Origin: Gammaproteobacteria bacterium
GTDB taxonomy: Bacteria; Pseudomonadota; Gammaproteobacteria; Pseudomonadales; Pseudohongiellaceae
Direction of reading: 5' to 3'
Assembly (NCBI GenBank): GCA_002711845.1
Contig: PASF01000006.1
Span: forward strand, 186,001-250,000
Length of the DNA stretch: 64,000 bases
Within the stretch, counting starts at the first letter, position 1, and each line of letters begins with the position of its first letter. The notes below the pieces were generated by a model, which saw only the letters and a program-made list of their open reading frames with translations, searched no databases and was not told the origin of the DNA. Position numbers and translations under genes: made by a program. Below are positions 1-64,000 of the stretch, piece after piece.

Positions 1-263
1 TGCACTTCGCGCTCTTCACTGGGCAGGCTGAGCATATTGGCCCGTGACAGCGCCCGGAACTCACCGACCTGCTCAAGATTGTTGCCGATGATCTGGGCAA
101 TGTCTTCGTCCAGCAACCCCTCGCCTTGCCAGGAAAACGGCACCACGGCAACCGGAATGGGATTGTCCACACCCCGGGTGATTTCGATGTTCAATTCAGC
201 GGCATGAACGCCCGCGGAAAAAACCCATGTCAGTACCAGTACCAGCAGGCTGCGTCGTTTCAA
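1..263 (-). CDS. tolB: TolB, N-terminal part (cut by the window start)
   Basis: The minus strand translates to a signal peptide (LKRRSLLVLVLTWVFSAG, cleaved near VHA-AE) followed by LNIEITRGVDNPIPVAVVPF, the typical start of periplasmic TolB. TolB binds Pal and TolA in the Tol-Pal envelope system. The start is a TTG at 263-261 with GGAGG ten bases upstream, and this TTG overlaps the tolA stop (TTGA, 260-263), which suggests translational coupling. Only about 88 residues are visible; the beta-propeller lies outside the window. Confidence 0.93.
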   Translation of the reverse strand, partial: MKRRSLLVLVLTWVFSAGVHAAELNIEITRGVDNPIPVAVVPFSWQGEGLLDEDIAQIIGNNLEQVGEFRALSRANMLSLPSEEREV

Positions 264-1090
264 TTTAATAAATCCTCCGGTCTGAATGTTAACAACAGTG
301 AACGAAAACTCCGTTCAAACATTCGCGGCGGCATGCCCTGCAGCTCGGTAAACCTGCCTACCGCACGCACTGCATTTTCCGCAGCACGATCAAAGGCAGC
401 ATCACCGCTCGACCTGACTATTTCCACATCCACCACATCGCCCGTGGGAACCAGACGGATCCTCAGCACGGCTGTCATATCGTTTCTGGCACTGGGCGGT
501 CTTGACCAGTTGCGTTGCACCAGGTCGTGAATCACCGCCGTATAGGCCATGGTAATTTCCGCGTCCGTTTCCGCCAGCTCAGCGGCCGCAGCATCCGCCT
601 GCGCCTGTGCTGCCTGGCGCTGACGCTCGGCCTCCTGCTGGCGCTGTTGCTCCAGTTGCTGCTGTCGACGCGCCTCTTCCTGCCGGCGCTGCTCTTCTCT
701 CAATTGCTCTGTGCGCGCCTGCTCTTCGCGTTCCTGGCGCTCGCGCTCCTGTCTCAGTTGCGCCTGTCGTGCCTGCTCCTGTTGCTGCTGCTCCTGCCGC
801 AACTGTTCCTGCCTGTCGCGTTCCTGTTGCTCGCGCTGTTGCTGTTCGCGCTGCTGACGGGCCTGTTCCTGCTGCGCCCGTTCACGCTGCTGCTGCAGAT
901 TCTGTTGCTGCACACGCTCGTTTCGAGCCTGCGGATTTTCCGCGACCAGCAGTGCCTTCACCGCCGGTGGCCGCACCACGTCCAGCACCTCGGACTCCGC
1001 CTGCTGAAACAACAGTAACGCCCCCAACACCGCACCGTGCAGCAGCACGGCGAGAAACACTGATATTGGATAACCATTAAACGCTGTCAC
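260..1090 (-). CDS. tolA: TolA, inner-membrane spanning protein of the Tol-Pal system
   Basis: Protein of 276 aa with the three-domain TolA layout. A short cytoplasmic start and one membrane helix (about residues 9-28, SVFLAVLLHGAVLGALLLF) are followed by a long charged helix of Gln/Arg/Glu repeats (about 55-175), which spans the periplasm. A compact C-terminal domain (about 180-276) contains RSSGDAAFDRAAENAVRA and binds TolB. TolA uses the proton motive force gathered by TolQR to act on Pal during envelope constriction. It lies five bases after tolR. The repetitive central DNA also produces long antisense open frames that are not genes. Confidence 0.95.
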   Translation of the reverse strand: MTAFNGYPISVFLAVLLHGAVLGALLLFQQAESEVLDVVRPPAVKALLVAENPQARNERVQQQNLQQQRERAQQEQARQQREQQQREQQERDRQEQLRQEQQQQEQARQAQLRQERERQEREEQARTEQLREEQRRQEEARRQQQLEQQRQQEAERQRQAAQAQADAAAAELAETDAEITMAYTAVIHDLVQRNWSRPPSARNDMTAVLRIRLVPTGDVVDVEIVRSSGDAAFDRAAENAVRAVGRFTELQGMPPRMFERSFRSLLLTFRPEDLLN

Positions 1091-1095
1091 GGCAG

Positions 1096-1530
1096 TTATT
1101 CCAGTGGCTTGGTTACCAGATTCGGGCTTTCAACGCCGGCCACACGCAAGGCTTCCATCAATCCGATAAAGGGGCCGTAGCTGGCACTGGCATCGCCTTC
1201 AACAAATATCTGTATGGTCGGGTTGACCTCGACTATCGAGGCCACCTGCTGACCAATGGTAGCCAGCGTCACCGGCGTCTGCTCGTCCTGTTCGGTCACG
1301 CCCAGGCTGATAAAAAATTCATTATCTGCCGTTAGCTCGATAACGAGTGTCTCGGCGTTTTCATCCATGTCCATGGGTTCAGAGTCCACCTGCGGTAAAT
1401 CCACGCGCAAGCCCTGGGTCAGCAACGGCGCAGTCACCATGAAAACAATCAGCAGCACCAGCATCACGTCAATGTAGGGCACCACATTGATCTCTGACAT
1501 GGGCTTGCGTCGTTTTCTGACTATTTCCAT
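1096..1530 (-). CDS. tolR: TolR, ion-channel subunit of TolQR
   Basis: Protein of 144 aa in the ExbD/TolR family. It starts with a basic segment and the conserved KPMSEINVVPYIDVMLVLLI. The membrane-embedded Asp in YIDVMLVLL is the known proton-path residue. A periplasmic domain follows the single membrane helix (about residues 17-38). AGAGAG precedes the ATG at 1530. It lies between tolQ and tolA with short gaps, so the genes are almost certainly co-transcribed. Confidence 0.95.
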   Translation of the reverse strand: MEIVRKRRKPMSEINVVPYIDVMLVLLIVFMVTAPLLTQGLRVDLPQVDSEPMDMDENAETLVIELTADNEFFISLGVTEQDEQTPVTLATIGQQVASIVEVNPTIQIFVEGDASASYGPFIGLMEALRVAGVESPNLVTKPLE

Positions 1531-1569
1531 TGCGCTCTCTACCGTAACAGGACAGGACGGATAAACGTA

Positions 1570-2262
1570 TTATTTCTGCACGCTGGCAACCTGGCGATGC
1601 AGGATGCCGGCAAACTCTTCGGTAAAGGTAATATAGTTCTGGGCAATCACATCGACACGGTTTGAATACCGGTTATAGGCCACCACGGCAGGAATTGCCG
1701 CAAACAGACCCATGGCGGTTGCGATCAGGGCTTCGGCAATACCCGGCGCCACCACCTGCAGGGTCGCCTGGTTCTGCTCCGCCAGGCCAATGAACGAGTT
1801 CATGATGCCGATAACGGTGCCGAACAGGCCGATGTAGGGCGTGACCGAACCCACGGTCGCCAGAAACGGCAGGTTCTTTTCCAGTTTCTCTTCTTCACGT
1901 GAGTAGGCGACGCGCATGGCCCGCTGGGCCCCCGCCATCACGCCTTCGGCGCTGACGCCACCCTGCTGGCGCAGCCGCATGAATTCCTTGAAGCCGGCAC
2001 GAAATATGTTCTCCATGCCACCGGTGGGCTGATTTTCCTTCTGTTGGCTGCTGCCCTCGCGGTACAGCTGACTCAGGTCCATGCCTGACCAGAAGCGCTT
2101 TTCAAAGCTCCACATGCCCTGTTCCGCATTACTGAGCACCAGCCAGCGCTGAATGATCATCACCCAGGATACCACCGATGCCACCAACAGGATCAGCATG
2201 ACCAGTTGCACGGGCAACGTGGCTTCCAGTATCAGTGACCAGACACTTATCGAGCTTTCCAC
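1570..2262 (-). CDS. tolQ: TolQ, proton-channel subunit of the Tol-Pal system
   Basis: MotA/TolQ/ExbB family protein with three membrane helices. The first is near VQLVMLILLVASVVSWVMII and the last two are around FLATVGSVTPYIGLFGTVIG and GIAEALIATAMGLFAAIPAV. I chose the GTG at 2262 because AGGGAG lies six bases upstream and the resulting 230 aa match the usual family length; the frame is open upstream to 2310. In Pseudomonas relatives ybgC precedes tolQ, but here ruvB is directly upstream and no ybgC is present. Confidence 0.93.
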   Translation of the reverse strand: MESSISVWSLILEATLPVQLVMLILLVASVVSWVMIIQRWLVLSNAEQGMWSFEKRFWSGMDLSQLYREGSSQQKENQPTGGMENIFRAGFKEFMRLRQQGGVSAEGVMAGAQRAMRVAYSREEEKLEKNLPFLATVGSVTPYIGLFGTVIGIMNSFIGLAEQNQATLQVVAPGIAEALIATAMGLFAAIPAVVAYNRYSNRVDVIAQNYITFTEEFAGILHRQVASVQK

Positions 2263-2321
2263 CAGGCACTCCCTTATCCGCGTAATCCAAGCCTGCCAAG
2301 ACGGCGCCAAAAACAGGCCGC

Positions 2322-2349
2322 ATTATAAGTCAAATTAACAACTTATAAT
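2322..2349. promoter_or_regulatory. Inverted repeat with outward-facing TATAAT boxes upstream of tolQ
   Basis: TTATAAGT (2323-2330) and ACTTATAA (2341-2348) form a perfect 8-bp inverted repeat around a 10-base spacer. Each arm carries a TATAAT: on the minus strand at 2327-2322, reading toward tolQ, and on the plus strand at 2344-2349. The minus-strand box is a reasonable -10 for a tol promoter, although the -35 position (TATTAT) is poor. It could also be an operator. The promoter role is inferred. Confidence 0.45.
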
Positions 2350-2438
2350 ACAGGGGCGGGTGTCCAAAGGCTGATAAAATATGGCTAAATTATGCACGGC
2401 CGTCGTGATGCCGGACCGGACATCATGCCAACCCGCGC

Positions 2439-3452
2439 TCAGGGCTGAACCGGCGCCGGCAAGCCCAGCTGCAGGTATGCATGTTGCGTCACCATGCGGC
2501 CCCGGGCTGTGCGCATCATGTAACCCTGCTGGATCAGGTAAGGCTCAAGCACGTCTTCGATGGTATCGCGCTCTTCGCTGATGGCGGCCGCCAGACTGTC
2601 CACGCCCACCGGTCCGCCGCCAAACTTCTCGATCATGGTCAACAGCAGCCGGCGATCCATGTGATCAAACCCATTGTTGTCGATGCTCAGCATGTCCAGC
2701 GCCAGACCGGCGATCTCGCTACTGATCTGCCCGGCATGTTTGACTTCACTGAAGTCCCGCACCCGGCGCAGCAAACGGTTGGCGATGCGCGGTGTGCCGC
2801 GCGAACGCCGGGCAATCTCGAACGCCCCGGACTCGTCAATCTGGCACCCCAGGATGCGCGCCGACCGCGCCACAATCTCGGTCAGCTGGGGATGCGTGTA
2901 GAATTCCAGGCGCTGGATGATGCCAAAGCGATCACGCAGCGGCGAGGTCAGCAGCCCCGCCCGGGTGGTGGCGCCGACCAGCGTGAACGGCGGCAGCTCC
3001 AGCTTGATAGAGCGGGCAGCCGGCCCCTCGCCGATCATGATATCGAGCTGATAGTCCTCCATGGCCGGATAAAGAATCTCTTCGATTGCCGGGCTGAGGC
3101 GGTGAATTTCGTCGATAAAAAGGACATCACCCTCTTCCAGGTTGGTCAGCAAGGCGGCCAGGTCACCGGCTTTTTCCAGCACCGGCCCGGACGTGGTCTT
3201 GATCGCCACGTCCAGCTCATTGGCGATAATATTGGCCAGTGTGGTTTTGCCCAGGCCCGGCGGCCCGAAAATCAGGGTATGGTCCAGCGGCTCGTGGCGG
3301 TTGCGCGCGGCACTGATAAAAATGTCCATCTGGGTTTTGACATCGTCCTGACCAATGTAGTCAGCCAGCACCAGTGGGCGGATAGCCCGGTCCACGGATT
3401 GTTCCTGCGGCGCCAGCGATGGCGAGATCAGCCGATCGTTGTCAGTTGTCAT
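2439..3452 (-). CDS. ruvB: RuvB, Holliday-junction branch-migration ATPase
   Basis: AAA+ motor of 337 aa that forms hexameric rings flanking the RuvA-bound Holliday junction and drives branch migration. Walker A is [11 protein letters not shown] and Walker B is [10 protein letters not shown]; sensor 1 is in LVGATTRAG, and the C-terminal winged helix contains [10 protein letters not shown] chose the ATG at 3452; a TTG two codons upstream (3458) is also possible. It follows ruvA closely as the third gene of ruvCAB. Confidence 0.96.
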
Positions 3453-3474
3453 ACCCAATGCACCCCGGAAATAG

Positions 3475-4089
3475 TCACACCATACCTTTTAACGCGAGCC
3501 GGATAATCTCTTCACTGCGCTCAAGCGAGGGATTATCCTTCAGTGTGCGGACAATCATACGTGCCGCTTCGGCCGGTTTGTAGCCCAACGCGATCAGCGC
3601 AGTCTCGGCATCTTCACTGACCGCACTGGTCCCACTTGCCGGCTGCGGCAGGTCTGCCTGGGCGCCGGCACCGGCCGGCAACTGCCAATCCTTGAGCCGG
3701 TCACGCATCTCCAGCAACAGGCGCTCCGCCGTTTTCTTGCCGATTCCCGGAATACGCGTCAACGCCGTGTCATCATCCTCCCGCACCAGGCGCACGAATT
3801 CATCGGCAGTCACACCCGACAGAATGGCCAGCGCCACCTTGGGACCGACGCCGCTGACCTTGATCAGAGCCCGGAACAGCGCTCGCTCCTGCTGCGCAAA
3901 AAAACCGAACAGCAGATGTGCATCCTCGCGAATGACCAGGTGGGTATGCAACAGGACGCCTTGCCCGGGCGCCGGCAGCTGGTAAAATGTGCTCATTGGC
4001 GCCTGCAGCTCGTATCCGACGCCATTGACGTCCAGCAACAGGTCCGGCGCTTTCTTCTCCAGCACGATGCCCTTCAAACGACCTATCAC
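3475..4089 (-). CDS. ruvA: RuvA, Holliday-junction binding protein
   Basis: Protein of 204 aa with the OB-fold start [20 protein letters not shown], two helix-hairpin-helix motifs ([16 protein letters not shown] and [16 protein letters not shown]) and a C-terminal domain ([15 protein letters not shown]) that contacts RuvB. The start is a GTG with GGGAG eight bases upstream. It lies between ruvC and ruvB, 22 bases before the chosen ruvB start. Confidence 0.96.
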
Positions 4090-4121
4090 TCGATTATCTC
4101 CCGATCATGACTCTCTGCCGG

Positions 4122-4643
4122 CTAACGATGAAACCGTCCGCGACTGAAATTGCGCGCGGAGGCCACCTTGATCAGACTCTGGCGCGTATTAGCATGACAC
4201 ACTGCAATGGCCAGCGCATCTGCCGCATCCGCCTGCAGCCTGCCCTGCAGGCCGAGCAGGACTTTCACCATATGCTGCACCTGCACCTTGTCTGCGGCCC
4301 CGGACCCGGTGACTGATTGCTTGACAGTTCGCGGTGTGTATTCGGCCACTGGCAAGTCCAGGTGCAGACAGGCGACCATGGCGCTGCCCCGGGCCTGTCC
4401 CAGCTTCAGCGCTGACGACACACTTTTGCCCAGAAACACTTCTTCGATAGCGCATTCCTGTGGCGAGTACAGTTCGATGACGTCACAGATGCCGCGGAAG
4501 ATCTCTTTAAGACGCTGCGGATGCTCACCGAGGGTCGGCCTGATGCAGCCACTGGCCACATACTTTAAACGATTGCCGACCGACTCGATGATACCAAAGC
4601 CGGTTGCTCGCGAACCGGGATCAATGCCCAGGATAAGTGTCAT
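4122..4643 (-). CDS. ruvC: RuvC, Holliday-junction resolvase
   Basis: Endonuclease of 173 aa that cuts Holliday junctions symmetrically. The first catalytic Asp is in LILGIDPGSRATGFG, the catalytic Glu is in CAIEEVFLGKSV, and the final acidic residues are in DAADALAIAVCHAN. It is the first gene of ruvCAB and lies directly after aspS. The yebC-type gene that commonly precedes ruvC in gammaproteobacteria is absent. Confidence 0.96.
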   Translation of the reverse strand: MTLILGIDPGSRATGFGIIESVGNRLKYVASGCIRPTLGEHPQRLKEIFRGICDVIELYSPQECAIEEVFLGKSVSSALKLGQARGSAMVACLHLDLPVAEYTPRTVKQSVTGSGAADKVQVQHMVKVLLGLQGRLQADAADALAIAVCHANTRQSLIKVASARNFSRGRFHR

Positions 4644-4666
4644 GTTCTGCCTCGGTTACGCAGGCA

Positions 4667-4684
4667 CCCGGCAACGCTGCCGGG
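4667..4684. other. Hairpin in the aspS-ruvC spacer
   Basis: CCCGGCA-ACGC-TGCCGGG forms a perfect 7-bp stem with a tetraloop in the 85-base gap between aspS and ruvC. No T-run follows on the minus strand, so it is not a classical intrinsic terminator. It may be a processing or mRNA-stability element. Confidence 0.4.
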
Positions 4685-4728
4685 CGCTCGCAGATCATGT
4701 TCCGGGGCGCGCAATCCGGACTTGCCGC

Positions 4729-6507
4729 TCAGGCTGAGGGCGCGGCCGGCTGTTCGCGCAGGCGGATATTCAATTCCCGCAACTGCTTGGCAGAGACCGG
4801 GCCCGGTGCGTCGGTCAACGGACACGCCGCCGACTGGGTTTTCGGGAACGCGATGACTTCACGAATCGAGGTAGCGCCGGTCATCAGCATGATCAGCCGA
4901 TCCAGGCCGAACGCCAACCCACCATGCGGCGGACAGCCAGACGACAGTGCCGTGAGCAGGAAACCGAATTTCTCCTGGGCCTCTTCTTCGCCAATGCCCA
5001 GCAGGTCAAAAACCGCGCTTTGCATCTGCGGCTGGTTGATACGGATCGAGCCGCCACCAAGCTCGGTGCCGTTCAACACCATGTCATAGGCACGCGACAG
5101 CGCCTCATCCGGCTTGTCTCGCAATGCCTCCGGCGTGCACGACGGCGCCGTGAACGGGTGGTGCAGGGAGTTCAGGTTGCCCTCCTTGTCGCGCTCGAAC
5201 ATCGGGAAGTCCACCACCCACAGGGGCGCCCATCCGTCCCGGACCTTGCCCATATCGGCAGCCACTTTCAGGCGGAGCGCCCCGATGGCTTCGTTGACGA
5301 TATTGGCCTTGTCGGCGCCAAAGAAAATGATGTCGCCGGTGGTGGCCTGCAGACGCTCGAGAACCTGCTTGACCACCGCTTCCGGCATGAATTTGATGAT
5401 TGGCGATTGCAGACCTTCGAGCCCGGCGTCGATATCATTGACCTTGATCCAGGCCAGACCCTTGGCACCGTAGATACCGACAAATTTGGTGTAATCATCA
5501 ATATGCTTGCGGCTCAGCGAAGCGCCTTCCGGCACCCGCAAGGCCACCACACGGCTGCCCGGGTCTTTGGCCGGACCGGCGAATACCTTGAAGTCCACCT
5601 CTGCCATCAGGTCGGCGATGTCGGTAAATTCAAGGTCAATACGCAGATCCGGTTTGTCCGAACCAAACCGGCGCATGGCTTCGCCCCAGGTCATACGGGG
5701 AAACTCGCCCAGATCCACATCCAGGTGTCGCTTGAAGGTCTGCCGGATCATCTCCTCGGTGACGGCCATGATCTGCTCCTCGTTCATGAACGAGGTTTCA
5801 ATGTCGATCTGGGTGAACTCCGGCTGACGGTCGGCCCGCAGGTCTTCATCGCGGAAGCATTTGGCAATCTGGTAATAGCGGTCCATGCCGGCCACCATCA
5901 GGATCTGCTTGAACAGCTGCGGCGATTGCGGCAAGGCAAAAAATTCACCCGGATGGGTGCGGCTGGGTACCAGGTAATCACGGGCGCCCTCGGGCGTGGC
6001 CCGGGTCAGAATCGGCGTCTCAATGTCCAGGAAACCATGTTCATCCAGGTAGTTGCGAATGGTGTTGGAGACCTTGGAGCGGAAACGCAGACGATCGATC
6101 ATCTCCGGCCGGCGCAGATCGATATAACGGTGGCGCAGACGCACATCTTCGCTGACCGAGGCATGCTCATCCAGCTGAAATGGCGGTGTTTTGGCAATGC
6201 TGAGCACTTCCAGTTCGTGCGCCAGCACTTCGATGCCGCCACTGGGCAGCTCCTTGTTGACAGTGCCTTCCGGCCTTGCGCGAACCAGGCCGGTAACGCG
6301 CACGACAAACTCGTTGCGCAAGGTTTCCGCCAGCGCAAAGGTCTCAGCGCGATCAGGGTCGAACACGACCTGACACAGACCATCGCGATCCCTGAGATCC
6401 ACAAATATGACGCCACCATGATCACGTCGACGATGGACCCAGCCACACAGACTGACAGTCTCGTCGATCCGGGCTGTATTTAATTCTCCGCAATAATGGC
6501 TGCGCAT
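4729..6507 (-). CDS. aspS: Aspartyl-tRNA synthetase
   Basis: Class II synthetase of 592 aa, the usual bacterial length. An N-terminal OB fold ([20 protein letters not shown]) is followed by class II motif 2 ([18 protein letters not shown]), the bacterial GAD insertion domain and motif 3 ([15 protein letters not shown]). It charges tRNA-Asp in the cytoplasm. It lies between the small FmdB-type gene and ruvC on the same strand. Confidence 0.97.
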
Positions 6508-6556
6508 ACTAACGTTCCTGCAAGGTTGTTCTGGAGATGGATTCTGGCGCTAACGA

Positions 6557-6859
6557 TCAGGCGGCGTTGCTGCCCGATGATTTGCTGCCTGTTTTAGGGC
6601 TCCCGGCGGTTGCAGGGCTCCCGGCGGCGGTTGAGCTACCGGCGCTGTTACTGTCCTGGGTGCCGTGACGCTTGTTACCGGTTTTGAAATCGGTTTCATA
6701 CCAGCCGCCGCCTTTCAACCGAAAGCTGGGTGCTGACAACTGTTTGGTCAACCCTGCCTGCTGACAGGCCGGACAATCGGTAAGCGGCGCATCACTGAAC
6801 TTCTGGATTGCTTCCAGACGGTGGCCGCACTCCTTGCATTGATACTCATAAATCGGCAT
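6557..6859 (-). CDS. FmdB-family zinc-ribbon protein
   Basis: Small 100-aa protein beginning MPIYEYQCKECGHRLEAIQK. Two CxxC pairs, CKEC and CPAC, form a zinc ribbon in the first 40 residues, as in the FmdB/CxxC_CXXC_SSSS family. The family is often found upstream of aspS; its biochemical role is unknown. The core ends near GGGWYETDFK, and a Ser/Gly/Ala/Thr-rich tail of about 35 residues is encoded partly by an 18-bp repeat. Confidence 0.88.
   Translation of the reverse strand: MPIYEYQCKECGHRLEAIQKFSDAPLTDCPACQQAGLTKQLSAPSFRLKGGGWYETDFKTGNKRHGTQDSNSAGSSTAAGSPATAGSPKTGSKSSGSNAA
6597..6650. repeat. 18-bp tandem repeat inside the FmdB-type gene
   Basis: Three consecutive 18-base units start at 6597, 6615 and 6633, each with the core GGCTCCCGGCGG or a close variant. 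They encode the low-complexity AGS-type tail. The period is a multiple of three, so unit changes keep the frame. Confidence 0.7.
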
Positions 6860-6979
6860 AAAAATAAGTCTCTCTATCCGGGTCCTCGTCCCGCGCCGTG
6901 CAGGTGGTTTTAATCACGCCGGTTACCGGGCCAAAGACAAATCAATCACAAAGAAAGCAGTTTCACTCAAAAGCCGCCG

Positions 6980-7008
6980 ATTATACCTTATATTTCCGAC
7001 TATCATCA
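6980..7008 (-). promoter_or_regulatory. Probable sigma70 promoter of the fmdB-type gene and aspS
   Basis: On the minus strand a perfect TATAAT (plus positions 6985-6980) lies 17 bases downstream of TGATGA (7008-7003), a partial match to TTGACA. The start site would be about 110 bases before the ATG at 6859. Confidence 0.45.
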
Positions 7009-7103
7009 CCTGTCTTGCGGTAATAGATGCACCAATCTTGCACCACCCGGCAGCACCCCATAAAACATTTTGCCCAACCGCTGGCAACTGAGCCCATCAG
7101 CAC

Positions 7104-7132
7104 TTGCGGCAGCCCCTGCAATCCTTTATAAA
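7104..7132 (+). promoter_or_regulatory. Probable sigma70 promoter of the HU-like gene
   Basis: TTGCGG (7104-7109) and TATAAA (7127-7132) are separated by 17 bases. Transcription would start near 7139, giving a leader of about 84 bases before the ATG at 7223. Confidence 0.55.
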
Positions 7133-7222
7133 TAACGGCTTGTGCGGTCATTTCCGCCACCGACGTTGCGACCCATCGTTACGCATCCTTTTCCATTCAC
7201 CTCAAAACACACGAGAATCAGC

Positions 7223-7588
7223 ATGGCAGCTACCAGACCAACAGCAAAAGCACCCGCCAAAAAGACCACGGCCATCAGCGAAAAATACACCAAAACGGCG
7301 ATCCTGGCAGAAATTGCACAAAACACCGACCTCACCAAAAAACAGGTTGATGCAGTCCTGAACGAACTGGGCGACCTGATCGAACGGCATATCAAAAAGC
7401 GCGGCGTCGGCGAATTCACGCTGCCCGGCCTGCTCAAGATCAAGGCCGTCAAACGTCCGCCGCAACCCGCGCGCAAAGGCGTACCCAACCCGTTCAAACC
7501 CGGCGAAACCATGGACATTCCCAAGAAACCGGCCAGCACCCGCGTCAAGGTTCTGCCGTTGAAAAAGCTGAAAGAATTCGCTCAGTAA
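7223..7588 (+). CDS. HU-family DNA-binding protein (divergent form)
   Basis: Basic 121-aa protein. After a Lys/Ala/Thr-rich start (about residues 1-20) it has an HU-like fold: helices in TKTAILAEIAQNTDLTKKQV and AVLNELGDLIERHIKK, then the beta arm region around GVGEFTLPGLLKIKAVKRP, with a proline-containing arm. It is probably nucleoid-associated, but it differs from the 90-aa HU/IHF core by its N-terminal extension and its KVLPLKKLKEF end. I chose the ATG at 7223 (GAGA upstream); the frame is open further upstream without a good ribosome site. A terminator follows. Confidence 0.85.
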   Translation: MAATRPTAKAPAKKTTAISEKYTKTAILAEIAQNTDLTKKQVDAVLNELGDLIERHIKKRGVGEFTLPGLLKIKAVKRPPQPARKGVPNPFKPGETMDIPKKPASTRVKVLPLKKLKEFAQ

Positions 7589-7610
7589 CAGGCAGCAAGA
7601 CGCAACAACG

Positions 7611-7662
7611 GGTCAGCATCACCGACAGGACACAGGCCCTGCCGGGTTGCTGACCGTTTTTT
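7611..7662 (+). terminator. Intrinsic terminator after the HU-like gene
   Basis: GGTCAGCA (7611-7618) pairs with TGCTGACC (7648-7655) across a long loop that is itself GC-rich, and G plus six Ts follow. It lies between the HU-like gene and proS. Confidence 0.65.
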
Positions 7663-7692
7663 CTCCACCCGGAACCCCACAGCAGGACCCGC

Positions 7693-9429
7693 ATGCGCAC
7701 CAGTCAATACCTTATTGCCACACTCAGAGAAACCCCGGCTGACGCCGAAGTCATCAGCCATCAATTGATGTTGCGCGCCGGCCTGATTCGCAAGCTGGCC
7801 AGTGGCATGTATACCTGGCTGCCGGCCGGACTCAGGGTCCTGCACAAAGTGACCGCCATTGTCCGTGAGGAGATGAACCGCGCCGGTGCCATGGAAGTGT
7901 CCATGCCTGTCGTCCAGTCAGCCGAGCTGTGGCAGGAATCCGGACGCTGGGATCAGATGGGTCCGGAGCTGTTGCGCTTCGTTGACCGTCATAACCGCGA
8001 CTTCTGTCTGGGCCCCACGCACGAGGAGGTCATTACCGACCTGATTCGCAATGAGATCAACAGCTACAAACAGCTGCCCGCCAATTTTTACCAGATCCAG
8101 ATGAAATTCCGCGACGAGCGGCGTCCGCGCTTTGGCATCATGCGCGCCCGCGAATTCCTGATGAAGGATGCCTACTCGTTTCATATTGATGAAGCTTCCC
8201 TGCAACAGACCTATGACGTGATGTTCAGGACGTACTGCAGCATCTTCGAACGGCTGGGACTGGACTATCGCCCGGTACTGGCCGACACCGGCAATATCGG
8301 TGGCAGCACCTCGCACGAGTTTCACGTGCTGGCCGACTCGGGAGAAGACGATATTGTGTTCAGCTCCACGGGTGAGTACGCGGCCAACATCGAACTGGCC
8401 GACGGCATCATCCCCGACCTGGCGTCCGAAGGTACCGCCGTCGGCAGTGACGCAGCGGTCAAGGTAGCAACCGGCGAGGCGCATTCCATTGCAGAGGTCG
8501 CGGCACAACTGCAGGTCGCCGCCTCGCAACTGATCAAAACCCTGATCGTCAAATCTGACGATGACAGCAACGCTCACGGCCTGGTTGCGCTGCTGATTCG
8601 CGGCGACCAGGACGTCAACGAAGTCAAACTGGCCAAACTGGATGGCGTCGCCGAACCCGTGACCTTTGCCAGCGACGAACAGATTCAGGCGGCCGTTGGA
8701 TGCCAGCCCGGCTGCCTGGGGCCCTTGCGGCTGCCATTCCCGGCCATCGCCGACCGCAGCGTCGAACACATGACCGATTTTGTCTGCGGCGCCAACAGTG
8801 ACGGCTTTCACCTCACCGGTGCCAACTGGGGCAACGAGTGTCATTTTGACGCTGTGGCTGATTTCCGCAAGGTCAAGGAAGGCGACCTCAGCCCCGACAG
8901 CAAAGGCACACTGTCGATAAAACGCGGCATCGAGGTCGGCCACATTTTCCAGCTGGGTACCAAATACAGCAAAGCGATGAATGCGGCGGTGCTGGATGAA
9001 AATGGCAAATCGGTGCTGATGAACATGGGGTGTTATGGCATCGGGGTCAGCCGTATTGTGGCCGCCGCCATCGAGCAGAACCATGATGACAACGGCATCA
9101 TCTGGCCGGATGCCATTGCGCCTTTCCAGATTGCCATTGTGCCGCTGAACGCGCACAAGTCACAGCAGGTTGTGGATGTCAGCGATCAACTGCTGGCCAC
9201 GCTGGAAGCGGCCGGCTATGACGTACTGCTGGATGACCGGGACAAAAAAACCAGTCCCGGTGTCAAGTTTGCCGACATGGAACTGATGGGCATTCCGCAC
9301 CGGCTGGTGGTCTCCGAACGGGGACTGGAAAACAATCAGCTGGAGTACAAGTCACGTCGCGCCGCCGAACCTGAAATGGTGGCACTTGACGCCATACTGG
9401 CGTTCCTGGGCGAGCGTCTACCGGGCTGA
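7693..9429 (+). CDS. proS: Prolyl-tRNA synthetase (bacterial type with editing domain)
   Basis: Class II synthetase of 578 aa, the normal length for the bacterial form. It starts [20 protein letters not shown]. Motif 1 is around [20 protein letters not shown], motif 2 is [20 protein letters not shown], and motif 3 is in [16 protein letters not shown]. The YbaK-like INS editing domain lies roughly at 230-390. A C-terminal anticodon-binding domain begins near [13 protein letters not shown] precedes the ATG. Confidence 0.97.
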
Positions 9430-9464
9430 GTCAGCATCGGTGGCAACCCGACGACAGGAGTGAT

Positions 9465-10797
9465 ATGCAGCTAAGGTCAATACGGGAACTGAAAGGCCGG
9501 GCAGACAGCTTTTTGTGGGCAGACCGCCCCGCCCAGAACCGCTGGCAGCGTGCCGGCATCCGGGCGCTGCAGATCGCCTATGCGGTGATCCGGGATCTGG
9601 CGCAGGGCAATCTCAGCCTGCGCGCCATGAGCCTGGTGTACTACACGGTCATTGCCTTTGTACCTCTGCTGGCACTGGCCTTTGCGGTACTCAAAGGGCT
9701 GGGGGTTCACAACGAACTTGAACCTGCCCTGCTTGGGCTGCTGCAACCCTTCATGGGCGAATACAGCATCGAGATTGCGCAAAACATCGTCGGTTTCGTC
9801 GACAATGTGCGCGTAGATGTGCTCAGCGTGGTCAGTCTGGGCGTGCTGTTGTACACCGTACTGACCATGATGCAACGCATTGAGCTGTCCTTCAATTACA
9901 TCTGGTCTGTTGCCCAGGCCCGCAGCCTCGGCAGCCGGGTCAGCGAATACCTGTTTGCCATCATCGTGGCGCCGCTGCTGATTCTGCTGTCGGTCGGCAT
10001 CGCCTCCTATGTCAACACCGTGTTTTTTGTGCGGCTGCTGGAAAGCCTGCCTACCGGTGGCTTCCTGTTGCAGCTGATCGGTCAGGTCACCCCTTTCCTG
10101 TTCATGTCGCTGGCTTTTGCCCTGGCGTTCATCTTTATTCCCAATACCCGCGTGCATTTCCGCTCGGCCTTTGTCGGCGGTATCGTCACCACCGTCGCCT
10201 GGAAGTTGATGGGCTGGGTATTCCAGAACTTCATCACCGAATACTCGGCCAACGCAGTTGTCTACGCCGCGTTCTTCGCCGTCATCCTGTTGATGCTGGT
10301 TATTTACCTGGGCTGGCTGATGCTGCTGATCGGCTCATCCGTGGCGTTTTACCATCAGCATCCGTCCAAAACCTACGCCGGCCGCGAGCCACCCAAGCTC
10401 AGCCTGCGACTGAAAGAGGAAGTTGATCTCACCATCGCCTACCTGATCGTCAAGCGCTTCCAGCAAGGTGTGGAGCCCTGGTCAGTGGACGAGTTGCAGG
10501 CCTACACCCGACTGAGCCCGGCCATGATAGAATCTGCCGTGCAGATACTTACCGCCATAGGATTCATTCGCGCCACCGATGACAGCCCGCCCTGCTACCT
10601 GCCGGTGTCTACCGTGGATAATTGCCGGTTGCATGAGTTGCGCCACAAGGTGCGCACCTATGCCAGGGATCAACCTGACAACCGGTCCTGCTGCGCTGAA
10701 CAAATGCAGATTCGCAAAATACTGGATGATGCCGACAACAGCTGGAGCCAATCCTGCGGTAACACCACGCTAAAAGATCTGATCAAGAGTAAAGACC

Positions 10798-10805
<8 letters not shown>
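9465..10805 (+). CDS. YihY/BrkB-family inner-membrane protein
   Basis: Protein of 446 aa with about six membrane helices in residues 35-300 (for example MSLVYYTVIAFVPLLALAFA and LLMLVIYLGWLMLLIGSSVA), typical of the YihY family once misnamed RNase BN. The last 130 residues are soluble and resemble a winged-helix region, ending in a polar tail; the longer family members share this layout. Its function is unsettled. AGGAG precedes the ATG. Its 3' end overlaps the next gene by 8 bases. Confidence 0.88.
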
Positions 10806-12187
<1,382 letters not shown>

Positions 12188-12193
12188 GCCGCC

Positions 12194-12940
12194 TCAGCGA
12201 TCCAGCAGCGACTTGAGCAAGGGGATCGTCACTTTGCGCTGGGTCTCCAGCGAGTGCCGATCAAGCTCATGCAGCACAGCAACCAGGGCGCTCATGCTGC
12301 GCGCACTGCGACGGACCAGGTACCCGGCAACTTCGTCATTCAATTCAAAACCGAGATGGCCGGCGCGCAGTTTCAGCGCCGCCATCTTGTCATCATCGTT
12401 CAGTTGTTGCAGCTGAAAGACCGCCGCTGACTGCAGTCGCGAGTGCAGATCGCGCAATGTGAAGGGCGCATACTGCGGGCTACTGCGGGCCGCGACCAGT
12501 AACGGCGTTTGCCGGGCGGCCAGACGGTTGTAAAGATGAAACAGGGCTTCTTCCCATTCAGGGATACCTGCTACGTCATCAATGCTGTCCAGACACAGGA
12601 CGGCCAGCTGTTCCAGACCGCACAGGACGTCGGGTGACAGCTCACGCCATCCCGCCAGGTTCAGATAGAACACCGATTGTCCGAGCGCGTCAAGCTCATG
12701 GCAGACCGCCTGCAGCAGATGTGAGCAGCCCGCCCCGCTGCTCCCCCAAAGCCAGACAAACTCCTTTAACAGCGTGCCGCCGGTGCTCCCGGTGTCGTCG
12801 TGCCGCGTCCACTGACGGACGCACTGACGCAAATGGGTGAGAGTTGCCTGATTGGCGGGACCATAAAAATTGTCAAAGGTCGCCTCGTCATCCAGTCGTA
12901 GCCGCAGCGCCAGCTGGCGGGGTTGTTCGGCCACACTCAC
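12194..12940 (-). CDS. hda: Hda, regulatory inactivator of DnaA
   Basis: DnaA-like AAA+ protein of 248 aa without the DNA-binding domain of DnaA. It begins with a clamp-binding-type segment (QLALRL), then DNFYGPANQATL, a Walker A variant WGSSGAGCSHLLQA and Walker B LAVLCLDSIDDV. With the DNA-loaded beta clamp, Hda stimulates ATP hydrolysis by DnaA after initiation. The Walker A has SGAGCS instead of GxGKT/S, as is usual in Hda. The start is a GTG overlapping the upstream stop (GTGA). Confidence 0.93.
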   Translation of the reverse strand: MSVAEQPRQLALRLRLDDEATFDNFYGPANQATLTHLRQCVRQWTRHDDTGSTGGTLLKEFVWLWGSSGAGCSHLLQAVCHELDALGQSVFYLNLAGWRELSPDVLCGLEQLAVLCLDSIDDVAGIPEWEEALFHLYNRLAARQTPLLVAARSSPQYAPFTLRDLHSRLQSAAVFQLQQLNDDDKMAALKLRAGHLGFELNDEVAGYLVRRSARSMSALVAVLHELDRHSLETQRKVTIPLLKSLLDR

Positions 12941-14028
12941 TGCCGCGTCCAGCGATAGTGCAACAGATCCGAGGTCACGGCGCCCACTTCAAAGTTCACC
13001 GGTTGCAGGTCCCGGCCCAGACTGATGAACTCGCTCAGGTGCTGCCGTGTGCCGGCCAACTGCACCCGCAACTCAACCGTGTCGGCGCGCAATGCCGACA
13101 CATTGACATCGCGGACCACGGACAGCGACGCCAGGTAACGCATCAGTGCTGTGTGATTGCTCAGGTCGCTGATGCCTTCAATGCGCAACAGCACCTCATC
13201 TTCCTGTTCAAACTCACTGAGCACCAGCCCAAAGTGGTCCGCCAGGCGGGTGGTTACTTCATCCAGCGGAAACTCCATATAGGTCGCGACGCTGCTATCG
13301 ACGTGATCAAAGACGTGCACCTGGTCACGAAACAGAAATTGCCACAGGCCAACGACTTCATTGGCCGGGGTAATCAGCAGACGACCCGCCAGCACACTGT
13401 CAGCGCCATAACGCTGCCCGGCCTCGCGCAGGGCATCGACATCCAGCGCCCAGCCCTGATCGACAGTGACTATGCGTCGGTCGGTGAGGTCCAGCAGCGG
13501 AATCAGCACGGGCACAGCCCGCTCGGTGGCGAAATCACGGACCTGCATCAGCAAGGCATGTTCGGAACTGGAGCCCAGCATGGTACGACGGCCATCACTT
13601 TCCTGCACTGTGACCCATAACAGGATACTGGCCCGGTTGCGATCCCAGACCGGGATCTCGGCACGGTTAAGCAACTCGTCAATCAGGCTCTGATCAAAGC
13701 GCACATCCAGCCGGCGCTCAAGCCCCACCGTGCGGTAACTGACTTCGGCCACGTAGGCCGACGACCGTGGCACCGCCTCCTGAATCCGGGGGTGCTCCAG
13801 CCAGCGACGCTCGCCGGTCACCTTGACGATGACACGCTCGAAGGCTTCCCGGTAGGCGCCCTCGCGGGCAGCCTCACTCTGGTTCTCCACGACGATTTCC
13901 TGACCGTAAAGGCCATCGACGGGCAGCGCCTGCGCTGAAGGCGTCAGCCACAGGGCAAGCATCAGCAGCAGCCACACAGATCGGGCCGATGCCCACAATG
14001 CCAAAAATAGAGTTGTCATGCGCGTCAT
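12937..14028 (-). CDS. DUF2066 domain protein (exported, unknown function)
   Basis: Protein of about 363 aa with an N-terminal signal sequence (SVWLLLMLALWLTPSAQA) followed by VDGLYGQEIVVENQSEAARE, the typical start of the DUF2066 family. The family is periplasmic or membrane-associated and of unknown function, and is usually found between purM and hda, as here. The start is uncertain: ATGs at 14028 and 14019 are both possible, and none has a good ribosome site. Its stop overlaps the GTG of hda. Confidence 0.85.
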   Translation of the reverse strand: MTRMTTLFLALWASARSVWLLLMLALWLTPSAQALPVDGLYGQEIVVENQSEAAREGAYREAFERVIVKVTGERRWLEHPRIQEAVPRSSAYVAEVSYRTVGLERRLDVRFDQSLIDELLNRAEIPVWDRNRASILLWVTVQESDGRRTMLGSSSEHALLMQVRDFATERAVPVLIPLLDLTDRRIVTVDQGWALDVDALREAGQRYGADSVLAGRLLITPANEVVGLWQFLFRDQVHVFDHVDSSVATYMEFPLDEVTTRLADHFGLVLSEFEQEDEVLLRIEGISDLSNHTALMRYLASLSVVRDVNVSALRADTVELRVQLAGTRQHLSEFISLGRDLQPVNFEVGAVTSDLLHYRWTRQ

Positions 14029-14130
14029 GATAACCGATCGCCTGACTGTTTTACATAATCGCCTGACGAAGCCGCCGGCAACTGGTAAAATAGCGACAAT
14101 CAATTTTTTATCCAGGGATGCCTCATTTCC

Positions 14131-15213
14131 ATGACAAGCAAAGCGACTTCTTCCGCCAGTAATCAGCCAGCGAAAACCGGCCTCAGCTACAAGGATGCCG
14201 GTGTGGATATTGATGCCGGCGATGCGCTGGTGGAAAAAATCAAATCGGTCACCCAGTCAACACGTCGTCCCGAAGTGCTGTCCGGGCTGGGCGGTTTTGG
14301 CGCACTGTGTGAAATTCCCGAAGGCTACCGCAAGCCGGTACTGGTCTCGGCAACCGACGGCGTTGGCACCAAACTGAAGCTCGCCATCGACATGGGCAAA
14401 CATGACACCATTGGTATTGATCTGGTTGCCATGTGTGTTAACGACCTGATTGTTTGTGGTGCCGAGCCCCTGTTTTTCCTGGATTATTACGCCACCGGCG
14501 GGCTCAACGTGGATATTGCCACGGAAGTGGTCAGCGGCATAGGTGAAGGCTGCCGCCAGGCCGGCTGCTCGCTGATTGGCGGTGAAACCGCGGAAATGCC
14601 CGGCATGTATCAGCCGGGCGACTACGACCTCGCCGGGTTCGCCGTGGGTGTGGTAGAAAAAGACCAGATTATCGACAACAGCCAGGTCCAGGCCGGCGAC
14701 TGCCTGATTGGCCTGGCCTCATCGGGCCCGCATTCCAACGGCTATTCCCTGATTCGCAAGGTCCTGGAAGTGTCCAATGCCAAGCTGGACGATCCCTTTG
14801 GAGACAGCACCATGGGGGATGTACTGTTGGCCCCCACCGAGATTTATGTCAAGGCCCTGCAGACGCTGCAGGCGACACTGCCGGTGCATGCCATGGCGCA
14901 TATCACCGGTGGCGGCATTCTGGAAAACCTGCCTCGCGTGATGCCCGACTATACCGAGGCTGAGATTGACACGGACGCCTGGCAACGCCCGGCCATTTTT
15001 GAGTGGTTGCAGATGAGTGGCAATATCGCCAACCGGGAAATGCTGCGCACCTTCAATTGCGGCATCGGCATGATTCTCTGTGTGGCCGCCGACCAGGCCG
15101 ACCAGGCCATTGAGATCCTGCAGAAACAGACCCGTGGCGCTGTGCTGCTTGGACATATCCGCAACAGCAAACAGCAAAAGCCGGCTGTGGCACTGACCGG
15201 TAGTTATGTGTGA
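14131..15213 (+). CDS. purM: Phosphoribosylformylglycinamidine cyclo-ligase (AIR synthetase)
   Basis: Protein of 360 aa catalysing the fifth step of purine synthesis (FGAM to AIR, ATP-dependent). Conserved parts include [65 protein letters not shown] and [14 protein letters not shown]. The family starts about ten residues before SYKDAG; here the start is longer by roughly ten Ser/Thr-rich residues. It is divergent from the DUF2066 gene and its stop overlaps the purN start. Confidence 0.97.
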
Positions 15214-15947
15214 GCCCAGCGCCATCCGCTAACGCCCGGCCCTGCCAGGTCGTGGTACTGATTTCCGGCAGCGGCAGTAATCTGCAGGCCATCATGGATC
15301 ATGCTCAGACCGGCGGCTACGAGCTTGGTGCTGTCATCAGCAACCGCGCTGACGCCTATGGCCTGCAACGGGCGGCAGGCGCCGGCATCGCCACCCGCGT
15401 CCTGGACCACAAAGTTTTTACGACGCGAGAAGCGTTTGATGCGCAACTGATGCTGGAAATAGATGCGTTTCAACCTGACCTGGTGGTGCTGGCCGGCTTC
15501 ATGCGCATCCTCAGCAGTGGCTTCGTGCAGCACTACGCCGGACGCCTGCTGAATATTCACCCGTCACTGTTACCTGCGTACAAGGGTACCCAGACTCACC
15601 AGCGTGTTCTGGATGCCGGCGACTCCCGGCACGGCGCCAGCGTGCATTTTGTCACACCAGAGCTTGATGGCGGGCCGGTCATCCGGCAGGCCGTGATCAA
15701 CGTGCAGGCAGATGACAATAAGGACACTCTGGCACAGCGTGTTGCTATCGAAGAACACAGAATATACCCTGAAGTGGTGACCTGGTTCGCCCAAGGACGA
15801 TTGCAGCTGAATGCAGGCGGTGCGCTGCTTGACGGGCAGCGTCTGCCGGTCAGCGGCGTACAATCCGGCCCCCACCCCGGTCAAGAGCCCGGAAAAGAGT
15901 CCGGAAAAGAGTACGAAAAAGAGCCCGGTCAAGAATCCAGTCAATAG
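15210..15947 (+). CDS. purN: Phosphoribosylglycinamide formyltransferase with a repeat tail
   Basis: Formyl-THF-dependent enzyme of purine synthesis (GAR to FGAR). The phosphate loop [14 protein letters not shown], the catalytic region [13 protein letters not shown] with the Asn-x-His pair, and [11 protein letters not shown] with the catalytic Asp are intact. It starts at a GTG overlapping the purM stop (GTGA). The protein has 245 aa where the family has about 210; the extra end is a hydrophilic tail built on a PGQE/PGKE-type 4-residue repeat. Confidence 0.95.
15877..15947. repeat. 12-bp tandem repeat encoding the PurN tail
   Basis: Six 12-base units (starts 15877, 15889, 15901, 15913, 15925 and a last partial unit at 15937) follow the pattern CCGGWMAAGAGY. 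The units at 15889 and 15901 are identical. They encode [20 protein letters not shown] and SSQ, and the stop codon lies in the last unit. The period is a whole number of codons. Confidence 0.8.
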
Positions 15948-16070
15948 CCCCGTGCACAGCAAGGCTGACTGTTTGGCTGGTATTCAGCTTGCCGGGCGTA
16001 AAGTACTTGCCGGACGCAAAGTACAGGAACAGATAAAGCTTTCACCCAGTTATCGGCAAAAGGCACCTTC

Positions 16071-16895
16071 ATGACGCTGTTACGACACACGCTATGCCTG
16101 CTTGCAACAACGGCGCTGAGCGTCCTGGTGGCCATGTCCGGCGCCCGCCTGCAGGCCGCGGAAACTGCCGGCCAGACGCCAGCAGATCAGCCCCCCCTCA
16201 TCGCCCCGACACCTTATGAGGCCGGTTACCAGGCTCGTGCCCGCGGCCTGAGCACCGATGCCTATCGCAACCTGGTGCAGACCGCTGACAATGTCGACAA
16301 TATCGACAATGTCTATCAGCTCCGTCACGGATTGTCTTTGCGGGTGCTGGGCGCCAATCTGATCACGGTGGCCGAGACCAGCCATTTTTACTGGCTTGAT
16401 AGCGGTGCAGTGCCGGTGTCATACGCCTTTGAGCAGAGCGGGCTGCGTCGGCGCCAGGAACGCATCAGCTTTGACTGGGACGCTCAACGCGCCACCGTGA
16501 CCAGGGATGATCGGGAGACCGTCACCGACATCAGCGACGGCTTGCTGGACAACCTCAGTTTTACCGCGCAGATGAGCTCACAGCTCCATGCCCGCCCGGC
16601 GTTGCTGACGCCGGGCACCACCCTGGAATACCCGATTCTTGATGGCACCGAGCCGGAGATACAGCAATATCGGGTGACGGCACGGGAGACCGTGGACACC
16701 CTGACCGGGCCTCTGGATACCGTGCTGATCGAGCGCATTCGCGAACCCGACAGTGATCGCAGCACCCGGATCTGGCTGGCGGTGGAGCACGAGTTTGTGC
16801 TGGCAAGACTGGAACAGATAGAAGACGGGGACACCACAGAGCTTCTGCTGTCATCGCTGACCATGGGGGATACCCGCCTGCAAAGCGCGGAGTAG
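16071..16895 (+). CDS. DUF3108 domain protein (exported)
   Basis: Protein of 274 aa with a signal peptide (LCLLATTALSVLVAMSGARL, cleaved near LQAAE) and a beta-rich body: YEAGYQARARGLSTDAYRNL, SHFYWLDSGAVPVSYAFEQSG and a late LLTPGTTLEYPILDGTE. This fits the DUF3108 family, found near purN in Pseudomonas relatives. The function is unknown; a periplasmic or outer-membrane location is likely. A short run of DNV/DNI repeats lies near residue 80. Confidence 0.82.
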   Translation: MTLLRHTLCLLATTALSVLVAMSGARLQAAETAGQTPADQPPLIAPTPYEAGYQARARGLSTDAYRNLVQTADNVDNIDNVYQLRHGLSLRVLGANLITVAETSHFYWLDSGAVPVSYAFEQSGLRRRQERISFDWDAQRATVTRDDRETVTDISDGLLDNLSFTAQMSSQLHARPALLTPGTTLEYPILDGTEPEIQQYRVTARETVDTLTGPLDTVLIERIREPDSDRSTRIWLAVEHEFVLARLEQIEDGDTTELLLSSLTMGDTRLQSAE

Positions 16896-16899
16896 AACC

Positions 16900-18390
16900 T
16901 CAGCGCTGCATCTCGTATTTACGCATTTTTTCAACCAGTGTCGTACGCCGGATATTGAGCCGGTCGGCGGCTCGCGCCACCACACCACCACTGTCGTCCA
17001 GCGCCTGCTCAATCAGACTGCGTTCCAGATTGCCCAGATACTCTTTCAGGTCCAGGCCGTTCAGCGGCAGCAGATTGCCGTTACCCGGACTCAACAGGGA
17101 ACTGGCGTCCCCGCCCAGTGCCGCCTCGGCAACCCGGGTATCACCATTGACGCGGTCTGCTTCCGGCTCGGCGTTTATCAGCTCTTCAGCCTCGTCAATG
17201 ACCTGAGGCAACTCAATGCCTTCAGGCTGGTACTGACGCGGCAGATCATGCACGCCCACCACGCCGTGCGGATGCATGATGGCCATGCGCTCTACCAGAT
17301 TGGCCAGCTCCCGCACATTACCGGGCCAGCTGTAATGGCCGAGGGCGCGAATGGCCGCCGAGTTGAAGCGCACTGAACCGCGTTTGCTGTTTTCCAGTCG
17401 CGAAATCAGTTCATTCAGCAAGAACGGGATGTCTGATGCGCGCTCCCGCAAGGATGGCATTTCGATGGGAAAAACGTTGATGCGGTAATACAGGTCCTGG
17501 CGGAACGTCCCGGCGTCAATCATGTTTTCCAGGTCACGGTGAGTGGCCGCCAGGATGCGCACATCCGTCTGCAGGGTTTTGGTGCCCCCCACGCGCTCGT
17601 AACTCTGCTCCTGGATCACCCGCAACAGCTTGACCTGCATGGGCAACGGCATATCACCGATCTCGTCAAGAAACAGGGTCCCCCCCTGCGCCAGTTCGAA
17701 GCGGCCCACGCGCGTGGAAATAGCGCCGGTAAAGGCACCCTTTTCATGACCAAAGAGTTCACTTTCCAGCAGGTCCGGGGGAATGGCCCCGCAATTGATC
17801 GGCACAAAGGGTTTGCTGGCACGGTTGGAATTGGCATGCAGGTTACGGGCGACAACTTCCTTGCCAGTACCCGACTCTCCGGTAATCAGGACCGTGACCT
17901 CGGTGTCCGCGACCTGTGACATGTAATGCCGTATGCGCTGCACCGAGGCGCTGTTGCCAACCAGGCTGCGAAACATGTTGTAGTCGCGCACACTGCCGAC
18001 ATCGCGCAGGCGGGCGTAATGATCACCATAGACCTGCGCCTTGTGCAAGGCGTCAAGCATAGGCTGATAACTCAGCGGCAGCGGGATGGTGGCCACCACA
18101 CGGGTGGAGATCTGTTCAGGGAGGTCGGGCAGTTCCTGGTCGCCCAGCAGCACCAGCGGCACGCCGTCCTGCCACTCGGCCAGCTCTTCCAGCAGCCCCG
18201 CCATCAGGCTGGGTTTGTAGTGTCCCACCAGGATCAGCTTGAGCCTGACCGGATCAATAGCCAGCGCAGCCGCTTCCTCACGCCAGTGCCCGCGCGCGAT
18301 CGTCGCCGGGCTCTCACCCAGAAACGTGAGCACGATACCCAGGTCGTGGCCCAGCTTCTTGCTGTCTTCTATTACCAATATCTGTGTCAT
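16900..18390 (-). CDS. fleQ: FleQ, sigma54-dependent master regulator of flagella
   Basis: Enhancer-binding protein of 496 aa. The N-terminal receiver-like domain (about 1-120) begins [20 protein letters not shown]. The central AAA+ domain has Walker A GESGTGKE, the sigma54-contact loop GAFTGA and the Walker [10 protein letters not shown]. The C-terminal Fis-type helix-turn-helix lies near [20 protein letters not shown]. In Pseudomonas FleQ activates class II flagellar genes with RpoN and binds cyclic di-GMP. Sigma54 boxes before fliD, flgB and flgA in this window are its probable targets. I chose the ATG at 18390; a TTG lies five codons upstream. Confidence 0.95.
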
Positions 18391-18471
18391 GCCCGGTACC
18401 GGCAAAGCGTGATGGCACGAGTCTGCGCTGCACTATCCACTTTGCCCCTGTTGCGGCCTGGTGATCGATGC

Positions 18472-18481
18472 TGATCGATCA
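18472..18481. promoter_or_regulatory. Palindrome upstream of fleQ
   Basis: TGATCGATCA is a perfect 10-bp palindrome about 82 bases upstream of the fleQ ATG, preceded by a related copy TGATCGATGC (18462-18471). A third GTCGATGCTG follows at 18484. The clustering may mark an operator of fleQ; the binding protein is unknown. Confidence 0.3.
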
Positions 18482-18572
18482 GTGTCGATGCTGTTGCCGT
18501 TATTCCCAGGATCAATTAGACACTGCCCGGACCGACAGAGTCAAACGTTGACCGCCAATTCCTTGACTGATG

Positions 18573-18974
18573 TCACGAAGCCGCCTGGGTTGCCGGGTCT
18601 ATCTCCTGCCAGCTGCTTCTGAGCGTTTTCATCAGTTCGGCGACTTCGTCAACGATCGTGACATCGTTCTTCAGATTGGCTTCCAGCAGACGGCGCTGCA
18701 TGTATTCATACAGCCGCTCAAGATTGTCGACATAGTCGGGTGCCTGGTTGCGATCCAGGCTGCCCTGCAGCCCCCCAATGATGGTCGTGGCCTTGCTGAT
18801 CATGGCGCCCTTGAGCGCAATCTCCCGGCGTTCGATAGCACCCCGGGCCTGCGCCAGACGCTCCAGCGCACCGTTCATCAGCATCAGAATCAATTGATGG
18901 GGATTGGCGCCCTCCACACTCCCCACGTTGTTGACACGTTGATACTGGGCAATGGCGCTGTTAGCTGCGTACAT
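18573..18974 (-). CDS. fliS: FliS, flagellin export chaperone
   Basis: All-helical protein of 133 aa starting MYAANSAIAQYQRV, with the family segment GANPHQLILMLMNGALERLA. FliS binds the C-terminus of unassembled flagellin in the cytoplasm. It follows fliD by 23 bases, so it is probably read from the fliD promoter. fleQ lies 182 bases further on. Confidence 0.94.
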   Translation of the reverse strand: MYAANSAIAQYQRVNNVGSVEGANPHQLILMLMNGALERLAQARGAIERREIALKGAMISKATTIIGGLQGSLDRNQAPDYVDNLERLYEYMQRRLLEANLKNDVTIVDEVAELMKTLRSSWQEIDPATQAAS

Positions 18975-18997
18975 GGGTTAGTCCTCGTTAACTCGGG

Positions 18998-21817
18998 TTA
19001 TTTTCTGCGATTGGGTGTGGCCAGTGCTTCCAGCATGGGGAGCTGCGACTCCAGGAAGCTGACCGTGTTGTTGAAATTGGAAATAATGATGTCGTTGGCC
19101 AGAAATGAGGACTGCAAGCGACGCTCGGTCGCCGCCAGGCGCTCGTCCAGCGCCTGGCGCTTCTCGGTGATGCGCTGCAGCTCAGCGGTCAGTGAGTTCT
19201 GACGTCCGGTCAGCACACCGTTGCTGCCCAGCATCGAATCAACCAGGCTGGTCAACCGGCTGGCAACACCACGAAAATAATCAACCGTGCCGCGATTGCC
19301 CGCGTCACCGTCGGTCACTCTGACCCGCAGTCCGGACGCCGGGTCGGCAGCGCCACTGGCTGCGCGGCCCGCCTGGCTTTGCGCGCCGGCACCGACCGCG
19401 AATCCAAACACCGCACCGGCATTGCCTTCCAGGCTGGACAGGGCCACTGACGAGTCGCCGCCGCGGCTGGCCGACAGCAGCTTGAACCCGCCACTGTCAG
19501 CATCGAACTCAACCGAGACCGACACACCCGCAGCGATCAGCGCCGGGTCATTGTTGATGGCGGACTGTAACGTGCTGGCCACACCGCTGCTGCTGGTATC
19601 AGCCAGCACACCCAGGGTGATCTGACCCGACAGCACGCCATCCACGCGCAGCCGGAAGCGGTCCGCCGCAGTGCTGGTAGACAGGTCTCCGTGAGCGGCG
19701 TTCAGGTAGTAACCGGCCGTGGCCGGATTGGCGCCTGTAGAGGCTACCAGCACCTGCCCGCTGCCCTGTGCCTCAATACCGTTGATCAGACCCTGCACGT
19801 CGAGCCCACGGATGGAGGTGACGGGTTCGCCACGACCTTCAAACAGGCCCAGCCGCGTGGCACTGGCCAGGTTGATGTCGCCAAAGACGATGTCGTCGCC
19901 GGCATTGCTGGTGGAGACCACCAGCCGCGCAGACCCCTCGTCAGCGTTGTAGTCGTAGCCCACATTGACCGTGATTCCCGCGCCAACCAACGCTGCATCA
20001 ATCTGTGATTTTAACGCGGCGGTCAGTTCATCCGGCGTGTTATAGGTTACCGGTGTGCCGGCATCGCCCGGCAGCGTCAGCACGCCGGTGCTGTTGTCAT
20101 TGATCGACAGGCTGTATTGCGTGGCGCTGTCGACCACCAGGGGCGTATTAAACAGAGAGCCACTTTGCCCATCGGTGCTGGCAAGACTGGTCAGTGCATT
20201 GGCCTGATACGGCCCCTGACCCTCCTTTACCAGGCCCAGTGTTGCCGCGGCATCAGCCCCGATATCGATAATTCGGATCACCGATTCGCTGCCAAACCGG
20301 TTGGAGGTCATGTCAAAGCGCGACTCAGCGCTGTTATAGGTGACAGTGGCCGAATTCGCCGTACTGAGCAGCTCCCCGTTACTGTTGATCTGCCGCTGCA
20401 ACTCTTCGGCCAGCAGATCAGCGGTGGCATAGGTGCCTTCAGTCAATGCCACTTCCACTTCAACGCCATTGAGGAAAATATTGAAGCTGTTGTTGGCAGC
20501 GGTTATGTCGATGTTACCTGCGCCCAGGGCGGTCACCCCGATACCCTGGTAGCGTCCGGCTTCAGCCATGCGCGTTACTTCCAGACTGTAGCTGCCAGGT
20601 TGCGTCGCACTGCTGGCGGCGACGAAAGAGACCTGGTCATCACTGGGCTGCCCGGTAGTGGCGAACAACGCCGTGATGGCCTTGGGGTCGGCCTGGAAAG
20701 CATCTGCAAAAACGCTGCGATCAAACTCCATCATGTGATCATTGAACTGGTTGGTGGTAATACCCACCTCCGCCAACGACCCATAGGTCGACCCCAGCGT
20801 AAACGATCGCATGGTCGAGTTGATCTGGTTCATGATTGTCCGTATGCCCCGGTCGCCGGTCAGCACGCTGCCCTGACCGTTATCGCCGGCATCGGGATCA
20901 AACGCGGTCAGCACATCGGTCATGGTTTTCAGCGCATTGTAACTGTCTACCACACCCTGGACCTTGTCCATCAGTGCCGACGGGTCTTTACTGATGGTCA
21001 GCGCCGCCGGACCGGTGGAGACGCCTTTCAGGTTCAATGTAACACCCGGAATCACCCCCGCCACGAGATTGCTGTTGCGAGTGACGTTCAGGCCATTCAC
21101 CGAAAACATGGCATCCTGCGCGGCCTGCGTCTGCATCATGTCCTGACGGCTGGCGTTATAACTGAGCGCGCCGAATGAAGCAGAGCCGGTGGCGGTCAAC
21201 TCCATACTGTTGTTGGCGCCGCCCTCAGCGGTGCTGAACAACAGCCGGAATCCGGTGCCATCATCGACGATCGTCGCTTCCACCCCGATATCCGCATCGT
21301 TGACCGCATCGCGGATACCCGCCAGAGTATTATTGCTGGTGTCGATGACCAAGGAGCGCGACTGCTTGGCCGGGTTCGCCGTAAAACTCTGGTAGTTGTC
21401 GCTGCCATCAAAGGTCGTGGTGCCAAACCGGAACGTCAGTGTGCCCAGACCAACGGCTTCCGTTGTGGAGGTATACGCCTGGCTGGCGAGCGTATGCTGC
21501 TGCGCCAGCTGCTGCACGTTGACATTGTAGTTGCCAGTGGCAGCGACACTGGTGGCAGTGGCCGTCAGCACCGATTCGTTGCTGCTGTTGGCCTGGCTGG
21601 CGTTGAATGCCGATATGTTATTCAACTGTTTGACAGCGGTATTGTAGTCACCCAGAACACTGCTTATCTCGCCAAAGGCAGACAGACGGGCTTCCGTGAT
21701 ATCCTGGTCGCGATCCAGCCTGGCCGTGACCGGCGCGCGCTCGGCTTCCACCAGCTGCTCCAGAAGCTCACTGGTCAATAGTCCCGAGCCGATACCTAAC
21801 GATTGAATGGTTGCCAT
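18998..21817 (-). CDS. fliD: FliD, flagellar filament cap (enlarged)
   Basis: FliD is the pentameric cap that folds flagellin at the filament tip. The N-terminal domain begins MATIQSLGIGSGLLTSELLE (about 1-110), the FliD_C start is around 235-390 (VNGLNVTRNSN, VQGVVDSYNALKTMTDVLTA), and the C-terminal coiled-coil end is around 860-930 (LQRITEKRQALDERLAATE). The protein has 939 aa against a usual 450-680. The excess is an insertion of roughly 460 residues (about 392-855) of beta-rich, Ser/Thr/Ala-rich modules with repeated patterns such as GSYSLEVTRM and AGYYLNAAHGD. A sigma54 promoter and a leader hairpin lie upstream. Confidence 0.93.
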   Translation of the reverse strand: MATIQSLGIGSGLLTSELLEQLVEAERAPVTARLDRDQDITEARLSAFGEISSVLGDYNTAVKQLNNISAFNASQANSSNESVLTATATSVAATGNYNVNVQQLAQQHTLASQAYTSTTEAVGLGTLTFRFGTTTFDGSDNYQSFTANPAKQSRSLVIDTSNNTLAGIRDAVNDADIGVEATIVDDGTGFRLLFSTAEGGANNSMELTATGSASFGALSYNASRQDMMQTQAAQDAMFSVNGLNVTRNSNLVAGVIPGVTLNLKGVSTGPAALTISKDPSALMDKVQGVVDSYNALKTMTDVLTAFDPDAGDNGQGSVLTGDRGIRTIMNQINSTMRSFTLGSTYGSLAEVGITTNQFNDHMMEFDRSVFADAFQADPKAITALFATTGQPSDDQVSFVAASSATQPGSYSLEVTRMAEAGRYQGIGVTALGAGNIDITAANNSFNIFLNGVEVEVALTEGTYATADLLAEELQRQINSNGELLSTANSATVTYNSAESRFDMTSNRFGSESVIRIIDIGADAAATLGLVKEGQGPYQANALTSLASTDGQSGSLFNTPLVVDSATQYSLSINDNSTGVLTLPGDAGTPVTYNTPDELTAALKSQIDAALVGAGITVNVGYDYNADEGSARLVVSTSNAGDDIVFGDINLASATRLGLFEGRGEPVTSIRGLDVQGLINGIEAQGSGQVLVASTGANPATAGYYLNAAHGDLSTSTAADRFRLRVDGVLSGQITLGVLADTSSSGVASTLQSAINNDPALIAAGVSVSVEFDADSGGFKLLSASRGGDSSVALSSLEGNAGAVFGFAVGAGAQSQAGRAASGAADPASGLRVRVTDGDAGNRGTVDYFRGVASRLTSLVDSMLGSNGVLTGRQNSLTAELQRITEKRQALDERLAATERRLQSSFLANDIIISNFNNTVSFLESQLPMLEALATPNRRK

Positions 21818-21867
21818 ACACTGATTGCCGTCTATTTGTTTGGCGAAAGCCTGCGGACACCGCGTGC

Positions 21868-21890
21868 CAGGCTGCCATTCGGGCAGCCTG
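21868..21890. other. Strong hairpin in the fliD leader
   Basis: CAGGCTGCC (21868-21876) and GGCAGCCTG (21882-21890) form a perfect 9-bp stem with the loop ATTCG. It lies between the predicted sigma54 start site (about 21908) and the fliD ATG, so it should form in the fliD mRNA leader. No T-run follows. Confidence 0.5.
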
Positions 21891-21918
21891 CAGGCGATGG
21901 GTTACTCGCCACAGGCGT

Positions 21919-21934
21919 AGCAATTTCCAGGCCA
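21919..21934 (-). promoter_or_regulatory. Sigma54 promoter of fliD
   Basis: On the minus strand TGGCCTGGAAATTGCT matches the -24/-12 consensus TGGCACG-N4-TTGCT except for two bases, with the obligatory GG-N10-GC spacing. It lies about 100 bases before fliD, a typical FleQ/RpoN target. Confidence 0.7.
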
Positions 21935-22016
21935 GTCATGCTGGCCAGCGAAAACAGCCACTTATCCATTGGTATCGGTCAACGGCGGAGATTCTTGACC
22001 TTCGCGGCGGCAACTC

Positions 22017-22083
22017 TTTGCCGTGCCCGTTTGCCGTGCCCGTTTGCCGTGCCCGTTTGCCGTTGACCGTTTGCCGTTGACCG
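22017..22083. repeat. 13/14-bp tandem repeats
   Basis: There are three copies of TTTGCCGTGCCCG (22017, 22030, 22043) and then two copies of TTTGCCGTTGACCG (22056, 22070). A doublet GGTGGCC-GGTGGCC follows (22083-22096). The array ends about 50 bases before the ATG of the plus-strand gene at 22135. There are no unique spacers, so this is not CRISPR. Confidence 0.85.
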
Positions 22084-22134
22084 GTGGCCGGTGGCCTCGC
22101 TAGAATCGCGCTATCCCTACTCGGAGAAGAAGCT

Positions 22135-23172
22135 ATGTTCAATAGACCCACTTTTGCAAGCCGTCTGGCGTTGCTGGGAGCCAGCGCGCTGGCGGCCAGC
22201 CTGCTGACATCAGGCGCACTGGCGCAAACCGACTATACGCCGCCCAGAACGTCCTACGGGGTACCCGACCTGCAGGGCGTCTGGCGCAATGCCACCGTGA
22301 CACCGCTGACCCGTCCACGCGAACTGGGCACACGACAGGCCTATACCCAGGAAGAGGCGTTTCAGCTGGAACGCGCTGCCCAGCAGGAAGTTGAGCAGGA
22401 CAATGAACCCCTGGATCCGAACCGACCGCCACCACCGGCAGAAGACCTGCCCCCCGTCGGCAACTACGATCTGTTCTGGACTGACCGCGGCATGTTCATG
22501 CCCACTATCGACGGTGAGTTCCGCACCTCCATCATCATCGATCCGCCTGATGGACAGATGCCCGGTTACACCGATGACTTTCTGGCCCAGCGAGCCCGCG
22601 AACGGCAGACCGGTCCCGACCCCTTTGATGGCCCCGAAGGCCGCGGCGTGGGCGAGCGCTGCCTGCTCTCGTTTGGCTCCAACTCCGGTCCGCCCATGCT
22701 GCCGGTGATGTACAACAGCCATTATCAGATCGTGCAGTCACCTGGCTACGTCACCATTGTGGTGGAAATGGTGCATGACGCGCGCATTATCAAGATTCAG
22801 GATGATCATGCGCCGCACGCCGACATCATGAACAAATGGATGGGCGACTCAATCGGGCGCTGGGAAGGCGACACGCTGGTCGTGGAAACACGGCATTTCA
22901 ATCCCTGGCAGAGTTTTCGTGGCGCCTCGGAAAACCTGACCGTCACCGAAACCTTCCGCCGCGAGTCAGACAGCAAGATCATTTACAGTTTCACCGTGGA
23001 TGATCCAACCGTGTTTGAGTCCAGCTTCACCGGCGAACTGGCGCTGACGGCCTATGACGACCCGCTTTACGAATATGCCTGTCATGAAGGTAACTACGCA
23101 CTGGCCGGCACACTGGCGGGTGCACGACTGGCCGAAGAGGAAGCGCGACAGGCAGCCGAGGCCGGTAATTAG
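22135..23172 (+). CDS. Exported protein of unknown function
   Basis: Protein of 345 aa with a clear signal peptide (ALLGASALAASLLTSGALAQ) and GGAGAAG upstream of the ATG at 22135. The mature start contains YGVPDLQGVWRNATVTPLTR, followed by a proline-rich acidic segment and a beta-rich body with VIVVEMVHDARII-like strands and GDTLVVETRHFN. I recognise the PDLQGVW-type pattern from large families of exported proteins in marine gammaproteobacteria and Acidobacteria, but no function is established. It is on the opposite strand inside a flagellar cluster, so it is probably a lineage-specific insertion unrelated to motility. Confidence 0.75.
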   Translation: MFNRPTFASRLALLGASALAASLLTSGALAQTDYTPPRTSYGVPDLQGVWRNATVTPLTRPRELGTRQAYTQEEAFQLERAAQQEVEQDNEPLDPNRPPPPAEDLPPVGNYDLFWTDRGMFMPTIDGEFRTSIIIDPPDGQMPGYTDDFLAQRARERQTGPDPFDGPEGRGVGERCLLSFGSNSGPPMLPVMYNSHYQIVQSPGYVTIVVEMVHDARIIKIQDDHAPHADIMNKWMGDSIGRWEGDTLVVETRHFNPWQSFRGASENLTVTETFRRESDSKIIYSFTVDDPTVFESSFTGELALTAYDDPLYEYACHEGNYALAGTLAGARLAEEEARQAAEAGN

Positions 23173-23221
23173 TCGTTAAAAAGACCCGGGGGTGAGGTCG
23201 GAAAGTTGCGGACTCACCGAT

Positions 23222-23662
23222 TCACACCTGGGTCTTGAACAATGACAGGGGCTCCTGGGACTCAAGCTTTTGCGCCAGCTCCAGGGCCTCCTTGCTGTTG
23301 AACTGCCTCAGGACCTGCTTCGATTCGCGATCAACCACAGTCACCGACGGCTCCTGACTGTCCGGATCGATATCGAAGACCAGATCACGTTTAACGGTCT
23401 GCACGTAAGCATTCAGGCGGGAAACAGCCTGCTCCAGTATTTCTTCATCATCGTCAGTTGCCTCAGCACGCCGGGCGCCGGGCGAAGACACCTGTTTTGC
23501 CGGACGTTCCCGGGGCGGATGCTCAGACTGGCCATCCTGTCGCGCCTGCTGTTCCTGGCTGTCGGCATGCGCATCCAGATCGTTTTCGACCGCGCCCACG
23601 GATTTGACTTTCTCCTTCGTCACCACAGCAGGCTGAAAACGGGTAATACTGATTTCGCTCAC
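23222..23662 (-). CDS. flaG: FlaG family flagellar protein
   Basis: Protein of 146 aa. The first 75 residues are charged and disordered-looking. The FlaG domain is in the C-terminal half: ILEQAVSRLNAYVQTVKRDL, then LVFDIDPDSQEPSVTVVDRE and VLRQFNSKEALELAQKL. FlaG influences filament length in some bacteria. It lies downstream of fliC, but a strong terminator separates the two, so it may have its own promoter. Confidence 0.9.
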   Translation of the reverse strand: MSEISITRFQPAVVTKEKVKSVGAVENDLDAHADSQEQQARQDGQSEHPPRERPAKQVSSPGARRAEATDDDEEILEQAVSRLNAYVQTVKRDLVFDIDPDSQEPSVTVVDRESKQVLRQFNSKEALELAQKLESQEPLSLFKTQV

Positions 23663-23701
23663 AGCATAACTCCCACACGATCACCTGCCAAAAAGAGGGA
23701 A

Positions 23702-23716
23702 TGTCAGGGCCTGACA
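23702..23716. promoter_or_regulatory. Palindrome upstream of flaG
   Basis: TGTCAGG-G-CCTGACA is an inverted repeat with perfect 7-bp arms, 40 bases before the flaG start and directly next to the T-run of the fliC terminator. It could be an operator or a second RNA stem. Confidence 0.35.
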
Positions 23717-23717
23717 C

Positions 23718-23766
23718 AAAAAAATCCGCCCGGCGTTTACCTTGTTATCGGTATCGGCCGGGCGGA
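23718..23766 (-). terminator. Intrinsic terminator of fliC
   Basis: Reading the minus strand, TCCGCCCGGC (plus 23766-23757) pairs perfectly with GCCGGGCGGA (23734-23725), and seven Ts follow (23724-23718). It starts 30 bases after the fliC stop. Confidence 0.92.
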
Positions 23767-23795
23767 CTTTAGGACTTTAGCTTACTTTCGGGAAA

Positions 23796-25913
23796 TTAAC
23801 CCAGAAGCTGCAGTACCTGCTGGCTTTGCGCGTTAGCCTGGGCCAGCATGGAGACACCCGCCTGCTGCAGGGCCTGGTTACGTGCCAGGTTGGCGGCTTC
23901 AGCGGCGAAGTCAGCGTCCTGGATTCGAGAGTTGGCAGCCGAGAACTTCTCGGACGTGGCTGACAGGTTCTCGATGGTGGCAGAGAAACGGTTCTGCACC
24001 GCACCCAGCTCGGAACGTGACGCTGTGATGGAGCCCAGCGCGTTGTCGATGGCCGCCAGCGCGTCAGTAGCACCCTGCTGCGTCGACAGATCAACATCGC
24101 TCAGGTATTGACCGGCTTCCGCACCACCGAATGAACCGGCTTCAAAGCCCAGTGATTCCAGTGCAGCGTTACCGTTGGTACCACCTGACACGGTGAACTC
24201 ACCGGCAGATTTCAGGGTGACGGTGCCGTAGCTGGTAATACCATCTGTTGTCACAGCAGACAAATCCGCTACCGCTTCAGCATTGCTGTTGGACAAACCG
24301 AACTGATCGATAGCAACAAGTGTGGTATTAACACTTTGGTCATCGTACGACATTACTATGTTACGACCATCAGCAGCCGTCAACGTTACACCTGAGCCAG
24401 TGTCCTCCGCCAGAACACCTGTCGAACCAAACTGCGCATTGATTGCATTGACTGCCGCGGTGCGGTTTGCTTCCAGGGAACCGCCGTCAGTCAGCGTAAT
24501 GGCCACACCGTTCAACTCCATGGACGCGTTGCCGGCAGAGTAGGAACCTGCGCTGGCACCTGCCACGACGTTTGCATCGACCTCGGCGGTGACGCCGGTC
24601 TCTGCGCTGGATCGGTTGATGGCGGCGGCGATTGAAATGGACGACGCTTCTTTGGCACTGGAGGCAGCGGCAGCCGTGGACGATGTGTCATCTGTGGCAA
24701 CTGCTGCACCAATCCCCACGCCATTGATGACCAGATCGCCAGCATCCAGCGTGGTGGTCGCATCAGTCGCCGCTGATTGCAGACGTGTCTCTGTGCTGAT
24801 GGCAGACTCGGCAGCATCGTAGCTGCCCGCTCGCAGACCCGCATTGGTAGATGTATTGCCGCCAACGGTGATCTCGCTAACACCGGCATTGGCAACCAGG
24901 GTGAACCCACCTTCATAGGTACCCGTTGCAGCAAGCCCTGTCTTCGCACCAGTCAGCGTTCCACCTAAGGACACATCAATGTTTCGGCCGTCTTCTGCGA
25001 TCAACTGAATACCTTGCGCATCCTCTCCAGTGTCAATAGCTGTCACACCAGTCAGTCCAGATTGTGCGTTTATGGCCTCTACCACTGATGTTCTGGTGGC
25101 CGCAGTGTCGGTAGTAGTCGATACAGTGATAGCAGTACCATTGATAGTGACGGCACCAGAGTCAGCCGCACCAGTCATTGACGTACCAGCGACGGTATTG
25201 GTATCAACCACCGCAGTGACGCCAGACTGCTCGGACACAGCGTTGATGGCAGCGGCTTTGGAGATGGAGCTGGCAACGTTGCCGGCAGAGGACAATGAGT
25301 CATCTGAGGCCTTACTGGCGCCCACGGCCACACCGTTGATGGTCAGGTCGCCAACGGCGATGCCGACATCAGTTGCTGACGCAGTCAGGCCATTCTTGTC
25401 GGAAACACCCAACGTGTCAGTGGTCAGTTGGCCGATTGATACGTTGATGGTTTCGCCAGCATTGGCGCCGATCTGGAAGTCAGAGTTGTAAGAACCGTCC
25501 AGCAGCTTTACGCCGTTAAAGTTGGCAGTGTCAGCCACTCGACCGACTTCTGCGATCAGGGCCTGGGCTTCTTCGTTCAGCAGTTGACGGTCGGTGTCAC
25601 TGTAGGAACCGTTGGCAGACTGTACCGCCAGTTCACGCAGACGCTGCAGAGAGTCAGTCATGGAACCCATGCTGGATTCAGCCGTTTCTGCCAGAGAGAT
25701 ACCGTCGTTGGCGTTACGAACGGCCACGTTCAGACCGTTGATTTGTGATGTGAAGCGCGTAGAGATCGCCAGACCAGCAGCGTCGTCTTTTGCACCGTTG
25801 ATTCGCAGACCTGAAGAAAGACGCTCAAGAGCCTGGTTAGTGCCGGCCTGTGAACTGTTCAGATTTCGCTGCGCGTTAAGTGAAGCAATGTTGGTATTTA
25901 TGACCTGAGCCAT
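23796..25913 (-). CDS. fliC: Flagellin (large, with an internal duplication)
   Basis: The filament subunit, 705 aa. The N-terminal D0/D1 part (MAQVINTNIASLNAQRNLNS to about residue 165) and the C-terminal part (about 610-705, ending AQANAQSQQVLQLLG) are canonical. The variable middle contains two related blocks of about 130 residues (near 189-320 and 393-530), each beginning DLxINGVxxGA and ending DGRNI. These resemble flagellin IN-type modules. A sigma28 promoter lies about 80 bases upstream and a strong terminator follows. Confidence 0.96.
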   Translation of the reverse strand: MAQVINTNIASLNAQRNLNSSQAGTNQALERLSSGLRINGAKDDAAGLAISTRFTSQINGLNVAVRNANDGISLAETAESSMGSMTDSLQRLRELAVQSANGSYSDTDRQLLNEEAQALIAEVGRVADTANFNGVKLLDGSYNSDFQIGANAGETINVSIGQLTTDTLGVSDKNGLTASATDVGIAVGDLTINGVAVGASKASDDSLSSAGNVASSISKAAAINAVSEQSGVTAVVDTNTVAGTSMTGAADSGAVTINGTAITVSTTTDTAATRTSVVEAINAQSGLTGVTAIDTGEDAQGIQLIAEDGRNIDVSLGGTLTGAKTGLAATGTYEGGFTLVANAGVSEITVGGNTSTNAGLRAGSYDAAESAISTETRLQSAATDATTTLDAGDLVINGVGIGAAVATDDTSSTAAAASSAKEASSISIAAAINRSSAETGVTAEVDANVVAGASAGSYSAGNASMELNGVAITLTDGGSLEANRTAAVNAINAQFGSTGVLAEDTGSGVTLTAADGRNIVMSYDDQSVNTTLVAIDQFGLSNSNAEAVADLSAVTTDGITSYGTVTLKSAGEFTVSGGTNGNAALESLGFEAGSFGGAEAGQYLSDVDLSTQQGATDALAAIDNALGSITASRSELGAVQNRFSATIENLSATSEKFSAANSRIQDADFAAEAANLARNQALQQAGVSMLAQANAQSQQVLQLLG

Positions 25914-26229
25914 GCTGTTTACTCCTGAGTTTACGTATTAAAACCGGACCGCATATGCCGCGTTACAAACCGCTCACTGCTATGCGTTACACCATTTAAC
26001 GACACAGGAAATCAAAGCTTTAGACGTTTTTTAACAACTTTTGGGGGCTCGACAGAAATTTTATTTCTTTAGGATTTTTTTTGACTGTGCTAATATTTTT
26101 TTTGACCGCGCTAAAAGTAATGCGTCATCATATTAAACGCAGATTCGCCGACCACCATCGCAGCCCCACCTCTCACCCTGCAACCGGCAAGACCAGGCGC
26201 TACTCTTTATATAGGCCAATACAGTGACG
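25914..26229. other. Divergent intergenic region, fliC / FliT-like gene
   Basis: This AT-rich gap of about 315 bases contains the fliC leader and sigma28 promoter. T-runs lie around 26060-26105 on the plus strand. No further gene is evident, and no convincing promoter for the plus-strand gene was found. Confidence 0.55.
25996..26022 (-). promoter_or_regulatory. Sigma28 (FliA) promoter of fliC
   Basis: On the minus strand TAAAGCTT (26022-26015), an 11-base spacer and GTCGTTAA (26003-25996) match the FliA consensus TAAAGTTT-N11-GCCGATAA. Transcription would start about 75 bases before the fliC ATG. Confidence 0.78.
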
Positions 26230-26577
26230 ATGGACAATCCTGAAAAAAACGATAATACCGAATCAAATCAGGCGCTTGCCTGGTCACGTATTGTGGCCGC
26301 CAGCGATCAGCTGGCGCAGCTTGCCGAGCAAAAAAACTGGGACAAACTGGGCCGACTGCAAGTCGAGCGCGACCGATTGATTGAGCACTTTTTTTCATCG
26401 GAAACACGCCCGGAACTGATCACCGGTATTCAGGCCGACATCAGAAAAATCTGTGAACAGGACAGAAGAATTATTCAGATGGTAACCGACAATCGTGCGC
26501 AACTGGGCGCAGAAGCCTTACATCTGCGCGCCATGAAAAATCGCATCGAGCAGTATTTATCGACAGAGGACCATTAA
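26230..26577 (+). CDS. FliT-like flagellar protein
   Basis: Small 115-aa protein, predominantly helical, with LAWSRIVAASDQLAQLAEQK, LQVERDRLIEHFF and an ending in LRAMKNRIEQYL. Length, helical pattern and location next to fliC suit the FliT group of export chaperones. The similarity is weak at sequence level, so this is partly inferred from context. The ATG at 26230 or a GTG at 26224 may be the start. Unlike in Pseudomonas, it is not in the fliD-fliS operon but divergent from fliC. Confidence 0.65.
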   Translation: MDNPEKNDNTESNQALAWSRIVAASDQLAQLAEQKNWDKLGRLQVERDRLIEHFFSSETRPELITGIQADIRKICEQDRRIIQMVTDNRAQLGAEALHLRAMKNRIEQYLSTEDH

Positions 26578-26613
26578 ACTTTAGCGGCGATTTGGCGCCT
26601 GGCAAAGGCAGGG

Positions 26614-27858
26614 TCAGATCAGATTAAACAGCGACATCCGCGTAATCTTGGTAAACGTGGTCTGCGCCGCTTCCAGCACAAAAGATTCCTGCGTCAACTG
26701 ACTGATGGCCTTGGCATAGTCCAGGTCCGACAATTCTGACAGGGTTGTACGCACCACCAGTTCGAAATCTTCGTTACTGGCCTTGGCCGCATCAACCTGG
26801 TTCAACCGGGCGCCAATGGCGCTGGTGGTCTTGATCAGCTGATCCTGGGCTTTATTGAGGTTGCCAATGGTGTTTTCCAGAGACTGCGACAACTGCTGTC
26901 GCTCACCCGTGCTGTTGCCCAGCCGTTGCAGGTCGGCAATATAGTCCTCCAGCCCTTCCAGCAGGCCTTTTTTACTACTCGATTCCACTTTAAAGCTGTC
27001 GCCCTCGGCCGGGCGGCCTTCAATGCGAAACGACATACCGGCCACCTGCACCTCGGTGCCACTGCCGAAAGGCTGCTTCTGCGCCAGAATGCGCCCGTCA
27101 GACGCCTGGGTGATGGTGTAGTTCAGTCCGGGCGGGGTGATATCGCTGCTCGGATTGAACTGAATGACCACACTCTCGGGGTAGAATGCTTCAAAGGCTG
27201 ACTGATCGCGGATATTGACACGGCTGATAGCGGCAGGCGGTTGCCCCTGGTTGCCATCGGCAGCGCTGCTTTTGGCGGTCGGCGAGGCGCTGGCAATGTT
27301 CATGAATACATCGTGGCCCGAATCGTTGGCTGCCACCGCGGTCACCGGTCCGATCTGGATAAAGCGCTGTCCCTGATCGCCATGGTACTGATAACGTCCC
27401 TCGGCATCCTTGACAAAGGGTTGTTCATTGCCCTGAAACCCCGAGAACAGGTACTCGCCGCCCGCATCACGGGCATTCATGAACTGCGCCATCCCATCAA
27501 CAACGGCCTGCAGCTCTACCGCAATATAGCCCCGCTGCTCCTTGTCCAGGGCACCGTTGCCGGATTGGCCAATCAGTTCCTGTGCCCGTTGAATCAGATC
27601 GCTGACACCGCTCAACGCACTTTCTTCACGTTGCAGGCGGGCGTTGAGTGTCGACAGGCTGCTGTTGTATTGATCCAGCCCGGCCAGCTCCTGATTGAGT
27701 TGCAGAATCCGCGTCGACGCAATCGGGTCATCAGCGGGTGTCAGGACTCTTTTATTGGTGGAGATCTGCTCCTGCGTCTTGCTCACCGCCTTCTGCAGAT
27801 CAAGCATCGGGTTCAGGCCACGACTGTATAACTGATTGGTCGACATTCGCACTGACAT
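26614..27858 (-). CDS. flgL: FlgL, hook-filament junction protein
   Basis: Protein of 414 aa with flagellin-like ends: RMSTNQLYSRGLNPMLDLQK at the start and LSELSDLDYAKAISQLTQES near the end. FlgL is the second junction protein between hook and filament. It starts two bases after the flgK stop and closes the flg operon. The flgL and fliT-like genes converge with 36 bases between them and no visible terminator. Confidence 0.95.
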   Translation of the reverse strand: MSVRMSTNQLYSRGLNPMLDLQKAVSKTQEQISTNKRVLTPADDPIASTRILQLNQELAGLDQYNSSLSTLNARLQREESALSGVSDLIQRAQELIGQSGNGALDKEQRGYIAVELQAVVDGMAQFMNARDAGGEYLFSGFQGNEQPFVKDAEGRYQYHGDQGQRFIQIGPVTAVAANDSGHDVFMNIASASPTAKSSAADGNQGQPPAAISRVNIRDQSAFEAFYPESVVIQFNPSSDITPPGLNYTITQASDGRILAQKQPFGSGTEVQVAGMSFRIEGRPAEGDSFKVESSSKKGLLEGLEDYIADLQRLGNSTGERQQLSQSLENTIGNLNKAQDQLIKTTSAIGARLNQVDAAKASNEDFELVVRTTLSELSDLDYAKAISQLTQESFVLEAAQTTFTKITRMSLFNLI

Positions 27859-27860
27859 GA

Positions 27861-30515
27861 TTAGATTCCCAACAAAGTTTCAAAGAGATCGCGCGCCAGC
27901 GTAATCAGCCGCGCCGACGCATTGTAGTGCTGTTCCAGCTGAATCAGTCTGGCAGCTTCTTCTTCCAGATTGACGCCCGCCACGGACTGCAGGGCGTCCA
28001 TGGATTGCCGCAACATCGATTCACCGGCGCTTTGATTGACCCGCGCCTGGCTGGTCATGATGCCGACTTTTTCTGCCAGCTGACCATATACGTCCTGATA
28101 GGTCTGGTTCTCGCCGCCCAACATGGCCGTGCTGTTCAATGCCAGCATGGCCAGACCATTGCGGTTGTCGGCACTGCCATTGGTATTGAAACCGATGACA
28201 AAACTGTCACCGGCACGTGGCGACGCATCGGCGCCGCTGCCGCTCGACATCACCACGTTGATCCCCGTGAAATTGTTCAGCAGCTCGGGTGAAGAGCCCA
28301 GTATGCCGTCGTTACGGTTGGAAAAGGCCTGGGTATTGGCGGCCACCTGCATCTGCAGTTTGCCACCGACCGTGAACTGCGGCGCCGGATCACTGGCATC
28401 CACAACCTGCGCCGGACTGGCGCCCTGATCCACCGTCAAAGAACCACTGCCGGTAAGACTGAAATTCAGGTCGACACCGGATGTGGCATAAACGGTCAGC
28501 TTGGCCCCATCACTGCGCGCACGAATGCCTTGCGCTGTCAGCTCGGCATTGTTGTTGATCTGGTCACGCAGATAGTCCGGTACATTGCCGGCAAAGTCTG
28601 TTGACGAAAACCAGTCGCTCTCGGCAATGGTTTTGCCATTCAGTTGAAGTCCGAGGTTGTTGCCGGGCACACCGCCATCGAATCCACTCAGCACGGTTTC
28701 GGTATAGGCGGTGGCCTGCACTCCCACCAGCCCCGACAGGCGCCGGGCCATGTTGGCGGCGCTCTCATCGGCAACCACGTTCAGGGTCTGGTACCGGATG
28801 AACCCGGTTTCAGGATCAGTGGTCTGAAAACGCAGCTCTTCGCCCGGATGACCATTGGTCGCCTGTCCGATCTGCAGCGCGCCGGAAGCTGCGCCGCTGG
28901 TGGTCAGCGTCAGTCCACCCGGGTCGGTCGGCAGCAGGCTGTTGGTGGAACCGGGCACAAAGCTCAGGTTGCGCATGGGCGGATTGGTTTGTTTGGGATT
29001 CGCCGGATCCGAGTAGTCCAGCACGTCGTAGGTTGTCGCGGAGGTAAAGCGGATCATCAACGGCGGTGACAATTGCCTGTCCTTGGTGAACAGCGGCGTG
29101 TCAACGCTGAGCACTTGTGAGCTCAGCACCCGCGCGCCGCCCAGGTTGGCGCTGCCCGCCTGGACACGAATCGGGGAGGCAAAGGCAAACTCTTCAGCCC
29201 GCGTGATCTGCACCGCCATGTCGGTGGCGCCGGTGCTGGTCGGTTTCAGCAGAAAGCGATCGCCACCCTGAAAGCTGCCACCCTCAAAGTTGATGCTGAA
29301 ACCATCCACTTTCACCGATTGCGGCATCGCTTCGGATAACAGGCCGTCAGCGACCACCGTGTTATCGGCCATTCTTACCAATGTGTATTTGCGCCCGGGG
29401 CCCTCGAACTTCAGCTCGTAATCACTGATCTGCAGATCAGCCAGGGACTCAATGGTGACGTTCAGTTCGCGATCATTCGGCGGCCGGTTGTTCAGTGACG
29501 ATTTGACCCGGTTGGCGGCAATCACAGGGTCATTGACGTCCTTGAAAACATTGCCACCAAGACTGCCTTCCAGGTTCATGCCCAACGCGTTCTGGGCGTT
29601 AACGCTGGCCGTGATGGAGGTTGCCAGCAAACCCACGGCGCCAATGGCCGGCTGTAATGCATCCTGGCGAAAACGCAGCAGACCGCCGACTTCGCCCCCC
29701 GTCATCAACTGATTGATGGTTTTGGTTTCCGATCTGTTAACGATGACCAGATCAAAACGGCTGGCATCGGTGACGCCCGGCACTGCTTTGATGGTCTGGC
29801 TGCTGTCACCGACCACCAGGGGCTGCCCCTGGCCGATAAACACGTCCTGGGCGCCGTTGTCGCGCGCCACGGTGGACACATCAACGTACCGGCCCAGCTG
29901 CTTGACCAGCACATCCAGCTTGTCCAGCAGATCATTGGGTGAACCATTGCCGGCGCCCGCATCCCCAATGGCCTTGTTCATGGCCGCAATCTGCTGTCCC
30001 AGTGAGGTGATGTTGTCGGCGGCACCCTGCAGCTGCTTGTTGACAGCGCTGTTCTGCGCCAGCAGCCTGGCTTCAATGCTCTTGAAGCCGGCCACCATCT
30101 GCTGCGACTGAGTCATCAGCAATTCACGCCCGAGCATGGAACCGGGGTCATTGACCGACTGATTGACCGAATCAAAAAACTGATTCATGTAGTTGGCGAG
30201 ATTGGTCTGGTCAGCGGCCAGCAGATTGTTGACCTGCGACACATTCACCAGGTACGAGTCTGCTTCACTGAGCACACCGATGTCTCGCACCACCTGATCA
30301 ACCAGATACTTTTCAGTGTGGCGAATGATTTCGTCAATATTGACACCTGTGCCCAGATACCCCGCCGCCGTTGCGGTAGAGGGATTGGTGCTCTGGATCA
30401 CTGATTGCCGTGTGTAGCCTTCGGTATTAGCGTTGACGATATTGTGGCCAGTCACCGACATCGCGGTCTGGTTCAGGCGGATACCGGTAATCGCTGTGTT
30501 CAGCAATGCACTCAT
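27861..30515 (-). CDS. flgK: FlgK, hook-associated protein 1 (enlarged)
   Basis: First hook-filament junction protein, 884 aa against a usual 450-680. The N-terminus (SALLNTAITGIRLNQTAMSV, then GHNIVNANTEGYTRQSV) carries the rod/hook-type motif, and the end (GVNLEEEAARLIQLEQHYNA) is the conserved C-terminal helix. The middle (about 330-720) is expanded with beta-rich modules. Its start overlaps the flgJ stop (ATGA). Confidence 0.95.
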   Translation of the reverse strand: MSALLNTAITGIRLNQTAMSVTGHNIVNANTEGYTRQSVIQSTNPSTATAAGYLGTGVNIDEIIRHTEKYLVDQVVRDIGVLSEADSYLVNVSQVNNLLAADQTNLANYMNQFFDSVNQSVNDPGSMLGRELLMTQSQQMVAGFKSIEARLLAQNSAVNKQLQGAADNITSLGQQIAAMNKAIGDAGAGNGSPNDLLDKLDVLVKQLGRYVDVSTVARDNGAQDVFIGQGQPLVVGDSSQTIKAVPGVTDASRFDLVIVNRSETKTINQLMTGGEVGGLLRFRQDALQPAIGAVGLLATSITASVNAQNALGMNLEGSLGGNVFKDVNDPVIAANRVKSSLNNRPPNDRELNVTIESLADLQISDYELKFEGPGRKYTLVRMADNTVVADGLLSEAMPQSVKVDGFSINFEGGSFQGGDRFLLKPTSTGATDMAVQITRAEEFAFASPIRVQAGSANLGGARVLSSQVLSVDTPLFTKDRQLSPPLMIRFTSATTYDVLDYSDPANPKQTNPPMRNLSFVPGSTNSLLPTDPGGLTLTTSGAASGALQIGQATNGHPGEELRFQTTDPETGFIRYQTLNVVADESAANMARRLSGLVGVQATAYTETVLSGFDGGVPGNNLGLQLNGKTIAESDWFSSTDFAGNVPDYLRDQINNNAELTAQGIRARSDGAKLTVYATSGVDLNFSLTGSGSLTVDQGASPAQVVDASDPAPQFTVGGKLQMQVAANTQAFSNRNDGILGSSPELLNNFTGINVVMSSGSGADASPRAGDSFVIGFNTNGSADNRNGLAMLALNSTAMLGGENQTYQDVYGQLAEKVGIMTSQARVNQSAGESMLRQSMDALQSVAGVNLEEEAARLIQLEQHYNASARLITLARDLFETLLGI

Positions 30516-31450
30516 CGCAGCACCGCCTCCCGTGATTCACCGCGCAACACCGGGCTGTTCATGACCCGATCAATTTTGTCACCGTACTCCGGATCCGTGG
30601 CATAACCGGCGTGTTGCAGACGATGACCAAAGCCACCGCTGATGGCCGGATCTGCCAATGCCTGCTGGTAGCGGGACTGGCTGCTAAGCACCTGTACATA
30701 GTCCTCAAAGCTGTCTTCAAAGGACTCATAGGCTCTGAACAGTGCCCGTTCTCGCTGCATGACGCCGTCACGAAATTCCAGCGTACTGACCGAGGCTGCC
30801 GGGCCCTGCCAGGAGGCGCCCGCCTTGATGCCAAACAGGTTGTGACTGGGCTCGCCCCGATCACCGGTGATCATTTTTTTACCCCAACCGGTTTCCAGCG
30901 CAGCCTGGGCAATCAACGCTTGCGGCTCAACACCCAGCCTGGCCGCCGCTTTCTCAGCCATGGGCATCAGCGTGTCGACAAAATCCTGCTGCGTCTCAAA
31001 CACTGGCTGTGCGCCAGAGACCGGCTGAGACAATGACGCCGGCCTATAATCCGGCCGACCACTGACGCGACGTTGCGGATTGATCCCGTCACTGACCGGA
31101 GCCGCTTCCTGGGCGGCGGGACGTTTCACTTCGTCCGGATAACGCGCCATCAACTGGCGATGCAGTGCATCGGAAAGCCCCACACCACCGGTGGATGCCA
31201 TGTGCAGACTCAATTGACTGTCCAGATTTTCGCGATGGAATTTCATCTCATTACTGTTCAGAAAGTTGTCCTTGAACAGGGCATCTTCGCCGGCGCGCAT
31301 GCCTTTCAGCATCATATTCAAAAACATGCTTTCGAACTGCTCGGCCACCTGGCGCATGGCCTGCGAGGTATCCTCACGCCCTAGCTGGCGAATGGCATTA
31401 AGACCATTCACGTCGGTGAAAACAGAGGCATTTGACAGCGTGGCGCTCAT
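30512..31450 (-). CDS. flgJ: FlgJ, rod-capping protein with peptidoglycan hydrolase domain
   Basis: Protein of 312 aa in two parts. The N-terminal rod-cap domain (about 1-110) contains QFESMFLNMMLKGMRAG. The C-terminal glucosaminidase-type domain (about 160-312) has the catalytic Glu in IAQAALETGWGKKM and the following HNLFGIKAG. It opens the cell wall for the rod. The two-domain form is typical of gammaproteobacteria. It starts 11 bases after the flgI stop. Confidence 0.95.
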   Translation of the reverse strand: MSATLSNASVFTDVNGLNAIRQLGREDTSQAMRQVAEQFESMFLNMMLKGMRAGEDALFKDNFLNSNEMKFHRENLDSQLSLHMASTGGVGLSDALHRQLMARYPDEVKRPAAQEAAPVSDGINPQRRVSGRPDYRPASLSQPVSGAQPVFETQQDFVDTLMPMAEKAAARLGVEPQALIAQAALETGWGKKMITGDRGEPSHNLFGIKAGASWQGPAASVSTLEFRDGVMQRERALFRAYESFEDSFEDYVQVLSSQSRYQQALADPAISGGFGHRLQHAGYATDPEYGDKIDRVMNSPVLRGESREAVLR

Positions 31451-31461
31451 GGCTCTGATCC

Positions 31462-32613
31462 TTAGATGACAATCAGGTCGGCACGCAAGGCGCCGGACTG
31501 CTTGAGAGCTTCAAGGATCGCAGCCAGGTCACCCGGCGCCGCGCCAACGGCGTTGATGGCCTGCACGATGTCAGACAATGTCGTGCCGGTATCGAACAGA
31601 AACATGCGATTGTTTTCCTGACTAACGGTGATATCGGTCTGCGGCAGCACGGCGGTTTCGCCGTCCGAGAACGGTGCAGGCTGGCTGACACCAAAGCCTT
31701 CCGAAATCGTGACGCTCAGACTGCCGTGCGTGATGGCCGCCGGTGATACCTGCACATGTTCGCCGATAACGATGGTGCCGGTGCGTGAATTGACAATGAC
31801 GCGTGCCGGCGCGCTGCCCTGCTGGATCTGGATATTCTCCAGTTCGGACATGTAGGCGACCCGGGCCTGGGTGTCGGCCGGCGCGCGGACACGGATGGAG
31901 ACCGCATCGACGGCTGTCGCGGTGCCTGGCCCCATGAAATCGTTGATGGCCCTGGAGACATGACGGGCCGTGGTAAAATCAGCGCGTTTCAGGTTAAAGG
32001 TAATGGAATCCCCCACGTTGAACGCTGTTTCCACTTCGCGCACGGTGGTCGCGCCACCGGGGATACGCCCGACACTGGGTACGTTGATGGAGATGCTCGA
32101 GCCATCAGCGCCCTGCACACCGAGGCCGCCAACGATCAAATTGCCCTGGGCAATGGCGTAGACTTCGCCATCCACACCCAGCAGGAAGGTCCGCTCCAGT
32201 GTGCCACCGCGCAAGCTGTCGGAGTTGGCCAGTGAGGACACGGTGACATCAATGTTCTGTCCCGGCTTGGTAAAGGCCGGTAATTCCGCCTGCACGGAAA
32301 CCACCGCGACATTGTTCAGCTGAAAGGTCTGGCCCGCAGGCATGGGAATGCCGAACTGGTTCAGGTAGGCGCGGAAGGATTCCGCGGTAAATGGCGCCTG
32401 GGTGGTCTGGTCACCCGTCCCATCAAGGCCCGTCACCAGGCCCACACCGACCAGCTGGTTCGCCTGCACACCCTGCAGATTGGCAATGTCTTTCAGACGG
32501 TCGGCGTGCACCGGTGCCGACGGCAGCATCAGCTGCGCAACCATCAACAGGCTGACAAATAAAACCTTACACCTGGCGCCGCGCTGAGTGGAACTTGACT
32601 GAATGATTGACAT
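31462..32613 (-). CDS. flgI: FlgI, flagellar P-ring protein
   Basis: Periplasmic ring protein of 383 aa. A signal peptide ([20 protein letters not shown]) is followed by [20 protein letters not shown] and [13 protein letters not shown], both strongly conserved. The end ([20 protein letters not shown]) is also canonical. I chose the ATG at 32613 because AAGGAAAG lies upstream; the frame is open to 32859 but overlaps flgH without family similarity. Confidence 0.96.
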
Positions 32614-32657
32614 GTTACTTTCCTTGAATTGGCTGAATGCGTAACGTCGGCCGGCCG

Positions 32658-33329
32658 TTAAAGCGGCCACCAGCGACTGACAAAAAATCGGCTGAGCACG
32701 CCCGGGCTGTTGGTGTCGGCCAGTGTGCCGGTGCCGCTGTAGGCGATACGCACATCGGCGACGCGTGTCGAGGCGATGGTGTTGTCCGGTGCGATGTCCT
32801 CTTTCCTGACCAGGCCACTGATACGGATGAATTCTTTGTCCTGATTGAGCTCCAGCCACTTTTCGCCACGTACCTCCAGCAAGCCGTTGGGCAGCACATC
32901 GGTCACCGTCACGGTGATGTTGCCCTGCAACTGATTGCTCTGATCGCTATTGGCGGCGCCATCGAACTCGGCGCCATTGCTGAGTGACGTATTGGTGTCG
33001 ATGTTGGTACCAAACAGCGTCATGTCGGCGACATTGTTCGAGCTCTCGCGACTGTAGGAGGTACCCGACGACTTCCTGGCTGATGTCGCTTCGTTGAGAT
33101 TGATGGTCAGCACATCACCCAGGCGATAGGCGCGTCGCTGATACAGGTTCATCGCGGTCGCGGGACGGTAAATGGAACCGGTCACGTCCGTGGATTGCGC
33201 CTGGGCGCCTGGCCACACCGGTGCGTAGCGAGGATCATCCGGCATCGGCGCATGCGGCACCTGATAGGCGCAAGCAGCCAGCAGCAACGCCGGGCTTAAT
33301 CGTGTCATCAGTGTGAACAGGTTTTTCAT
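32658..33329 (-). CDS. flgH: FlgH, flagellar L-ring lipoprotein
   Basis: Protein of 223 aa with a lipoprotein signal ([13 protein letters not shown]; lipobox LAAC) and the conserved body [20 protein letters not shown] and [16 protein letters not shown], ending [16 protein letters not shown]. It forms the outer-membrane bushing of the flagellum. It lies between flgG and flgI in the flg operon. Confidence 0.96.
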
Positions 33330-33360
33330 GGTTGTTCCCCTAACCGCGCTTAAACCGCGC

Positions 33361-34146
33361 TTACATATTCTGGGTAATGAACTGCAGCATCTGATCTGCA
33401 GTGGAAATGACCTTGGAATTCATTTCGTAGGCACGCTGCGTGGTAATCATGTCCACCAGCTCTTCCACGACTTCCACGTTGGAACTTTCCAGCGAGCCTT
33501 GCACCAGCTTGCCCATGCCGTTCTGGCCAGGCGCTGACTGCTGCGGATTACCGCTGGAAATGGTTTCGGCGAACAGGTTGCCGCCCAGGGCCTGCAAACC
33601 GGATGGATTGATAAAATCAATCAGATTCAGGTTGCCAATATTGACCGCATCAGGCTGTCCCGGCAGCTTTACCGACACCACGCCATCACTACCAATGGTC
33701 ACCGTCTGGGCATCCGGTGGCAGCGTCAGGCCCGGGTTGAGCATGTGACCTTGTGCGGTGACCATCTCGCCATTGGCGTTGATCATGAACTGACCGTCGC
33801 GGCTGTAGGCAGAGGAGCCATCCGGCATTGAGATTTCGAAGAAACCGCGGCCGTTGATGCCGACATCCAGCGCTTCGCCGGTGGTCTGCAGCGCGCCCTG
33901 GTTAAACAGCTTCTGCGACGCGGTTACCCTAACCCCGGTACCGATCTGCAGACCCGAGGGCAGCTCGGTGTTCTGCGTGGAGTTGGCGCCTGGTTGCCGC
34001 TGGATCTGGTAAAGCAGGTCTTCAAACACCACGCGATCTTTCTTGAAGCCGGTGGTAGCAACGTTGGCCAGGTTGTTCGAGATCGCCGCCAGGCGTGTGT
34101 CCTGGGCGCTCAAACCGGTCTTGGATACGTACAGTGCTGCGTGCAT
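33361..34146 (-). CDS. flgG: FlgG, distal rod protein
   Basis: Protein of 261 aa, the usual FlgG length. The rod motif lies near LAAISNNLANVATTGFKKDR, and the C-terminus (ELVDMITTQRAYEMNSKVI, then STADQMLQFI) is diagnostic for FlgG. It forms the distal rod in the periplasm. Confidence 0.96.
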   Translation of the reverse strand: MHAALYVSKTGLSAQDTRLAAISNNLANVATTGFKKDRVVFEDLLYQIQRQPGANSTQNTELPSGLQIGTGVRVTASQKLFNQGALQTTGEALDVGINGRGFFEISMPDGSSAYSRDGQFMINANGEMVTAQGHMLNPGLTLPPDAQTVTIGSDGVVSVKLPGQPDAVNIGNLNLIDFINPSGLQALGGNLFAETISSGNPQQSAPGQNGMGKLVQGSLESSNVEVVEELVDMITTQRAYEMNSKVISTADQMLQFITQNM

Positions 34147-34192
34147 GTCAGCTACTCCTGAATGTGTCTGTTAACGCTCGGTTAACTGTCTA

Positions 34193-34933
34193 TTACTGAA
34201 TTTGCAAAAGCCGTGCCGAAGTTTCGGAATTCTGTTGAACAGTCTGGATAAGCTTCACGTTCATCTCGTAGGCGCGCGCCAGACTCATCATCTCCACCAT
34301 GGAATCAACCACATTGACGTTGCTGCTTTCCAGAAAGCCCGATGCCATCTGGAGCCCGGCATCGGCCACAGACTCCCCGCCATCCCTGCGTCTCAGCAGG
34401 CCATCGGCCCCCTTGATGAGGTCCTGGGCCCCCGGATTGACCAGCTTGATACGGTCAATCGCGGCAAGCACCTGAGCCCCCTGGCCCAGCTCGCGAACCG
34501 AGACTGTGCCATCTTCACCAAATTCGATTGACTCAAAGGGCGGCAACACCACAGGGCCATTGTTGCCGAGCACCGGCAAGCCACTGCCGGTGACCAGCTC
34601 CCCAAACACGGTCAGCTCCAGATCGCCGGCGCGGGTGTAAGCTTCTGAGCCGTCCGGCGCCTGCACGGCAAAAAACCCTTCACCGCGAATCGCCATGTCC
34701 AGATCATTGCCGGTCTGCTGCAGTTGCCCGCGCGCAAAGTCGGTACCGGGGTTTTCGGTCATGCTGTACACCCGCGAAGGCAACCCGTCGCCATACACCG
34801 CCATGGCCCGTGCCTGCGCCAGATCGGCCTGAAAGCCGGTGGTGCTGGCATTGGCCAGATTGTTGGCGTGTACTGCCTGAGCACGCATGGTCTGCGAGGC
34901 TCCGGTCATACTGATATATAGCGCTTTGTCCAT
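34193..34933 (-). CDS. flgF: FlgF, proximal rod protein
   Basis: Protein of 246 aa. It starts MDKALYISMTGASQTMRAQA, which matches FlgF, followed by the rod motif HANNLANASTTGFQADLAQA. The C-terminal VDSMVEMMSLARAYEMNVKL is the rod/hook signature. It lies between flgE and flgG. Confidence 0.95.
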   Translation of the reverse strand: MDKALYISMTGASQTMRAQAVHANNLANASTTGFQADLAQARAMAVYGDGLPSRVYSMTENPGTDFARGQLQQTGNDLDMAIRGEGFFAVQAPDGSEAYTRAGDLELTVFGELVTGSGLPVLGNNGPVVLPPFESIEFGEDGTVSVRELGQGAQVLAAIDRIKLVNPGAQDLIKGADGLLRRRDGGESVADAGLQMASGFLESSNVNVVDSMVEMMSLARAYEMNVKLIQTVQQNSETSARLLQIQ

Positions 34934-34989
34934 GACGATCTCCGGTCAACTCAGCGGCCCGCGGGGCGGGCACGCATTACTCGTGGCTG

Positions 34990-37044
34990 TTACAGGTTGA
35001 TAATGGTCTGTGTGGAATCATCCGTGGCGGAGATGATCTGCGCCGCCGCCTGGTAGTTGCGCTGCGAGATGATCAGCTGCACCAGCTCCGTTGGCAGGTC
35101 CACGTTGGAATCTTCCAGTGCTCCGGACTGAATGGCACCCAGACCCGCCGTACCGGCGCCAGACACCGATGCCGCGCCCGACTCACTGGTCTCCGCAAAC
35201 TTGGAACCACCCAGGTTGGCCAGGCCGCTGGCGTTGGCAAAATTGGCCAGTGCCACTTCACCCAGTACCCGCGACTGCCCGTTGGAGAACCGCGCGGAAA
35301 TCAGACCCCGGGTATTCACTTCCAGGCCGGTCAACTGGCCCTTGGCAAACCCGTCCTGATCACTGTTCTGCACCGAGAAGTCACCGCCAAACGCAGTCAT
35401 TTCCGACAGATCAATCCTAAAGTTGGAGTTGTTAAGGCGCTCACCCACGTTGGGGTCTCCCGGTACCGGGCCGGCACCGATACGACGACCTGCTGAGTCC
35501 ACCGGGTACCAGTTGGTGATATCGATACTGGTCTGATTCGGGTCGTAGCGACCGGTATCATCAAAGCGCAGGTCATACCGTGCAGGCACCGGCAAACCAT
35601 CTTCGGAGTTGGGGTCGAAGCCGATATTACGGCCGTCGATTTCGAAGTAAACGCTCCACAGGTTGGTGTCGCCGGTATCGTCCGGTCGCTCTTTAACGAA
35701 GTACATGGCGAGCGAGTGTGGCGTACCTACCGTGTCATAGATGGTGATCGCCGTTGACCGGTAGTAGGTATCAGGATTCTTAGAGTCAAACTGATTGGTC
35801 TCGAATGACACTCCCTGCAATCCTTCTTCCTGGGAAATGTCACCGAATATACTGGCTTCGGTACCGACTGGTGCTGTCGCGCCATCTTCCATTTCAGAAT
35901 CAACCGGCAGCTTGAACTCGACATTCTCTTCCAGTTCAAACAGCACAATACCACCGACCACCAGCGTGTTGCCGGTTGACAGGTCCACCGGTGTTGCGGC
36001 ACCCAGCGGCGTGAAACGTTCAGTGTCAGGCTGCCGTTTTGACGTCACCAGATTGAGGTTGCCGTTGCCACCCACGCCGCCGGTGATCACCAGATCCGCG
36101 CCGGTATTGTGGGTAATTTCCACTGACTCGACGCCGGCATTGTCAATAACCCGGGCGGACAGGTTGCCGAACCCGGCATTGATCTGTGTCGCCAATTGCT
36201 GTTGGTAACTGCTGGTGCCGACAATGGACTCATCCAGGGTGTAGGCAATACCGTTGACCGTGAAACTCGGGTTGGTGCCGGCGCCGGCGGTGATACCACT
36301 GACGTAGCCAACCGTTTTACCGGTTGCCGATACACCCGTGGCACCGGCAAATATCTGTGCCACCGCGTTGGCACTGGCATTCTCCGGCACTTCCAGTACC
36401 TGGAATTGTCGATCCGCGCCGATCACCTTGATGGCAGTGGCTTCGTAACCGTTCACGACAGGGTCACCTGAGGTAATGGTGCGCACAGGTGTCGCATCAC
36501 CATTTTTGGTCACATAGTTGGAGCCGATAATGGTTGATGGCTGTGCTGCAGCATCCAGGTTGATAATGGATTCAACAAACGTGGTGGGACGTGGCTGAAT
36601 CTCACCGGTGGTCACGCGCAGATCGGCCAGCGGACCACCACCCGTGGCCTGACCGGATTCCGACGGAGAAAAACCCTGCAGCCTTTCGCCGTCGCTGTTA
36701 ACAACGAAGCCATCTTTGTCTGTGCCGAATGCACCAGCCCGTGAATAGGCAATGCCTGACTCGCCTTTGAGAATGAAAAAGCCTTCACCATTAACGGCCA
36801 GATCCAGGGTATTGTCGGTAAAACTGATGTTACCCTGGACAAAACTCTGTTTGATTTCCTGCAGCGCCACACCACTACCCTGCTGCGTGCCGCCACCACC
36901 CAGTACCGATGCCGCGTACACGTCACCAAAAACCGACTTGGCCGCCTTGAAGCCATTGGTACCGGCGTTGGCAATGTTGTTACCGGTTACGTTGATTTCC
37001 TGCTGTGCAGCATTCAGTGCACTCAAACCAATATTAAAACTCAT
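34990..37044 (-). CDS. flgE: FlgE, hook protein (enlarged)
   Basis: Hook subunit, 684 aa against roughly 400-460 in enteric and Pseudomonas relatives. The N-terminus (MSFNIGLSALNAAQQEINVT, NNIANAGTNGFKAAKSVF) and the C-terminus (NVDLPTELVQLIISQRNYQA) are canonical. The middle (about 165-430) contains additional beta-rich sequence with flagellin IN-like pieces (FTVNGIAYTLDESIV). I chose the ATG at 37044. Confidence 0.95.
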   Translation of the reverse strand: MSFNIGLSALNAAQQEINVTGNNIANAGTNGFKAAKSVFGDVYAASVLGGGGTQQGSGVALQEIKQSFVQGNISFTDNTLDLAVNGEGFFILKGESGIAYSRAGAFGTDKDGFVVNSDGERLQGFSPSESGQATGGGPLADLRVTTGEIQPRPTTFVESIINLDAAAQPSTIIGSNYVTKNGDATPVRTITSGDPVVNGYEATAIKVIGADRQFQVLEVPENASANAVAQIFAGATGVSATGKTVGYVSGITAGAGTNPSFTVNGIAYTLDESIVGTSSYQQQLATQINAGFGNLSARVIDNAGVESVEITHNTGADLVITGGVGGNGNLNLVTSKRQPDTERFTPLGAATPVDLSTGNTLVVGGIVLFELEENVEFKLPVDSEMEDGATAPVGTEASIFGDISQEEGLQGVSFETNQFDSKNPDTYYRSTAITIYDTVGTPHSLAMYFVKERPDDTGDTNLWSVYFEIDGRNIGFDPNSEDGLPVPARYDLRFDDTGRYDPNQTSIDITNWYPVDSAGRRIGAGPVPGDPNVGERLNNSNFRIDLSEMTAFGGDFSVQNSDQDGFAKGQLTGLEVNTRGLISARFSNGQSRVLGEVALANFANASGLANLGGSKFAETSESGAASVSGAGTAGLGAIQSGALEDSNVDLPTELVQLIISQRNYQAAAQIISATDDSTQTIINL

Positions 37045-37069
37045 CTGACACCTCGTATTTTTTGATTGA

Positions 37070-37744
37070 TCAGTTAATCTGGATGACGTCTGCCATTGAC
37101 ACCGAACCCACACCGGCCAGGTTGAGAGTCAGGTTGCCGGATTTTTCTATCGTGACGCTGTTGACATTGGCGCTTAGATAAGTGGGCAGGCTGGTAGACT
37201 CGCCACCGTTACTGGCACTCAGCTCAAAACGGTATTCGCCTGACGGGTAACGCTGGTCGTTGGCGTCAGTACCGGTCCAGTAGAACTCCTGCTTGCCAGC
37301 TTCCTGTGGCCCCAGTGCAAACTTGTCCACCAATTGCCCATCCTTGTCGTAAACTGCCAGACTGGCCGACTGCACCGCGTTATCGAAATCAGCCACCACG
37401 CTCACAGCACCGACATCGGTGAGCATGGTGACATCACTGAGCACGTGCACAGGACGGCCAACCAGCGAGGTTGCCTGCAAGTGCTGGGTGGACTGGAATG
37501 ACGACGCGAACTGCTGGAAACTCTGCGTCATTTTCTGCGACTCTTCCAGTGACGAGAATTGCGCCAATTGCGCGACAAACTCGCCGTTGTCCTGCGGGCT
37601 GGTCGGATCCTGGTTCTGCAATTGCGCAATCAGCAATTTCAGGAACTCATCCCGCCCCAGGTCTTTACTGGGCCCTTTTTTCTGTTCGGGCAGTGCATAA
37701 TCCGACAGGACTTTGCTCAGCGCATTACCGCCATTGATTTCCAT
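37070..37744 (-). CDS. flgD: FlgD, hook-capping protein
   Basis: Protein of 224 aa. The conserved N-terminus GRDEFLKLLIAQLQNQDPTS and NGEFVAQLAQFSSLEE are followed by the FlgD tudor/Ig-like part (VYDKDGQLVDKFALG, EFYWTGTDANDQRYPSGEY). It caps the growing hook and lies between flgC and flgE. Confidence 0.95.
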   Translation of the reverse strand: MEINGGNALSKVLSDYALPEQKKGPSKDLGRDEFLKLLIAQLQNQDPTSPQDNGEFVAQLAQFSSLEESQKMTQSFQQFASSFQSTQHLQATSLVGRPVHVLSDVTMLTDVGAVSVVADFDNAVQSASLAVYDKDGQLVDKFALGPQEAGKQEFYWTGTDANDQRYPSGEYRFELSASNGGESTSLPTYLSANVNSVTIEKSGNLTLNLAGVGSVSMADVIQIN

Positions 37745-37754
37745 TTGTGACTCC

Positions 37755-38195
37755 TTAAGCCTGGCCGAGGGTCAGGACCCTTTGCATCATGGTGCGGGCG
37801 GCAGCCATCACATCCACATTCATCTGAAAGGAACGTGACGAGGAGATCATGTTGGTCATCTCCTCGACGATATCCACGTTCGGGTAAAACACATAACCTT
37901 CTTCATTGGCCATCGGATTGCCGGGTTCATAGCGCGGTTCAAGCGGCCGGCTATCTTCCACCACACCCGCGACCCGGACACCCACAGCAGACTGCTGGGC
38001 ATTGCTGTTGGCAAACATGTCCCGGGATGCTGCCTGCAGCATCGGCGCAAACACGGCGTGGCGTGCCCGGTAGGTGTCACCGGCGCTGCTGGCAGCGCTG
38101 TTGGCATTGGCCATGTTGCTGGCCGTGGTATTGAGCCGCAACGACTGCGCACTCATGCCGGAGCCGGCGATATCAAAGATGCCCATCAAGCTCAT
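37755..38195 (-). CDS. flgC: FlgC, proximal rod protein
   Basis: Protein of 146 aa. It has MGIFDIAGSGMSAQSLRLNT, the FlgC N-terminus, and VDIVEEMTNMISSSRSFQMN near the end. GGAGAG precedes the ATG at 38195. It starts two bases after the flgB stop. Confidence 0.95.
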   Translation of the reverse strand: MSLMGIFDIAGSGMSAQSLRLNTTASNMANANSAASSAGDTYRARHAVFAPMLQAASRDMFANSNAQQSAVGVRVAGVVEDSRPLEPRYEPGNPMANEEGYVFYPNVDIVEEMTNMISSSRSFQMNVDVMAAARTMMQRVLTLGQA

Positions 38196-38197
38196 GT

Positions 38198-38596
38198 TTA
38201 CTCTCCTTTCAGGGCTTTGGTCATGCCCGTGAATTTGCGATTGAGAAATTGGAAGCTGACCTGATGCTCCAGCGCGTTGCGGGCAAAGGCCGCGTTTTCG
38301 ATCTGCTCATCAACCGTGTTGCCGTCCAGCGACGGTTGGGACGGCACACGGTACATGGCCGATGGATCATTCAGTCCGGGTAAGCCGCCGAGGTGACGAC
38401 GGTTCGTCTGCATCATGCCCACATCGCTGCGCTCGGATGTGGCCTGCGCCAGCAGACTGGCAAAATCCATGTCACGCGCCTTGTAGCCGGGCGTGTTGGC
38501 ATTGGCGATGTTGCTCGCCAGCATGGTGGTTCTCTGCGTGCGCAGCATCAGTGCCTGCTCGTGAACACCCAGAGCGTTGTTAAAGTTAATGGCCAT
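38198..38596 (-). CDS. flgB: FlgB, proximal rod protein; first gene of the flg operon
   Basis: Protein of 132 aa starting MAINFNNALGVHEQALMLRT and containing LASNIANANTPGYKARDMDF, the FlgB signature. I chose the ATG at 38596. A near-perfect sigma54 promoter lies about 50 bases upstream, and the genes through flgL follow with short gaps or overlaps, so flgBCDEFGHIJKL is probably one long operon. Confidence 0.95.
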   Translation of the reverse strand: MAINFNNALGVHEQALMLRTQRTTMLASNIANANTPGYKARDMDFASLLAQATSERSDVGMMQTNRRHLGGLPGLNDPSAMYRVPSQPSLDGNTVDEQIENAAFARNALEHQVSFQFLNRKFTGMTKALKGE

Positions 38597-38644
38597 CGGT
38601 TGATTCCTGCTGTTGACGTTGCCGGTTCTAGACAGCAAGAAAAT

Positions 38645-38660
38645 AGCAAGACCCGTGCCA
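38645..38660 (-). promoter_or_regulatory. Sigma54 promoter of flgBCDEFGHIJKL
   Basis: On the minus strand TGGCACGGGTCTTGCT matches the sigma54 consensus TGGCACG-N4-TTGCT completely. Transcription would begin about 35-40 bases before the flgB ATG. Confidence 0.9.
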
Positions 38661-38710
38661 GTAATTAATTGGCTTATTTATCAGAAGGATAAGGAATTTT
38701 TAGCACGCCA

Positions 38711-38795
38711 GCGGCAAGGGATTGCCTGGGATTATGACGGTGCTTGCCGCCCCGCCATTGCCGCCTTCCTGCTGCCGCATACCAACAGGAAGGCG
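38711..38795. other. Two hairpins between cheR and flgB
   Basis: GCGGCAAG (38711-38718) pairs with CTTGCCGC (38743-38750), and CGCCTTCCTG (38762-38771) pairs perfectly with CAGGAAGGCG (38786-38795) over a 14-base loop. There is no T-run on either side. They may end or stabilise the cheV-cheR transcript, or belong to an unrecognised RNA. Confidence 0.45.
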
Positions 38796-38898
38796 TTGCC
38801 TGAGGCCCGCAGTGCAAGGCAGAAACCGGCTTAACAAACGCAGCTTACGAATAGTAAATGAGCATTTTAAGCTGGTTTTTAACGAAGCAATGTGGGTC

Positions 38899-39741
38899 TC
38901 AGGTGCGGTAGACGCTGGTATGGGCGCTAAGACGCTCCATCGTGTACAGCTCACCGATCGTCGCCGGCAGCGACTCGGAAGCCCCCAGAATCACAAAAGA
39001 CCCGGGATTGAGGCTGTTGCGCATACGACGCAGAATATCCGCCTTGAAATCAGCGGCAAAGTAGATCAGCACATTGCGACAAAAGATGATGTCGAAACGG
39101 CCGAGGCTGTTGTACGTGTCCTGCAGGTTGAGGGGTTTGAAGGTGACACGCTGGGTAATCTGTTTCTTCAGCCGGAATCGGCCCTGGGGCAGTTCATCGA
39201 AGAACAGGCGCCGACGTGCTTCGCTGAGTCCGCGGCTGACGCTCAGGCCGTCATACTCCGCCAGTCTGGCGTTGTTGAGCATGGATGTGGAAATATCGGT
39301 GCCGATGATCTCCGGGTCACGCATCATGACACCCGGATGTCGGGCCTTGAATTCCTCAATGATCATGCTGATGGAATACGGCTCCTGACCGGAGGAACAC
39401 GCTGCTGACCAGATGCGCAGACTGCTGCGCTTTTCTTCCAGGACCAGCCTGGGCAGGATAACGTCACGCAAAGCATCAAAGGGCGCGCTGTCTCGAAACC
39501 AGAAGGTTTCATTGGTGGTCATCGCGTCAATGACCTTTTCCCGCAGGCCGGGCACTGAACGCTGGTTGATGCGACCGACCAAAGCACCAAGCGTGGTCAG
39601 TTCGTTTTCCTCCAGAATACGACGCATGCGGTTTGCCACCAGATACTGCTTATTGTCGCCCAGCACAATACCGCAAGCCTGATTCAGAAAGGTCCGGAAA
39701 ACCTGGTAGTCCTCCGGTGCAAACTGCTGTTCGTCAACCAT
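38899..39741 (-). CDS. cheR: CheR, chemoreceptor methyltransferase
   Basis: SAM-dependent methyltransferase of 280 aa that methylates glutamates of chemoreceptors. The helical N-terminal domain (about 1-75) is followed by the SAM domain: RDSAPFDALRDVILPRL, IWSAACSSGQEPYSISMI and FDIIFCRNVLIYFAADFKAD. It follows cheV by 20 bases, as in Pseudomonas flagellar clusters. Confidence 0.95.
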   Translation of the reverse strand: MVDEQQFAPEDYQVFRTFLNQACGIVLGDNKQYLVANRMRRILEENELTTLGALVGRINQRSVPGLREKVIDAMTTNETFWFRDSAPFDALRDVILPRLVLEEKRSSLRIWSAACSSGQEPYSISMIIEEFKARHPGVMMRDPEIIGTDISTSMLNNARLAEYDGLSVSRGLSEARRRLFFDELPQGRFRLKKQITQRVTFKPLNLQDTYNSLGRFDIIFCRNVLIYFAADFKADILRRMRNSLNPGSFVILGASESLPATIGELYTMERLSAHTSVYRT

Positions 39742-39761
39742 AATTAACCCGAATCGATCGC

Positions 39762-40694
39762 TTATGCAGGAACCTGACGACGTTCAAGTTGTGTCAGCAC
39801 GCGCTGGGCCAGTTCATCCGGATGGAATTTGGCGAGAAAATCGTCGGCACCCACTTTTTCCACCATGGCCTGATTGAACACACCGCTAAGCGATGTGTGC
39901 AACATCACGTGCAGCGAGCTCAGCCTGGGATCATTCTTGATGGACGCAGTCAAGGTATAACCGTCCATTTCCGGCATTTCGATGTCGGAGATGACCAGCA
40001 CGTATTTGGCGGCCGGGTCTTCGCCGGCATCGGCCATGGCGCGCAGGTGCGCATGAGCCTGCTTGCCATCATTAAGCACCACCGTGTTCAGGCCGATGGC
40101 CTGGCAGCAGCGCTTGATCTGGGTTCGTGCAACACTGGAGTCATCCACGATCAGTACTGTGTTGATGGCGTCTTCACGCACGGTTTTGCTGGTCAGCGCC
40201 TCGCTGAGCGCCATCGGCGCCGGCGCCACCTCGGCCAGGATGCGCTCGACGTCCAGGATTTCCACCAGCTTCTTGTCCACCTCGGTGACCGCGGTCAGGT
40301 AATGCGTCCGGCCTGAACCCTTGGGGGGCGAGTGAATGGCTTCCCAGTTCAGGTTGACTATGCGCTCAACCGCGCGCACCAGAAAACCCTGCACCGAATT
40401 GTTGTACTCGGCAATGATGATGAACCCCTTGCCTTCATCATGCAGTGCCCGGCTACCCATGGCAATGCTCAGGTCCAGGACAGTGATGGTGCGGCCGCGG
40501 ATGTAGGCCACGCCACGGACCACCCGGCTGCTGTGCGGCAGCACGCTCAGTGGCGGACAAGGCAGTACCTCTTTCACCTTGAACACGTTGATGCCGTAAA
40601 GCTGCTCGCCGTTGAGCCTGAACATCAGCAGTTCCAGACGATTCTGACCTACCAGTTGTGTTCGTTGATTAACGCTGTCCAGCACACCGGCCAT
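39762..40694 (-). CDS. cheV: CheV, CheW-receiver coupling protein
   Basis: Protein of 310 aa. An N-terminal CheW-like domain (about 15-160; LLMFRLNGEQLYGINVFKVK) is joined to a receiver domain (about 180-305). The phospho-acceptor Asp is in LVISDIEMPEMDGYTL. It couples receptors to the CheA kinase and tunes signalling. AGGAGG lies five bases before the ATG. Confidence 0.95.
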   Translation of the reverse strand: MAGVLDSVNQRTQLVGQNRLELLMFRLNGEQLYGINVFKVKEVLPCPPLSVLPHSSRVVRGVAYIRGRTITVLDLSIAMGSRALHDEGKGFIIIAEYNNSVQGFLVRAVERIVNLNWEAIHSPPKGSGRTHYLTAVTEVDKKLVEILDVERILAEVAPAPMALSEALTSKTVREDAINTVLIVDDSSVARTQIKRCCQAIGLNTVVLNDGKQAHAHLRAMADAGEDPAAKYVLVISDIEMPEMDGYTLTASIKNDPRLSSLHVMLHTSLSGVFNQAMVEKVGADDFLAKFHPDELAQRVLTQLERRQVPA

Positions 40695-40817
40695 CGCAGC
40701 CTCCTGTTTCTAAGATCAAGGTTTCGGGTTCACGCAGCAAACATACTCACGATAGCTACAGTTGTCGTCCGGGTTGCGCGTTTCATAAGCCCCGACACCG
40801 GAAATATTTTGTACTGG

Positions 40818-40834
40818 CCGGCACATTTATTGCT
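40818..40834 (+). promoter_or_regulatory. Sigma54 promoter of flgA
   Basis: CCGGCACATTTATTGCT keeps the essential GG-N10-GC (40820-40821 and 40832-40833) and most of the TGGCAC/TTGC consensus. The start site would be about 50 bases before flgA at 40898. Confidence 0.7.
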
Positions 40835-40897
40835 TGTTCATGGCCATCAGCCAGCACACTGACTTTTAACGCGCATTCAACGCCAGGTATTTGACGC

Positions 40898-41638
40898 ATG
40901 AACTCAGACAATCGATACACGTCTTCATTACGGGTAAAAGCTGCCGTTATACTGATCATGGTAATGGGTGTGGCCAGTCAGTTTTCTGTCACCGCACAGG
41001 CGCAAAACACCAACGGCCAGCAGCTGCTCCGACAGGCTGCCCTTGAGGCGCTGCAGCACGCCTATGCCATGCAGCCGGGCCGGGCAGAGATTGAGGTCGC
41101 CACGCTGGACGCGCGGCTTCAGGTGCCGGTTTGTCAGGTGCCTTTGCAGACATCGCTCAATCGGCACAATGCCAATGGCGGCCGCGTCACTGTTCGCGTA
41201 GAGTGCCACGATGACAGCCCCTGGAGCCGATATGTGGCCGCCAGTGTTCGCGTTTTTAAGGAAATTCTGGTGACCAGCCGCGCGTTGGCGCGAGGCAGTA
41301 TCGTCAGTCCGGGCGATGTGGCCCTGAAAGAACAGGACATCAGTACCCTCAACGGCCACATTATCATGGACCCTGACGTGGCCGTTGGCCAGTCGGTACG
41401 CCGGGCCGTCCGTGCGGACACGGCGCTGAGCATCGATCTGCTGGAAGCACCGGTACTGGTCAGACGTGGCGACATGGTTGTGCTGATTGCCGAGCGTGGT
41501 AGCATTGCGATCCGTGGCACAGGCACGGCACTGCAGGCGGGCGAGGCCGGCAGACAGATCCCGGTGCGCAACAACAGCTCCGAGCGCGTGGTGCAGGCGG
41601 TGGTAACCGGTGCCGGCGAAGTGAAAGTGATTTTTTAG
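40898..41638 (+). CDS. flgA: FlgA, P-ring assembly chaperone
   Basis: Protein of 246 aa with a signal sequence (AAVILIMVMGVASQFSVTAQ). The SAF-type domain starts near LVTSRALARGSIVSPGDVAL, and the C-terminal part SIAIRGTGTALQAGEAGRQI with PVRNNSSERVVQAVVTG is diagnostic. It assists FlgI assembly in the periplasm. It is divergent from cheV, as in Pseudomonas. Confidence 0.94.
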   Translation: MNSDNRYTSSLRVKAAVILIMVMGVASQFSVTAQAQNTNGQQLLRQAALEALQHAYAMQPGRAEIEVATLDARLQVPVCQVPLQTSLNRHNANGGRVTVRVECHDDSPWSRYVAASVRVFKEILVTSRALARGSIVSPGDVALKEQDISTLNGHIIMDPDVAVGQSVRRAVRADTALSIDLLEAPVLVRRGDMVVLIAERGSIAIRGTGTALQAGEAGRQIPVRNNSSERVVQAVVTGAGEVKVIF

Positions 41639-41767
41639 GGACGGGCTGGCAGTCAATTTACATGCCGCCAGGACAAGTACTGACGATAAATTGTCACCAA
41701 ACGATCAGTTCAGTGTCTGTTTTTTTATTTTATTGGCGTTTTTGGTTGTTTTTTGCCAGCGAAACAC

Positions 41768-41794
41768 TAAAGTTAGCGCAAAGGTTGCCGTTAC
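41768..41794 (+). promoter_or_regulatory. Sigma28 (FliA) promoter of flgM
   Basis: TAAAGTTA (41768-41775), 11 bases, then GCCGTTAC (41787-41794), a very good match to TAAAGTTT-N11-GCCGATAA. The start site would be about 90 bases before flgM. FliA-driven flgM gives the usual negative feedback. Confidence 0.85.
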
Positions 41795-41894
41795 ATCAGA
41801 CAGAAGGTTAAACACTGAAGACTGGTCAGGCCCGAGCGTCAATGGTTGGCGCCGAGAAGTAGCCCGATGAGTTGACAAGTCAAGGTAGCAAACT

Positions 41895-42230
41895 ATGAGT
41901 ATTCCTACTATTAGCAATACACCGACAACAGCAACGGACAATCGTAGCCCGGTTCGCCAAAGCAGCAACCAGCCAGCCACTGCTGACAACGGTGCCGGCA
42001 GTGGTGTTGACAAGGGTAACGTTGGCAACCAGGCGACCAGCCAGACGGATGCGGTGTCCATCAGCAGCCGTGCAGCTGACCTGCAATCGCTGGAAACCAG
42101 CATCAAGCAGCTCCCCGATGTTGATGCCTCACGCGTGAGTGCCTTGCGTGAGCAGATCAGCACCGGCGAGTACAGCGTCGACAGCCAGCGGCTTGCCGAC
42201 AAGATGCTGGCGTTCGAACGCAGCCTTTGA
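41895..42230 (+). CDS. flgM: FlgM, anti-sigma28 factor
   Basis: Small 111-aa protein. The first 55 residues are a disordered Ser/Thr/Asn/Gln-rich part. The C-terminal sigma-binding region has DAVSISSRAADLQSLETSIK, LPDVDASRVSALREQISTGE and YSVDSQRLADKMLAFERSL, all typical of FlgM. It holds FliA inactive until it is exported through the completed hook-basal body. flgN follows by 16 bases. Confidence 0.93.
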   Translation: MSIPTISNTPTTATDNRSPVRQSSNQPATADNGAGSGVDKGNVGNQATSQTDAVSISSRAADLQSLETSIKQLPDVDASRVSALREQISTGEYSVDSQRLADKMLAFERSL

Positions 42231-42246
42231 GCCTGATGGAAAATAG

Positions 42247-42723
42247 ATGAGTAACGAAGGCCTGCAGCAACTGCTGGAAAGTGACCGCAATCAGCTGGAT
42301 GCCCTGGCCGAGCTGCTGCAGGCTGAAAAAACCTGCCTTGAGCAACGCAACCTTGACCAGCTCAACACGCTGGTCACGCAAAAGCAGAGCGTACTGGCCA
42401 GCATCGAAAATAATGACCATGTCCGGCGCAAGCTACTGCAGCAAGCAGGGGTCCCCGCAGACCAGACCAACCTGACCCACCTCAAGCGCCTGCTCGGCAA
42501 AGGTGGCGAGAACGAATTCACCGCATTACTGGAAAGCATAGAGTCGCGTTTGCAGAAGTGCCGCGAGCTCAGTGAAGTCAACAGCGTCATAGTCCACCGC
42601 AGTCGCCTGAACACCCAGCGCGCACTCAGTATTCTTCGCGGCCCGGCGACCCTGGCGGACCTGTATACCAGTCACGGCAACAAACTTGGCGGCAGTGAAC
42701 AGCGGGATCTGGGCAGCGCCTGA
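42247..42723 (+). CDS. flgN: FlgN, export chaperone for FlgK and FlgL
   Basis: All-helical protein of 158 aa with LLESDRNQLDALAELLQAEK near the start and YTSHGNKLGG near the end, which is the FlgN pattern. It keeps FlgK and FlgL export-competent. It lies after flgM, in the usual pair. Confidence 0.92.
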   Translation: MSNEGLQQLLESDRNQLDALAELLQAEKTCLEQRNLDQLNTLVTQKQSVLASIENNDHVRRKLLQQAGVPADQTNLTHLKRLLGKGGENEFTALLESIESRLQKCRELSEVNSVIVHRSRLNTQRALSILRGPATLADLYTSHGNKLGGSEQRDLGSA

Positions 42724-42756
42724 TCCGTTCGTTGATCCAGACAGGTCACCAACCTC

Positions 42757-43470
42757 ATGGCAACACTTTCCAACAATGAACGTTACTACACGTCCGCGGG
42801 TGACATTTTCAGCGTGCTGCGTACCCTGCAGGCCGATCGCTCAAGTATCAGCATCCAGTTTAACGGCAGCGCCGGCATGCACAGCTCACTGGTACTGAAT
42901 GTCAATCTGAAGGCACGCACTTTTCAGCTGGACGAGTTCACCCCACGCGAAGCACACCGGCAGGCCGAGGCAGGTGCACCGTTCAGCATGCGCGCATCCA
43001 TCAACGGCATTCGTGTCCATGCCAAGGACCTTGTCATCAAGCAGGTTCGGCAGGATGCCGACGGCCAGTACTACGAATTGACGTTTCCCGATCGCCTGCT
43101 TTATCTGCAACGTCGCGACGCTTTCAGGGCCTGGGTACCCGGAACCCTGATGGTGGCAGCCCGGTGCATCAACAAAAAGCATCCCGACGCTTTGCAGGGA
43201 CGGGTACTGAACATGTCGGCCACCGGATTTAGACTGGTCGTTGAAGGCAAGGTTGATCCACCGCCCGGCATGCTGGAAGAATTCGCGCTGACCATTAAAC
43301 TGCCCCTGATTGACCACGAGCTGTCCTGCCCGGCCGAGGCCGTGTATGTCCAGTACCAACAGGACCGCAATCACACTGTGATGGGCTTCCGGTTTGGCAA
43401 CATGGGCCGCTCAGACCAGGTGGCGGTTAACCGCTTTGTCACCCAACTGCAGCGCGAAAGTATCGCCTGA
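42757..43470 (+). CDS. YcgR-type PilZ protein (cyclic di-GMP flagellar brake)
   Basis: Protein of 237 aa with an N-terminal YcgR-like domain (about 1-110) and a C-terminal PilZ domain (about 115-230). The cyclic di-GMP motif RxxxR is in LQRRDAFRAWVP and NxSxxG is NMSATG in VLNMSATGFRLVV. Proteins of this kind slow flagella when bound to cyclic di-GMP. It lies 33 bases after flgN and probably belongs to the FliA-driven flgMN unit. Confidence 0.9.
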   Translation: MATLSNNERYYTSAGDIFSVLRTLQADRSSISIQFNGSAGMHSSLVLNVNLKARTFQLDEFTPREAHRQAEAGAPFSMRASINGIRVHAKDLVIKQVRQDADGQYYELTFPDRLLYLQRRDAFRAWVPGTLMVAARCINKKHPDALQGRVLNMSATGFRLVVEGKVDPPPGMLEEFALTIKLPLIDHELSCPAEAVYVQYQQDRNHTVMGFRFGNMGRSDQVAVNRFVTQLQRESIA

Positions 43471-43476
43471 GCACCG

Positions 43477-44124
43477 TTACGGATGACCGGTAAGCGCCTG
43501 CCAGCCTGGCAATGATGCCAGCCGGGCCAGATCTTCCGGGCGGTCAACATCCCACTTCCGGGGCAGCTCGTGCCACGGCACACCCGCCTGGCGCAATCGA
43601 TCCCGGGTCTGCTGCAGGACCTTGGGCTGCCCCCAATCAATGTTCGCAAAGACAGCTGCCGTCGCCGCCCGCAGCCCGATCAGCACATAGCCCCCATCAT
43701 CGGCGGGACCCAGCACCACCGGTTTGCCAGCCGCCAGCAAGGCCAATGCCTGTGCGACATAGGGGCCATCGACAGATGGACAGTCAGCGCCAATCACCAC
43801 CACAAACTCGGCATCAGCCAGTGCTTCGCGGGTAGCATTGTGCATACGTTCGCCCAGATCCCGGCCATGCTGAAGATGAATGCGGGACACGCCCTCCAGT
43901 TGCCGGAAAAAGTCCTCGCTGCCGGTGGCCGAGGCCCAGAGCTGCAGAGGTGCCTGCGCAGCCCGGCTCAGTTGCTGCCAACCGTAACGAATCAGTTGCT
44001 GATGCAATTGCAGGGCCCCGGCCGCGCCCAGCACCGGCTGCAGGCGGGTTTTCACCTGCCCTGCAACGGGCGTTTTGGCGAAAAACAGTATCCGGGCCTG
44101 CGGGTAGCGATACGCCATGCTCAC
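43477..44124 (-). CDS. TIGR04282-type glycosyltransferase (DUF2064)
   Basis: GT-A-fold protein of 215 aa. It contains AKTPVAGQVKTRLQPVLGAA, the metal-site region VVVIGADCPSVDGPY and PVVLGPADDGGYVLIGLR, characteristic of the TIGR04282/DUF2064 family. The family is named after arsenosugar synthesis because of frequent linkage to arsenic genes, but no arsM or other arsenic gene is visible here. The GTG start overlaps the stop of the partner glycosyltransferase (GTGA). Confidence 0.87.
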   Translation of the reverse strand: MSMAYRYPQARILFFAKTPVAGQVKTRLQPVLGAAGALQLHQQLIRYGWQQLSRAAQAPLQLWASATGSEDFFRQLEGVSRIHLQHGRDLGERMHNATREALADAEFVVVIGADCPSVDGPYVAQALALLAAGKPVVLGPADDGGYVLIGLRAATAAVFANIDWGQPKVLQQTRDRLRQAGVPWHELPRKWDVDRPEDLARLASLPGWQALTGHP

Positions 44125-44870
44125 GGCTCCCGCTCCCGCGTCGCCTGATCGCGATCATCAGTGTGCCTGTCTGGGTGCCTGCCAGGGTGCCGGCCATAGT
44201 ACTGGGCATGCAAAGCGACCGGGCTGGCACCCAGAAAAAACGCCAGCCGCAGCCGCCACATCAGCCAGATCGTGGTCAGGATGCCATGCTGCTGCCAGCG
44301 GCGACTGGAACTGAGCACCGGCGAGCGCAGACAGACTGGTCGGGACATACTGCGCAGGGTCTTGCTGATCATCACATCCTCCATCAATGGCACGTCCGCG
44401 TACCCGCCAATCTGCTCAAACACCGCGCGTCGGACAAAAATGGCCTGGTCACCGGTGGCAACCGCGGTCACCCGCGAGCGCAGATTGATGGCGCCGGCGA
44501 TGACCCGAAAGGCCGGATGCTGACCATCAAGGCGCACGTCAAACCGTCCCCAGCACGTCGCGCCGTCGGCCAGCGCAGCCACTACCTGCTCGGCTGCGTT
44601 CGCGGGCAATGTCGTATCGATATGCAGAAACAGCAGGATATCGCCTGCGGCCTGCGCTGCGCCGGCATTCATTTGCCGGGCACGACCCGGCGCGCTGTTC
44701 AAACAGAGATCAACCTGGCCGCGGATTGCCTGAACGCTGCCGTCGGTACTACCGCCGTCCACGACAATCACCTGATGACCTTGCCGGCGCAGCGATTGCA
44801 GGGCTGGCAGCTGCCGACGCAGGGTTGCCACTTCATTCAATACCGGGATAATAATGCTGAGCTTACTCAC
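44121..44870 (-). CDS. TIGR04283-type glycosyltransferase (GT2)
   Basis: GT2 protein of about 249 aa: LSIIIPVLNEVATLRRQLPA, VIVVDGGSTDGSVQAI and ILLFLHIDTTLPANA, the metal-binding acidic site. This matches the TIGR04283 family, the usual partner of TIGR04282. I chose the GTG at 44870, which has AGGA six bases upstream; a TTG at 44894 is the upstream alternative. With its partner it probably decorates a small molecule or lipid; the acceptor is unknown. Confidence 0.86.
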   Translation of the reverse strand: MSKLSIIIPVLNEVATLRRQLPALQSLRRQGHQVIVVDGGSTDGSVQAIRGQVDLCLNSAPGRARQMNAGAAQAAGDILLFLHIDTTLPANAAEQVVAALADGATCWGRFDVRLDGQHPAFRVIAGAINLRSRVTAVATGDQAIFVRRAVFEQIGGYADVPLMEDVMISKTLRSMSRPVCLRSPVLSSSRRWQQHGILTTIWLMWRLRLAFFLGASPVALHAQYYGRHPGRHPDRHTDDRDQATREREP

Positions 44871-44986
44871 AAAAGGTCCTGGATCAGTGTTCAAAGGTCG
44901 CGCAACGGGTCATACCCTCACGTCGGGCAATTATGGCGCTTTTTCTTGAACAAAGGCTATGCGAACGCGAAATAAAGGAGGATAAT

Positions 44987-45061
44987 ATGCCGCCATTATT
45001 GCTTCTGATTGTCTTTGTCATCAGTGGAAATAAACTGGCTACTTTGCCGTTCTCTTCTTGA
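44987..45061 (+). CDS. Possible very small hydrophobic peptide (24 aa)
   Basis: An ideal ribosome site AAAGGAGG lies six bases before an ATG that reads 24 codons: MPPLLLLIVFVISGNKLATL and four more residues. The peptide would be one short hydrophobic segment. Its TGA (45059-45061) overlaps a TTG that opens the next frame (TTGA), suggesting coupling. It is too short to identify and could be a leader peptide. Confidence 0.4.
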   Translation: MPPLLLLIVFVISGNKLATLPFSS

Positions 45062-45321
45062 AAGACAGCGCGTTGTATTTAATGAATCTCGAAAATTTCT
45101 ATATCGTCGCCATTGATCCTGACGAGCCCGCCCTTCAGGTCAATATTTCAGGGCCTTATCTGACTCAGCAGGCCGCCCAGGCTGACCTGACGGCGGCCAT
45201 TGATGAGGCCGCCGCGCTGGATCCGAGCGCTCGTGCGTACGATTATCGTATCTGCAAACTGGCCTGCCAGAAACCTGGGGTGATTCAGCACATGGCTTGC
45301 CACGCAGCGCGGCCCGGTTGA
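45058..45321 (+). CDS. Small protein of unknown function (about 87 aa)
   Basis: The frame reads MKDSALYLMNLENFYIVAID and then an acidic, Ala-rich stretch with LTQQAAQADLTAAIDEAAAL and a Cys-containing end. I recognise no family. Two starts are possible: the TTG at 45058, coupled to the preceding small ORF, or the ATG at 45082, which has no ribosome site. It lies between the glycosyltransferase pair and the tRNA. Confidence 0.5.
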   Translation: MKDSALYLMNLENFYIVAIDPDEPALQVNISGPYLTQQAAQADLTAAIDEAAALDPSARAYDYRICKLACQKPGVIQHMACHAARPG

Positions 45322-45348
45322 GTCCTGCCCACCCCGCCCAACCTCTGC

Positions 45349-45354
45349 TATACT
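45349..45354 (+). promoter_or_regulatory. Possible -10 box of the tRNA-Arg promoter
   Basis: TATACT lies 40 bases before the tRNA and is followed by a GC-rich discriminator region (CTCGTCCGC), as is common for stable RNA promoters. No good -35 is seen at 16-18 bases. Confidence 0.35.
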
Positions 45355-45394
45355 CTCGTCCGCTATCCAACATCAGACCTTCGCCTTACCTTTT

Positions 45395-45471
45395 GCCCCG
45401 GTGGCACAGCTGGATAGCGCGGCCCCCTCCTAAGGGGCAGGTCGCAGGTTCGAATCCTGCCCGGGGCACCA
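45395..45471 (+). tRNA. tRNA-Arg (anticodon CCT)
   Basis: A 77-base tRNA with an acceptor stem GCCCCGG/CCGGGGC and an anticodon stem GCCCC/GGGGC with loop CTCCTAA, giving anticodon CCT (reads AGG). The T arm is GCAGG-TTCGAAT-CCTGC; discriminator A and an encoded CCA (45469-45471) complete it. No integrase or flanking repeat suggests use as an attachment site. Confidence 0.96.
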
Positions 45472-45513
45472 AAAAAACGACCATCACAATTCACTCCCGC
45501 CAGTGACTCCGTC

Positions 45514-46695
45514 ATGAACCCCAGCGCCGACCCTCCAAACAGTGCCGACCCCGGGAACAGCCCCCATCACGCCAACCTGCGCGCTGAACTGACACGACTG
45601 ATGCTGACCGGCTTGGTCGCCCTGGCGCTCGCTGCCGGGGTACTGAGCACCCTGACGGGCGCCATCAATGCCCTGCTGTATCTGTCTCTCGGTGCGACGC
45701 TGTGGCTCCTGGTCTGGCAGCAAAGTGACAGCCGCCTGACGCTGAACCGCAGCGAAGAGGCGGCGCCACTTTATGCTGAACTGGGCTGGGCCAACCGCAT
45801 GACAATCGGCCGTGGCTGGCTGATTGCCGCCACCGGCGGCTTGCTGGCGCTGCCTGACGCCCTGCACGCTTACCCGCTGTTGTTATGGATCGCAGCAGCA
45901 CTTTATTCGGTGGCCGCCATCCTGGATCGTGCTGACGGTTTTGTCGCCCGTCGCACCGGACAAACCACGCTGCTGGGCGCCCGTCTGGATACCGTATTTG
46001 ATGCCCTGGGTTTGCTGGTGGCGCCTCTGCTGGCCCTGCAGCATGGCAAGATTCACGCCTCCTACCTGCTGGTCAGCCTGGCCTACTACCTGTTTGTGCT
46101 GGGCATCAGGGTCCGACAACAGACCCAACAGCCAGTGTATCCGCTGACGCCCAGCCTGCTGCGCAGATCACTGGCAGGATTCCAGATGGGTTATATCGCG
46201 GTAGTGCTGTGGCCACCGTTCAAGGCCGACGTCACAGTGCCGGCCGGGTTTGGTTTCATGGTGCCGCTGCTTATCGGCTTTCTGGTGGACTGGCTGGTGG
46301 TCAGCGGACGCCTGACCGCACAACACCGTGTCAGCGCCTGGTTCCGCTATCTAAACACCATCACCCGACAGTCGTTGCTGCCGATACTGCGCGTCGCGCT
46401 GGTAGTGACTGCAGTGCTGGCCGCCCCCCGTCTGGATCCCACGGCGTCCTGGCCGCTGCTATGGGTCAACAGTCTGCTGGCACTGGGCGTGGCCATGATG
46501 GTGCTGGGGCTGGCGGGGCGGGCTGGCGCCATCATGGTGTTAATGCTGCTCGCCTGGACGGTGCCACTGCCGGTGATGTCGACGCCCTTCCTCATCAGCC
46601 TGTTCATCATCACCGCCATATTGCTGCTGGGTTGCGGACGCTTCAGCCTGTGGCAGGCGGACGATGACTGGGTCAATCGTCAGGATGGTGCCTGA
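45514..46695 (+). CDS. CDP-alcohol phosphatidyltransferase family membrane protein
   Basis: Polytopic membrane protein of 393 aa. The full CDP-alcohol phosphotransferase motif D-x2-DG-x2-AR-x8-G-x3-D-x3-D is present (D138, D141-G142, A145-R146, G155, D159, D163). Such enzymes move a phospho-alcohol or diacylglyceryl-phosphate group from a CDP-activated donor to an alcohol. The protein is much longer than typical PgsA/PssA (about 180-240 aa), with extra helices on both sides. It overlaps the flippase-like gene by one base (TGATG). The substrate is unknown. Confidence 0.87.
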   Translation: MNPSADPPNSADPGNSPHHANLRAELTRLMLTGLVALALAAGVLSTLTGAINALLYLSLGATLWLLVWQQSDSRLTLNRSEEAAPLYAELGWANRMTIGRGWLIAATGGLLALPDALHAYPLLLWIAAALYSVAAILDRADGFVARRTGQTTLLGARLDTVFDALGLLVAPLLALQHGKIHASYLLVSLAYYLFVLGIRVRQQTQQPVYPLTPSLLRRSLAGFQMGYIAVVLWPPFKADVTVPAGFGFMVPLLIGFLVDWLVVSGRLTAQHRVSAWFRYLNTITRQSLLPILRVALVVTAVLAAPRLDPTASWPLLWVNSLLALGVAMMVLGLAGRAGAIMVLMLLAWTVPLPVMSTPFLISLFIITAILLLGCGRFSLWQADDDWVNRQDGA

Positions 46696-47714
46696 TGCTG
46701 CGCTCGCGCTGGATAACCCTGCTGTTGTGGCCCATGGCACTGCTGCTGGTCGCCTGGACCTTGAGTCAGATGCCATTGGCGGGACTGCCGGACATGCTGG
46801 GCGCATTGACCGGGTACCAATGGCTGCTGTGGGCTGTGGTAAACCTGATGATCATTGCCATCAGCACCGAACGCTGGCGCCAGCTGGGCCGCATGCTCGG
46901 TGAAGCCCCGGGTTTCTGGCACATGCTGCTGATCCGGCAGGCCGGGCAGACTGTCAGTTTTATCACGCCGGCACCGCATTTTGGCGGCGAACCGTTTCAG
47001 ATATACTGGCTGGTCAGGCGACTGGGCATGAACATTCACCGGGCCGTGCTGTCGCTGGCGCTGGATCGGTTTTATGAGTTGTGGATCAACTTTCTGATGC
47101 TGCTGCTCGGCGTCAGCCTGGTGCTGCTGTTACAAACCAGTGACGCAGCCAACGGCCAGGGCAATGACTGGCAGCGCATACTGCTGTTGTTACTGGGACT
47201 GTTGGCGCTGCTGTCCATGGTCGCCTGGCTGCTGATCAGACAGCCTGTGCTGCTTTCCGCACGACTGGAAAAGCTCGGCGCCGGCTGGCTGAGAAGTCCG
47301 CGGCTGGCCGCCCTGGGCAATCACTGGCAGGTACTTGGCAGCGAACTGAGGACCGTCGTCAGCACACAGCGACCGGCGTTGCTGGGGGCACTGGGGTTAT
47401 CGCTGCTGGGCTGGGCACTGATGATCTTTGAGGTGTGGCTGGTGTTGACCTACTTTGGTATTACACCTGACGCCCTAAGCCTGGCGCTGATTCTGGTGGC
47501 GATGCGTCTGGCGTTGCTGCTGCCGCTGCCGGGTGGTATCGGCAGCCTCGAAGCCGCCGTGCTGTGGTCTTTCCAGACCCAGGCGCTGCCCGCAGATGCG
47601 GCGCTGGGCCTGATAGCCCTGACCCGCCTGCGTGATGTGCTGGTGCTGTTGACAGGTCTGCTGTGTTTGCGGGCACTGCAGGGCAAATCTGCACCGCCAG
47701 CGCCCGCCGCCTGA
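46695..47714 (+). CDS. Flippase-like membrane protein (LPG synthase TM / UPF0104 family)
   Basis: Protein of 339 aa with about eight membrane helices. The family segments TVSFITPAPHFGGEPFQIYW and ALLLPLPGGIGSLEAAVLWS are clear. Members include the membrane part of MprF and proposed lipid or glycan-lipid flippases. No aminoacyl-transferase domain is attached. Coupled to the CDP-alcohol phosphatidyltransferase, it may move the lipid product across the membrane (inference). Confidence 0.87.
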   Translation: MLRSRWITLLLWPMALLLVAWTLSQMPLAGLPDMLGALTGYQWLLWAVVNLMIIAISTERWRQLGRMLGEAPGFWHMLLIRQAGQTVSFITPAPHFGGEPFQIYWLVRRLGMNIHRAVLSLALDRFYELWINFLMLLLGVSLVLLLQTSDAANGQGNDWQRILLLLLGLLALLSMVAWLLIRQPVLLSARLEKLGAGWLRSPRLAALGNHWQVLGSELRTVVSTQRPALLGALGLSLLGWALMIFEVWLVLTYFGITPDALSLALILVAMRLALLLPLPGGIGSLEAAVLWSFQTQALPADAALGLIALTRLRDVLVLLTGLLCLRALQGKSAPPAPAA

Positions 47715-47738
47715 TCAGCCCGTAGCCACAACCTGCTG

Positions 47739-48116
47739 TCAGAATGCCTTTTTGTAGGCCGCCCAGCAGGTGGCATTTTCCCACAGTTTGACGTTCATGC
47801 TGCCGCTGCCCGGGGGCTTGATCGCGGCCAGCAGTCGCTCGCAGATAATGCGACTGAAGTGCTCGATACTGGGATTCAGGCCGGCAAACTCGGGCTTGTC
47901 GTTGAGCATACTGTCGCGAAAATCGGCCACAATGGCATCAAGTGCTGACTCGATTTCGACGATGTCGACCAGGTACCCATGTTGATCCAGCTCTGCGGCC
48001 TCAATACTGATTTCGGCAACATAGTGATGGGCATGCGGCGAGTTTTCGCTGCCCCAGTCACCCCCGACAAGATAGTGATTGGCAATAAAGTCTTTGGTTA
48101 CAGCGACGGTGTACAT
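47739..48116 (-). CDS. PTPS/QueD-family protein with Glu at the catalytic Cys position
   Basis: Protein of 125 aa in the T-fold 6-pyruvoyl-tetrahydropterin synthase/QueD family. The likely zinc ligands are His14, His28 and His30 (ANHYLVGGDWGSENSPHAHH). Where QueD has C-x3-HGH, this protein has E24-x3-HAH, so the usual nucleophilic Cys is replaced by Glu, as reported for PTPS-III proteins. It is therefore unlikely to be a standard QueD. It is the last gene of the minus-strand operon with the dehydrogenase, RibD-like and GTP cyclohydrolase II genes. Confidence 0.85.
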   Translation of the reverse strand: MYTVAVTKDFIANHYLVGGDWGSENSPHAHHYVAEISIEAAELDQHGYLVDIVEIESALDAIVADFRDSMLNDKPEFAGLNPSIEHFSRIICERLLAAIKPPGSGSMNVKLWENATCWAAYKKAF

Positions 48117-48161
48117 GGTGCGTCCTTCCTGAATAATGAATTTTGCTGGCTGCCTGGTGAA

Positions 48162-49205
48162 TCAGTCATACACGAATACCGCCTGCAGTACATCCTGACG
48201 ACCCTCGTGCAACAACTGATACAGCGCCGGCGCATTCTCCAGCGACTGACGATGGCTGATCAGCCTGTGCGGCTGCAAGCGTCGAATCATCTGCCAGGCT
48301 GTGGCAAACCGGCGTGCTTTGTTCCAGCGTCCGGTCAGGCCCGAGGCCAGCGTGCTGACCTGACTGGTCTTGATCTGCAGGCGATTGCGGTGGGCATTGC
48401 CTCCCAATGCGATAGCGGCGGATTTATTGCCATACCAGCTCCCAATGACAAGGCGGCTGTCATATCCGGTCAGGGATATGGCCAGATTGAGCGCGTCGGG
48501 CACACCACTGACCTCGTATACCAGATCGGCGCCGGCACCGGCCAGCGCCCCAGCCTGTAACTCTGCCAGGTCGGCCCCGGGGTCAAAGCTGGCGCTGGCC
48601 CCCAGGGTCAGGGATTGTTGCCGGCGTCCGGCCAGTGTATCCAGCGTGTGCAGGCCCGCCAGCGGGTGGCCTGCCAGCACGCCGGTCAGCAACAGACCCA
48701 AGACCCCCTGACCAAGGACTGCCACCTGCTCACCGAGCATGGGCGCACCGTCCTGCACCAGGTTGACCGCCGTCTCCATATTGGGCAGAAACACCGCGGA
48801 TTCAGTGTCAATGTCATCGGGTACCGGCATCAGCTGATCAGCGTTGGCAAGAAAATGCGACGCATGCGGCTGAAACGAAAACACCCGCTGGCCCAGCCAG
48901 GCTGCATCGACATCTTCCCCGGCATCAATCACCTCGCCGACACAGGCATAGCCGTACTGCAAAGGATAGGTCGACGGCGACTGCAGGGATGCCAGATTGG
49001 CGTCAAGTGCCATTTTATCAGGCAACTGGCCACGGTACACCAGCATCTCGGAACCGGCGCTGATTGCCGAGCACAGTGTTTTCACACGCACCTGCCCCGC
49101 GCCCGGCGACGGCAGGCTGACCGGCCTGACCTCTACCTGCTGCGGGGCGGTAAACCACAATTGTTGCGTCTGTATCACATTGTCGTTGGCCAACCTGTCT
49201 GTCAT
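48162..49205 (-). CDS. MDR-superfamily dehydrogenase lacking zinc ligands
   Basis: Medium-chain dehydrogenase/reductase of 347 aa. A GroES-like N-terminal domain (about 1-150) is followed by a Rossmann domain with VAVLGQGVLGLLLTGVLAG. The catalytic Cys region reads LCSAISAGSEMLVYRG instead of CGICGSD, and the GHE region reads YGYACVGEV, so zinc ligands appear lost. This recalls the BchC-like branch. It probably oxidises or reduces a hydroxyl with NAD(P). The start overlaps the RibD-like stop (ATGA). Confidence 0.83.
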   Translation of the reverse strand: MTDRLANDNVIQTQQLWFTAPQQVEVRPVSLPSPGAGQVRVKTLCSAISAGSEMLVYRGQLPDKMALDANLASLQSPSTYPLQYGYACVGEVIDAGEDVDAAWLGQRVFSFQPHASHFLANADQLMPVPDDIDTESAVFLPNMETAVNLVQDGAPMLGEQVAVLGQGVLGLLLTGVLAGHPLAGLHTLDTLAGRRQQSLTLGASASFDPGADLAELQAGALAGAGADLVYEVSGVPDALNLAISLTGYDSRLVIGSWYGNKSAAIALGGNAHRNRLQIKTSQVSTLASGLTGRWNKARRFATAWQMIRRLQPHRLISHRQSLENAPALYQLLHEGRQDVLQAVFVYD

Positions 49206-49936
49206 GCATGCTCCCCGCTGCTGGCGTTGTCCTGATTATCATATTTGACCTGACCCCACATGATCAGATCAGTGCCGAGCCTGTCGGTGAAAACCGGTGA
49301 AATGTGCGGCAAAGCAGTCCTGTCAGCAACGCCGAGATCACCCACTGCCTTGTAACCGCCCACCAGCCTGGGCGCCACTGTCAGCACCATGGCATCCACC
49401 AGCTGCTGTTGGAGAAAGCCGGTAATCACGTTGGCGCCTCCCTCCACCATCAGGCTGTTGATGCCGCGGCGCTTCAACTCGCGCAGGGCTTCGTGTAGTG
49501 ACACGCGCCCGGCGCTGTCACCGGGCAGGCGGATGATCTCCAGAGCGGAATCGTCGGGGCAAATCGCATCAGCGCTGGTCAGTATCCAGCAACGCTTGTC
49601 TGACAGATGACACAGACGTGCACCGGGCGGTATCCGGAAATGCGCATCGAGAACAACAGGTTGTGGATCGGGCCCGCGCCACTGACGGACATTCAGACGC
49701 GGATCATCGGCCAGAACTGTGCCGATACCCACCAGAATGCCATCATGCAGGCTGCGCAGATGATGGGTCAGTTGCATGGCCTGCTCACCGCTCAGGGCCA
49801 ACGGCTCGCCGGATTGCAGCGTAATGCTGCCGTCCCAGCTCTGGGCATAACTCAGGGTAACAAAGGGTCGTTCGCTGCCGGCGTACTGTGTACGCTGTGA
49901 CAGTAACCAGCGCTCAATTTGCTGGTTGAGGTTCAT
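49202..49936 (-). CDS. Stand-alone RibD C-terminal reductase domain protein
   Basis: Protein of 244 aa with the dihydrofolate-reductase-like RibD_C fold: RPFVTLSYAQSWDGSITLQS, DGILVGIGTVLADDPRLNVR and SLMVEGGANVITGFLQQ. There is no deaminase domain. The family reduces the ribosyl side chain of the pyrimidine made from GTP by GTP cyclohydrolase II, using NADPH. I chose the ATG at 49936, inside the end of the cyclohydrolase gene (23-base overlap), so the two are tightly coupled. Confidence 0.88.
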   Translation of the reverse strand: MNLNQQIERWLLSQRTQYAGSERPFVTLSYAQSWDGSITLQSGEPLALSGEQAMQLTHHLRSLHDGILVGIGTVLADDPRLNVRQWRGPDPQPVVLDAHFRIPPGARLCHLSDKRCWILTSADAICPDDSALEIIRLPGDSAGRVSLHEALRELKRRGINSLMVEGGANVITGFLQQQLVDAMVLTVAPRLVGGYKAVGDLGVADRTALPHISPVFTDRLGTDLIMWGQVKYDNQDNASSGEHA

Positions 49937-50612
49937 GCTTTTCCCGCGTATTGCGTTTACCGGTTTTTGCCGCCTTGTCGTCCGCCGGCAGCACCAGCAT
50001 GTGATCCATGCGCCGTGCCTTGGTCTGCAGGTAGGTCTCATTGTCCGCATTGATCGGTGCTTCCAGCGACACCCGCGCACTGATCTTGATGCCGGACGCC
50101 TGCAGTGCAGAAATCTTCAGCGGGTTATTGGTCATCAATTGCGCGGAAATGACACCCAGATCTTCCAGAATACACGCCGCCAGCGAATACTCGCGCTCGT
50201 CGGCTTCATGGCCCAGCATCAGGTTGGCATCCACGGTGTCGTAACCCTGATCCTGCAGATTGTAGGCATTCAGCTTGGCCATCAGACCAATGCCCCGGCC
50301 CTCCTGGCGCAGGTATACAATCACGCCCCGCCCCCGGGCCGCAACCAGCGCCATGGAACGCTGCAGCTGTTCGCCGCAGTCGCAGCGACGCGAACCCATG
50401 ACATCACCGGTAAAACATTCCGAGTGCACCCGTGTCAGGACGTCTTCACCGCTGACATCGCCCATACAGAACGCCAGGTGCTCTTTGTTGTCGATTGAAT
50501 TGGTGTAGTACACCAGCTGAAAATCACCATGCTCGGTGGGAATGCGGCCTGCAGTGACGCGCGTCACTGTGGGTCTGTCATTGCCGGTCTTGAGTGCTCT
50601 GATATTTGTCAT
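49914..50612 (-). CDS. ribA: GTP cyclohydrolase II
   Basis: Protein of 232 aa. The zinc site is C66-x10-C77-x-C79 (CFTGDVMGSRRCDC), followed by VIVYLRQEGRGIGLMAKL and LGVISAQLMTNNPLKISALQ. It opens GTP with loss of formate and pyrophosphate, giving the pyrimidine precursor of riboflavin. It is longer than E. coli RibA (196 aa) by short tails. Clustering with a PTPS and an MDR protein instead of rib genes suggests a second, specialised copy. I chose the ATG at 50612; no clear ribosome site is seen. Confidence 0.92.
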   Translation of the reverse strand: MTNIRALKTGNDRPTVTRVTAGRIPTEHGDFQLVYYTNSIDNKEHLAFCMGDVSGEDVLTRVHSECFTGDVMGSRRCDCGEQLQRSMALVAARGRGVIVYLRQEGRGIGLMAKLNAYNLQDQGYDTVDANLMLGHEADEREYSLAACILEDLGVISAQLMTNNPLKISALQASGIKISARVSLEAPINADNETYLQTKARRMDHMLVLPADDKAAKTGKRNTREKHEPQPAN

Positions 50613-50720
50613 AATTGGAAATACTACGGTGCTGCCCTGGTTTAGGCAAGCTGCCGCCTTCGGTTGATTGACCTGGTCCGTTTTACAATCTACGCTGGCC
50701 AACGCGTTCCGGTTTTCCGA

Positions 50721-50743
50721 ACCGTCACAAATACCATGACGGT
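50721..50743. promoter_or_regulatory. Inverted repeat, candidate operator between divergent operons
   Basis: ACCGTCA (50721-50727) and TGACGGT (50737-50743) form a perfect 7-9-7 inverted repeat in the 190-base gap between the GTP cyclohydrolase II operon and the GT4-methyltransferase operon. It lies six bases before the -35 of the plus-strand promoter. Size and symmetry fit a dimeric repressor site. Confidence 0.45.
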
Positions 50744-50748
50744 GCCAA

Positions 50749-50777
50749 TTGGTAAGCGCACCGCAACTGCCTACAAT
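50749..50777 (+). promoter_or_regulatory. Probable sigma70 promoter of the GT4-methyltransferase operon
   Basis: TTGGTA (50749-50754), a 17-base spacer and TACAAT (50772-50777). The start site would be near 50784, about 20 bases before the chosen GTG. Confidence 0.5.
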
Positions 50778-50802
50778 AGGCGCCCGATTGACCTGGACGG
50801 AT

Positions 50803-51864
50803 GTGTCATTGAAGCCTGAACTGTATTTTGTCATTCCCGGAGACCTGCAAACGCTGACCGGTGGTTATGCCTACGACCGCGCATTGATCCAGGCACTGGA
50901 AGCAGCGGGCATCAGGGTTCACCCTATTCCGCTGTCCGGCAAGTTCCCTGATCCCGACGCAGACGCGCTGGCAGATGCCGCCACCCGGCTGGCTGCCATT
51001 GCCGACCAATCGCTGGTGCTCATCGACGGGCTGGCCTACGGTGTCATGGATGCCGTGGCCGCTCAGGAACATCAACGCCTGAACATCATCGCCCTGTGTC
51101 ATCACCCCCTGGCGCTGGAATCCGGGCTGGATGCTGACACCCGCGAGCGATTATTCACCAGCGAACGCGGTGCGCTGCAACTGGCCAGCGCCGTCATCGT
51201 GACCAGCGACGCCACGGCCACGCTTTTAACTGATCGCTTTGGTATCGCCGCCGACAACATCACCGTGGCCCGGCCCGGCACCCGGAAAAATGCCTTTGCA
51301 CCCTGCCGGGGCAATCCTCCCTGCCTGTTGACAGTCGCCACCCTAACCCGGCGCAAGGGCCATGATGTTCTGATTGCTGCACTGTCACGTCTCACCCGTT
51401 TGCCGTGGCGAGCCCGATTTGTCGGCGGCGACCAGTTTGATCCGGACTGGGCGCAGACGCTGCGCAAGCAGGTCACCAGCCTGCAACTTGATGATCGTAT
51501 CGTGTTTACTGGCAGTCTCGATGAGCTGGACACCGAGTACGCAGCGGCCGATGTCTTTGTCCTGCCCTCGCACTTTGAAGGGTACGGTATGGTCTTCGCT
51601 GAAGCGCTGTCATTCGGCTTGCCGGTGGTGGCCACCCGGGCTGGCGCCCTGCCGGATGTGGTGCCGGCCAGCGCCGGGGTACTGGTGCCGACGAACAATG
51701 TGGACGCCCTGGCCGACGCCCTGCTCGATCTGCTGGGCAATCCGTCGCGGCGGCGTGAACTGCAGCAAGGTGCCCAGGCAGCCGCAGCAGATTTGCCGGA
51801 CTGGCACGACACCGCAGCCCGGGTGCTGCAGGTAATGCAATCGGTGGCAAGCCACCAACGATGA
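50803..51864 (+). CDS. GT4-family glycosyltransferase
   Basis: Protein of about 353 aa with a GT-B fold. The N-terminal domain (ELYFVIPGDLQTLTGGYAYD) contains the acceptor-side glycine-rich loop. The C-terminal domain has LLTVATLTRRKGHDVLIAAL and the retaining-GT4 E-x7-E motif in FEGYGMVFAEALSFGLPVVA. The acceptor and sugar are unknown. I chose the GTG at 50803 because the family start (LYFVIPGD) follows at once; the frame is open to 50749. The methyltransferase follows by 36 bases. Confidence 0.88.
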   Translation: MSLKPELYFVIPGDLQTLTGGYAYDRALIQALEAAGIRVHPIPLSGKFPDPDADALADAATRLAAIADQSLVLIDGLAYGVMDAVAAQEHQRLNIIALCHHPLALESGLDADTRERLFTSERGALQLASAVIVTSDATATLLTDRFGIAADNITVARPGTRKNAFAPCRGNPPCLLTVATLTRRKGHDVLIAALSRLTRLPWRARFVGGDQFDPDWAQTLRKQVTSLQLDDRIVFTGSLDELDTEYAAADVFVLPSHFEGYGMVFAEALSFGLPVVATRAGALPDVVPASAGVLVPTNNVDALADALLDLLGNPSRRRELQQGAQAAAADLPDWHDTAARVLQVMQSVASHQR

Positions 51865-51900
51865 TCACCCCTGTCGACAACAGACACAATGAGGGACAAT

Positions 51901-52701
51901 ATGAGCGGTTTTTCTGTTAGCTGGCTGGATTTACGTGAACCTGCAGATCATGCTGCGCGCGACCCGGAGCTGGTCAGCACGCTGGTGAGCTATCTGCAGG
52001 GCGATACTGACATTGCGCCGATCATTGTTGACCTGGGCGCGGGCACCGGATCAACGCTGCGGGCATTGACGGCCATGGGCGCTCAGCGCTGCGTCTGGCG
52101 GCTGGTGGACCATGACCCGGCGCTGCTGAACGAGGCCTTGCGGCGACATGGCCAGGCCGAGATCGTTGAGGATTACCAGGCAGATCTGCGTGATGTTGCC
52201 GCACTGCCACTGGGCGGTGCCGCGTTGCTGTCAGCATCCGCCCTGTTTGACCTGATTTCCGCCGATCTGGTCGATAGCCTGGTGGCCAGAGCACGGCAGC
52301 AATCGACCGTGGTTTATGCCGCCCTGAACTACGACGGCCGCACCCACTGGACGCCGGCGCATCCGCTGGACGCTGCCGTGCTGGACGCCTTCAACCGGGA
52401 TCAACACCGGGACAAGGGCCTGGGGCCGGCACTGGGACCGGATGCATCGATGACCATGAAAGCAGCACTGGAAAAGGCCGGCTACACCGTGCTAATGAGA
52501 GACAGCCCGTGGCAACTGGGCCCGGAGCAACAGGCGCTGGTGAGTGAACTGATCAGGGGCATTCGCGCCGCCGTGACCCACGGCTACGGCCTGTCCGACG
52601 CCGCACTTGCCGACTGGCAAACGTTCCGCTTGTCACACGCAGGCAGTGGTCACTGCCTGGTCGGACATATCGACCTGCTCGCCTGGCCCCCTGGCGTGTG
52701 A
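51901..52701 (+). CDS. SAM-dependent methyltransferase
   Basis: Class I methyltransferase of 266 aa. The SAM-binding loop is IIVDLGAGTGSTLRALTAMG, and the acidic residue after strand 2 lies in WRLVDHDPALLNEA. The remaining sequence does not match a family whose substrate I know. GAGGGA precedes the ATG at 51901. It probably acts in the same pathway as the preceding glycosyltransferase. Confidence 0.82.
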   Translation: MSGFSVSWLDLREPADHAARDPELVSTLVSYLQGDTDIAPIIVDLGAGTGSTLRALTAMGAQRCVWRLVDHDPALLNEALRRHGQAEIVEDYQADLRDVAALPLGGAALLSASALFDLISADLVDSLVARARQQSTVVYAALNYDGRTHWTPAHPLDAAVLDAFNRDQHRDKGLGPALGPDASMTMKAALEKAGYTVLMRDSPWQLGPEQQALVSELIRGIRAAVTHGYGLSDAALADWQTFRLSHAGSGHCLVGHIDLLAWPPGV

Positions 52702-52705
52702 TGCC

Positions 52706-53797
52706 ATGGCATACTCATTCCCCACAGGCAGTCAATCCCCGGGTGACGTCAGGTCTGCCCTGAGCGGCCCGATTCGTCATCAGCGTCGACTGGTTTACGC
52801 CATTCTCATCATCATGACGCTGTACTTTGCCGTGATTGGCAGTATCAATGTGTTCGTGTTCTCGGCCTATCCCGTTGCCGCACTGGACTACGCCGGCGCC
52901 ATCGGCGTCACACTGGCGTTGCTGTATTTTCACCGTTCCGGGCAACTGTTGATTGCATCCTGGCTGGTGGTGATCATCCTGATCGCCGTGCTGCTCAGTT
53001 TCATTCACCTGGCCGAAGGTCGCAGCTATTCAATCATCTGGGTGACGGTATTGCCGCCGGTGGCGTTTTTTCTGCTGGGCCGGCGCGCCGGCGCCTGGCT
53101 CAGCGGTCTGGTGTTTGTCTATGTCATCGCCTATGTGTATCTGCGCCTGCCCGACTGGCCAGCCGCCGAGGTGACCCTGGGCGCGTGGCTGAATATTGTC
53201 GAGGTGCTCACTGCACAGTGGTTTATCTTCCGTCTATATGAGCGCTCGCGCGCGGAAGCCTTCGCCGAACTTGAGCATCAGTCAATCACCGACAAGTTGA
53301 CCGGGCTGCATAACAGAAGCCACCTGGACACGCTGCTGCAACAGGAACTGGCGCGACACCGCAGCAACGGTCAACCGCTAACACTGGTGCTTTGCGATAT
53401 AGACCATTTCAAGCACATTAATGACGAATACGGTCATCTTACCGGAGACGCCGTCTTGCAGCAGTTCGCCGGTGTACTCACACGGCAGATGCGGGCCACG
53501 GATATCTGCGGGCGCTGGGGCGGTGAAGAGTTTCTGATCATCTGTCCAGGCACGGCGACTGAATCGGCAGCGGCCATCACCAGCAAACTGCGTGCCGCCT
53601 TTGCCGCCACAGCATTCAGCCAGGGCCTCAAGGTCACCGCCAGTTTTGGTATCGCCAGCCAGACGCCGCCGGACAGCCAGCGGTTCTCGGATCAACTGCT
53701 GCGGCGCGCTGATGATGCGCTGTATGACGCCAAGCGTCGGGGACGCGCCTGTGCCGTGATTGCCACCGCCGACGACACCTTTGAGGCCGTGCGGTAA
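52706..53797 (+). CDS. Membrane-bound diguanylate cyclase (GGDEF)
   Basis: Protein of 363 aa with about six membrane helices (roughly 27-175) and a C-terminal GGDEF domain (about 190-355). The active-site motif is GGEEF at 272-276 and the inhibitory I-site RxxD is RATD (263-266), five residues upstream as expected. LVLCDIDHFKHINDEYGH carries the metal-binding Asp. It should make cyclic di-GMP with product inhibition. It starts five bases after the methyltransferase but probably belongs to signalling, not to that pathway. Confidence 0.92.
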   Translation: MAYSFPTGSQSPGDVRSALSGPIRHQRRLVYAILIIMTLYFAVIGSINVFVFSAYPVAALDYAGAIGVTLALLYFHRSGQLLIASWLVVIILIAVLLSFIHLAEGRSYSIIWVTVLPPVAFFLLGRRAGAWLSGLVFVYVIAYVYLRLPDWPAAEVTLGAWLNIVEVLTAQWFIFRLYERSRAEAFAELEHQSITDKLTGLHNRSHLDTLLQQELARHRSNGQPLTLVLCDIDHFKHINDEYGHLTGDAVLQQFAGVLTRQMRATDICGRWGGEEFLIICPGTATESAAAITSKLRAAFAATAFSQGLKVTASFGIASQTPPDSQRFSDQLLRRADDALYDAKRRGRACAVIATADDTFEAVR

Positions 53798-53889
53798 GCC
53801 CCGGAAAATCCGCTTAACGCCAATGACTGAATTGGGCTATCATCGGCAGCCTGTGAAAAATCTGGCTGAAAACGTAAGGAGAGCTGGCC

Positions 53890-54372
53890 ATGACCCGCAC
53901 ATGTCACCGCTGGCCCATGTTGACCGGGCTGATACTGGCCCTGCTGACAGGGCAAAGCAGCGCTCAGGTTTTCCCGCAAGGCAACGGCCTGTCGATGTCG
54001 GGCGTGATGCAATTCGATCTGCATGTCCAGGTCGCCAGCTGGCAGGACATGACCATTGACCCGATGGAATTCCGCTTGCTGGCACAACGGGAATTTGAGT
54101 CTCGACTCAAGCCGCATGGTATCCGCCGTCAGTCGGCGAGTCGGGATTACCTGGTTTGTAAAATCAACGCCCTGCGCACCGACAATGCCACCATTGCCTA
54201 CACCACCACACTGGAATTCTGGGGATTAAGATCAACGGATGTGCACACCCTGTTGTGGGAGAACGGTGGGCTGGGCGCTGTCGCGGCTGCCGATTTCGAT
54301 GCTGACGGCGTGGCCGGAGAGTGCGCTGACACTTTTATGCAAGAATGGTCCAAGTGGAACCCGTCGTCCTGA
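53890..54372 (+). CDS. Small exported protein of unknown function
   Basis: Protein of 160 aa with a signal peptide (LTGLILALLTGQSSAQ). The mature part has MQFDLHVQVASWQDMTIDPM and an acidic DFDADGVAGECAD near the end. I recognise no family. GGAGAG lies before the ATG. A hairpin follows the gene. Confidence 0.7.
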   Translation: MTRTCHRWPMLTGLILALLTGQSSAQVFPQGNGLSMSGVMQFDLHVQVASWQDMTIDPMEFRLLAQREFESRLKPHGIRRQSASRDYLVCKINALRTDNATIAYTTTLEFWGLRSTDVHTLLWENGGLGAVAAADFDADGVAGECADTFMQEWSKWNPSS

Positions 54373-54380
54373 TTGACCAC

Positions 54381-54417
54381 CGGATCACGGCTTTACCTGG
54401 GTGATCCGATATGTTTT
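54381..54417 (+). terminator. Possible terminator after the exported-protein gene
   Basis: CGGATCAC (54381-54388) and GTGATCCG (54401-54408) are perfect 8-bp arms around a 12-base loop, followed by ATATGTTTT. The T-tract is short, so the strength is uncertain. Confidence 0.5.
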
Positions 54418-54453
54418 CCTGTGGTCACACACTAACTTTCAGGAGGACAAACG

Positions 54454-54879
54454 ATGAAAAAGCATGCCTCAGCGACTTGGCAGGGAAACCTCAAACAGGG
54501 TAAGGGCACCCTCAGCACTGAAAGCGGCGTACTGTCTGCCAACCCGTATGGGTTCAACACGCGATTTGAAGACACACCTGGCACCAACCCTGAGGAGTTG
54601 ATCGGCGCCGCCCATGCGGGTTGCTTCTCCATGGCGTTCTCGATGCTGCTCGGCGAAGAAGGTTTTACGCCGGACAGCATTGATACAAAAGCCACGGTGA
54701 CCCTGGACAAGGTGGATGACGGATTTGCCATCACTGCGGTCCACCTGTTGATGCAGGCGAAAATTCCCAAGATTGACGAGGCCGCCTTCCAGACCATTGC
54801 CAACAAGGCCAAGGCTGGCTGCCCGGTATCCAAACTGCTGAACGCGGATATCACGCTGGATGCAACACTCAGCAACTGA
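54454..54879 (+). CDS. OsmC-family peroxiredoxin
   Basis: Protein of 141 aa with the two redox cysteines of the OsmC family: C57 in AAHAGCFSMAFSMLL and C123 in KAKAGCPVSKLLNADI. These enzymes reduce organic hydroperoxides with dihydrolipoyl or thiol donors. The length is normal. AGGAGG precedes the ATG. Confidence 0.93.
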   Translation: MKKHASATWQGNLKQGKGTLSTESGVLSANPYGFNTRFEDTPGTNPEELIGAAHAGCFSMAFSMLLGEEGFTPDSIDTKATVTLDKVDDGFAITAVHLLMQAKIPKIDEAAFQTIANKAKAGCPVSKLLNADITLDATLSN

Positions 54880-54922
54880 GTCTTCCCAGCCCTGAGTCAG
54901 ACCTTTGTCAATCGTGGCACGG

Positions 54923-55207
54923 TCAGTCCTGGCGCGGTATGCCGCGCCAGTGCTTTAACTGCAGCACGCAGGCTGCGGGCACATGCACCAGACCAAAAGC
55001 GCTGATAAAGATCAGCACCTGGGCGAGCCCCTGAGCGCCGGTATACACAAACGCCATCACCCAGGCAAACGCTCCACCGATAACCACCAGCGCAAGCCGC
55101 GCCAGACGACGGGTTTTGGCCGTGTGACTGCTGAGCCGGTAGTGTGCCCAGGCTGCCGCCAGCGATAGCAATATACTCAATATAATCAATGATATAATAT
55201 TTAACAT
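54923..55207 (-). CDS. Small membrane protein of unknown function
   Basis: Protein of 94 aa with about three hydrophobic segments: MLNIISLIILSILLSLAAAW, LARLALVVIGGAFAWVMAFV and AQVLIFISAFGLVHVPAACV. AAGG lies eight bases before the ATG at 55207. I recognise no family. It is divergent from the 80-aa gene. Confidence 0.65.
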   Translation of the reverse strand: MLNIISLIILSILLSLAAAWAHYRLSSHTAKTRRLARLALVVIGGAFAWVMAFVYTGAQGLAQVLIFISAFGLVHVPAACVLQLKHWRGIPRQD

Positions 55208-55291
55208 ACGGGTTACCTTAAGGCCATTGGCCCCAAATGGCAAGCCGTGCGAGAATAGGGTTCGAGCCAAAACAATCGCAGGAGGCACATC

Positions 55292-55534
55292 ATGACATTC
55301 GACGATATGCTGCTAGACCCCGCCAGCGCTTTTGACGCTCCGCAGCAGGTGCTGGCCGACGGACAATTGAGCAGAGAGCAGAAAGTTCAGGTTCTGCGCC
55401 GATGGGAAGATGACGCACGGCTGTTGCTCACCGCCCAGTCCGAGGGGATGAAATCCGGTGACAGCGGCGGCGATGTTCTCGCCCGAGTGCAGAGCGCTCT
55501 GGAATCACTGAACGCCCCGGCCACAGACACCTGA
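55292..55534 (+). CDS. Conserved small protein of unknown function
   Basis: Protein of 80 aa with a helical core LSREQKVQVLRRWEDDARLL and an acidic start. The pattern SREQK..LRRWE is one I know from uncharacterised small proteobacterial proteins. AGGAGG lies before the ATG. It converges on rdgC with six bases between them. Confidence 0.72.
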   Translation: MTFDDMLLDPASAFDAPQQVLADGQLSREQKVQVLRRWEDDARLLLTAQSEGMKSGDSGGDVLARVQSALESLNAPATDT

Positions 55535-55540
55535 GCGTTT

Positions 55541-56461
55541 TTACCCTTGGGTATCGGGCGCCCTGGCGCCACCAAAGACCGCAAACAGGGCGTTGAACAG
55601 CCCTGACAGGGTCAGGTTCATGACCGCAAAGTCCTGATCAAACTGCTGAGCAGCCGTTTCGGCATCAGCTTCCTGGGCTTTCTCCAGAATCATGTCTTCG
55701 AAACGCAGTCGGCTGATGGTCAGGTCGTCGGCCAGCACACAGCTCAGACTCTGATTCCATACCACTCCCAGCTTTCTGACCTGCTTGCCGGCGGCGAGAT
55801 GGACACTGATCTCCTCCGCCGTCAGGTCCTGGCCGGAACAGCGAATCGAATTGCCATCTTCAGCCGGATTTATCAACTCGCAGTTTTCGCTGATCTCGAA
55901 TTGCCCGTCGGCCACCTGCGCCTGCAACCAGCCAGTCATCACTGCTGCGGGAGCCTGCTGCACATCCGCGGGCACCACCGGCATGGAACCCAGGCACTCC
56001 CGCAGGCCCGAAATGAGCTCTTCCGCCGCGCTGGCACTGCTGGTATTGATGACCAACAGCCCGGCCTGTGCATCGATATAGGCAAACACCTTGCGGGTTC
56101 GCGAAAAGGCGCGAGGCAACAATGCCGCGGTCACATCATCCTTGATCTGCAGTTTTTCCTTGCGATACACCTTGCGGCTTTGCTCAGCTTCCAGCTCTTC
56201 CACCTTTTCATTGACGGCGTCGTTGACCACGGAGGCCGGCAGCAGTTTCTCATCCTTGCGCGCACACACCATGATGCACTGTCCCAGGCTGTGCGTCAGT
56301 GCCTCTGCGTCTTTACCCAGCGGGCTGACCCAGCCAAAGCGGCTTCGCTCAAAACTGCTGCAGGGCTGAAACGGACATTCAGACAGCTTCTGTTCCAGTT
56401 CATCGGCAGACAGTGCAAACGGCCGGGTAAATTGATACAGACGAATATTTTTAAACCACAT
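55541..56461 (-). CDS. rdgC: RdgC, recombination-associated protein
   Basis: Protein of 306 aa starting MWFKNIRLYQFTRPFALSAD, the characteristic RdgC start. Further family parts are FGWVSPLGKDAEALTHS and RKVYRKEKLQIKDDVTAALL. RdgC forms a ring around DNA and can inhibit RecA. I chose the ATG at 56461 (GGGGG upstream); the frame is open for 27 more codons without family similarity. Confidence 0.95.
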   Translation of the reverse strand: MWFKNIRLYQFTRPFALSADELEQKLSECPFQPCSSFERSRFGWVSPLGKDAEALTHSLGQCIMVCARKDEKLLPASVVNDAVNEKVEELEAEQSRKVYRKEKLQIKDDVTAALLPRAFSRTRKVFAYIDAQAGLLVINTSSASAAEELISGLRECLGSMPVVPADVQQAPAAVMTGWLQAQVADGQFEISENCELINPAEDGNSIRCSGQDLTAEEISVHLAAGKQVRKLGVVWNQSLSCVLADDLTISRLRFEDMILEKAQEADAETAAQQFDQDFAVMNLTLSGLFNALFAVFGGARAPDTQG

Positions 56462-56824
56462 TTCAGTCCCCCTGACGTCACTTCTTAAATTCAGCGCTGC
56501 ATTGTACCGAATCGAATGTCGAGGCGATGTAATAATTTTCAATTATATTTATGCCGGTAACTTGACTTTGAGAATAAGAGGCATAAAATCCCTACCCCCC
56601 GCAAATCACAGCAGATCGACTCGCGGGCAAACATTTTTTTGACGGCAAACACCCATGTTTATTTCACAGCCATTCACATCGCAACAGCGCCAGACGCTGG
56701 CCACCCTGACACCGGCCTGCGTGCCGGCGATGCTGTGCTGGGCATCCAGCTCCGCTATGTCTGTGTGGAACAAGCCTATTGTGCGTGAACACAAAATGAA
56801 ACAGGAGGTGTATCTGACGTAGTT

Positions 56825-56844
56825 TGTAAATCCAACCATTTACA
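56825..56844 (+). other. Hairpin before the terminator
   Basis: TGTAAAT-CCAACC-ATTTACA is a perfect 7-bp inverted repeat, 16 bases before the terminator stem. Upstream, TTGTG-CGTGAA-CACAA (56779-56794) could form a third stem. Confidence 0.4.
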
Positions 56845-56860
56845 GATCAGGTATCACGAA

Positions 56861-56897
56861 GGCCTCTGAGTTTCCAAAGAATTCAGGGGCCTTTTTT
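56861..56897 (+). terminator. Intrinsic terminator without an assigned gene
   Basis: GGCCTCTGA (56861-56869) pairs with TCAGGGGCC (56883-56891), with one G-T pair and a 13-base loop, followed by six Ts. It is oriented on the plus strand and lies 98 bases before the MFS start. No convincing protein gene ends here, so it may terminate a small RNA. Confidence 0.75.
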
Positions 56898-56994
56898 ATT
56901 GCCGCAGGAAAATCTGTCGCCAGACTGACGGTCTGCGCGACACAACAAAAAGGGATAGGCAGTGCCGGCGAAAAAGCCAGCGAAGGAGTGTATT

Positions 56995-58089
56995 GTGGTT
57001 GAGAAACTGCAGAGAAATATCAATATCGTTTACGCATTGGCGTTCTTTCACATGTTTTTGCTGATTGTGCCGGTGTTGGTGCCTTATTTTCAGTCAAAAG
57101 GTCTGAGCCTGTCGGAGATTTTTTATCTGCAGGCCATTTATGCCGGTGCCATCGTTATTCTTGAGGCGCCATCAGGTTACTTTGCGGATGTCATGGGTCG
57201 CCGGCTGGCGCTGCTGTATGACAGCGAGCGGGCACTGGCCCAGGGTGAGGGCGAACATGCACAGAGCCTGTCTCAGCTCGGGTTTACCAAATCCCTGGCC
57301 GAGGGACTGGGTGCCCTGTTCGGCGGCCTGCTGGCCATGTGGTCATTCGACATCATGATACTGGTACAGTCGCTGACCGCCTGGGTCTGCCTGTGGATGG
57401 CACTGCTTGTTGTTGAACCTCCGGTTGATAATGCCAGCGAGCCCGGTGACCGGGTCGTCAGCCTCAGGGACATTTATCAGCACGTGGCCCGTGGTGACCG
57501 TATTCTGCGCATGGTCTTCATTGCCCTGCCGGTGTACAACCTGGCGACCATCCATGTGGCCTGGCTGATACAGCCGTACTGGGACGACATGGGGTTGTCG
57601 CTGGCACTGTTCGGCGCGTTGTGGTTTGCGCAAAGCCTGACGGTGGCGCTGGCCAGCAAATGCAGCTATGCCCTGGAACGAACCACAGGGGCGGTATTCG
57701 CCCTGGTGGTCATTGGCATTCTGCCGGTGATTGGTATCTTCGGTATGGCGTGGCTGGGCGGCTGGGCCGGCGTGGCATTGTGCTTTATGCTGTTTTTCTG
57801 CCGGGGCCTGTATCAGGTGATCCTCGCCAACGCCCTGAATCGTCGCATTCCCGGCCGGTGCCGGGCGACCGTGAACTCACTGAACAGCCTGCTGTTTCGT
57901 TTCGGTTTCATTGTCACCGGACCCTTTGTCGGCTACCTGGCTGACATGCATGGCATCAGCGCTGCGCTTAACCTGCTGGGCGTCTGGTCTGTGCTTGCCT
58001 TCGCGGTCATCATGCTGCCGCTGATAAGAGCCGTCAGGTTATTGGAGGCAGGCCGGATCGACGCTCAGCGCGGGCGTGGCACCATGTAA
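56995..58089 (+). CDS. MFS transporter with an apparent internal deletion
   Basis: Major-facilitator protein of about 364 aa. The start is normal: first helix VYALAFFHMFLLIVPVLVPY, then GAIVILEAPSGYFADVMGRR with motif A in the loop after helix 2. The sequence then continues directly as LALLYDSERALAQ, which in related transporters lies in helix 4 (ALLYDS). Helix 3 and part of helix 4, about 50 residues, appear to be missing in frame. Function is doubtful. I chose the GTG at 56995 (AAGGAG six bases upstream); a GTG at 56962 is the alternative. The 3' end overlaps the convergent EAL gene by 51 bases. Confidence 0.75.
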   Translation: MVEKLQRNINIVYALAFFHMFLLIVPVLVPYFQSKGLSLSEIFYLQAIYAGAIVILEAPSGYFADVMGRRLALLYDSERALAQGEGEHAQSLSQLGFTKSLAEGLGALFGGLLAMWSFDIMILVQSLTAWVCLWMALLVVEPPVDNASEPGDRVVSLRDIYQHVARGDRILRMVFIALPVYNLATIHVAWLIQPYWDDMGLSLALFGALWFAQSLTVALASKCSYALERTTGAVFALVVIGILPVIGIFGMAWLGGWAGVALCFMLFFCRGLYQVILANALNRRIPGRCRATVNSLNSLLFRFGFIVTGPFVGYLADMHGISAALNLLGVWSVLAFAVIMLPLIRAVRLLEAGRIDAQRGRGTM

Positions 58090-59874
58090 CAGCTCGTCCA
58101 GGTCGTTGCAGACCACACTGAAGCCTTTTATTTTTTTGGCTTCGTGTTTGTTGCGGGATGCCAGCTCAGCCAACTGGCTGGCATTCACCGCAGCGTCAGC
58201 ATCCTCTGGCAACGCCAGCACACCCACAGACAGGCTCAGCAGGTCATACCAGCGCCATTCGCCGTCCCGATCGGGCGCATGGAATCCCCCTGCTGCGATA
58301 TGCTCGGGCTTGTACAGTTGCCGGCACAGCGACAAAAAACTGTTGTTCAGTGACTGCAGGCGCGCCTGCCAGTCCTGGCAACGCAATACCAGCATGAAAT
58401 CGTCGCCGCCAATATGCCCGACAAAGTCCTGGTCCGGGTGACAACATTCCCGCAACAGTTGCGCCAGCCCCAGCAGGACTTCATCTCCCTTGCCGTATCC
58501 ATACACATCATTGAAGGGCTTGAAGGAGTCCAGGTCGATATAACACAGGTGTGCCGACAGGTGATTCTGCAGAAGTCGGTCCAGGCATTCCTGTATGGAG
58601 ATATTGCCAGGCAGCAAGGTCAGCGGATTGGCAAACTGTGCCTGCCTGATCTGCAATTCGGTAATCTGGCGCAACACATCAATGACCCGGCCCAGGCCTA
58701 AATACATGCCATCCCGGGTAATAATGAAGTCTTCTTCCAGGCGCTGCCGCGCCCGACTGGTCAGCAGGCGACTGACCCGCTGCAGGCTTTGTTGAACATC
58801 AACGGCCAGGCAATCCTTGTCCATCATATGCCCGATGGGTTTGCGGCCATGCAGTTCATGTGCATACTGTTTCAGCATGGCCTGGCTCAATGCGTGACAG
58901 TGAACCGTGCCAACAGGCATATTGTCGTCGTCAAGCACTGCCAGACTGTTGAGGCTGGGCTGTTGCTGAAAGCGCTGCAGCACCTGACTGACTTTCTCAC
59001 TGACGTGCACGCCCGCCACGTCAATGATCAGGCTGTGCAGCCCCGGGTCCGAGGCGGGAGATTCCTCCAGATTCAGCTTTGCCAGCAGCCCCTGTGCATC
59101 GGCAACCGGCGCCGTGTCAGGCCGGCCCAGCCAGTACCCCTGCACCCAGTCGACGCCCATGCTCTCCAGCACCCGCAACTCTTCCGCAAGCTCTATGCCC
59201 TCGGCGATGACATGCGAGCGCGAGGCCTTGGCCATGTTGAGTATCGACCCGACAAATTCACGTTTCATCGGGTCACGGTGGATTCCATCAATAAAATGCC
59301 GGTCAATTTTCACGAATTCAGGCTGCAGTTCGGTCCACAGACGCAGGCTCGAATAGCCAGCACCCAGATCGTCCAGCGCAATGGAAAAGCCCATATCCCG
59401 GTAGTGATGCAAGGCATTCTGCAGCAATCCGACATTGTCGATAGGCGAGTGTTCGGTCAGTTCGATAACAACCTGATCGGGTGTGATGCCGTATTGCCGG
59501 AGAATTGACAGCGTCCGCCCTGGATAGTGTTGTTGCTCCAGCAGGCTTTCCGGGGACACATTGAGAAACAGCTGTCCGTCAAAGCCGCCACCGCAGAAGC
59601 TGTGCACCGCGTTGCGGCGGCACAGGATTTCCAGATCCGTCAGCAACCCGAAATGCCGGGCAGTGGCAAACAGTGTCAGCGGTGAATGCAAGGGACTGTT
59701 GGAGGGGCCGCGGGACAGCGCCTCATAGCCGATAACACGGTTTTCGAGGGTGGAAACAATGGGCTGAAATAACGTTGTGACGGCACCCTGTCTTATGATG
59801 GCAAGCAACGCTTCCCGTTGTTCATTAACTGTCATCTGAGTAGTCACTGCCTGGAGGCTATTCAATGGGATCAT
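58039..59874 (-). CDS. EAL-CBS-GGDEF protein (probable cyclic di-GMP phosphodiesterase)
   Basis: Protein of about 611 aa. The N-terminal EAL domain (about 20-265) keeps the catalytic residues: EAL in VIGYEALSRG, NVSPE, ELTEHS, DDLGAGYSSL, VKIDR, IAEGIE and VQGYWLG. A middle part with two CBS-like segments follows (about 285-420). The C-terminal GGDEF domain (about 440-595) has GGDDF in HIGGDDFMLVL and no RxxD I-site, so cyclase activity is doubtful. Overall it probably degrades cyclic di-GMP under control of a nucleotide bound to the CBS part. I chose the ATG at 59874; 59835 is an alternative. Confidence 0.9.
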   Translation of the reverse strand: MIPLNSLQAVTTQMTVNEQREALLAIIRQGAVTTLFQPIVSTLENRVIGYEALSRGPSNSPLHSPLTLFATARHFGLLTDLEILCRRNAVHSFCGGGFDGQLFLNVSPESLLEQQHYPGRTLSILRQYGITPDQVVIELTEHSPIDNVGLLQNALHHYRDMGFSIALDDLGAGYSSLRLWTELQPEFVKIDRHFIDGIHRDPMKREFVGSILNMAKASRSHVIAEGIELAEELRVLESMGVDWVQGYWLGRPDTAPVADAQGLLAKLNLEESPASDPGLHSLIIDVAGVHVSEKVSQVLQRFQQQPSLNSLAVLDDDNMPVGTVHCHALSQAMLKQYAHELHGRKPIGHMMDKDCLAVDVQQSLQRVSRLLTSRARQRLEEDFIITRDGMYLGLGRVIDVLRQITELQIRQAQFANPLTLLPGNISIQECLDRLLQNHLSAHLCYIDLDSFKPFNDVYGYGKGDEVLLGLAQLLRECCHPDQDFVGHIGGDDFMLVLRCQDWQARLQSLNNSFLSLCRQLYKPEHIAAGGFHAPDRDGEWRWYDLLSLSVGVLALPEDADAAVNASQLAELASRNKHEAKKIKGFSVVCNDLDELLHGATPALSVDPACLQ

Positions 59875-59971
59875 CGGCAACAGTTCTTCAGACTACCGCC
59901 GCTCGATGACAGCATGATGACGGCGCTGTTAAGAATGGACATCCTCAGGCAAGTGATGCCAACATGTGGTG

Positions 59972-60526
59972 ATGACTTACCAGGTTCACAGTTTTGCGCC
60001 CGTCGCCCGGGCGGATGCGCGGGTGCTTATACTGGGCTCCATGCCCGGTGTCGCATCCCTGCAGGCACAACAGTATTATGCGCACCCGCGCAACAGTTTC
60101 TGGCCCATCATGAGCGCGCTGCTGGGCCTGCCCGCGCAGACAGGCTATGACGAAAGGCTGGCTGCCCTGCAGGAACAGGGTATCGCGCTGTGGGATGTTT
60201 TACGTACCTGCACACGCACCGGCAGCCTGGATTCCGCCATTGTCACCGCCTCCATCGAGGTCAATGATTTTGCGGATTTTCTTGATCATCATCGGCAGCT
60301 TGAACGTTTCTGCTTCAACGGTGCCAAAGCACATACGGTGTTCCTGCAGCACGTCGCGCCGACACTGCCGCCGTCCGCCAGCCACATTTCACAGGTGCGA
60401 CTGCCATCGACCAGCCCGGCCCACGCTGCCATGTCGGTAGCGGACAAGAAACAGGCCTGGTCATGCATCCTGGACCATGCCTCCCGGACCCGGCCGCCCT
60501 GCCTCGACGATGTTGATCGCCCGTGA
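59972..60526 (+). CDS. Hypoxanthine-DNA glycosylase (UDG superfamily)
   Basis: Protein of about 184 aa with the UDG-fold features of the deoxyinosine glycosylase family: [20 protein letters not shown], then [15 protein letters not shown] and [18 protein letters not shown], ending with [10 protein letters not shown]. It probably removes deaminated adenine from DNA. The ATG at 59972 is preceded by two in-frame GTGs that may also serve. The 3' end meets the GT2 gene end to end. Confidence 0.87.
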
Positions 60527-61987
60527 TTAGATGACGGGTGGATTTCGCGATTTATCGGTCTTGCCCAGCCCCGAACGGGTCATCTCGCCCCAACTCTTTT
60601 TCTTGCGGACAAACTCCCACCAGCCCTGTGCGCGCCAGATATTATTCAGCTGCCGGTAGCCGAAGTTTTCAATCAATATGATGCCCATCATCTTCAGCAG
60701 ATCCTTTGCTCTGGGTATGCGCATCAAGGCCACCTCTTCCAGTATCAGCGATCCTGCGCTGACAAAAATGCCAAAGAAAAACGTCAGTGCCACAAAAGCC
60801 AGGGCGAAATCCGGGTTCAGCATGCCGCTGAACCACAACAGGGGTACCAACACATAACCCAGCACTTCCACCAGCGGACCGATGACATCGATCAGCAGCG
60901 AGAACGGCATGCCAATCGTGCCTATCCGGCCATAGCGTGGGTTCATCAACATGCTGCGGTGTTTAAAAAACGTCTCCAGCGCACCGCGTTGCCAGCGTTT
61001 GCGCTGCCTTGACAGAATCGTGAGATTGTCAGGCACTTCGGTCCAGCACACCGGTTCGGCAACAGACACAATATCGTAGGGAATATTGTTTTCGCGATGG
61101 TAACGATGCAGGCGCAAGACCAGTTCATAATCCTCCCCGACCGTGTTGACATCATACCCGCCGGCGGCCAGCACCGCCGAGCGCCTGAAAATGCCGAAGG
61201 CACCGGAGATCATGGTCAGCACATTGAGTTCACTCATGGCCACCCGGGCAATCAGGAAGGCCCGCGTATACTCCACCGTCTGCAATAACGGCACCAGCTT
61301 GTCGGAGAGCCCGACGCGGGTGACCCGGCCACCACGGATATGACAACCGTTGGCCACGCGAATGGTGCCGCCCACGGCGACGACCTCGGTCGGGCTGGTC
61401 AGAAACGGCTGTACTGCATGCAACAATGCATCTGCTTCCAGCATTGAATCTGCATCCACGGCGCAAAACATCGGACTGCGTGACACATTGATGCCCACGT
61501 TCAGCGCATCAGCCTTGCCCCCGTTTTCCTTATCGACAACCACAAGGTTGTTGTACAGACGCGACTGATACACACCCCGGATGGCCTTGTGCGGTGTCAG
61601 ATTGTCATAGGCGCGCAAGCTGGGTCGCAGATCAAAATGTTCGATCAGTGTTTGCAGGGTATCGTCTTTCGAGCCATCGTTGACCACAATGACTTCGAAA
61701 TGCGGATAGCGGATACTGAGCAGCGACCGGGTGCTTTCAACGATATTCAGGCTCTCGTTGTAAGCCGGGGCAATCAGCGAAACGGGAGGCGCCCCCGGCG
61801 CGCGCTGGTGCCAGAGCGTTTCCCGATTCTGCGTTTGATCTTCGCGCTTCATCGCCCGCGTTGCCATCAGCAGCTGGACCAGCACCACCAGGTTTTGCGC
61901 CAGCCCCACGGCGATGACAACGCCGACCACCCACTCGGCGCTGTTATTCAGCGCTTGCAGCAGCACACTGACAATCTGCTCAAGCAT
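60527..61987 (-). CDS. GT2 membrane glycosyltransferase (processive type, YaiP-like)
   Basis: Protein of 486 aa. An N-terminal membrane helix is followed by a GT2 domain with VSLIAPAYNESLNIVESTRS, VIVVNDGSKDDTLQTL, FCAVDADSML, VGEDYEL and the processive QxxRW motif as QRKRW. C-terminal helices (about 345-440) complete the synthase-like layout. The D, D, D, QxxRW set indicates polymer synthesis, as in cellulose- or PNAG-type synthases. No PilZ domain is fused. AGGAGG lies six bases before the ATG at 61987, which overlaps the HEAT-protein stop by 8 bases. Confidence 0.9.
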   Translation of the reverse strand: MLEQIVSVLLQALNNSAEWVVGVVIAVGLAQNLVVLVQLLMATRAMKREDQTQNRETLWHQRAPGAPPVSLIAPAYNESLNIVESTRSLLSIRYPHFEVIVVNDGSKDDTLQTLIEHFDLRPSLRAYDNLTPHKAIRGVYQSRLYNNLVVVDKENGGKADALNVGINVSRSPMFCAVDADSMLEADALLHAVQPFLTSPTEVVAVGGTIRVANGCHIRGGRVTRVGLSDKLVPLLQTVEYTRAFLIARVAMSELNVLTMISGAFGIFRRSAVLAAGGYDVNTVGEDYELVLRLHRYHRENNIPYDIVSVAEPVCWTEVPDNLTILSRQRKRWQRGALETFFKHRSMLMNPRYGRIGTIGMPFSLLIDVIGPLVEVLGYVLVPLLWFSGMLNPDFALAFVALTFFFGIFVSAGSLILEEVALMRIPRAKDLLKMMGIILIENFGYRQLNNIWRAQGWWEFVRKKKSWGEMTRSGLGKTDKSRNPPVI

Positions 61988-63086
61988 TGATAACCTCCTG
62001 CACGTCATCGAACTGGCGCAGACCGTTTTCATCCAGAATCAGCGCAGCCATTCGGGCGCCCCGACCAAAGCCACCGCAACCGGTGTAGGTCGCGCGTACC
62101 TGAAGCACCGCGATACCCTCATCACCCAGTTTGCACAGCGCCTCTGCCGCACGAAAGCGCACCCACCAGTTGCGGTCATCAATCAGAAAGTTGAGGGGTG
62201 ACAGGCATTCCTGCAGACCGATACGACCGGCGGCTTTTGCCGCCACTGCCCGTACCTGCCAGCTCATGTCCCGCAGCCCCCTGCTGACCACATCCGCGGC
62301 CGCCGGGTGCTGCAGGGCCGACAGTGCGCGCAGCGCCGCTGCCCTCAGCTCGGCATCGTCGTGACGCGCGTAACCCAGCAGGACGGGCAATACGTGATAG
62401 TCACGGGCATCAACCATGGCGTCGGCAATCAGCAGTTTTTCCGTCAGTCCCAAGTGCTTTTGCTCGGCCAGGGCAATCAGGTATGCCGGCGAGCGCCTGG
62501 CGATATCGCGAAACAGGGTTCGTACATCGCGCGACCTGGCGGTAACGGAGTGATCGAGTTTCTCCATTAAGACATCAAGGTCTGGCAACGCATCAATCAC
62601 AAGCAGCGAGTCGGCCGCGGCGACCCTGGTTTCCGGGTCCCGGTCGTCCAGTGCCTTCAACAGCGCTGTCCGGCTTTTCACGTCGGCAAACATCTGCAGC
62701 GCAGCGGCTGCCAGCTGGCGTTGCCGCGCGCTGCCATTGCGCAGATCCTTGATACACTCACGCCGGAAGCCAATGCGTTTCAGCAACTGCGTCAGCCGTT
62801 CCCTTTCTTTGCCTCGCACCAGATGGAAAAGGTCGATGGCCAGTTTGCGCAATACCGGTTTGTCCCGGCGACGAAAACTCAGCAGATTATCCAGGTCGGA
62901 TTGATCCGCCACACTGTCGTCGGCCATGTAACGAAACAGGATTTGCTGAATGAGTCGTCTGACCGCCTCGTTATGCTTTGCTGCCCGTTCATCCAGCGCG
63001 CGACGTATCACCAGCACCAAAAATATCAGCATAGCCGACACGGCGAGCACCCCTGTGGCCAGCCAGATCAGTTCCAGCAGGAACAT
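61980..63086 (-). CDS. Membrane-anchored HEAT-repeat protein
   Basis: Protein of 368 aa. A single N-terminal membrane helix (LIWLATGVLAVSAMLIFLVL) is followed by a charged linker and, from about residue 110, a run of HEAT-type helical repeats (ALKALDDRDPETRVAAADSL, VVSRGLRDMSWQVRAVAAKA, NFLIDDRNWWVRFRAAEALC). The repeats probably form a protein-binding scaffold. Its position between a YaiO-like barrel and a GT2 synthase suggests a structural part of one export complex. GGAGG precedes the ATG. Confidence 0.85.
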   Translation of the reverse strand: MFLLELIWLATGVLAVSAMLIFLVLVIRRALDERAAKHNEAVRRLIQQILFRYMADDSVADQSDLDNLLSFRRRDKPVLRKLAIDLFHLVRGKERERLTQLLKRIGFRRECIKDLRNGSARQRQLAAAALQMFADVKSRTALLKALDDRDPETRVAAADSLLVIDALPDLDVLMEKLDHSVTARSRDVRTLFRDIARRSPAYLIALAEQKHLGLTEKLLIADAMVDARDYHVLPVLLGYARHDDAELRAAALRALSALQHPAAADVVSRGLRDMSWQVRAVAAKAAGRIGLQECLSPLNFLIDDRNWWVRFRAAEALCKLGDEGIAVLQVRATYTGCGGFGRGARMAALILDENGLRQFDDVQEVINA

Positions 63087-63155
63087 TGTCTGCCTCCGGT
63101 TCCATGTGGCGATGCTGACGCGGCGTCAGGACCACAGCCCCCTATTGCGTGCAGA

Positions 63156-64000
63156 TCAGTACCGGAACGCAACACTGACTCCGGCATTCTCCCGTGAATA
63201 GGCATTGCGCCGGTCATGTCGACCGACGTTAAAGCGCAACGCAACGGCCGGCGTCACCTGCCAGAGCAGATAGGCACTGCGTGACCGGGTGTCGGTGGTA
63301 ATACGGTTTTCAGTCTCGACGCCGTCTACCAGCATGGCGCCGACTCGCACCCTGGCGCTGGCCTGCCAGTTTATGCCCAGCGTCCAGGCCACCGAGTTAT
63401 CCCCGTCCTCATCGCGCACCAGACCCAAACCAGGCGTCAGCCACAGTGCTGTGCCGGCGATATAATGCTCCAGATCAAACCCCAGTCGCGCCACTGAACC
63501 GGTCGTGTAGTCAGCATATTGCAGCGAGGGTGTCAGCAGGGTTGCGCCGAACACATCATTGCCTTCGTTGAGGCGAGCGGTCACGGCGCCGCGTAGCCGA
63601 TACCGCGCGGAGAAATCGGGGCTGCTGCTGACGGCCGCAGACAGCTGCCATGGCAACGCAGCGCGCTGATTCCCGAGCCAGCCCGCCTCAATCACGGTAT
63701 CGCGATTGTCGAAGCGGTTATTGTGCTCGGCGCGCACGTAGTAAGCACTGTCAAGATTGTGTTGACGCCGATATTCCACAAAGTGGTCGCGCCATTGGCT
63801 CAGGTCGATGTTACGAAAACGACTGCTGTCGAGACCGGCAATCCATTCGTGAACCGGACCCGGCGGACTCAGGTTGCGCTCGACCCGCAGCCGCACATCA
63901 ATATGGTCGGGGGATAGCCGCATGGCCTCGGCCAATGCGTCGTCAGCGAGCTGGTCACGACCCTGCGCGGCGCGCGCATCATGCAGACCTATCCAGGCTT
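63156..64000 (-). CDS. YaiO-like outer-membrane protein with TPR (cut by the window end)
   Basis: The frame is open to the window edge, so the N-terminus is missing. The visible start reads AWIGLHDARAAQGRDQLADD, a TPR-type helix pair, and a beta-barrel rich in alternating strands follows: YYVRAEHNNRFDNRDTVIEA, LTPSLQYADYTTGSVARL and the C-terminal aromatic end AGVSVAFRY, typical of outer-membrane barrels. TPR plus barrel resembles YaiO or PgaA-type exporters. It opens the operon with the HEAT protein and the GT2 synthase. Confidence 0.82.
   Translation of the reverse strand, partial: AWIGLHDARAAQGRDQLADDALAEAMRLSPDHIDVRLRVERNLSPPGPVHEWIAGLDSSRFRNIDLSQWRDHFVEYRRQHNLDSAYYVRAEHNNRFDNRDTVIEAGWLGNQRAALPWQLSAAVSSSPDFSARYRLRGAVTARLNEGNDVFGATLLTPSLQYADYTTGSVARLGFDLEHYIAGTALWLTPGLGLVRDEDGDNSVAWTLGINWQASARVRVGAMLVDGVETENRITTDTRSRSAYLLWQVTPAVALRFNVGRHDRRNAYSRENAGVSVAFRY

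Follow-up and report, generated by a model that had tools for sequence, protein, structure and literature searches.

A conserved eight-gene cluster of riboflavin-type, PTPS-fold, dehydrogenase and sugar- and lipid-transfer families recurs in distantly related bacteria

The papers nearest to the locus described here are PMC5445326 and PMC5041015, in the parts that treat PTPS-fold families. The former reports PTPS-IV genes with PF00925 and RibD_C in their neighbourhoods (AGeNNT cluster 62, 561 sequences) and is thus a partial precedent: here too a PTPS homologue stands beside these two families, and the PTPS-IV signature FGPAQ is also that of a distant version of our cluster, whereas the PTPS protein of our locus lacks FGPAQ and carries GGDWGxENxxHxHxY. 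The PTPS-IV passages of that paper mention no dehydrogenase, GT4, methyltransferase, lipid or flippase gene, nor a haloarchaeal GTP cyclohydrolase III. Riboflavin synthesis in fungi and archaea, as outlined in the pathway sections of the ScRIB7 study (PMC3631187), runs from a GTP cyclohydrolase to a reductase that acts before the deaminase. Our cluster likewise combines a cyclohydrolase II or III with a stand-alone reductase whose Lys151 position is taken by a small residue, but it lacks a deaminase, RibB, RibH and RibE and has a dehydrogenase, a PTPS-fold protein, a GT4 glycosyltransferase and a methyltransferase instead. The pterin glycosides cyanopterin and limipterin, in the parts of PMC5683033 and PMC13259868 concerned with them, resemble it in joining a GTP-derived ring to a glycosyltransferase and, under the reading proposed below, to a methyl group. 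However, most biological pterins start from GTP cyclohydrolase I, according to the relevant part of a 2026 review (PMC13259868), while the cluster has cyclohydrolase II or III together with a reductase and a dehydrogenase.

No paper naming the eight-gene set was found in the open-licence PubMed Central literature, and our claim of novelty is bounded by that scope. The set lies within a window of 64,000 nucleotides, the whole stretch of DNA analysed, and has the following features:

45514 to 46695, plus strand: CDP-alcohol phosphatidyltransferase family protein, 393 aa (Pfam PF01066, E 4e-13)
46695 to 47714, plus strand: flippase-like LPG_synthase_TM protein, 339 aa (Pfam PF03706, E 2e-28)
47739 to 48116, minus strand: PTPS-fold protein, 125 aa (Pfam PF01242, E 4e-25)
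48162 to 49205, minus strand: MDR dehydrogenase, zinc-less, BchC-like, 347 aa (best NCBIfam model bchC, 65 bits, cut-off 291)
49202 to 49936, minus strand: RibD C-terminal reductase domain (RibD_C) alone, without deaminase, 244 aa (Pfam PF01872, E 9e-43)
49914 to 50612, minus strand: GTP cyclohydrolase II (RibA), 232 aa (TIGR00505, 243.7 bits, cut-off 205.85)
50613 to 50808, no strand: divergent ribA/GT4 intergenic region, presumed promoter region from the gene arrangement
about 50809 to 51864, plus strand: GT4 family glycosyltransferase, 351 aa if the start is the TTG at 50809 (Pfam PF00534, E 4e-34)
51889 to 52701, plus strand: SAM-dependent methyltransferase, 270 aa (Pfam Methyltransf_25, E 2e-4, below cut-off)

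Pfam, NCBIfam and ORF coordinates recovered all eight genes with the families, strands and overlaps described in an earlier note on this DNA, including the one-base coupling of the transferase and flippase-like genes, which share base 46695. The end of the RibD_C gene overlaps the MDR start by 4 bases, and the RibA and RibD_C genes overlap by 23 bases when their starts are placed at in-frame ATGs at 50612 and 49936, chosen from the sequence within longer listed ORFs. The MDR dehydrogenase and the methyltransferase are sub-threshold in Pfam (29.1 bits for a cut-off of 31.8, and 22.6 for 27), and both were recognised by alignments of relatives. Since profiles of the eight families matched nothing in the window's remaining 56 kb, yet the families stand side by side in many phyla, their grouping exceeds chance.

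The eight genes are a conserved set, recurring in many distantly related bacteria and partly in salt-loving archaea. The co-occurrence check proposed in the earlier note showed the families recurring together, with no scattering in the relatives examined. Among 80 named loci, the best 80 of at least 584 MDR matches, found via the dehydrogenase alone and many on short contigs, all eight families were present at 21, PTPS at 76, GT4 at 69 and RibA, as counted from profile searches, at 50; 16 had neither RibA nor RibD_C, and two of these 16 had GTP cyclohydrolase III. Two diverged versions of the cluster exist, a close one, represented by the window, and a distant one. The complete set was found at all five close order-level loci, the window included, and at 4 of 11 distant loci; RibA was likewise present at 4 of the 11. 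A second draw of 398 genomes, partly overlapping the order search (8 of its 27 MDR-bearing genomes were already there), turned up the dehydrogenase at 29 places; PTPS lay next to it at 28 of them and was absent from one. Distances of RibA, RibD_C, PTPS, CDP-alcohol transferase and flippase track those of the MDR protein (r 0.86-0.90), a correlation that shared descent also predicts, while GT4 and methyltransferase reach an r of only 0.53; loci L043 and L056 duplicate L025 and L026, and two loci are therefore counted twice in these distances and in the pooled RibD_C, MDR and CDP-transferase figures. Several record titles among the relatives are bin names and unreliable as taxonomy. Seven plasmid regions were examined, out of 29 and 15 records with matches. 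Existing annotation labels the pathway genes QueD-type 6-carboxytetrahydropterin synthase, zinc-binding alcohol dehydrogenase or riboflavin enzymes. The window PTPS gave no match in phages.

A genome search located a complete rib operon on another contig, so the ribA and ribD_C of the cluster are extra, and this ribA is not the genome's sole GTP cyclohydrolase II, a point that the earlier note had wanted checked. That note was also right that the cluster holds no further riboflavin gene: deaminase, RibB, RibE and RibH are absent from the eight. The window RibA has CFTGDVMGSRRCDCG, which we take to be the zinc Cys motif, and the AYNLQD tyrosine, presumably the active-site Tyr, in line with its score above the TIGR00505 cut-off. 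Three haloarchaeal loci contain GTP cyclohydrolase III, unrelated to II, within the cluster, and Halogranum has a second copy elsewhere in its genome; no cyclohydrolase was found in the Haloarcula and Halomicrococcus stretches by annotation and RibA profile. At two loci RibA and RibD_C form a single frame. Streptomyces combines a creatininase with a RibA that has Met in place of the Tyr, while L033 and L037 combine one with a Tyr-bearing RibA, and the evidence for the idea that a creatininase accompanies the Met-variant RibA is mixed.

The reductase, whose relatives include solved structures, departs from riboflavin-pathway RibD. The window protein scores 106.8 bits against the RibD model (cut-off 156), and Lys at the BsRibG 151 site, which together with a deaminase domain marks the genome's own riboflavin RibD, occurs in none of 75 cluster sequences; the window has Ser. 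At the ScRIB7 Thr35 site these 75 show S (42), T (10), A (9), Q (7), C (4), N (2) and H (1), and the T35K experiment on the yeast enzyme, in the part of PMC3631187 that describes it, supports this reading of the Lys site, Lys having reversed the preference of ScRIB7 for the diamino substrate. The ScRIB7 catalytic residues are largely conserved: Thr79 in 73/75, Asp83 in 74/75, and Glu180 and Gly182 in 75/75. By sequence, the cluster RibD_C would thus qualify as a diamino-ribosylamino-pyrimidinone reductase of the fungal/archaeal type, and the lack of Lys in all 75 predicts a product that still carries the guanine-like 2-amino group.

The window PTPS and its relatives share the signature HxLIGGDWGxENxxH[AS]HxY. 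Judged by spacing from HxH, Glu takes the place of the QueD Cys, giving ExxxHAH in the window and ExxxHxH in the close version; this is not the PTPS-I (QueD) motif CxxxHGH, which the genome's separate QueD carries on the same contig as the cluster, and it differs in spacing from the PTPS-III motif ExxHGH. Glu113 is invariant in 47/47 close PTPS sequences and aligns with a Glu of the genome's own QueD. Within the close version, a subgroup from Chloroflexota has Asn instead of the second His, and the distant version, with FGPAQ in 9/9 aligned sequences, lacks both the third, zinc-type His and the Glu. Given these residue differences, the PTPS reaction may differ between the versions. The view in the earlier note that the PTPS fold acts on pterin side chains drew no support from the residues, with the catalytic Cys missing in the window and the zinc-type His and the Glu missing in the distant version. 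The window protein was modelled with a pLDDT of 96.6, and the solved structure nearest to the model by fold, as well as by sequence in a mixed alignment (A1), is S. coelicolor SCO6650 (PDB 3d7j), a distant member that reportedly has neither zinc nor PTPS activity.

The dehydrogenase carries GYA or GYS at the position of GHE, the residues of zinc-dependent MDR enzymes, and an NAD-type acidic residue (Asp/Glu) at position 189 in 51/51 sequences and in 15/15 of a further alignment (A2). BchC outscores all other NCBIfam models on the window protein and on two distant-version proteins. It is listed as apparently NAD-preferring and without zinc in the section of PMC2976758 that covers it, and the cluster MDR is similarly zinc-less with an NAD-type residue, but it scores far under the BchC equivalog cut-off and its neighbours were seen without chlorophyll genes. 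The predicted structure (pLDDT 92.3) is similar to those of polyol and secondary-alcohol dehydrogenases, its fold neighbours including butanediol, sorbitol, threonine and idonate dehydrogenases.

The methyltransferase family is conserved beside GT4 and is fused to it in a single frame at 5 of 11 distant loci. The CDP-alcohol transferase had no NCBIfam match above cut-off, and its full DxxDGxxAR-x8-GxxxDxxxD motif, presumably that of CDP-alcohol phosphotransferases, is intact in the window and present in 47 of 52 cluster transferases, two of the other five being fragments. The flippase-like protein is the sole member of its Pfam family in the genome besides an identical copy on contig C14. Recurrent neighbours in several lineages are a YceI / cytochrome b561 pair, an LtaS/OpgB-like transferase and osmoregulated periplasmic glucan genes. 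From the family names, the product may be glycosylated, methylated and lipid-linked.

We tentatively favour, at slightly less than an even chance, an old, dedicated pathway apart from riboflavin, in which a pterin route would bypass GTP cyclohydrolase I and be followed by sugar, methyl and lipid steps. Judging from sequence and gene context, RibA would open GTP to 2,5-diamino-6-ribosylamino-pyrimidinone 5'-phosphate, a ring opening that in other lineages would fall to GTP cyclohydrolase III or to a Met-variant RibA with a creatininase-family protein, and RibD_C would reduce this diamino compound at C1' before any deamination, leaving the 2-amino group in place. The zinc-less, NAD-type MDR enzyme could then oxidise the ribityl chain at its C2' hydroxyl. 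The resulting 1-deoxy-pentulose would be the intermediate that also arises, there by Amadori rearrangement, in the GTP cyclohydrolase I reaction, and closure of the 5-amino group on the C2' ketone would give 7,8-dihydroneopterin 3'-monophosphate. The PTPS-fold protein would bind this ring through Glu113 and work on its side chain, while glycosylation would fall to GT4 and methylation to the methyltransferase. In the weakest step, drawn from family names, the CDP-alcohol transferase might couple either the product or a head group with a phospholipid, and the flippase-like protein might carry the conjugate across the membrane. Several observations speak against the proposal: alcohol oxidation usually relies on a zinc site that the MDR protein does not have, one PTPS version is without catalytic residues, RibA is missing from many loci, the lipid step is based on family names, and a second route to the pterin ring looks redundant in a genome that has GTP cyclohydrolase I.

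One GTP pathway might instead end in a glycosylated, methylated aminopyrimidine or other heterocycle, toxoflavin-like or another fused ring, with a sugar or a different position as the target of the MDR enzyme and with new chemistry on the PTPS fold. Toxoflavin synthesis also begins with GTP cyclohydrolase II and RibD, and the absence of Cys from both PTPS versions and of the zinc-type His from one points the same way, as does the GTP cyclohydrolase I already present; the conserved Glu113 and the PTPS fold, however, suggest a pterin-like ring, and C2' oxidation suits an MDR enzyme beside RibD_C. We consider a non-pterin product possible but somewhat unlikely. That the pyrimidine and sugar genes and the transferase/flippase pair are two separate, merely adjacent systems seems rather improbable. 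The transferase is found at only 38 and the flippase at only 43 of the best 80 of at least 584 matches, and both shift in place and strand, but cut contigs lower these counts, both genes are present in the plasmid clusters of Rhizobium SL42 and Streptomyces fungicidicus, and each occurs at 10 of 11 distant loci, although the flippase there is of a different subgroup. The lipid pair thus keeps company with the pyrimidine genes, as the earlier note had it.

The remaining readings draw on known uses of the same families. Zallot et al. 2016 state, as an unpublished result given without data in the relevant passage of PMC5041015, that PTPS-IV is involved in F420 synthesis, and FGPAQ in the distant version fits a role in F420 or Fo biosynthesis. 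The window PTPS lacks this signature, however, and a genome search with CofH alone returned one 19-bit match for a cut-off of 374; this reading was set aside as very unlikely. Fo, moreover, is built from a 2-oxo uracil, whereas RibD_C is predicted to use a 2-amino substrate. A second riboflavin supply, or the relocation of genes out of the riboflavin operon, would account for the RibA and RibD_C families, yet we give it scarcely any weight and set it aside in view of the complete rib operon elsewhere, the missing deaminase, RibB, RibE and RibH, and a RibD_C that is under the RibD cut-off and without Lys. PTPS-I and PTPS-III do supply folate or queuosine precursors in other organisms, according to the part of PMC5041015 on these families, but the genome has its own QueD and GTP cyclohydrolase I, the window motif matches neither family, and GT4, methyltransferase and lipid genes are foreign to those pathways; this role, too, was set aside as barely credible.

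If the favoured pterin reading holds, Pseudomonadota, Chloroflexota, Actinomycetota and other phyla, and partly haloarchaea, would possess a pathway without a known product. A bolder version, which we consider unlikely, is that the cluster makes a redox-active pterin anchored in the membrane. This pterin would bear sugar and methyl groups, arise without GTP cyclohydrolase I and be attached to a phospholipid that is flipped to the periplasmic side; as a new type of lipid-linked cofactor or envelope head group it might, in several lineages, serve YceI / cytochrome b561 or an LtaS/OpgB-like transferase and periplasmic glucans. If true, the proposed route would be a second chemical way to the pterin ring, by reduction and then oxidation rather than Amadori rearrangement; it would give a context to PTPS-IV and SCO6650-type proteins, and a new lipid or cofactor could emerge.

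The eight genes of the cluster lie at 45514-52701 of the window, at the positions given by the earlier note, and the remaining 56 kb of the window showed no match to the profiles of the eight families. RibA (GTP cyclohydrolase II), RibD_C, the MDR dehydrogenase and the PTPS-fold protein form a minus-strand series whose ends overlap or almost touch, the plus-strand genes for the CDP-alcohol phosphatidyltransferase and the flippase-like protein have one base in common, and the GT4 glycosyltransferase and the methyltransferase are divergent from RibA. Ahead of the cluster are two minus-strand arsenosugar-type genes (TIGR04282 and TIGR04283, 43477-44894) with a four-base overlap, and a tRNA-Arg (CCT) at 45395-45471, whose end is 42 bases from the first gene of the cluster, is a possible island boundary. 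The end of another contig of the assembly, C14, was 100% identical, in reverse orientation, to window positions 38743-55490 (16,748 bases compared); either the assembly is probably redundant here, or the stretch was recently duplicated exactly.

The separate, complete riboflavin operon that the earlier note had proposed to look for is present in the host genome (3.59 Mb, 15 contigs). It is located on contig C1 and comprises, by Pfam names, ribD with deaminase, lumazine-binding riboflavin synthase, ribBA, lumazine synthase and nusB; a second, stand-alone ribA lies further along C1. GTP cyclohydrolase I and a separate QueD with CxxxHGH were also found in this genome, and no CofH scored above the cut-off there. 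Since the riboflavin operon, GTP cyclohydrolase I and QueD are encoded elsewhere, the cluster is not needed in any obvious way for flavins, folate rings or queuosine.

Searching the MDR protein against 145 genomes of the order gave 16 carriers, the window's own among them, and all 16 had PTPS and GT4 in the cluster. Five of these loci (the window and L025-L028) represent a close version with all eight genes. The other 11 (L029-L039) represent a distant version, with an MDR identity of 29-38%, in which GT4, methyltransferase and PTPS were present in 11/11 loci, RibD_C, the CDP-alcohol transferase and a flippase-like protein from another subgroup in 10/11 each, and RibA in 4/11, all eight families being found in 4/11. 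A second draw of 398 genomes of the phylum (MDR alignment search, E 1e-40) yielded MDR at 29 places in 27 genomes, 8 already known from the order search and 19 new. PTPS lay inside the 4-kb locus at 28 of the 29 places, the single exception being a second, weaker MDR in one genome, and GT4 lay within 4 kb in 24 of 26 genomes, the window's own left out.

An MDR alignment scan of 84,980 species genomes detected at least 584 relatives, of which the best 80 were taken as loci. Among these best 80, PTPS was present in 76, GT4 in 69, RibD_C in 62, RibA in 50, methyltransferase in 48, the flippase-like protein in 43 and the CDP-alcohol transferase in 38, with all eight families in 21. In the subset of 40 of these loci with at least 20.2 kb of sequence, the counts were 40 for PTPS, 39 for GT4, 31 for RibD_C, 29 for methyltransferase, 28 each for RibA and the flippase-like protein and 23 for the CDP-alcohol transferase. 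PTPS was 3' of MDR on the same strand in 76/76 of the best 80 loci that had it (median gap, 48 bases). The pooled loci showed 53 distinct gene arrangements, a figure inflated by cut contigs, and the gene association survives this rearrangement. By MDR protein, the nearest named relative was a Pseudohongiella bin (76% identity), followed by further gammaproteobacterial records, and the matches listed also included Chloroflexota, Desulfobulbaceae, Calditrichia, Binatota, Cohnella, Legionella anisa and haloarchaea by record title. The earlier note had proposed a search for conserved co-occurrence of the eight families, and their broad recurrence is shown here by computation. Distances of the cluster proteins were correlated (r 0.86-0.90 in five families and 0.53 in GT4 and methyltransferase; 0 of 200 permutations as high), which fits co-inheritance and also plain shared descent.

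The seven plasmid regions examined carried MDR (7/7), PTPS, GT4 and methyltransferase (6/7 each), the CDP-alcohol transferase (4/7), RibD_C (3/7), and RibA and the flippase-like protein (2/7 each). All eight families were found in the region of Rhizobium sp. SL42 and seven, RibD_C missing, in that of Streptomyces fungicidicus. The Haloarcula marismortui region has the CDP-alcohol transferase, MDR, PTPS, GT4, methyltransferase and a creatininase, and the Natrarchaeobaculum region has GTP cyclohydrolase IIa and a dehydrogenase, followed by a hypothetical protein and a transposase.

GTP cyclohydrolase III, which is unrelated to RibA, was found in three of the five haloarchaeal loci examined: directly upstream of MDR in Halogranum rubrum, which has a second copy elsewhere in its genome, 3' of the methyltransferase in Halobacteriales archaeon QS_3_64_16, and annotated adjoining the dehydrogenase in Natrarchaeobaculum. 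By annotation and RibA profile, no cyclohydrolase was seen in the cluster stretch of Haloarcula or Halomicrococcus, nor did the Methanosarcinales record of L086, where MDR is near the end of the stretch examined, match GTP cyclohydrolase III. Because RibA is replaced by a non-homologous enzyme, these data are strong evidence that the ring-opened GTP product matters.

The Tyr of the AYxLQ site was retained in 56 of 57 cluster RibA profile sequences, the remaining one being a fragment, and in Rhizobium RibA. Streptomyces cluster RibA has Met at this site and is adjoined by a gene of the creatininase family, to which the archaeal deformylase belongs; in SCO6655, exchange of Tyr for Met reportedly halts the reaction at the formyl compound. 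The correlation between Met-variant RibA and creatininase is not clean, since two distant loci (L033 and L037) combine Tyr with creatininase.

Cluster RibD_C retained the catalytic residues. In yeast Rib7, Thr35 favors the 2-amino substrate, and its replacement by the bacterial Lys makes the enzyme prefer the deaminated substrate about threefold (PMC3631187). Lys was absent from this site in 75/75 cluster sequences (S 42, T 10, A 9, Q 7, C 4, N 2 and H 1; two loci counted twice) and present in RibD of the host riboflavin operon. Cluster RibD_C is thus predicted to keep the 2-amino group. Its best solved relative by sequence was 6p8c, a diamino-ribosylamino-pyrimidinone reductase, followed by 7lrh (an entry named RibD) and more diamino-ribosylamino-pyrimidinone reductases, while bifunctional RibD entries scored lower. 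Judging by their families, RibA and RibD_C would carry out the first two reactions.

At the place where zinc enzymes have GHE, the cluster MDR has GYA, GYS or rarer forms and no zinc motif. Asp or Glu occupied the NAD site in 51/51 close sequences and in 15/15 of a second, mixed alignment set. BchC was the top NCBIfam model for the window, Rhizobium and Streptomyces MDRs, far under the cut-off; PMC2976758 places BchC among MDR families apparently preferring NAD though zinc-free. The MDR model (pLDDT 92.3) was nearest to secondary-alcohol and polyol dehydrogenases, with 14-20% identity for the top matches. GTP cyclohydrolase I forms a deoxypentulose by Amadori rearrangement. On chemical grounds, we infer that MDR may reach this same intermediate by oxidizing the ribityl product at its C2' hydroxyl, and ring closure would then give dihydroneopterin phosphate.

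Close-version PTPS has the nearly invariant signature HxLIGGDWGxENxxH[AS]HxY, with three zinc-type His and a Glu at CxxxH spacing; this Glu matches the QueD Cys by spacing, with a MAFFT gap beside it when QueD was added. Glu113 was invariant across the close set and aligned with the Glu of QueD. The second His is Asn in a Chloroflexota subgroup, and the distant version has FGPAQ and has lost the third His. The nearest solved structure was 3d7j (SCO6650). FGPAQ is the published signature of PTPS-IV, whose neighborhoods were reported to contain PF00925 and RibD_C genes (PMC5445326); PMC5041015 links PTPS-IV to F420 from unpublished work.

The CDP-alcohol transferase motif was intact in the window and found in 47/52 cluster sequences. 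GT4 and methyltransferase shared a single frame in 5/11 distant loci, and two of the named loci had RibA together with RibD_C in one frame. Among the best 80 of the at least 584 loci, recurrent neighbors were a sulfatase-fold protein (12/80), YceI (10/80, and 6/11 distant loci), an FkbM methyltransferase (4/80) and cytochrome b561 (3/80, and 2/7 plasmid regions). The sulfatase-fold protein, for which Pfam Sulfatase was above cut-off in one of six tested, below in three and without match in two, was read as LtaS/MdoB-like. In 6/15 order loci (L026, L027, L030, L033, L036 and L039; four assigned by Pfam, two by clustering), the closest cluster gene was no more than about 3 kb from MdoG, an osmoregulated periplasmic glucan protein, and the host genome has its MdoG on a contig other than the window's. 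These neighbors point to the envelope, leaving the role unfixed.

Further genes were observed in other lineages. A family of about 228 amino acids (X06), read as putatively ComB-like, lies between MDR and PTPS in L071, L077, L092 and other Chloroflexota loci, and neither RibA nor RibD_C was found in these clusters. Another family, X00 (about 105-175 amino acids; 13 loci in all), lies 5' of RibA in Chloroflexota clusters L070, L073, L075, L088, L090, L104 and L116; it is apparently membrane bound, and the one protein examined had no Pfam match. In Halomicrococcus, the gene after the cluster (L126:11591-12655) is annotated as an aminotransferase of the alanine-glyoxylate family.

No paper on a pathway of the same gene composition was found in searches of an open-licence PubMed Central library, and part of the neighborhood is already in print. 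The observation of the earlier note is right, and its caution in suggesting a glycosylated, methylated and lipid-linked product was justified; all reactions past the reductase are putative. We regard the cluster as a novel form of GTP-derived pyrimidine/pterin metabolism with a putative product.
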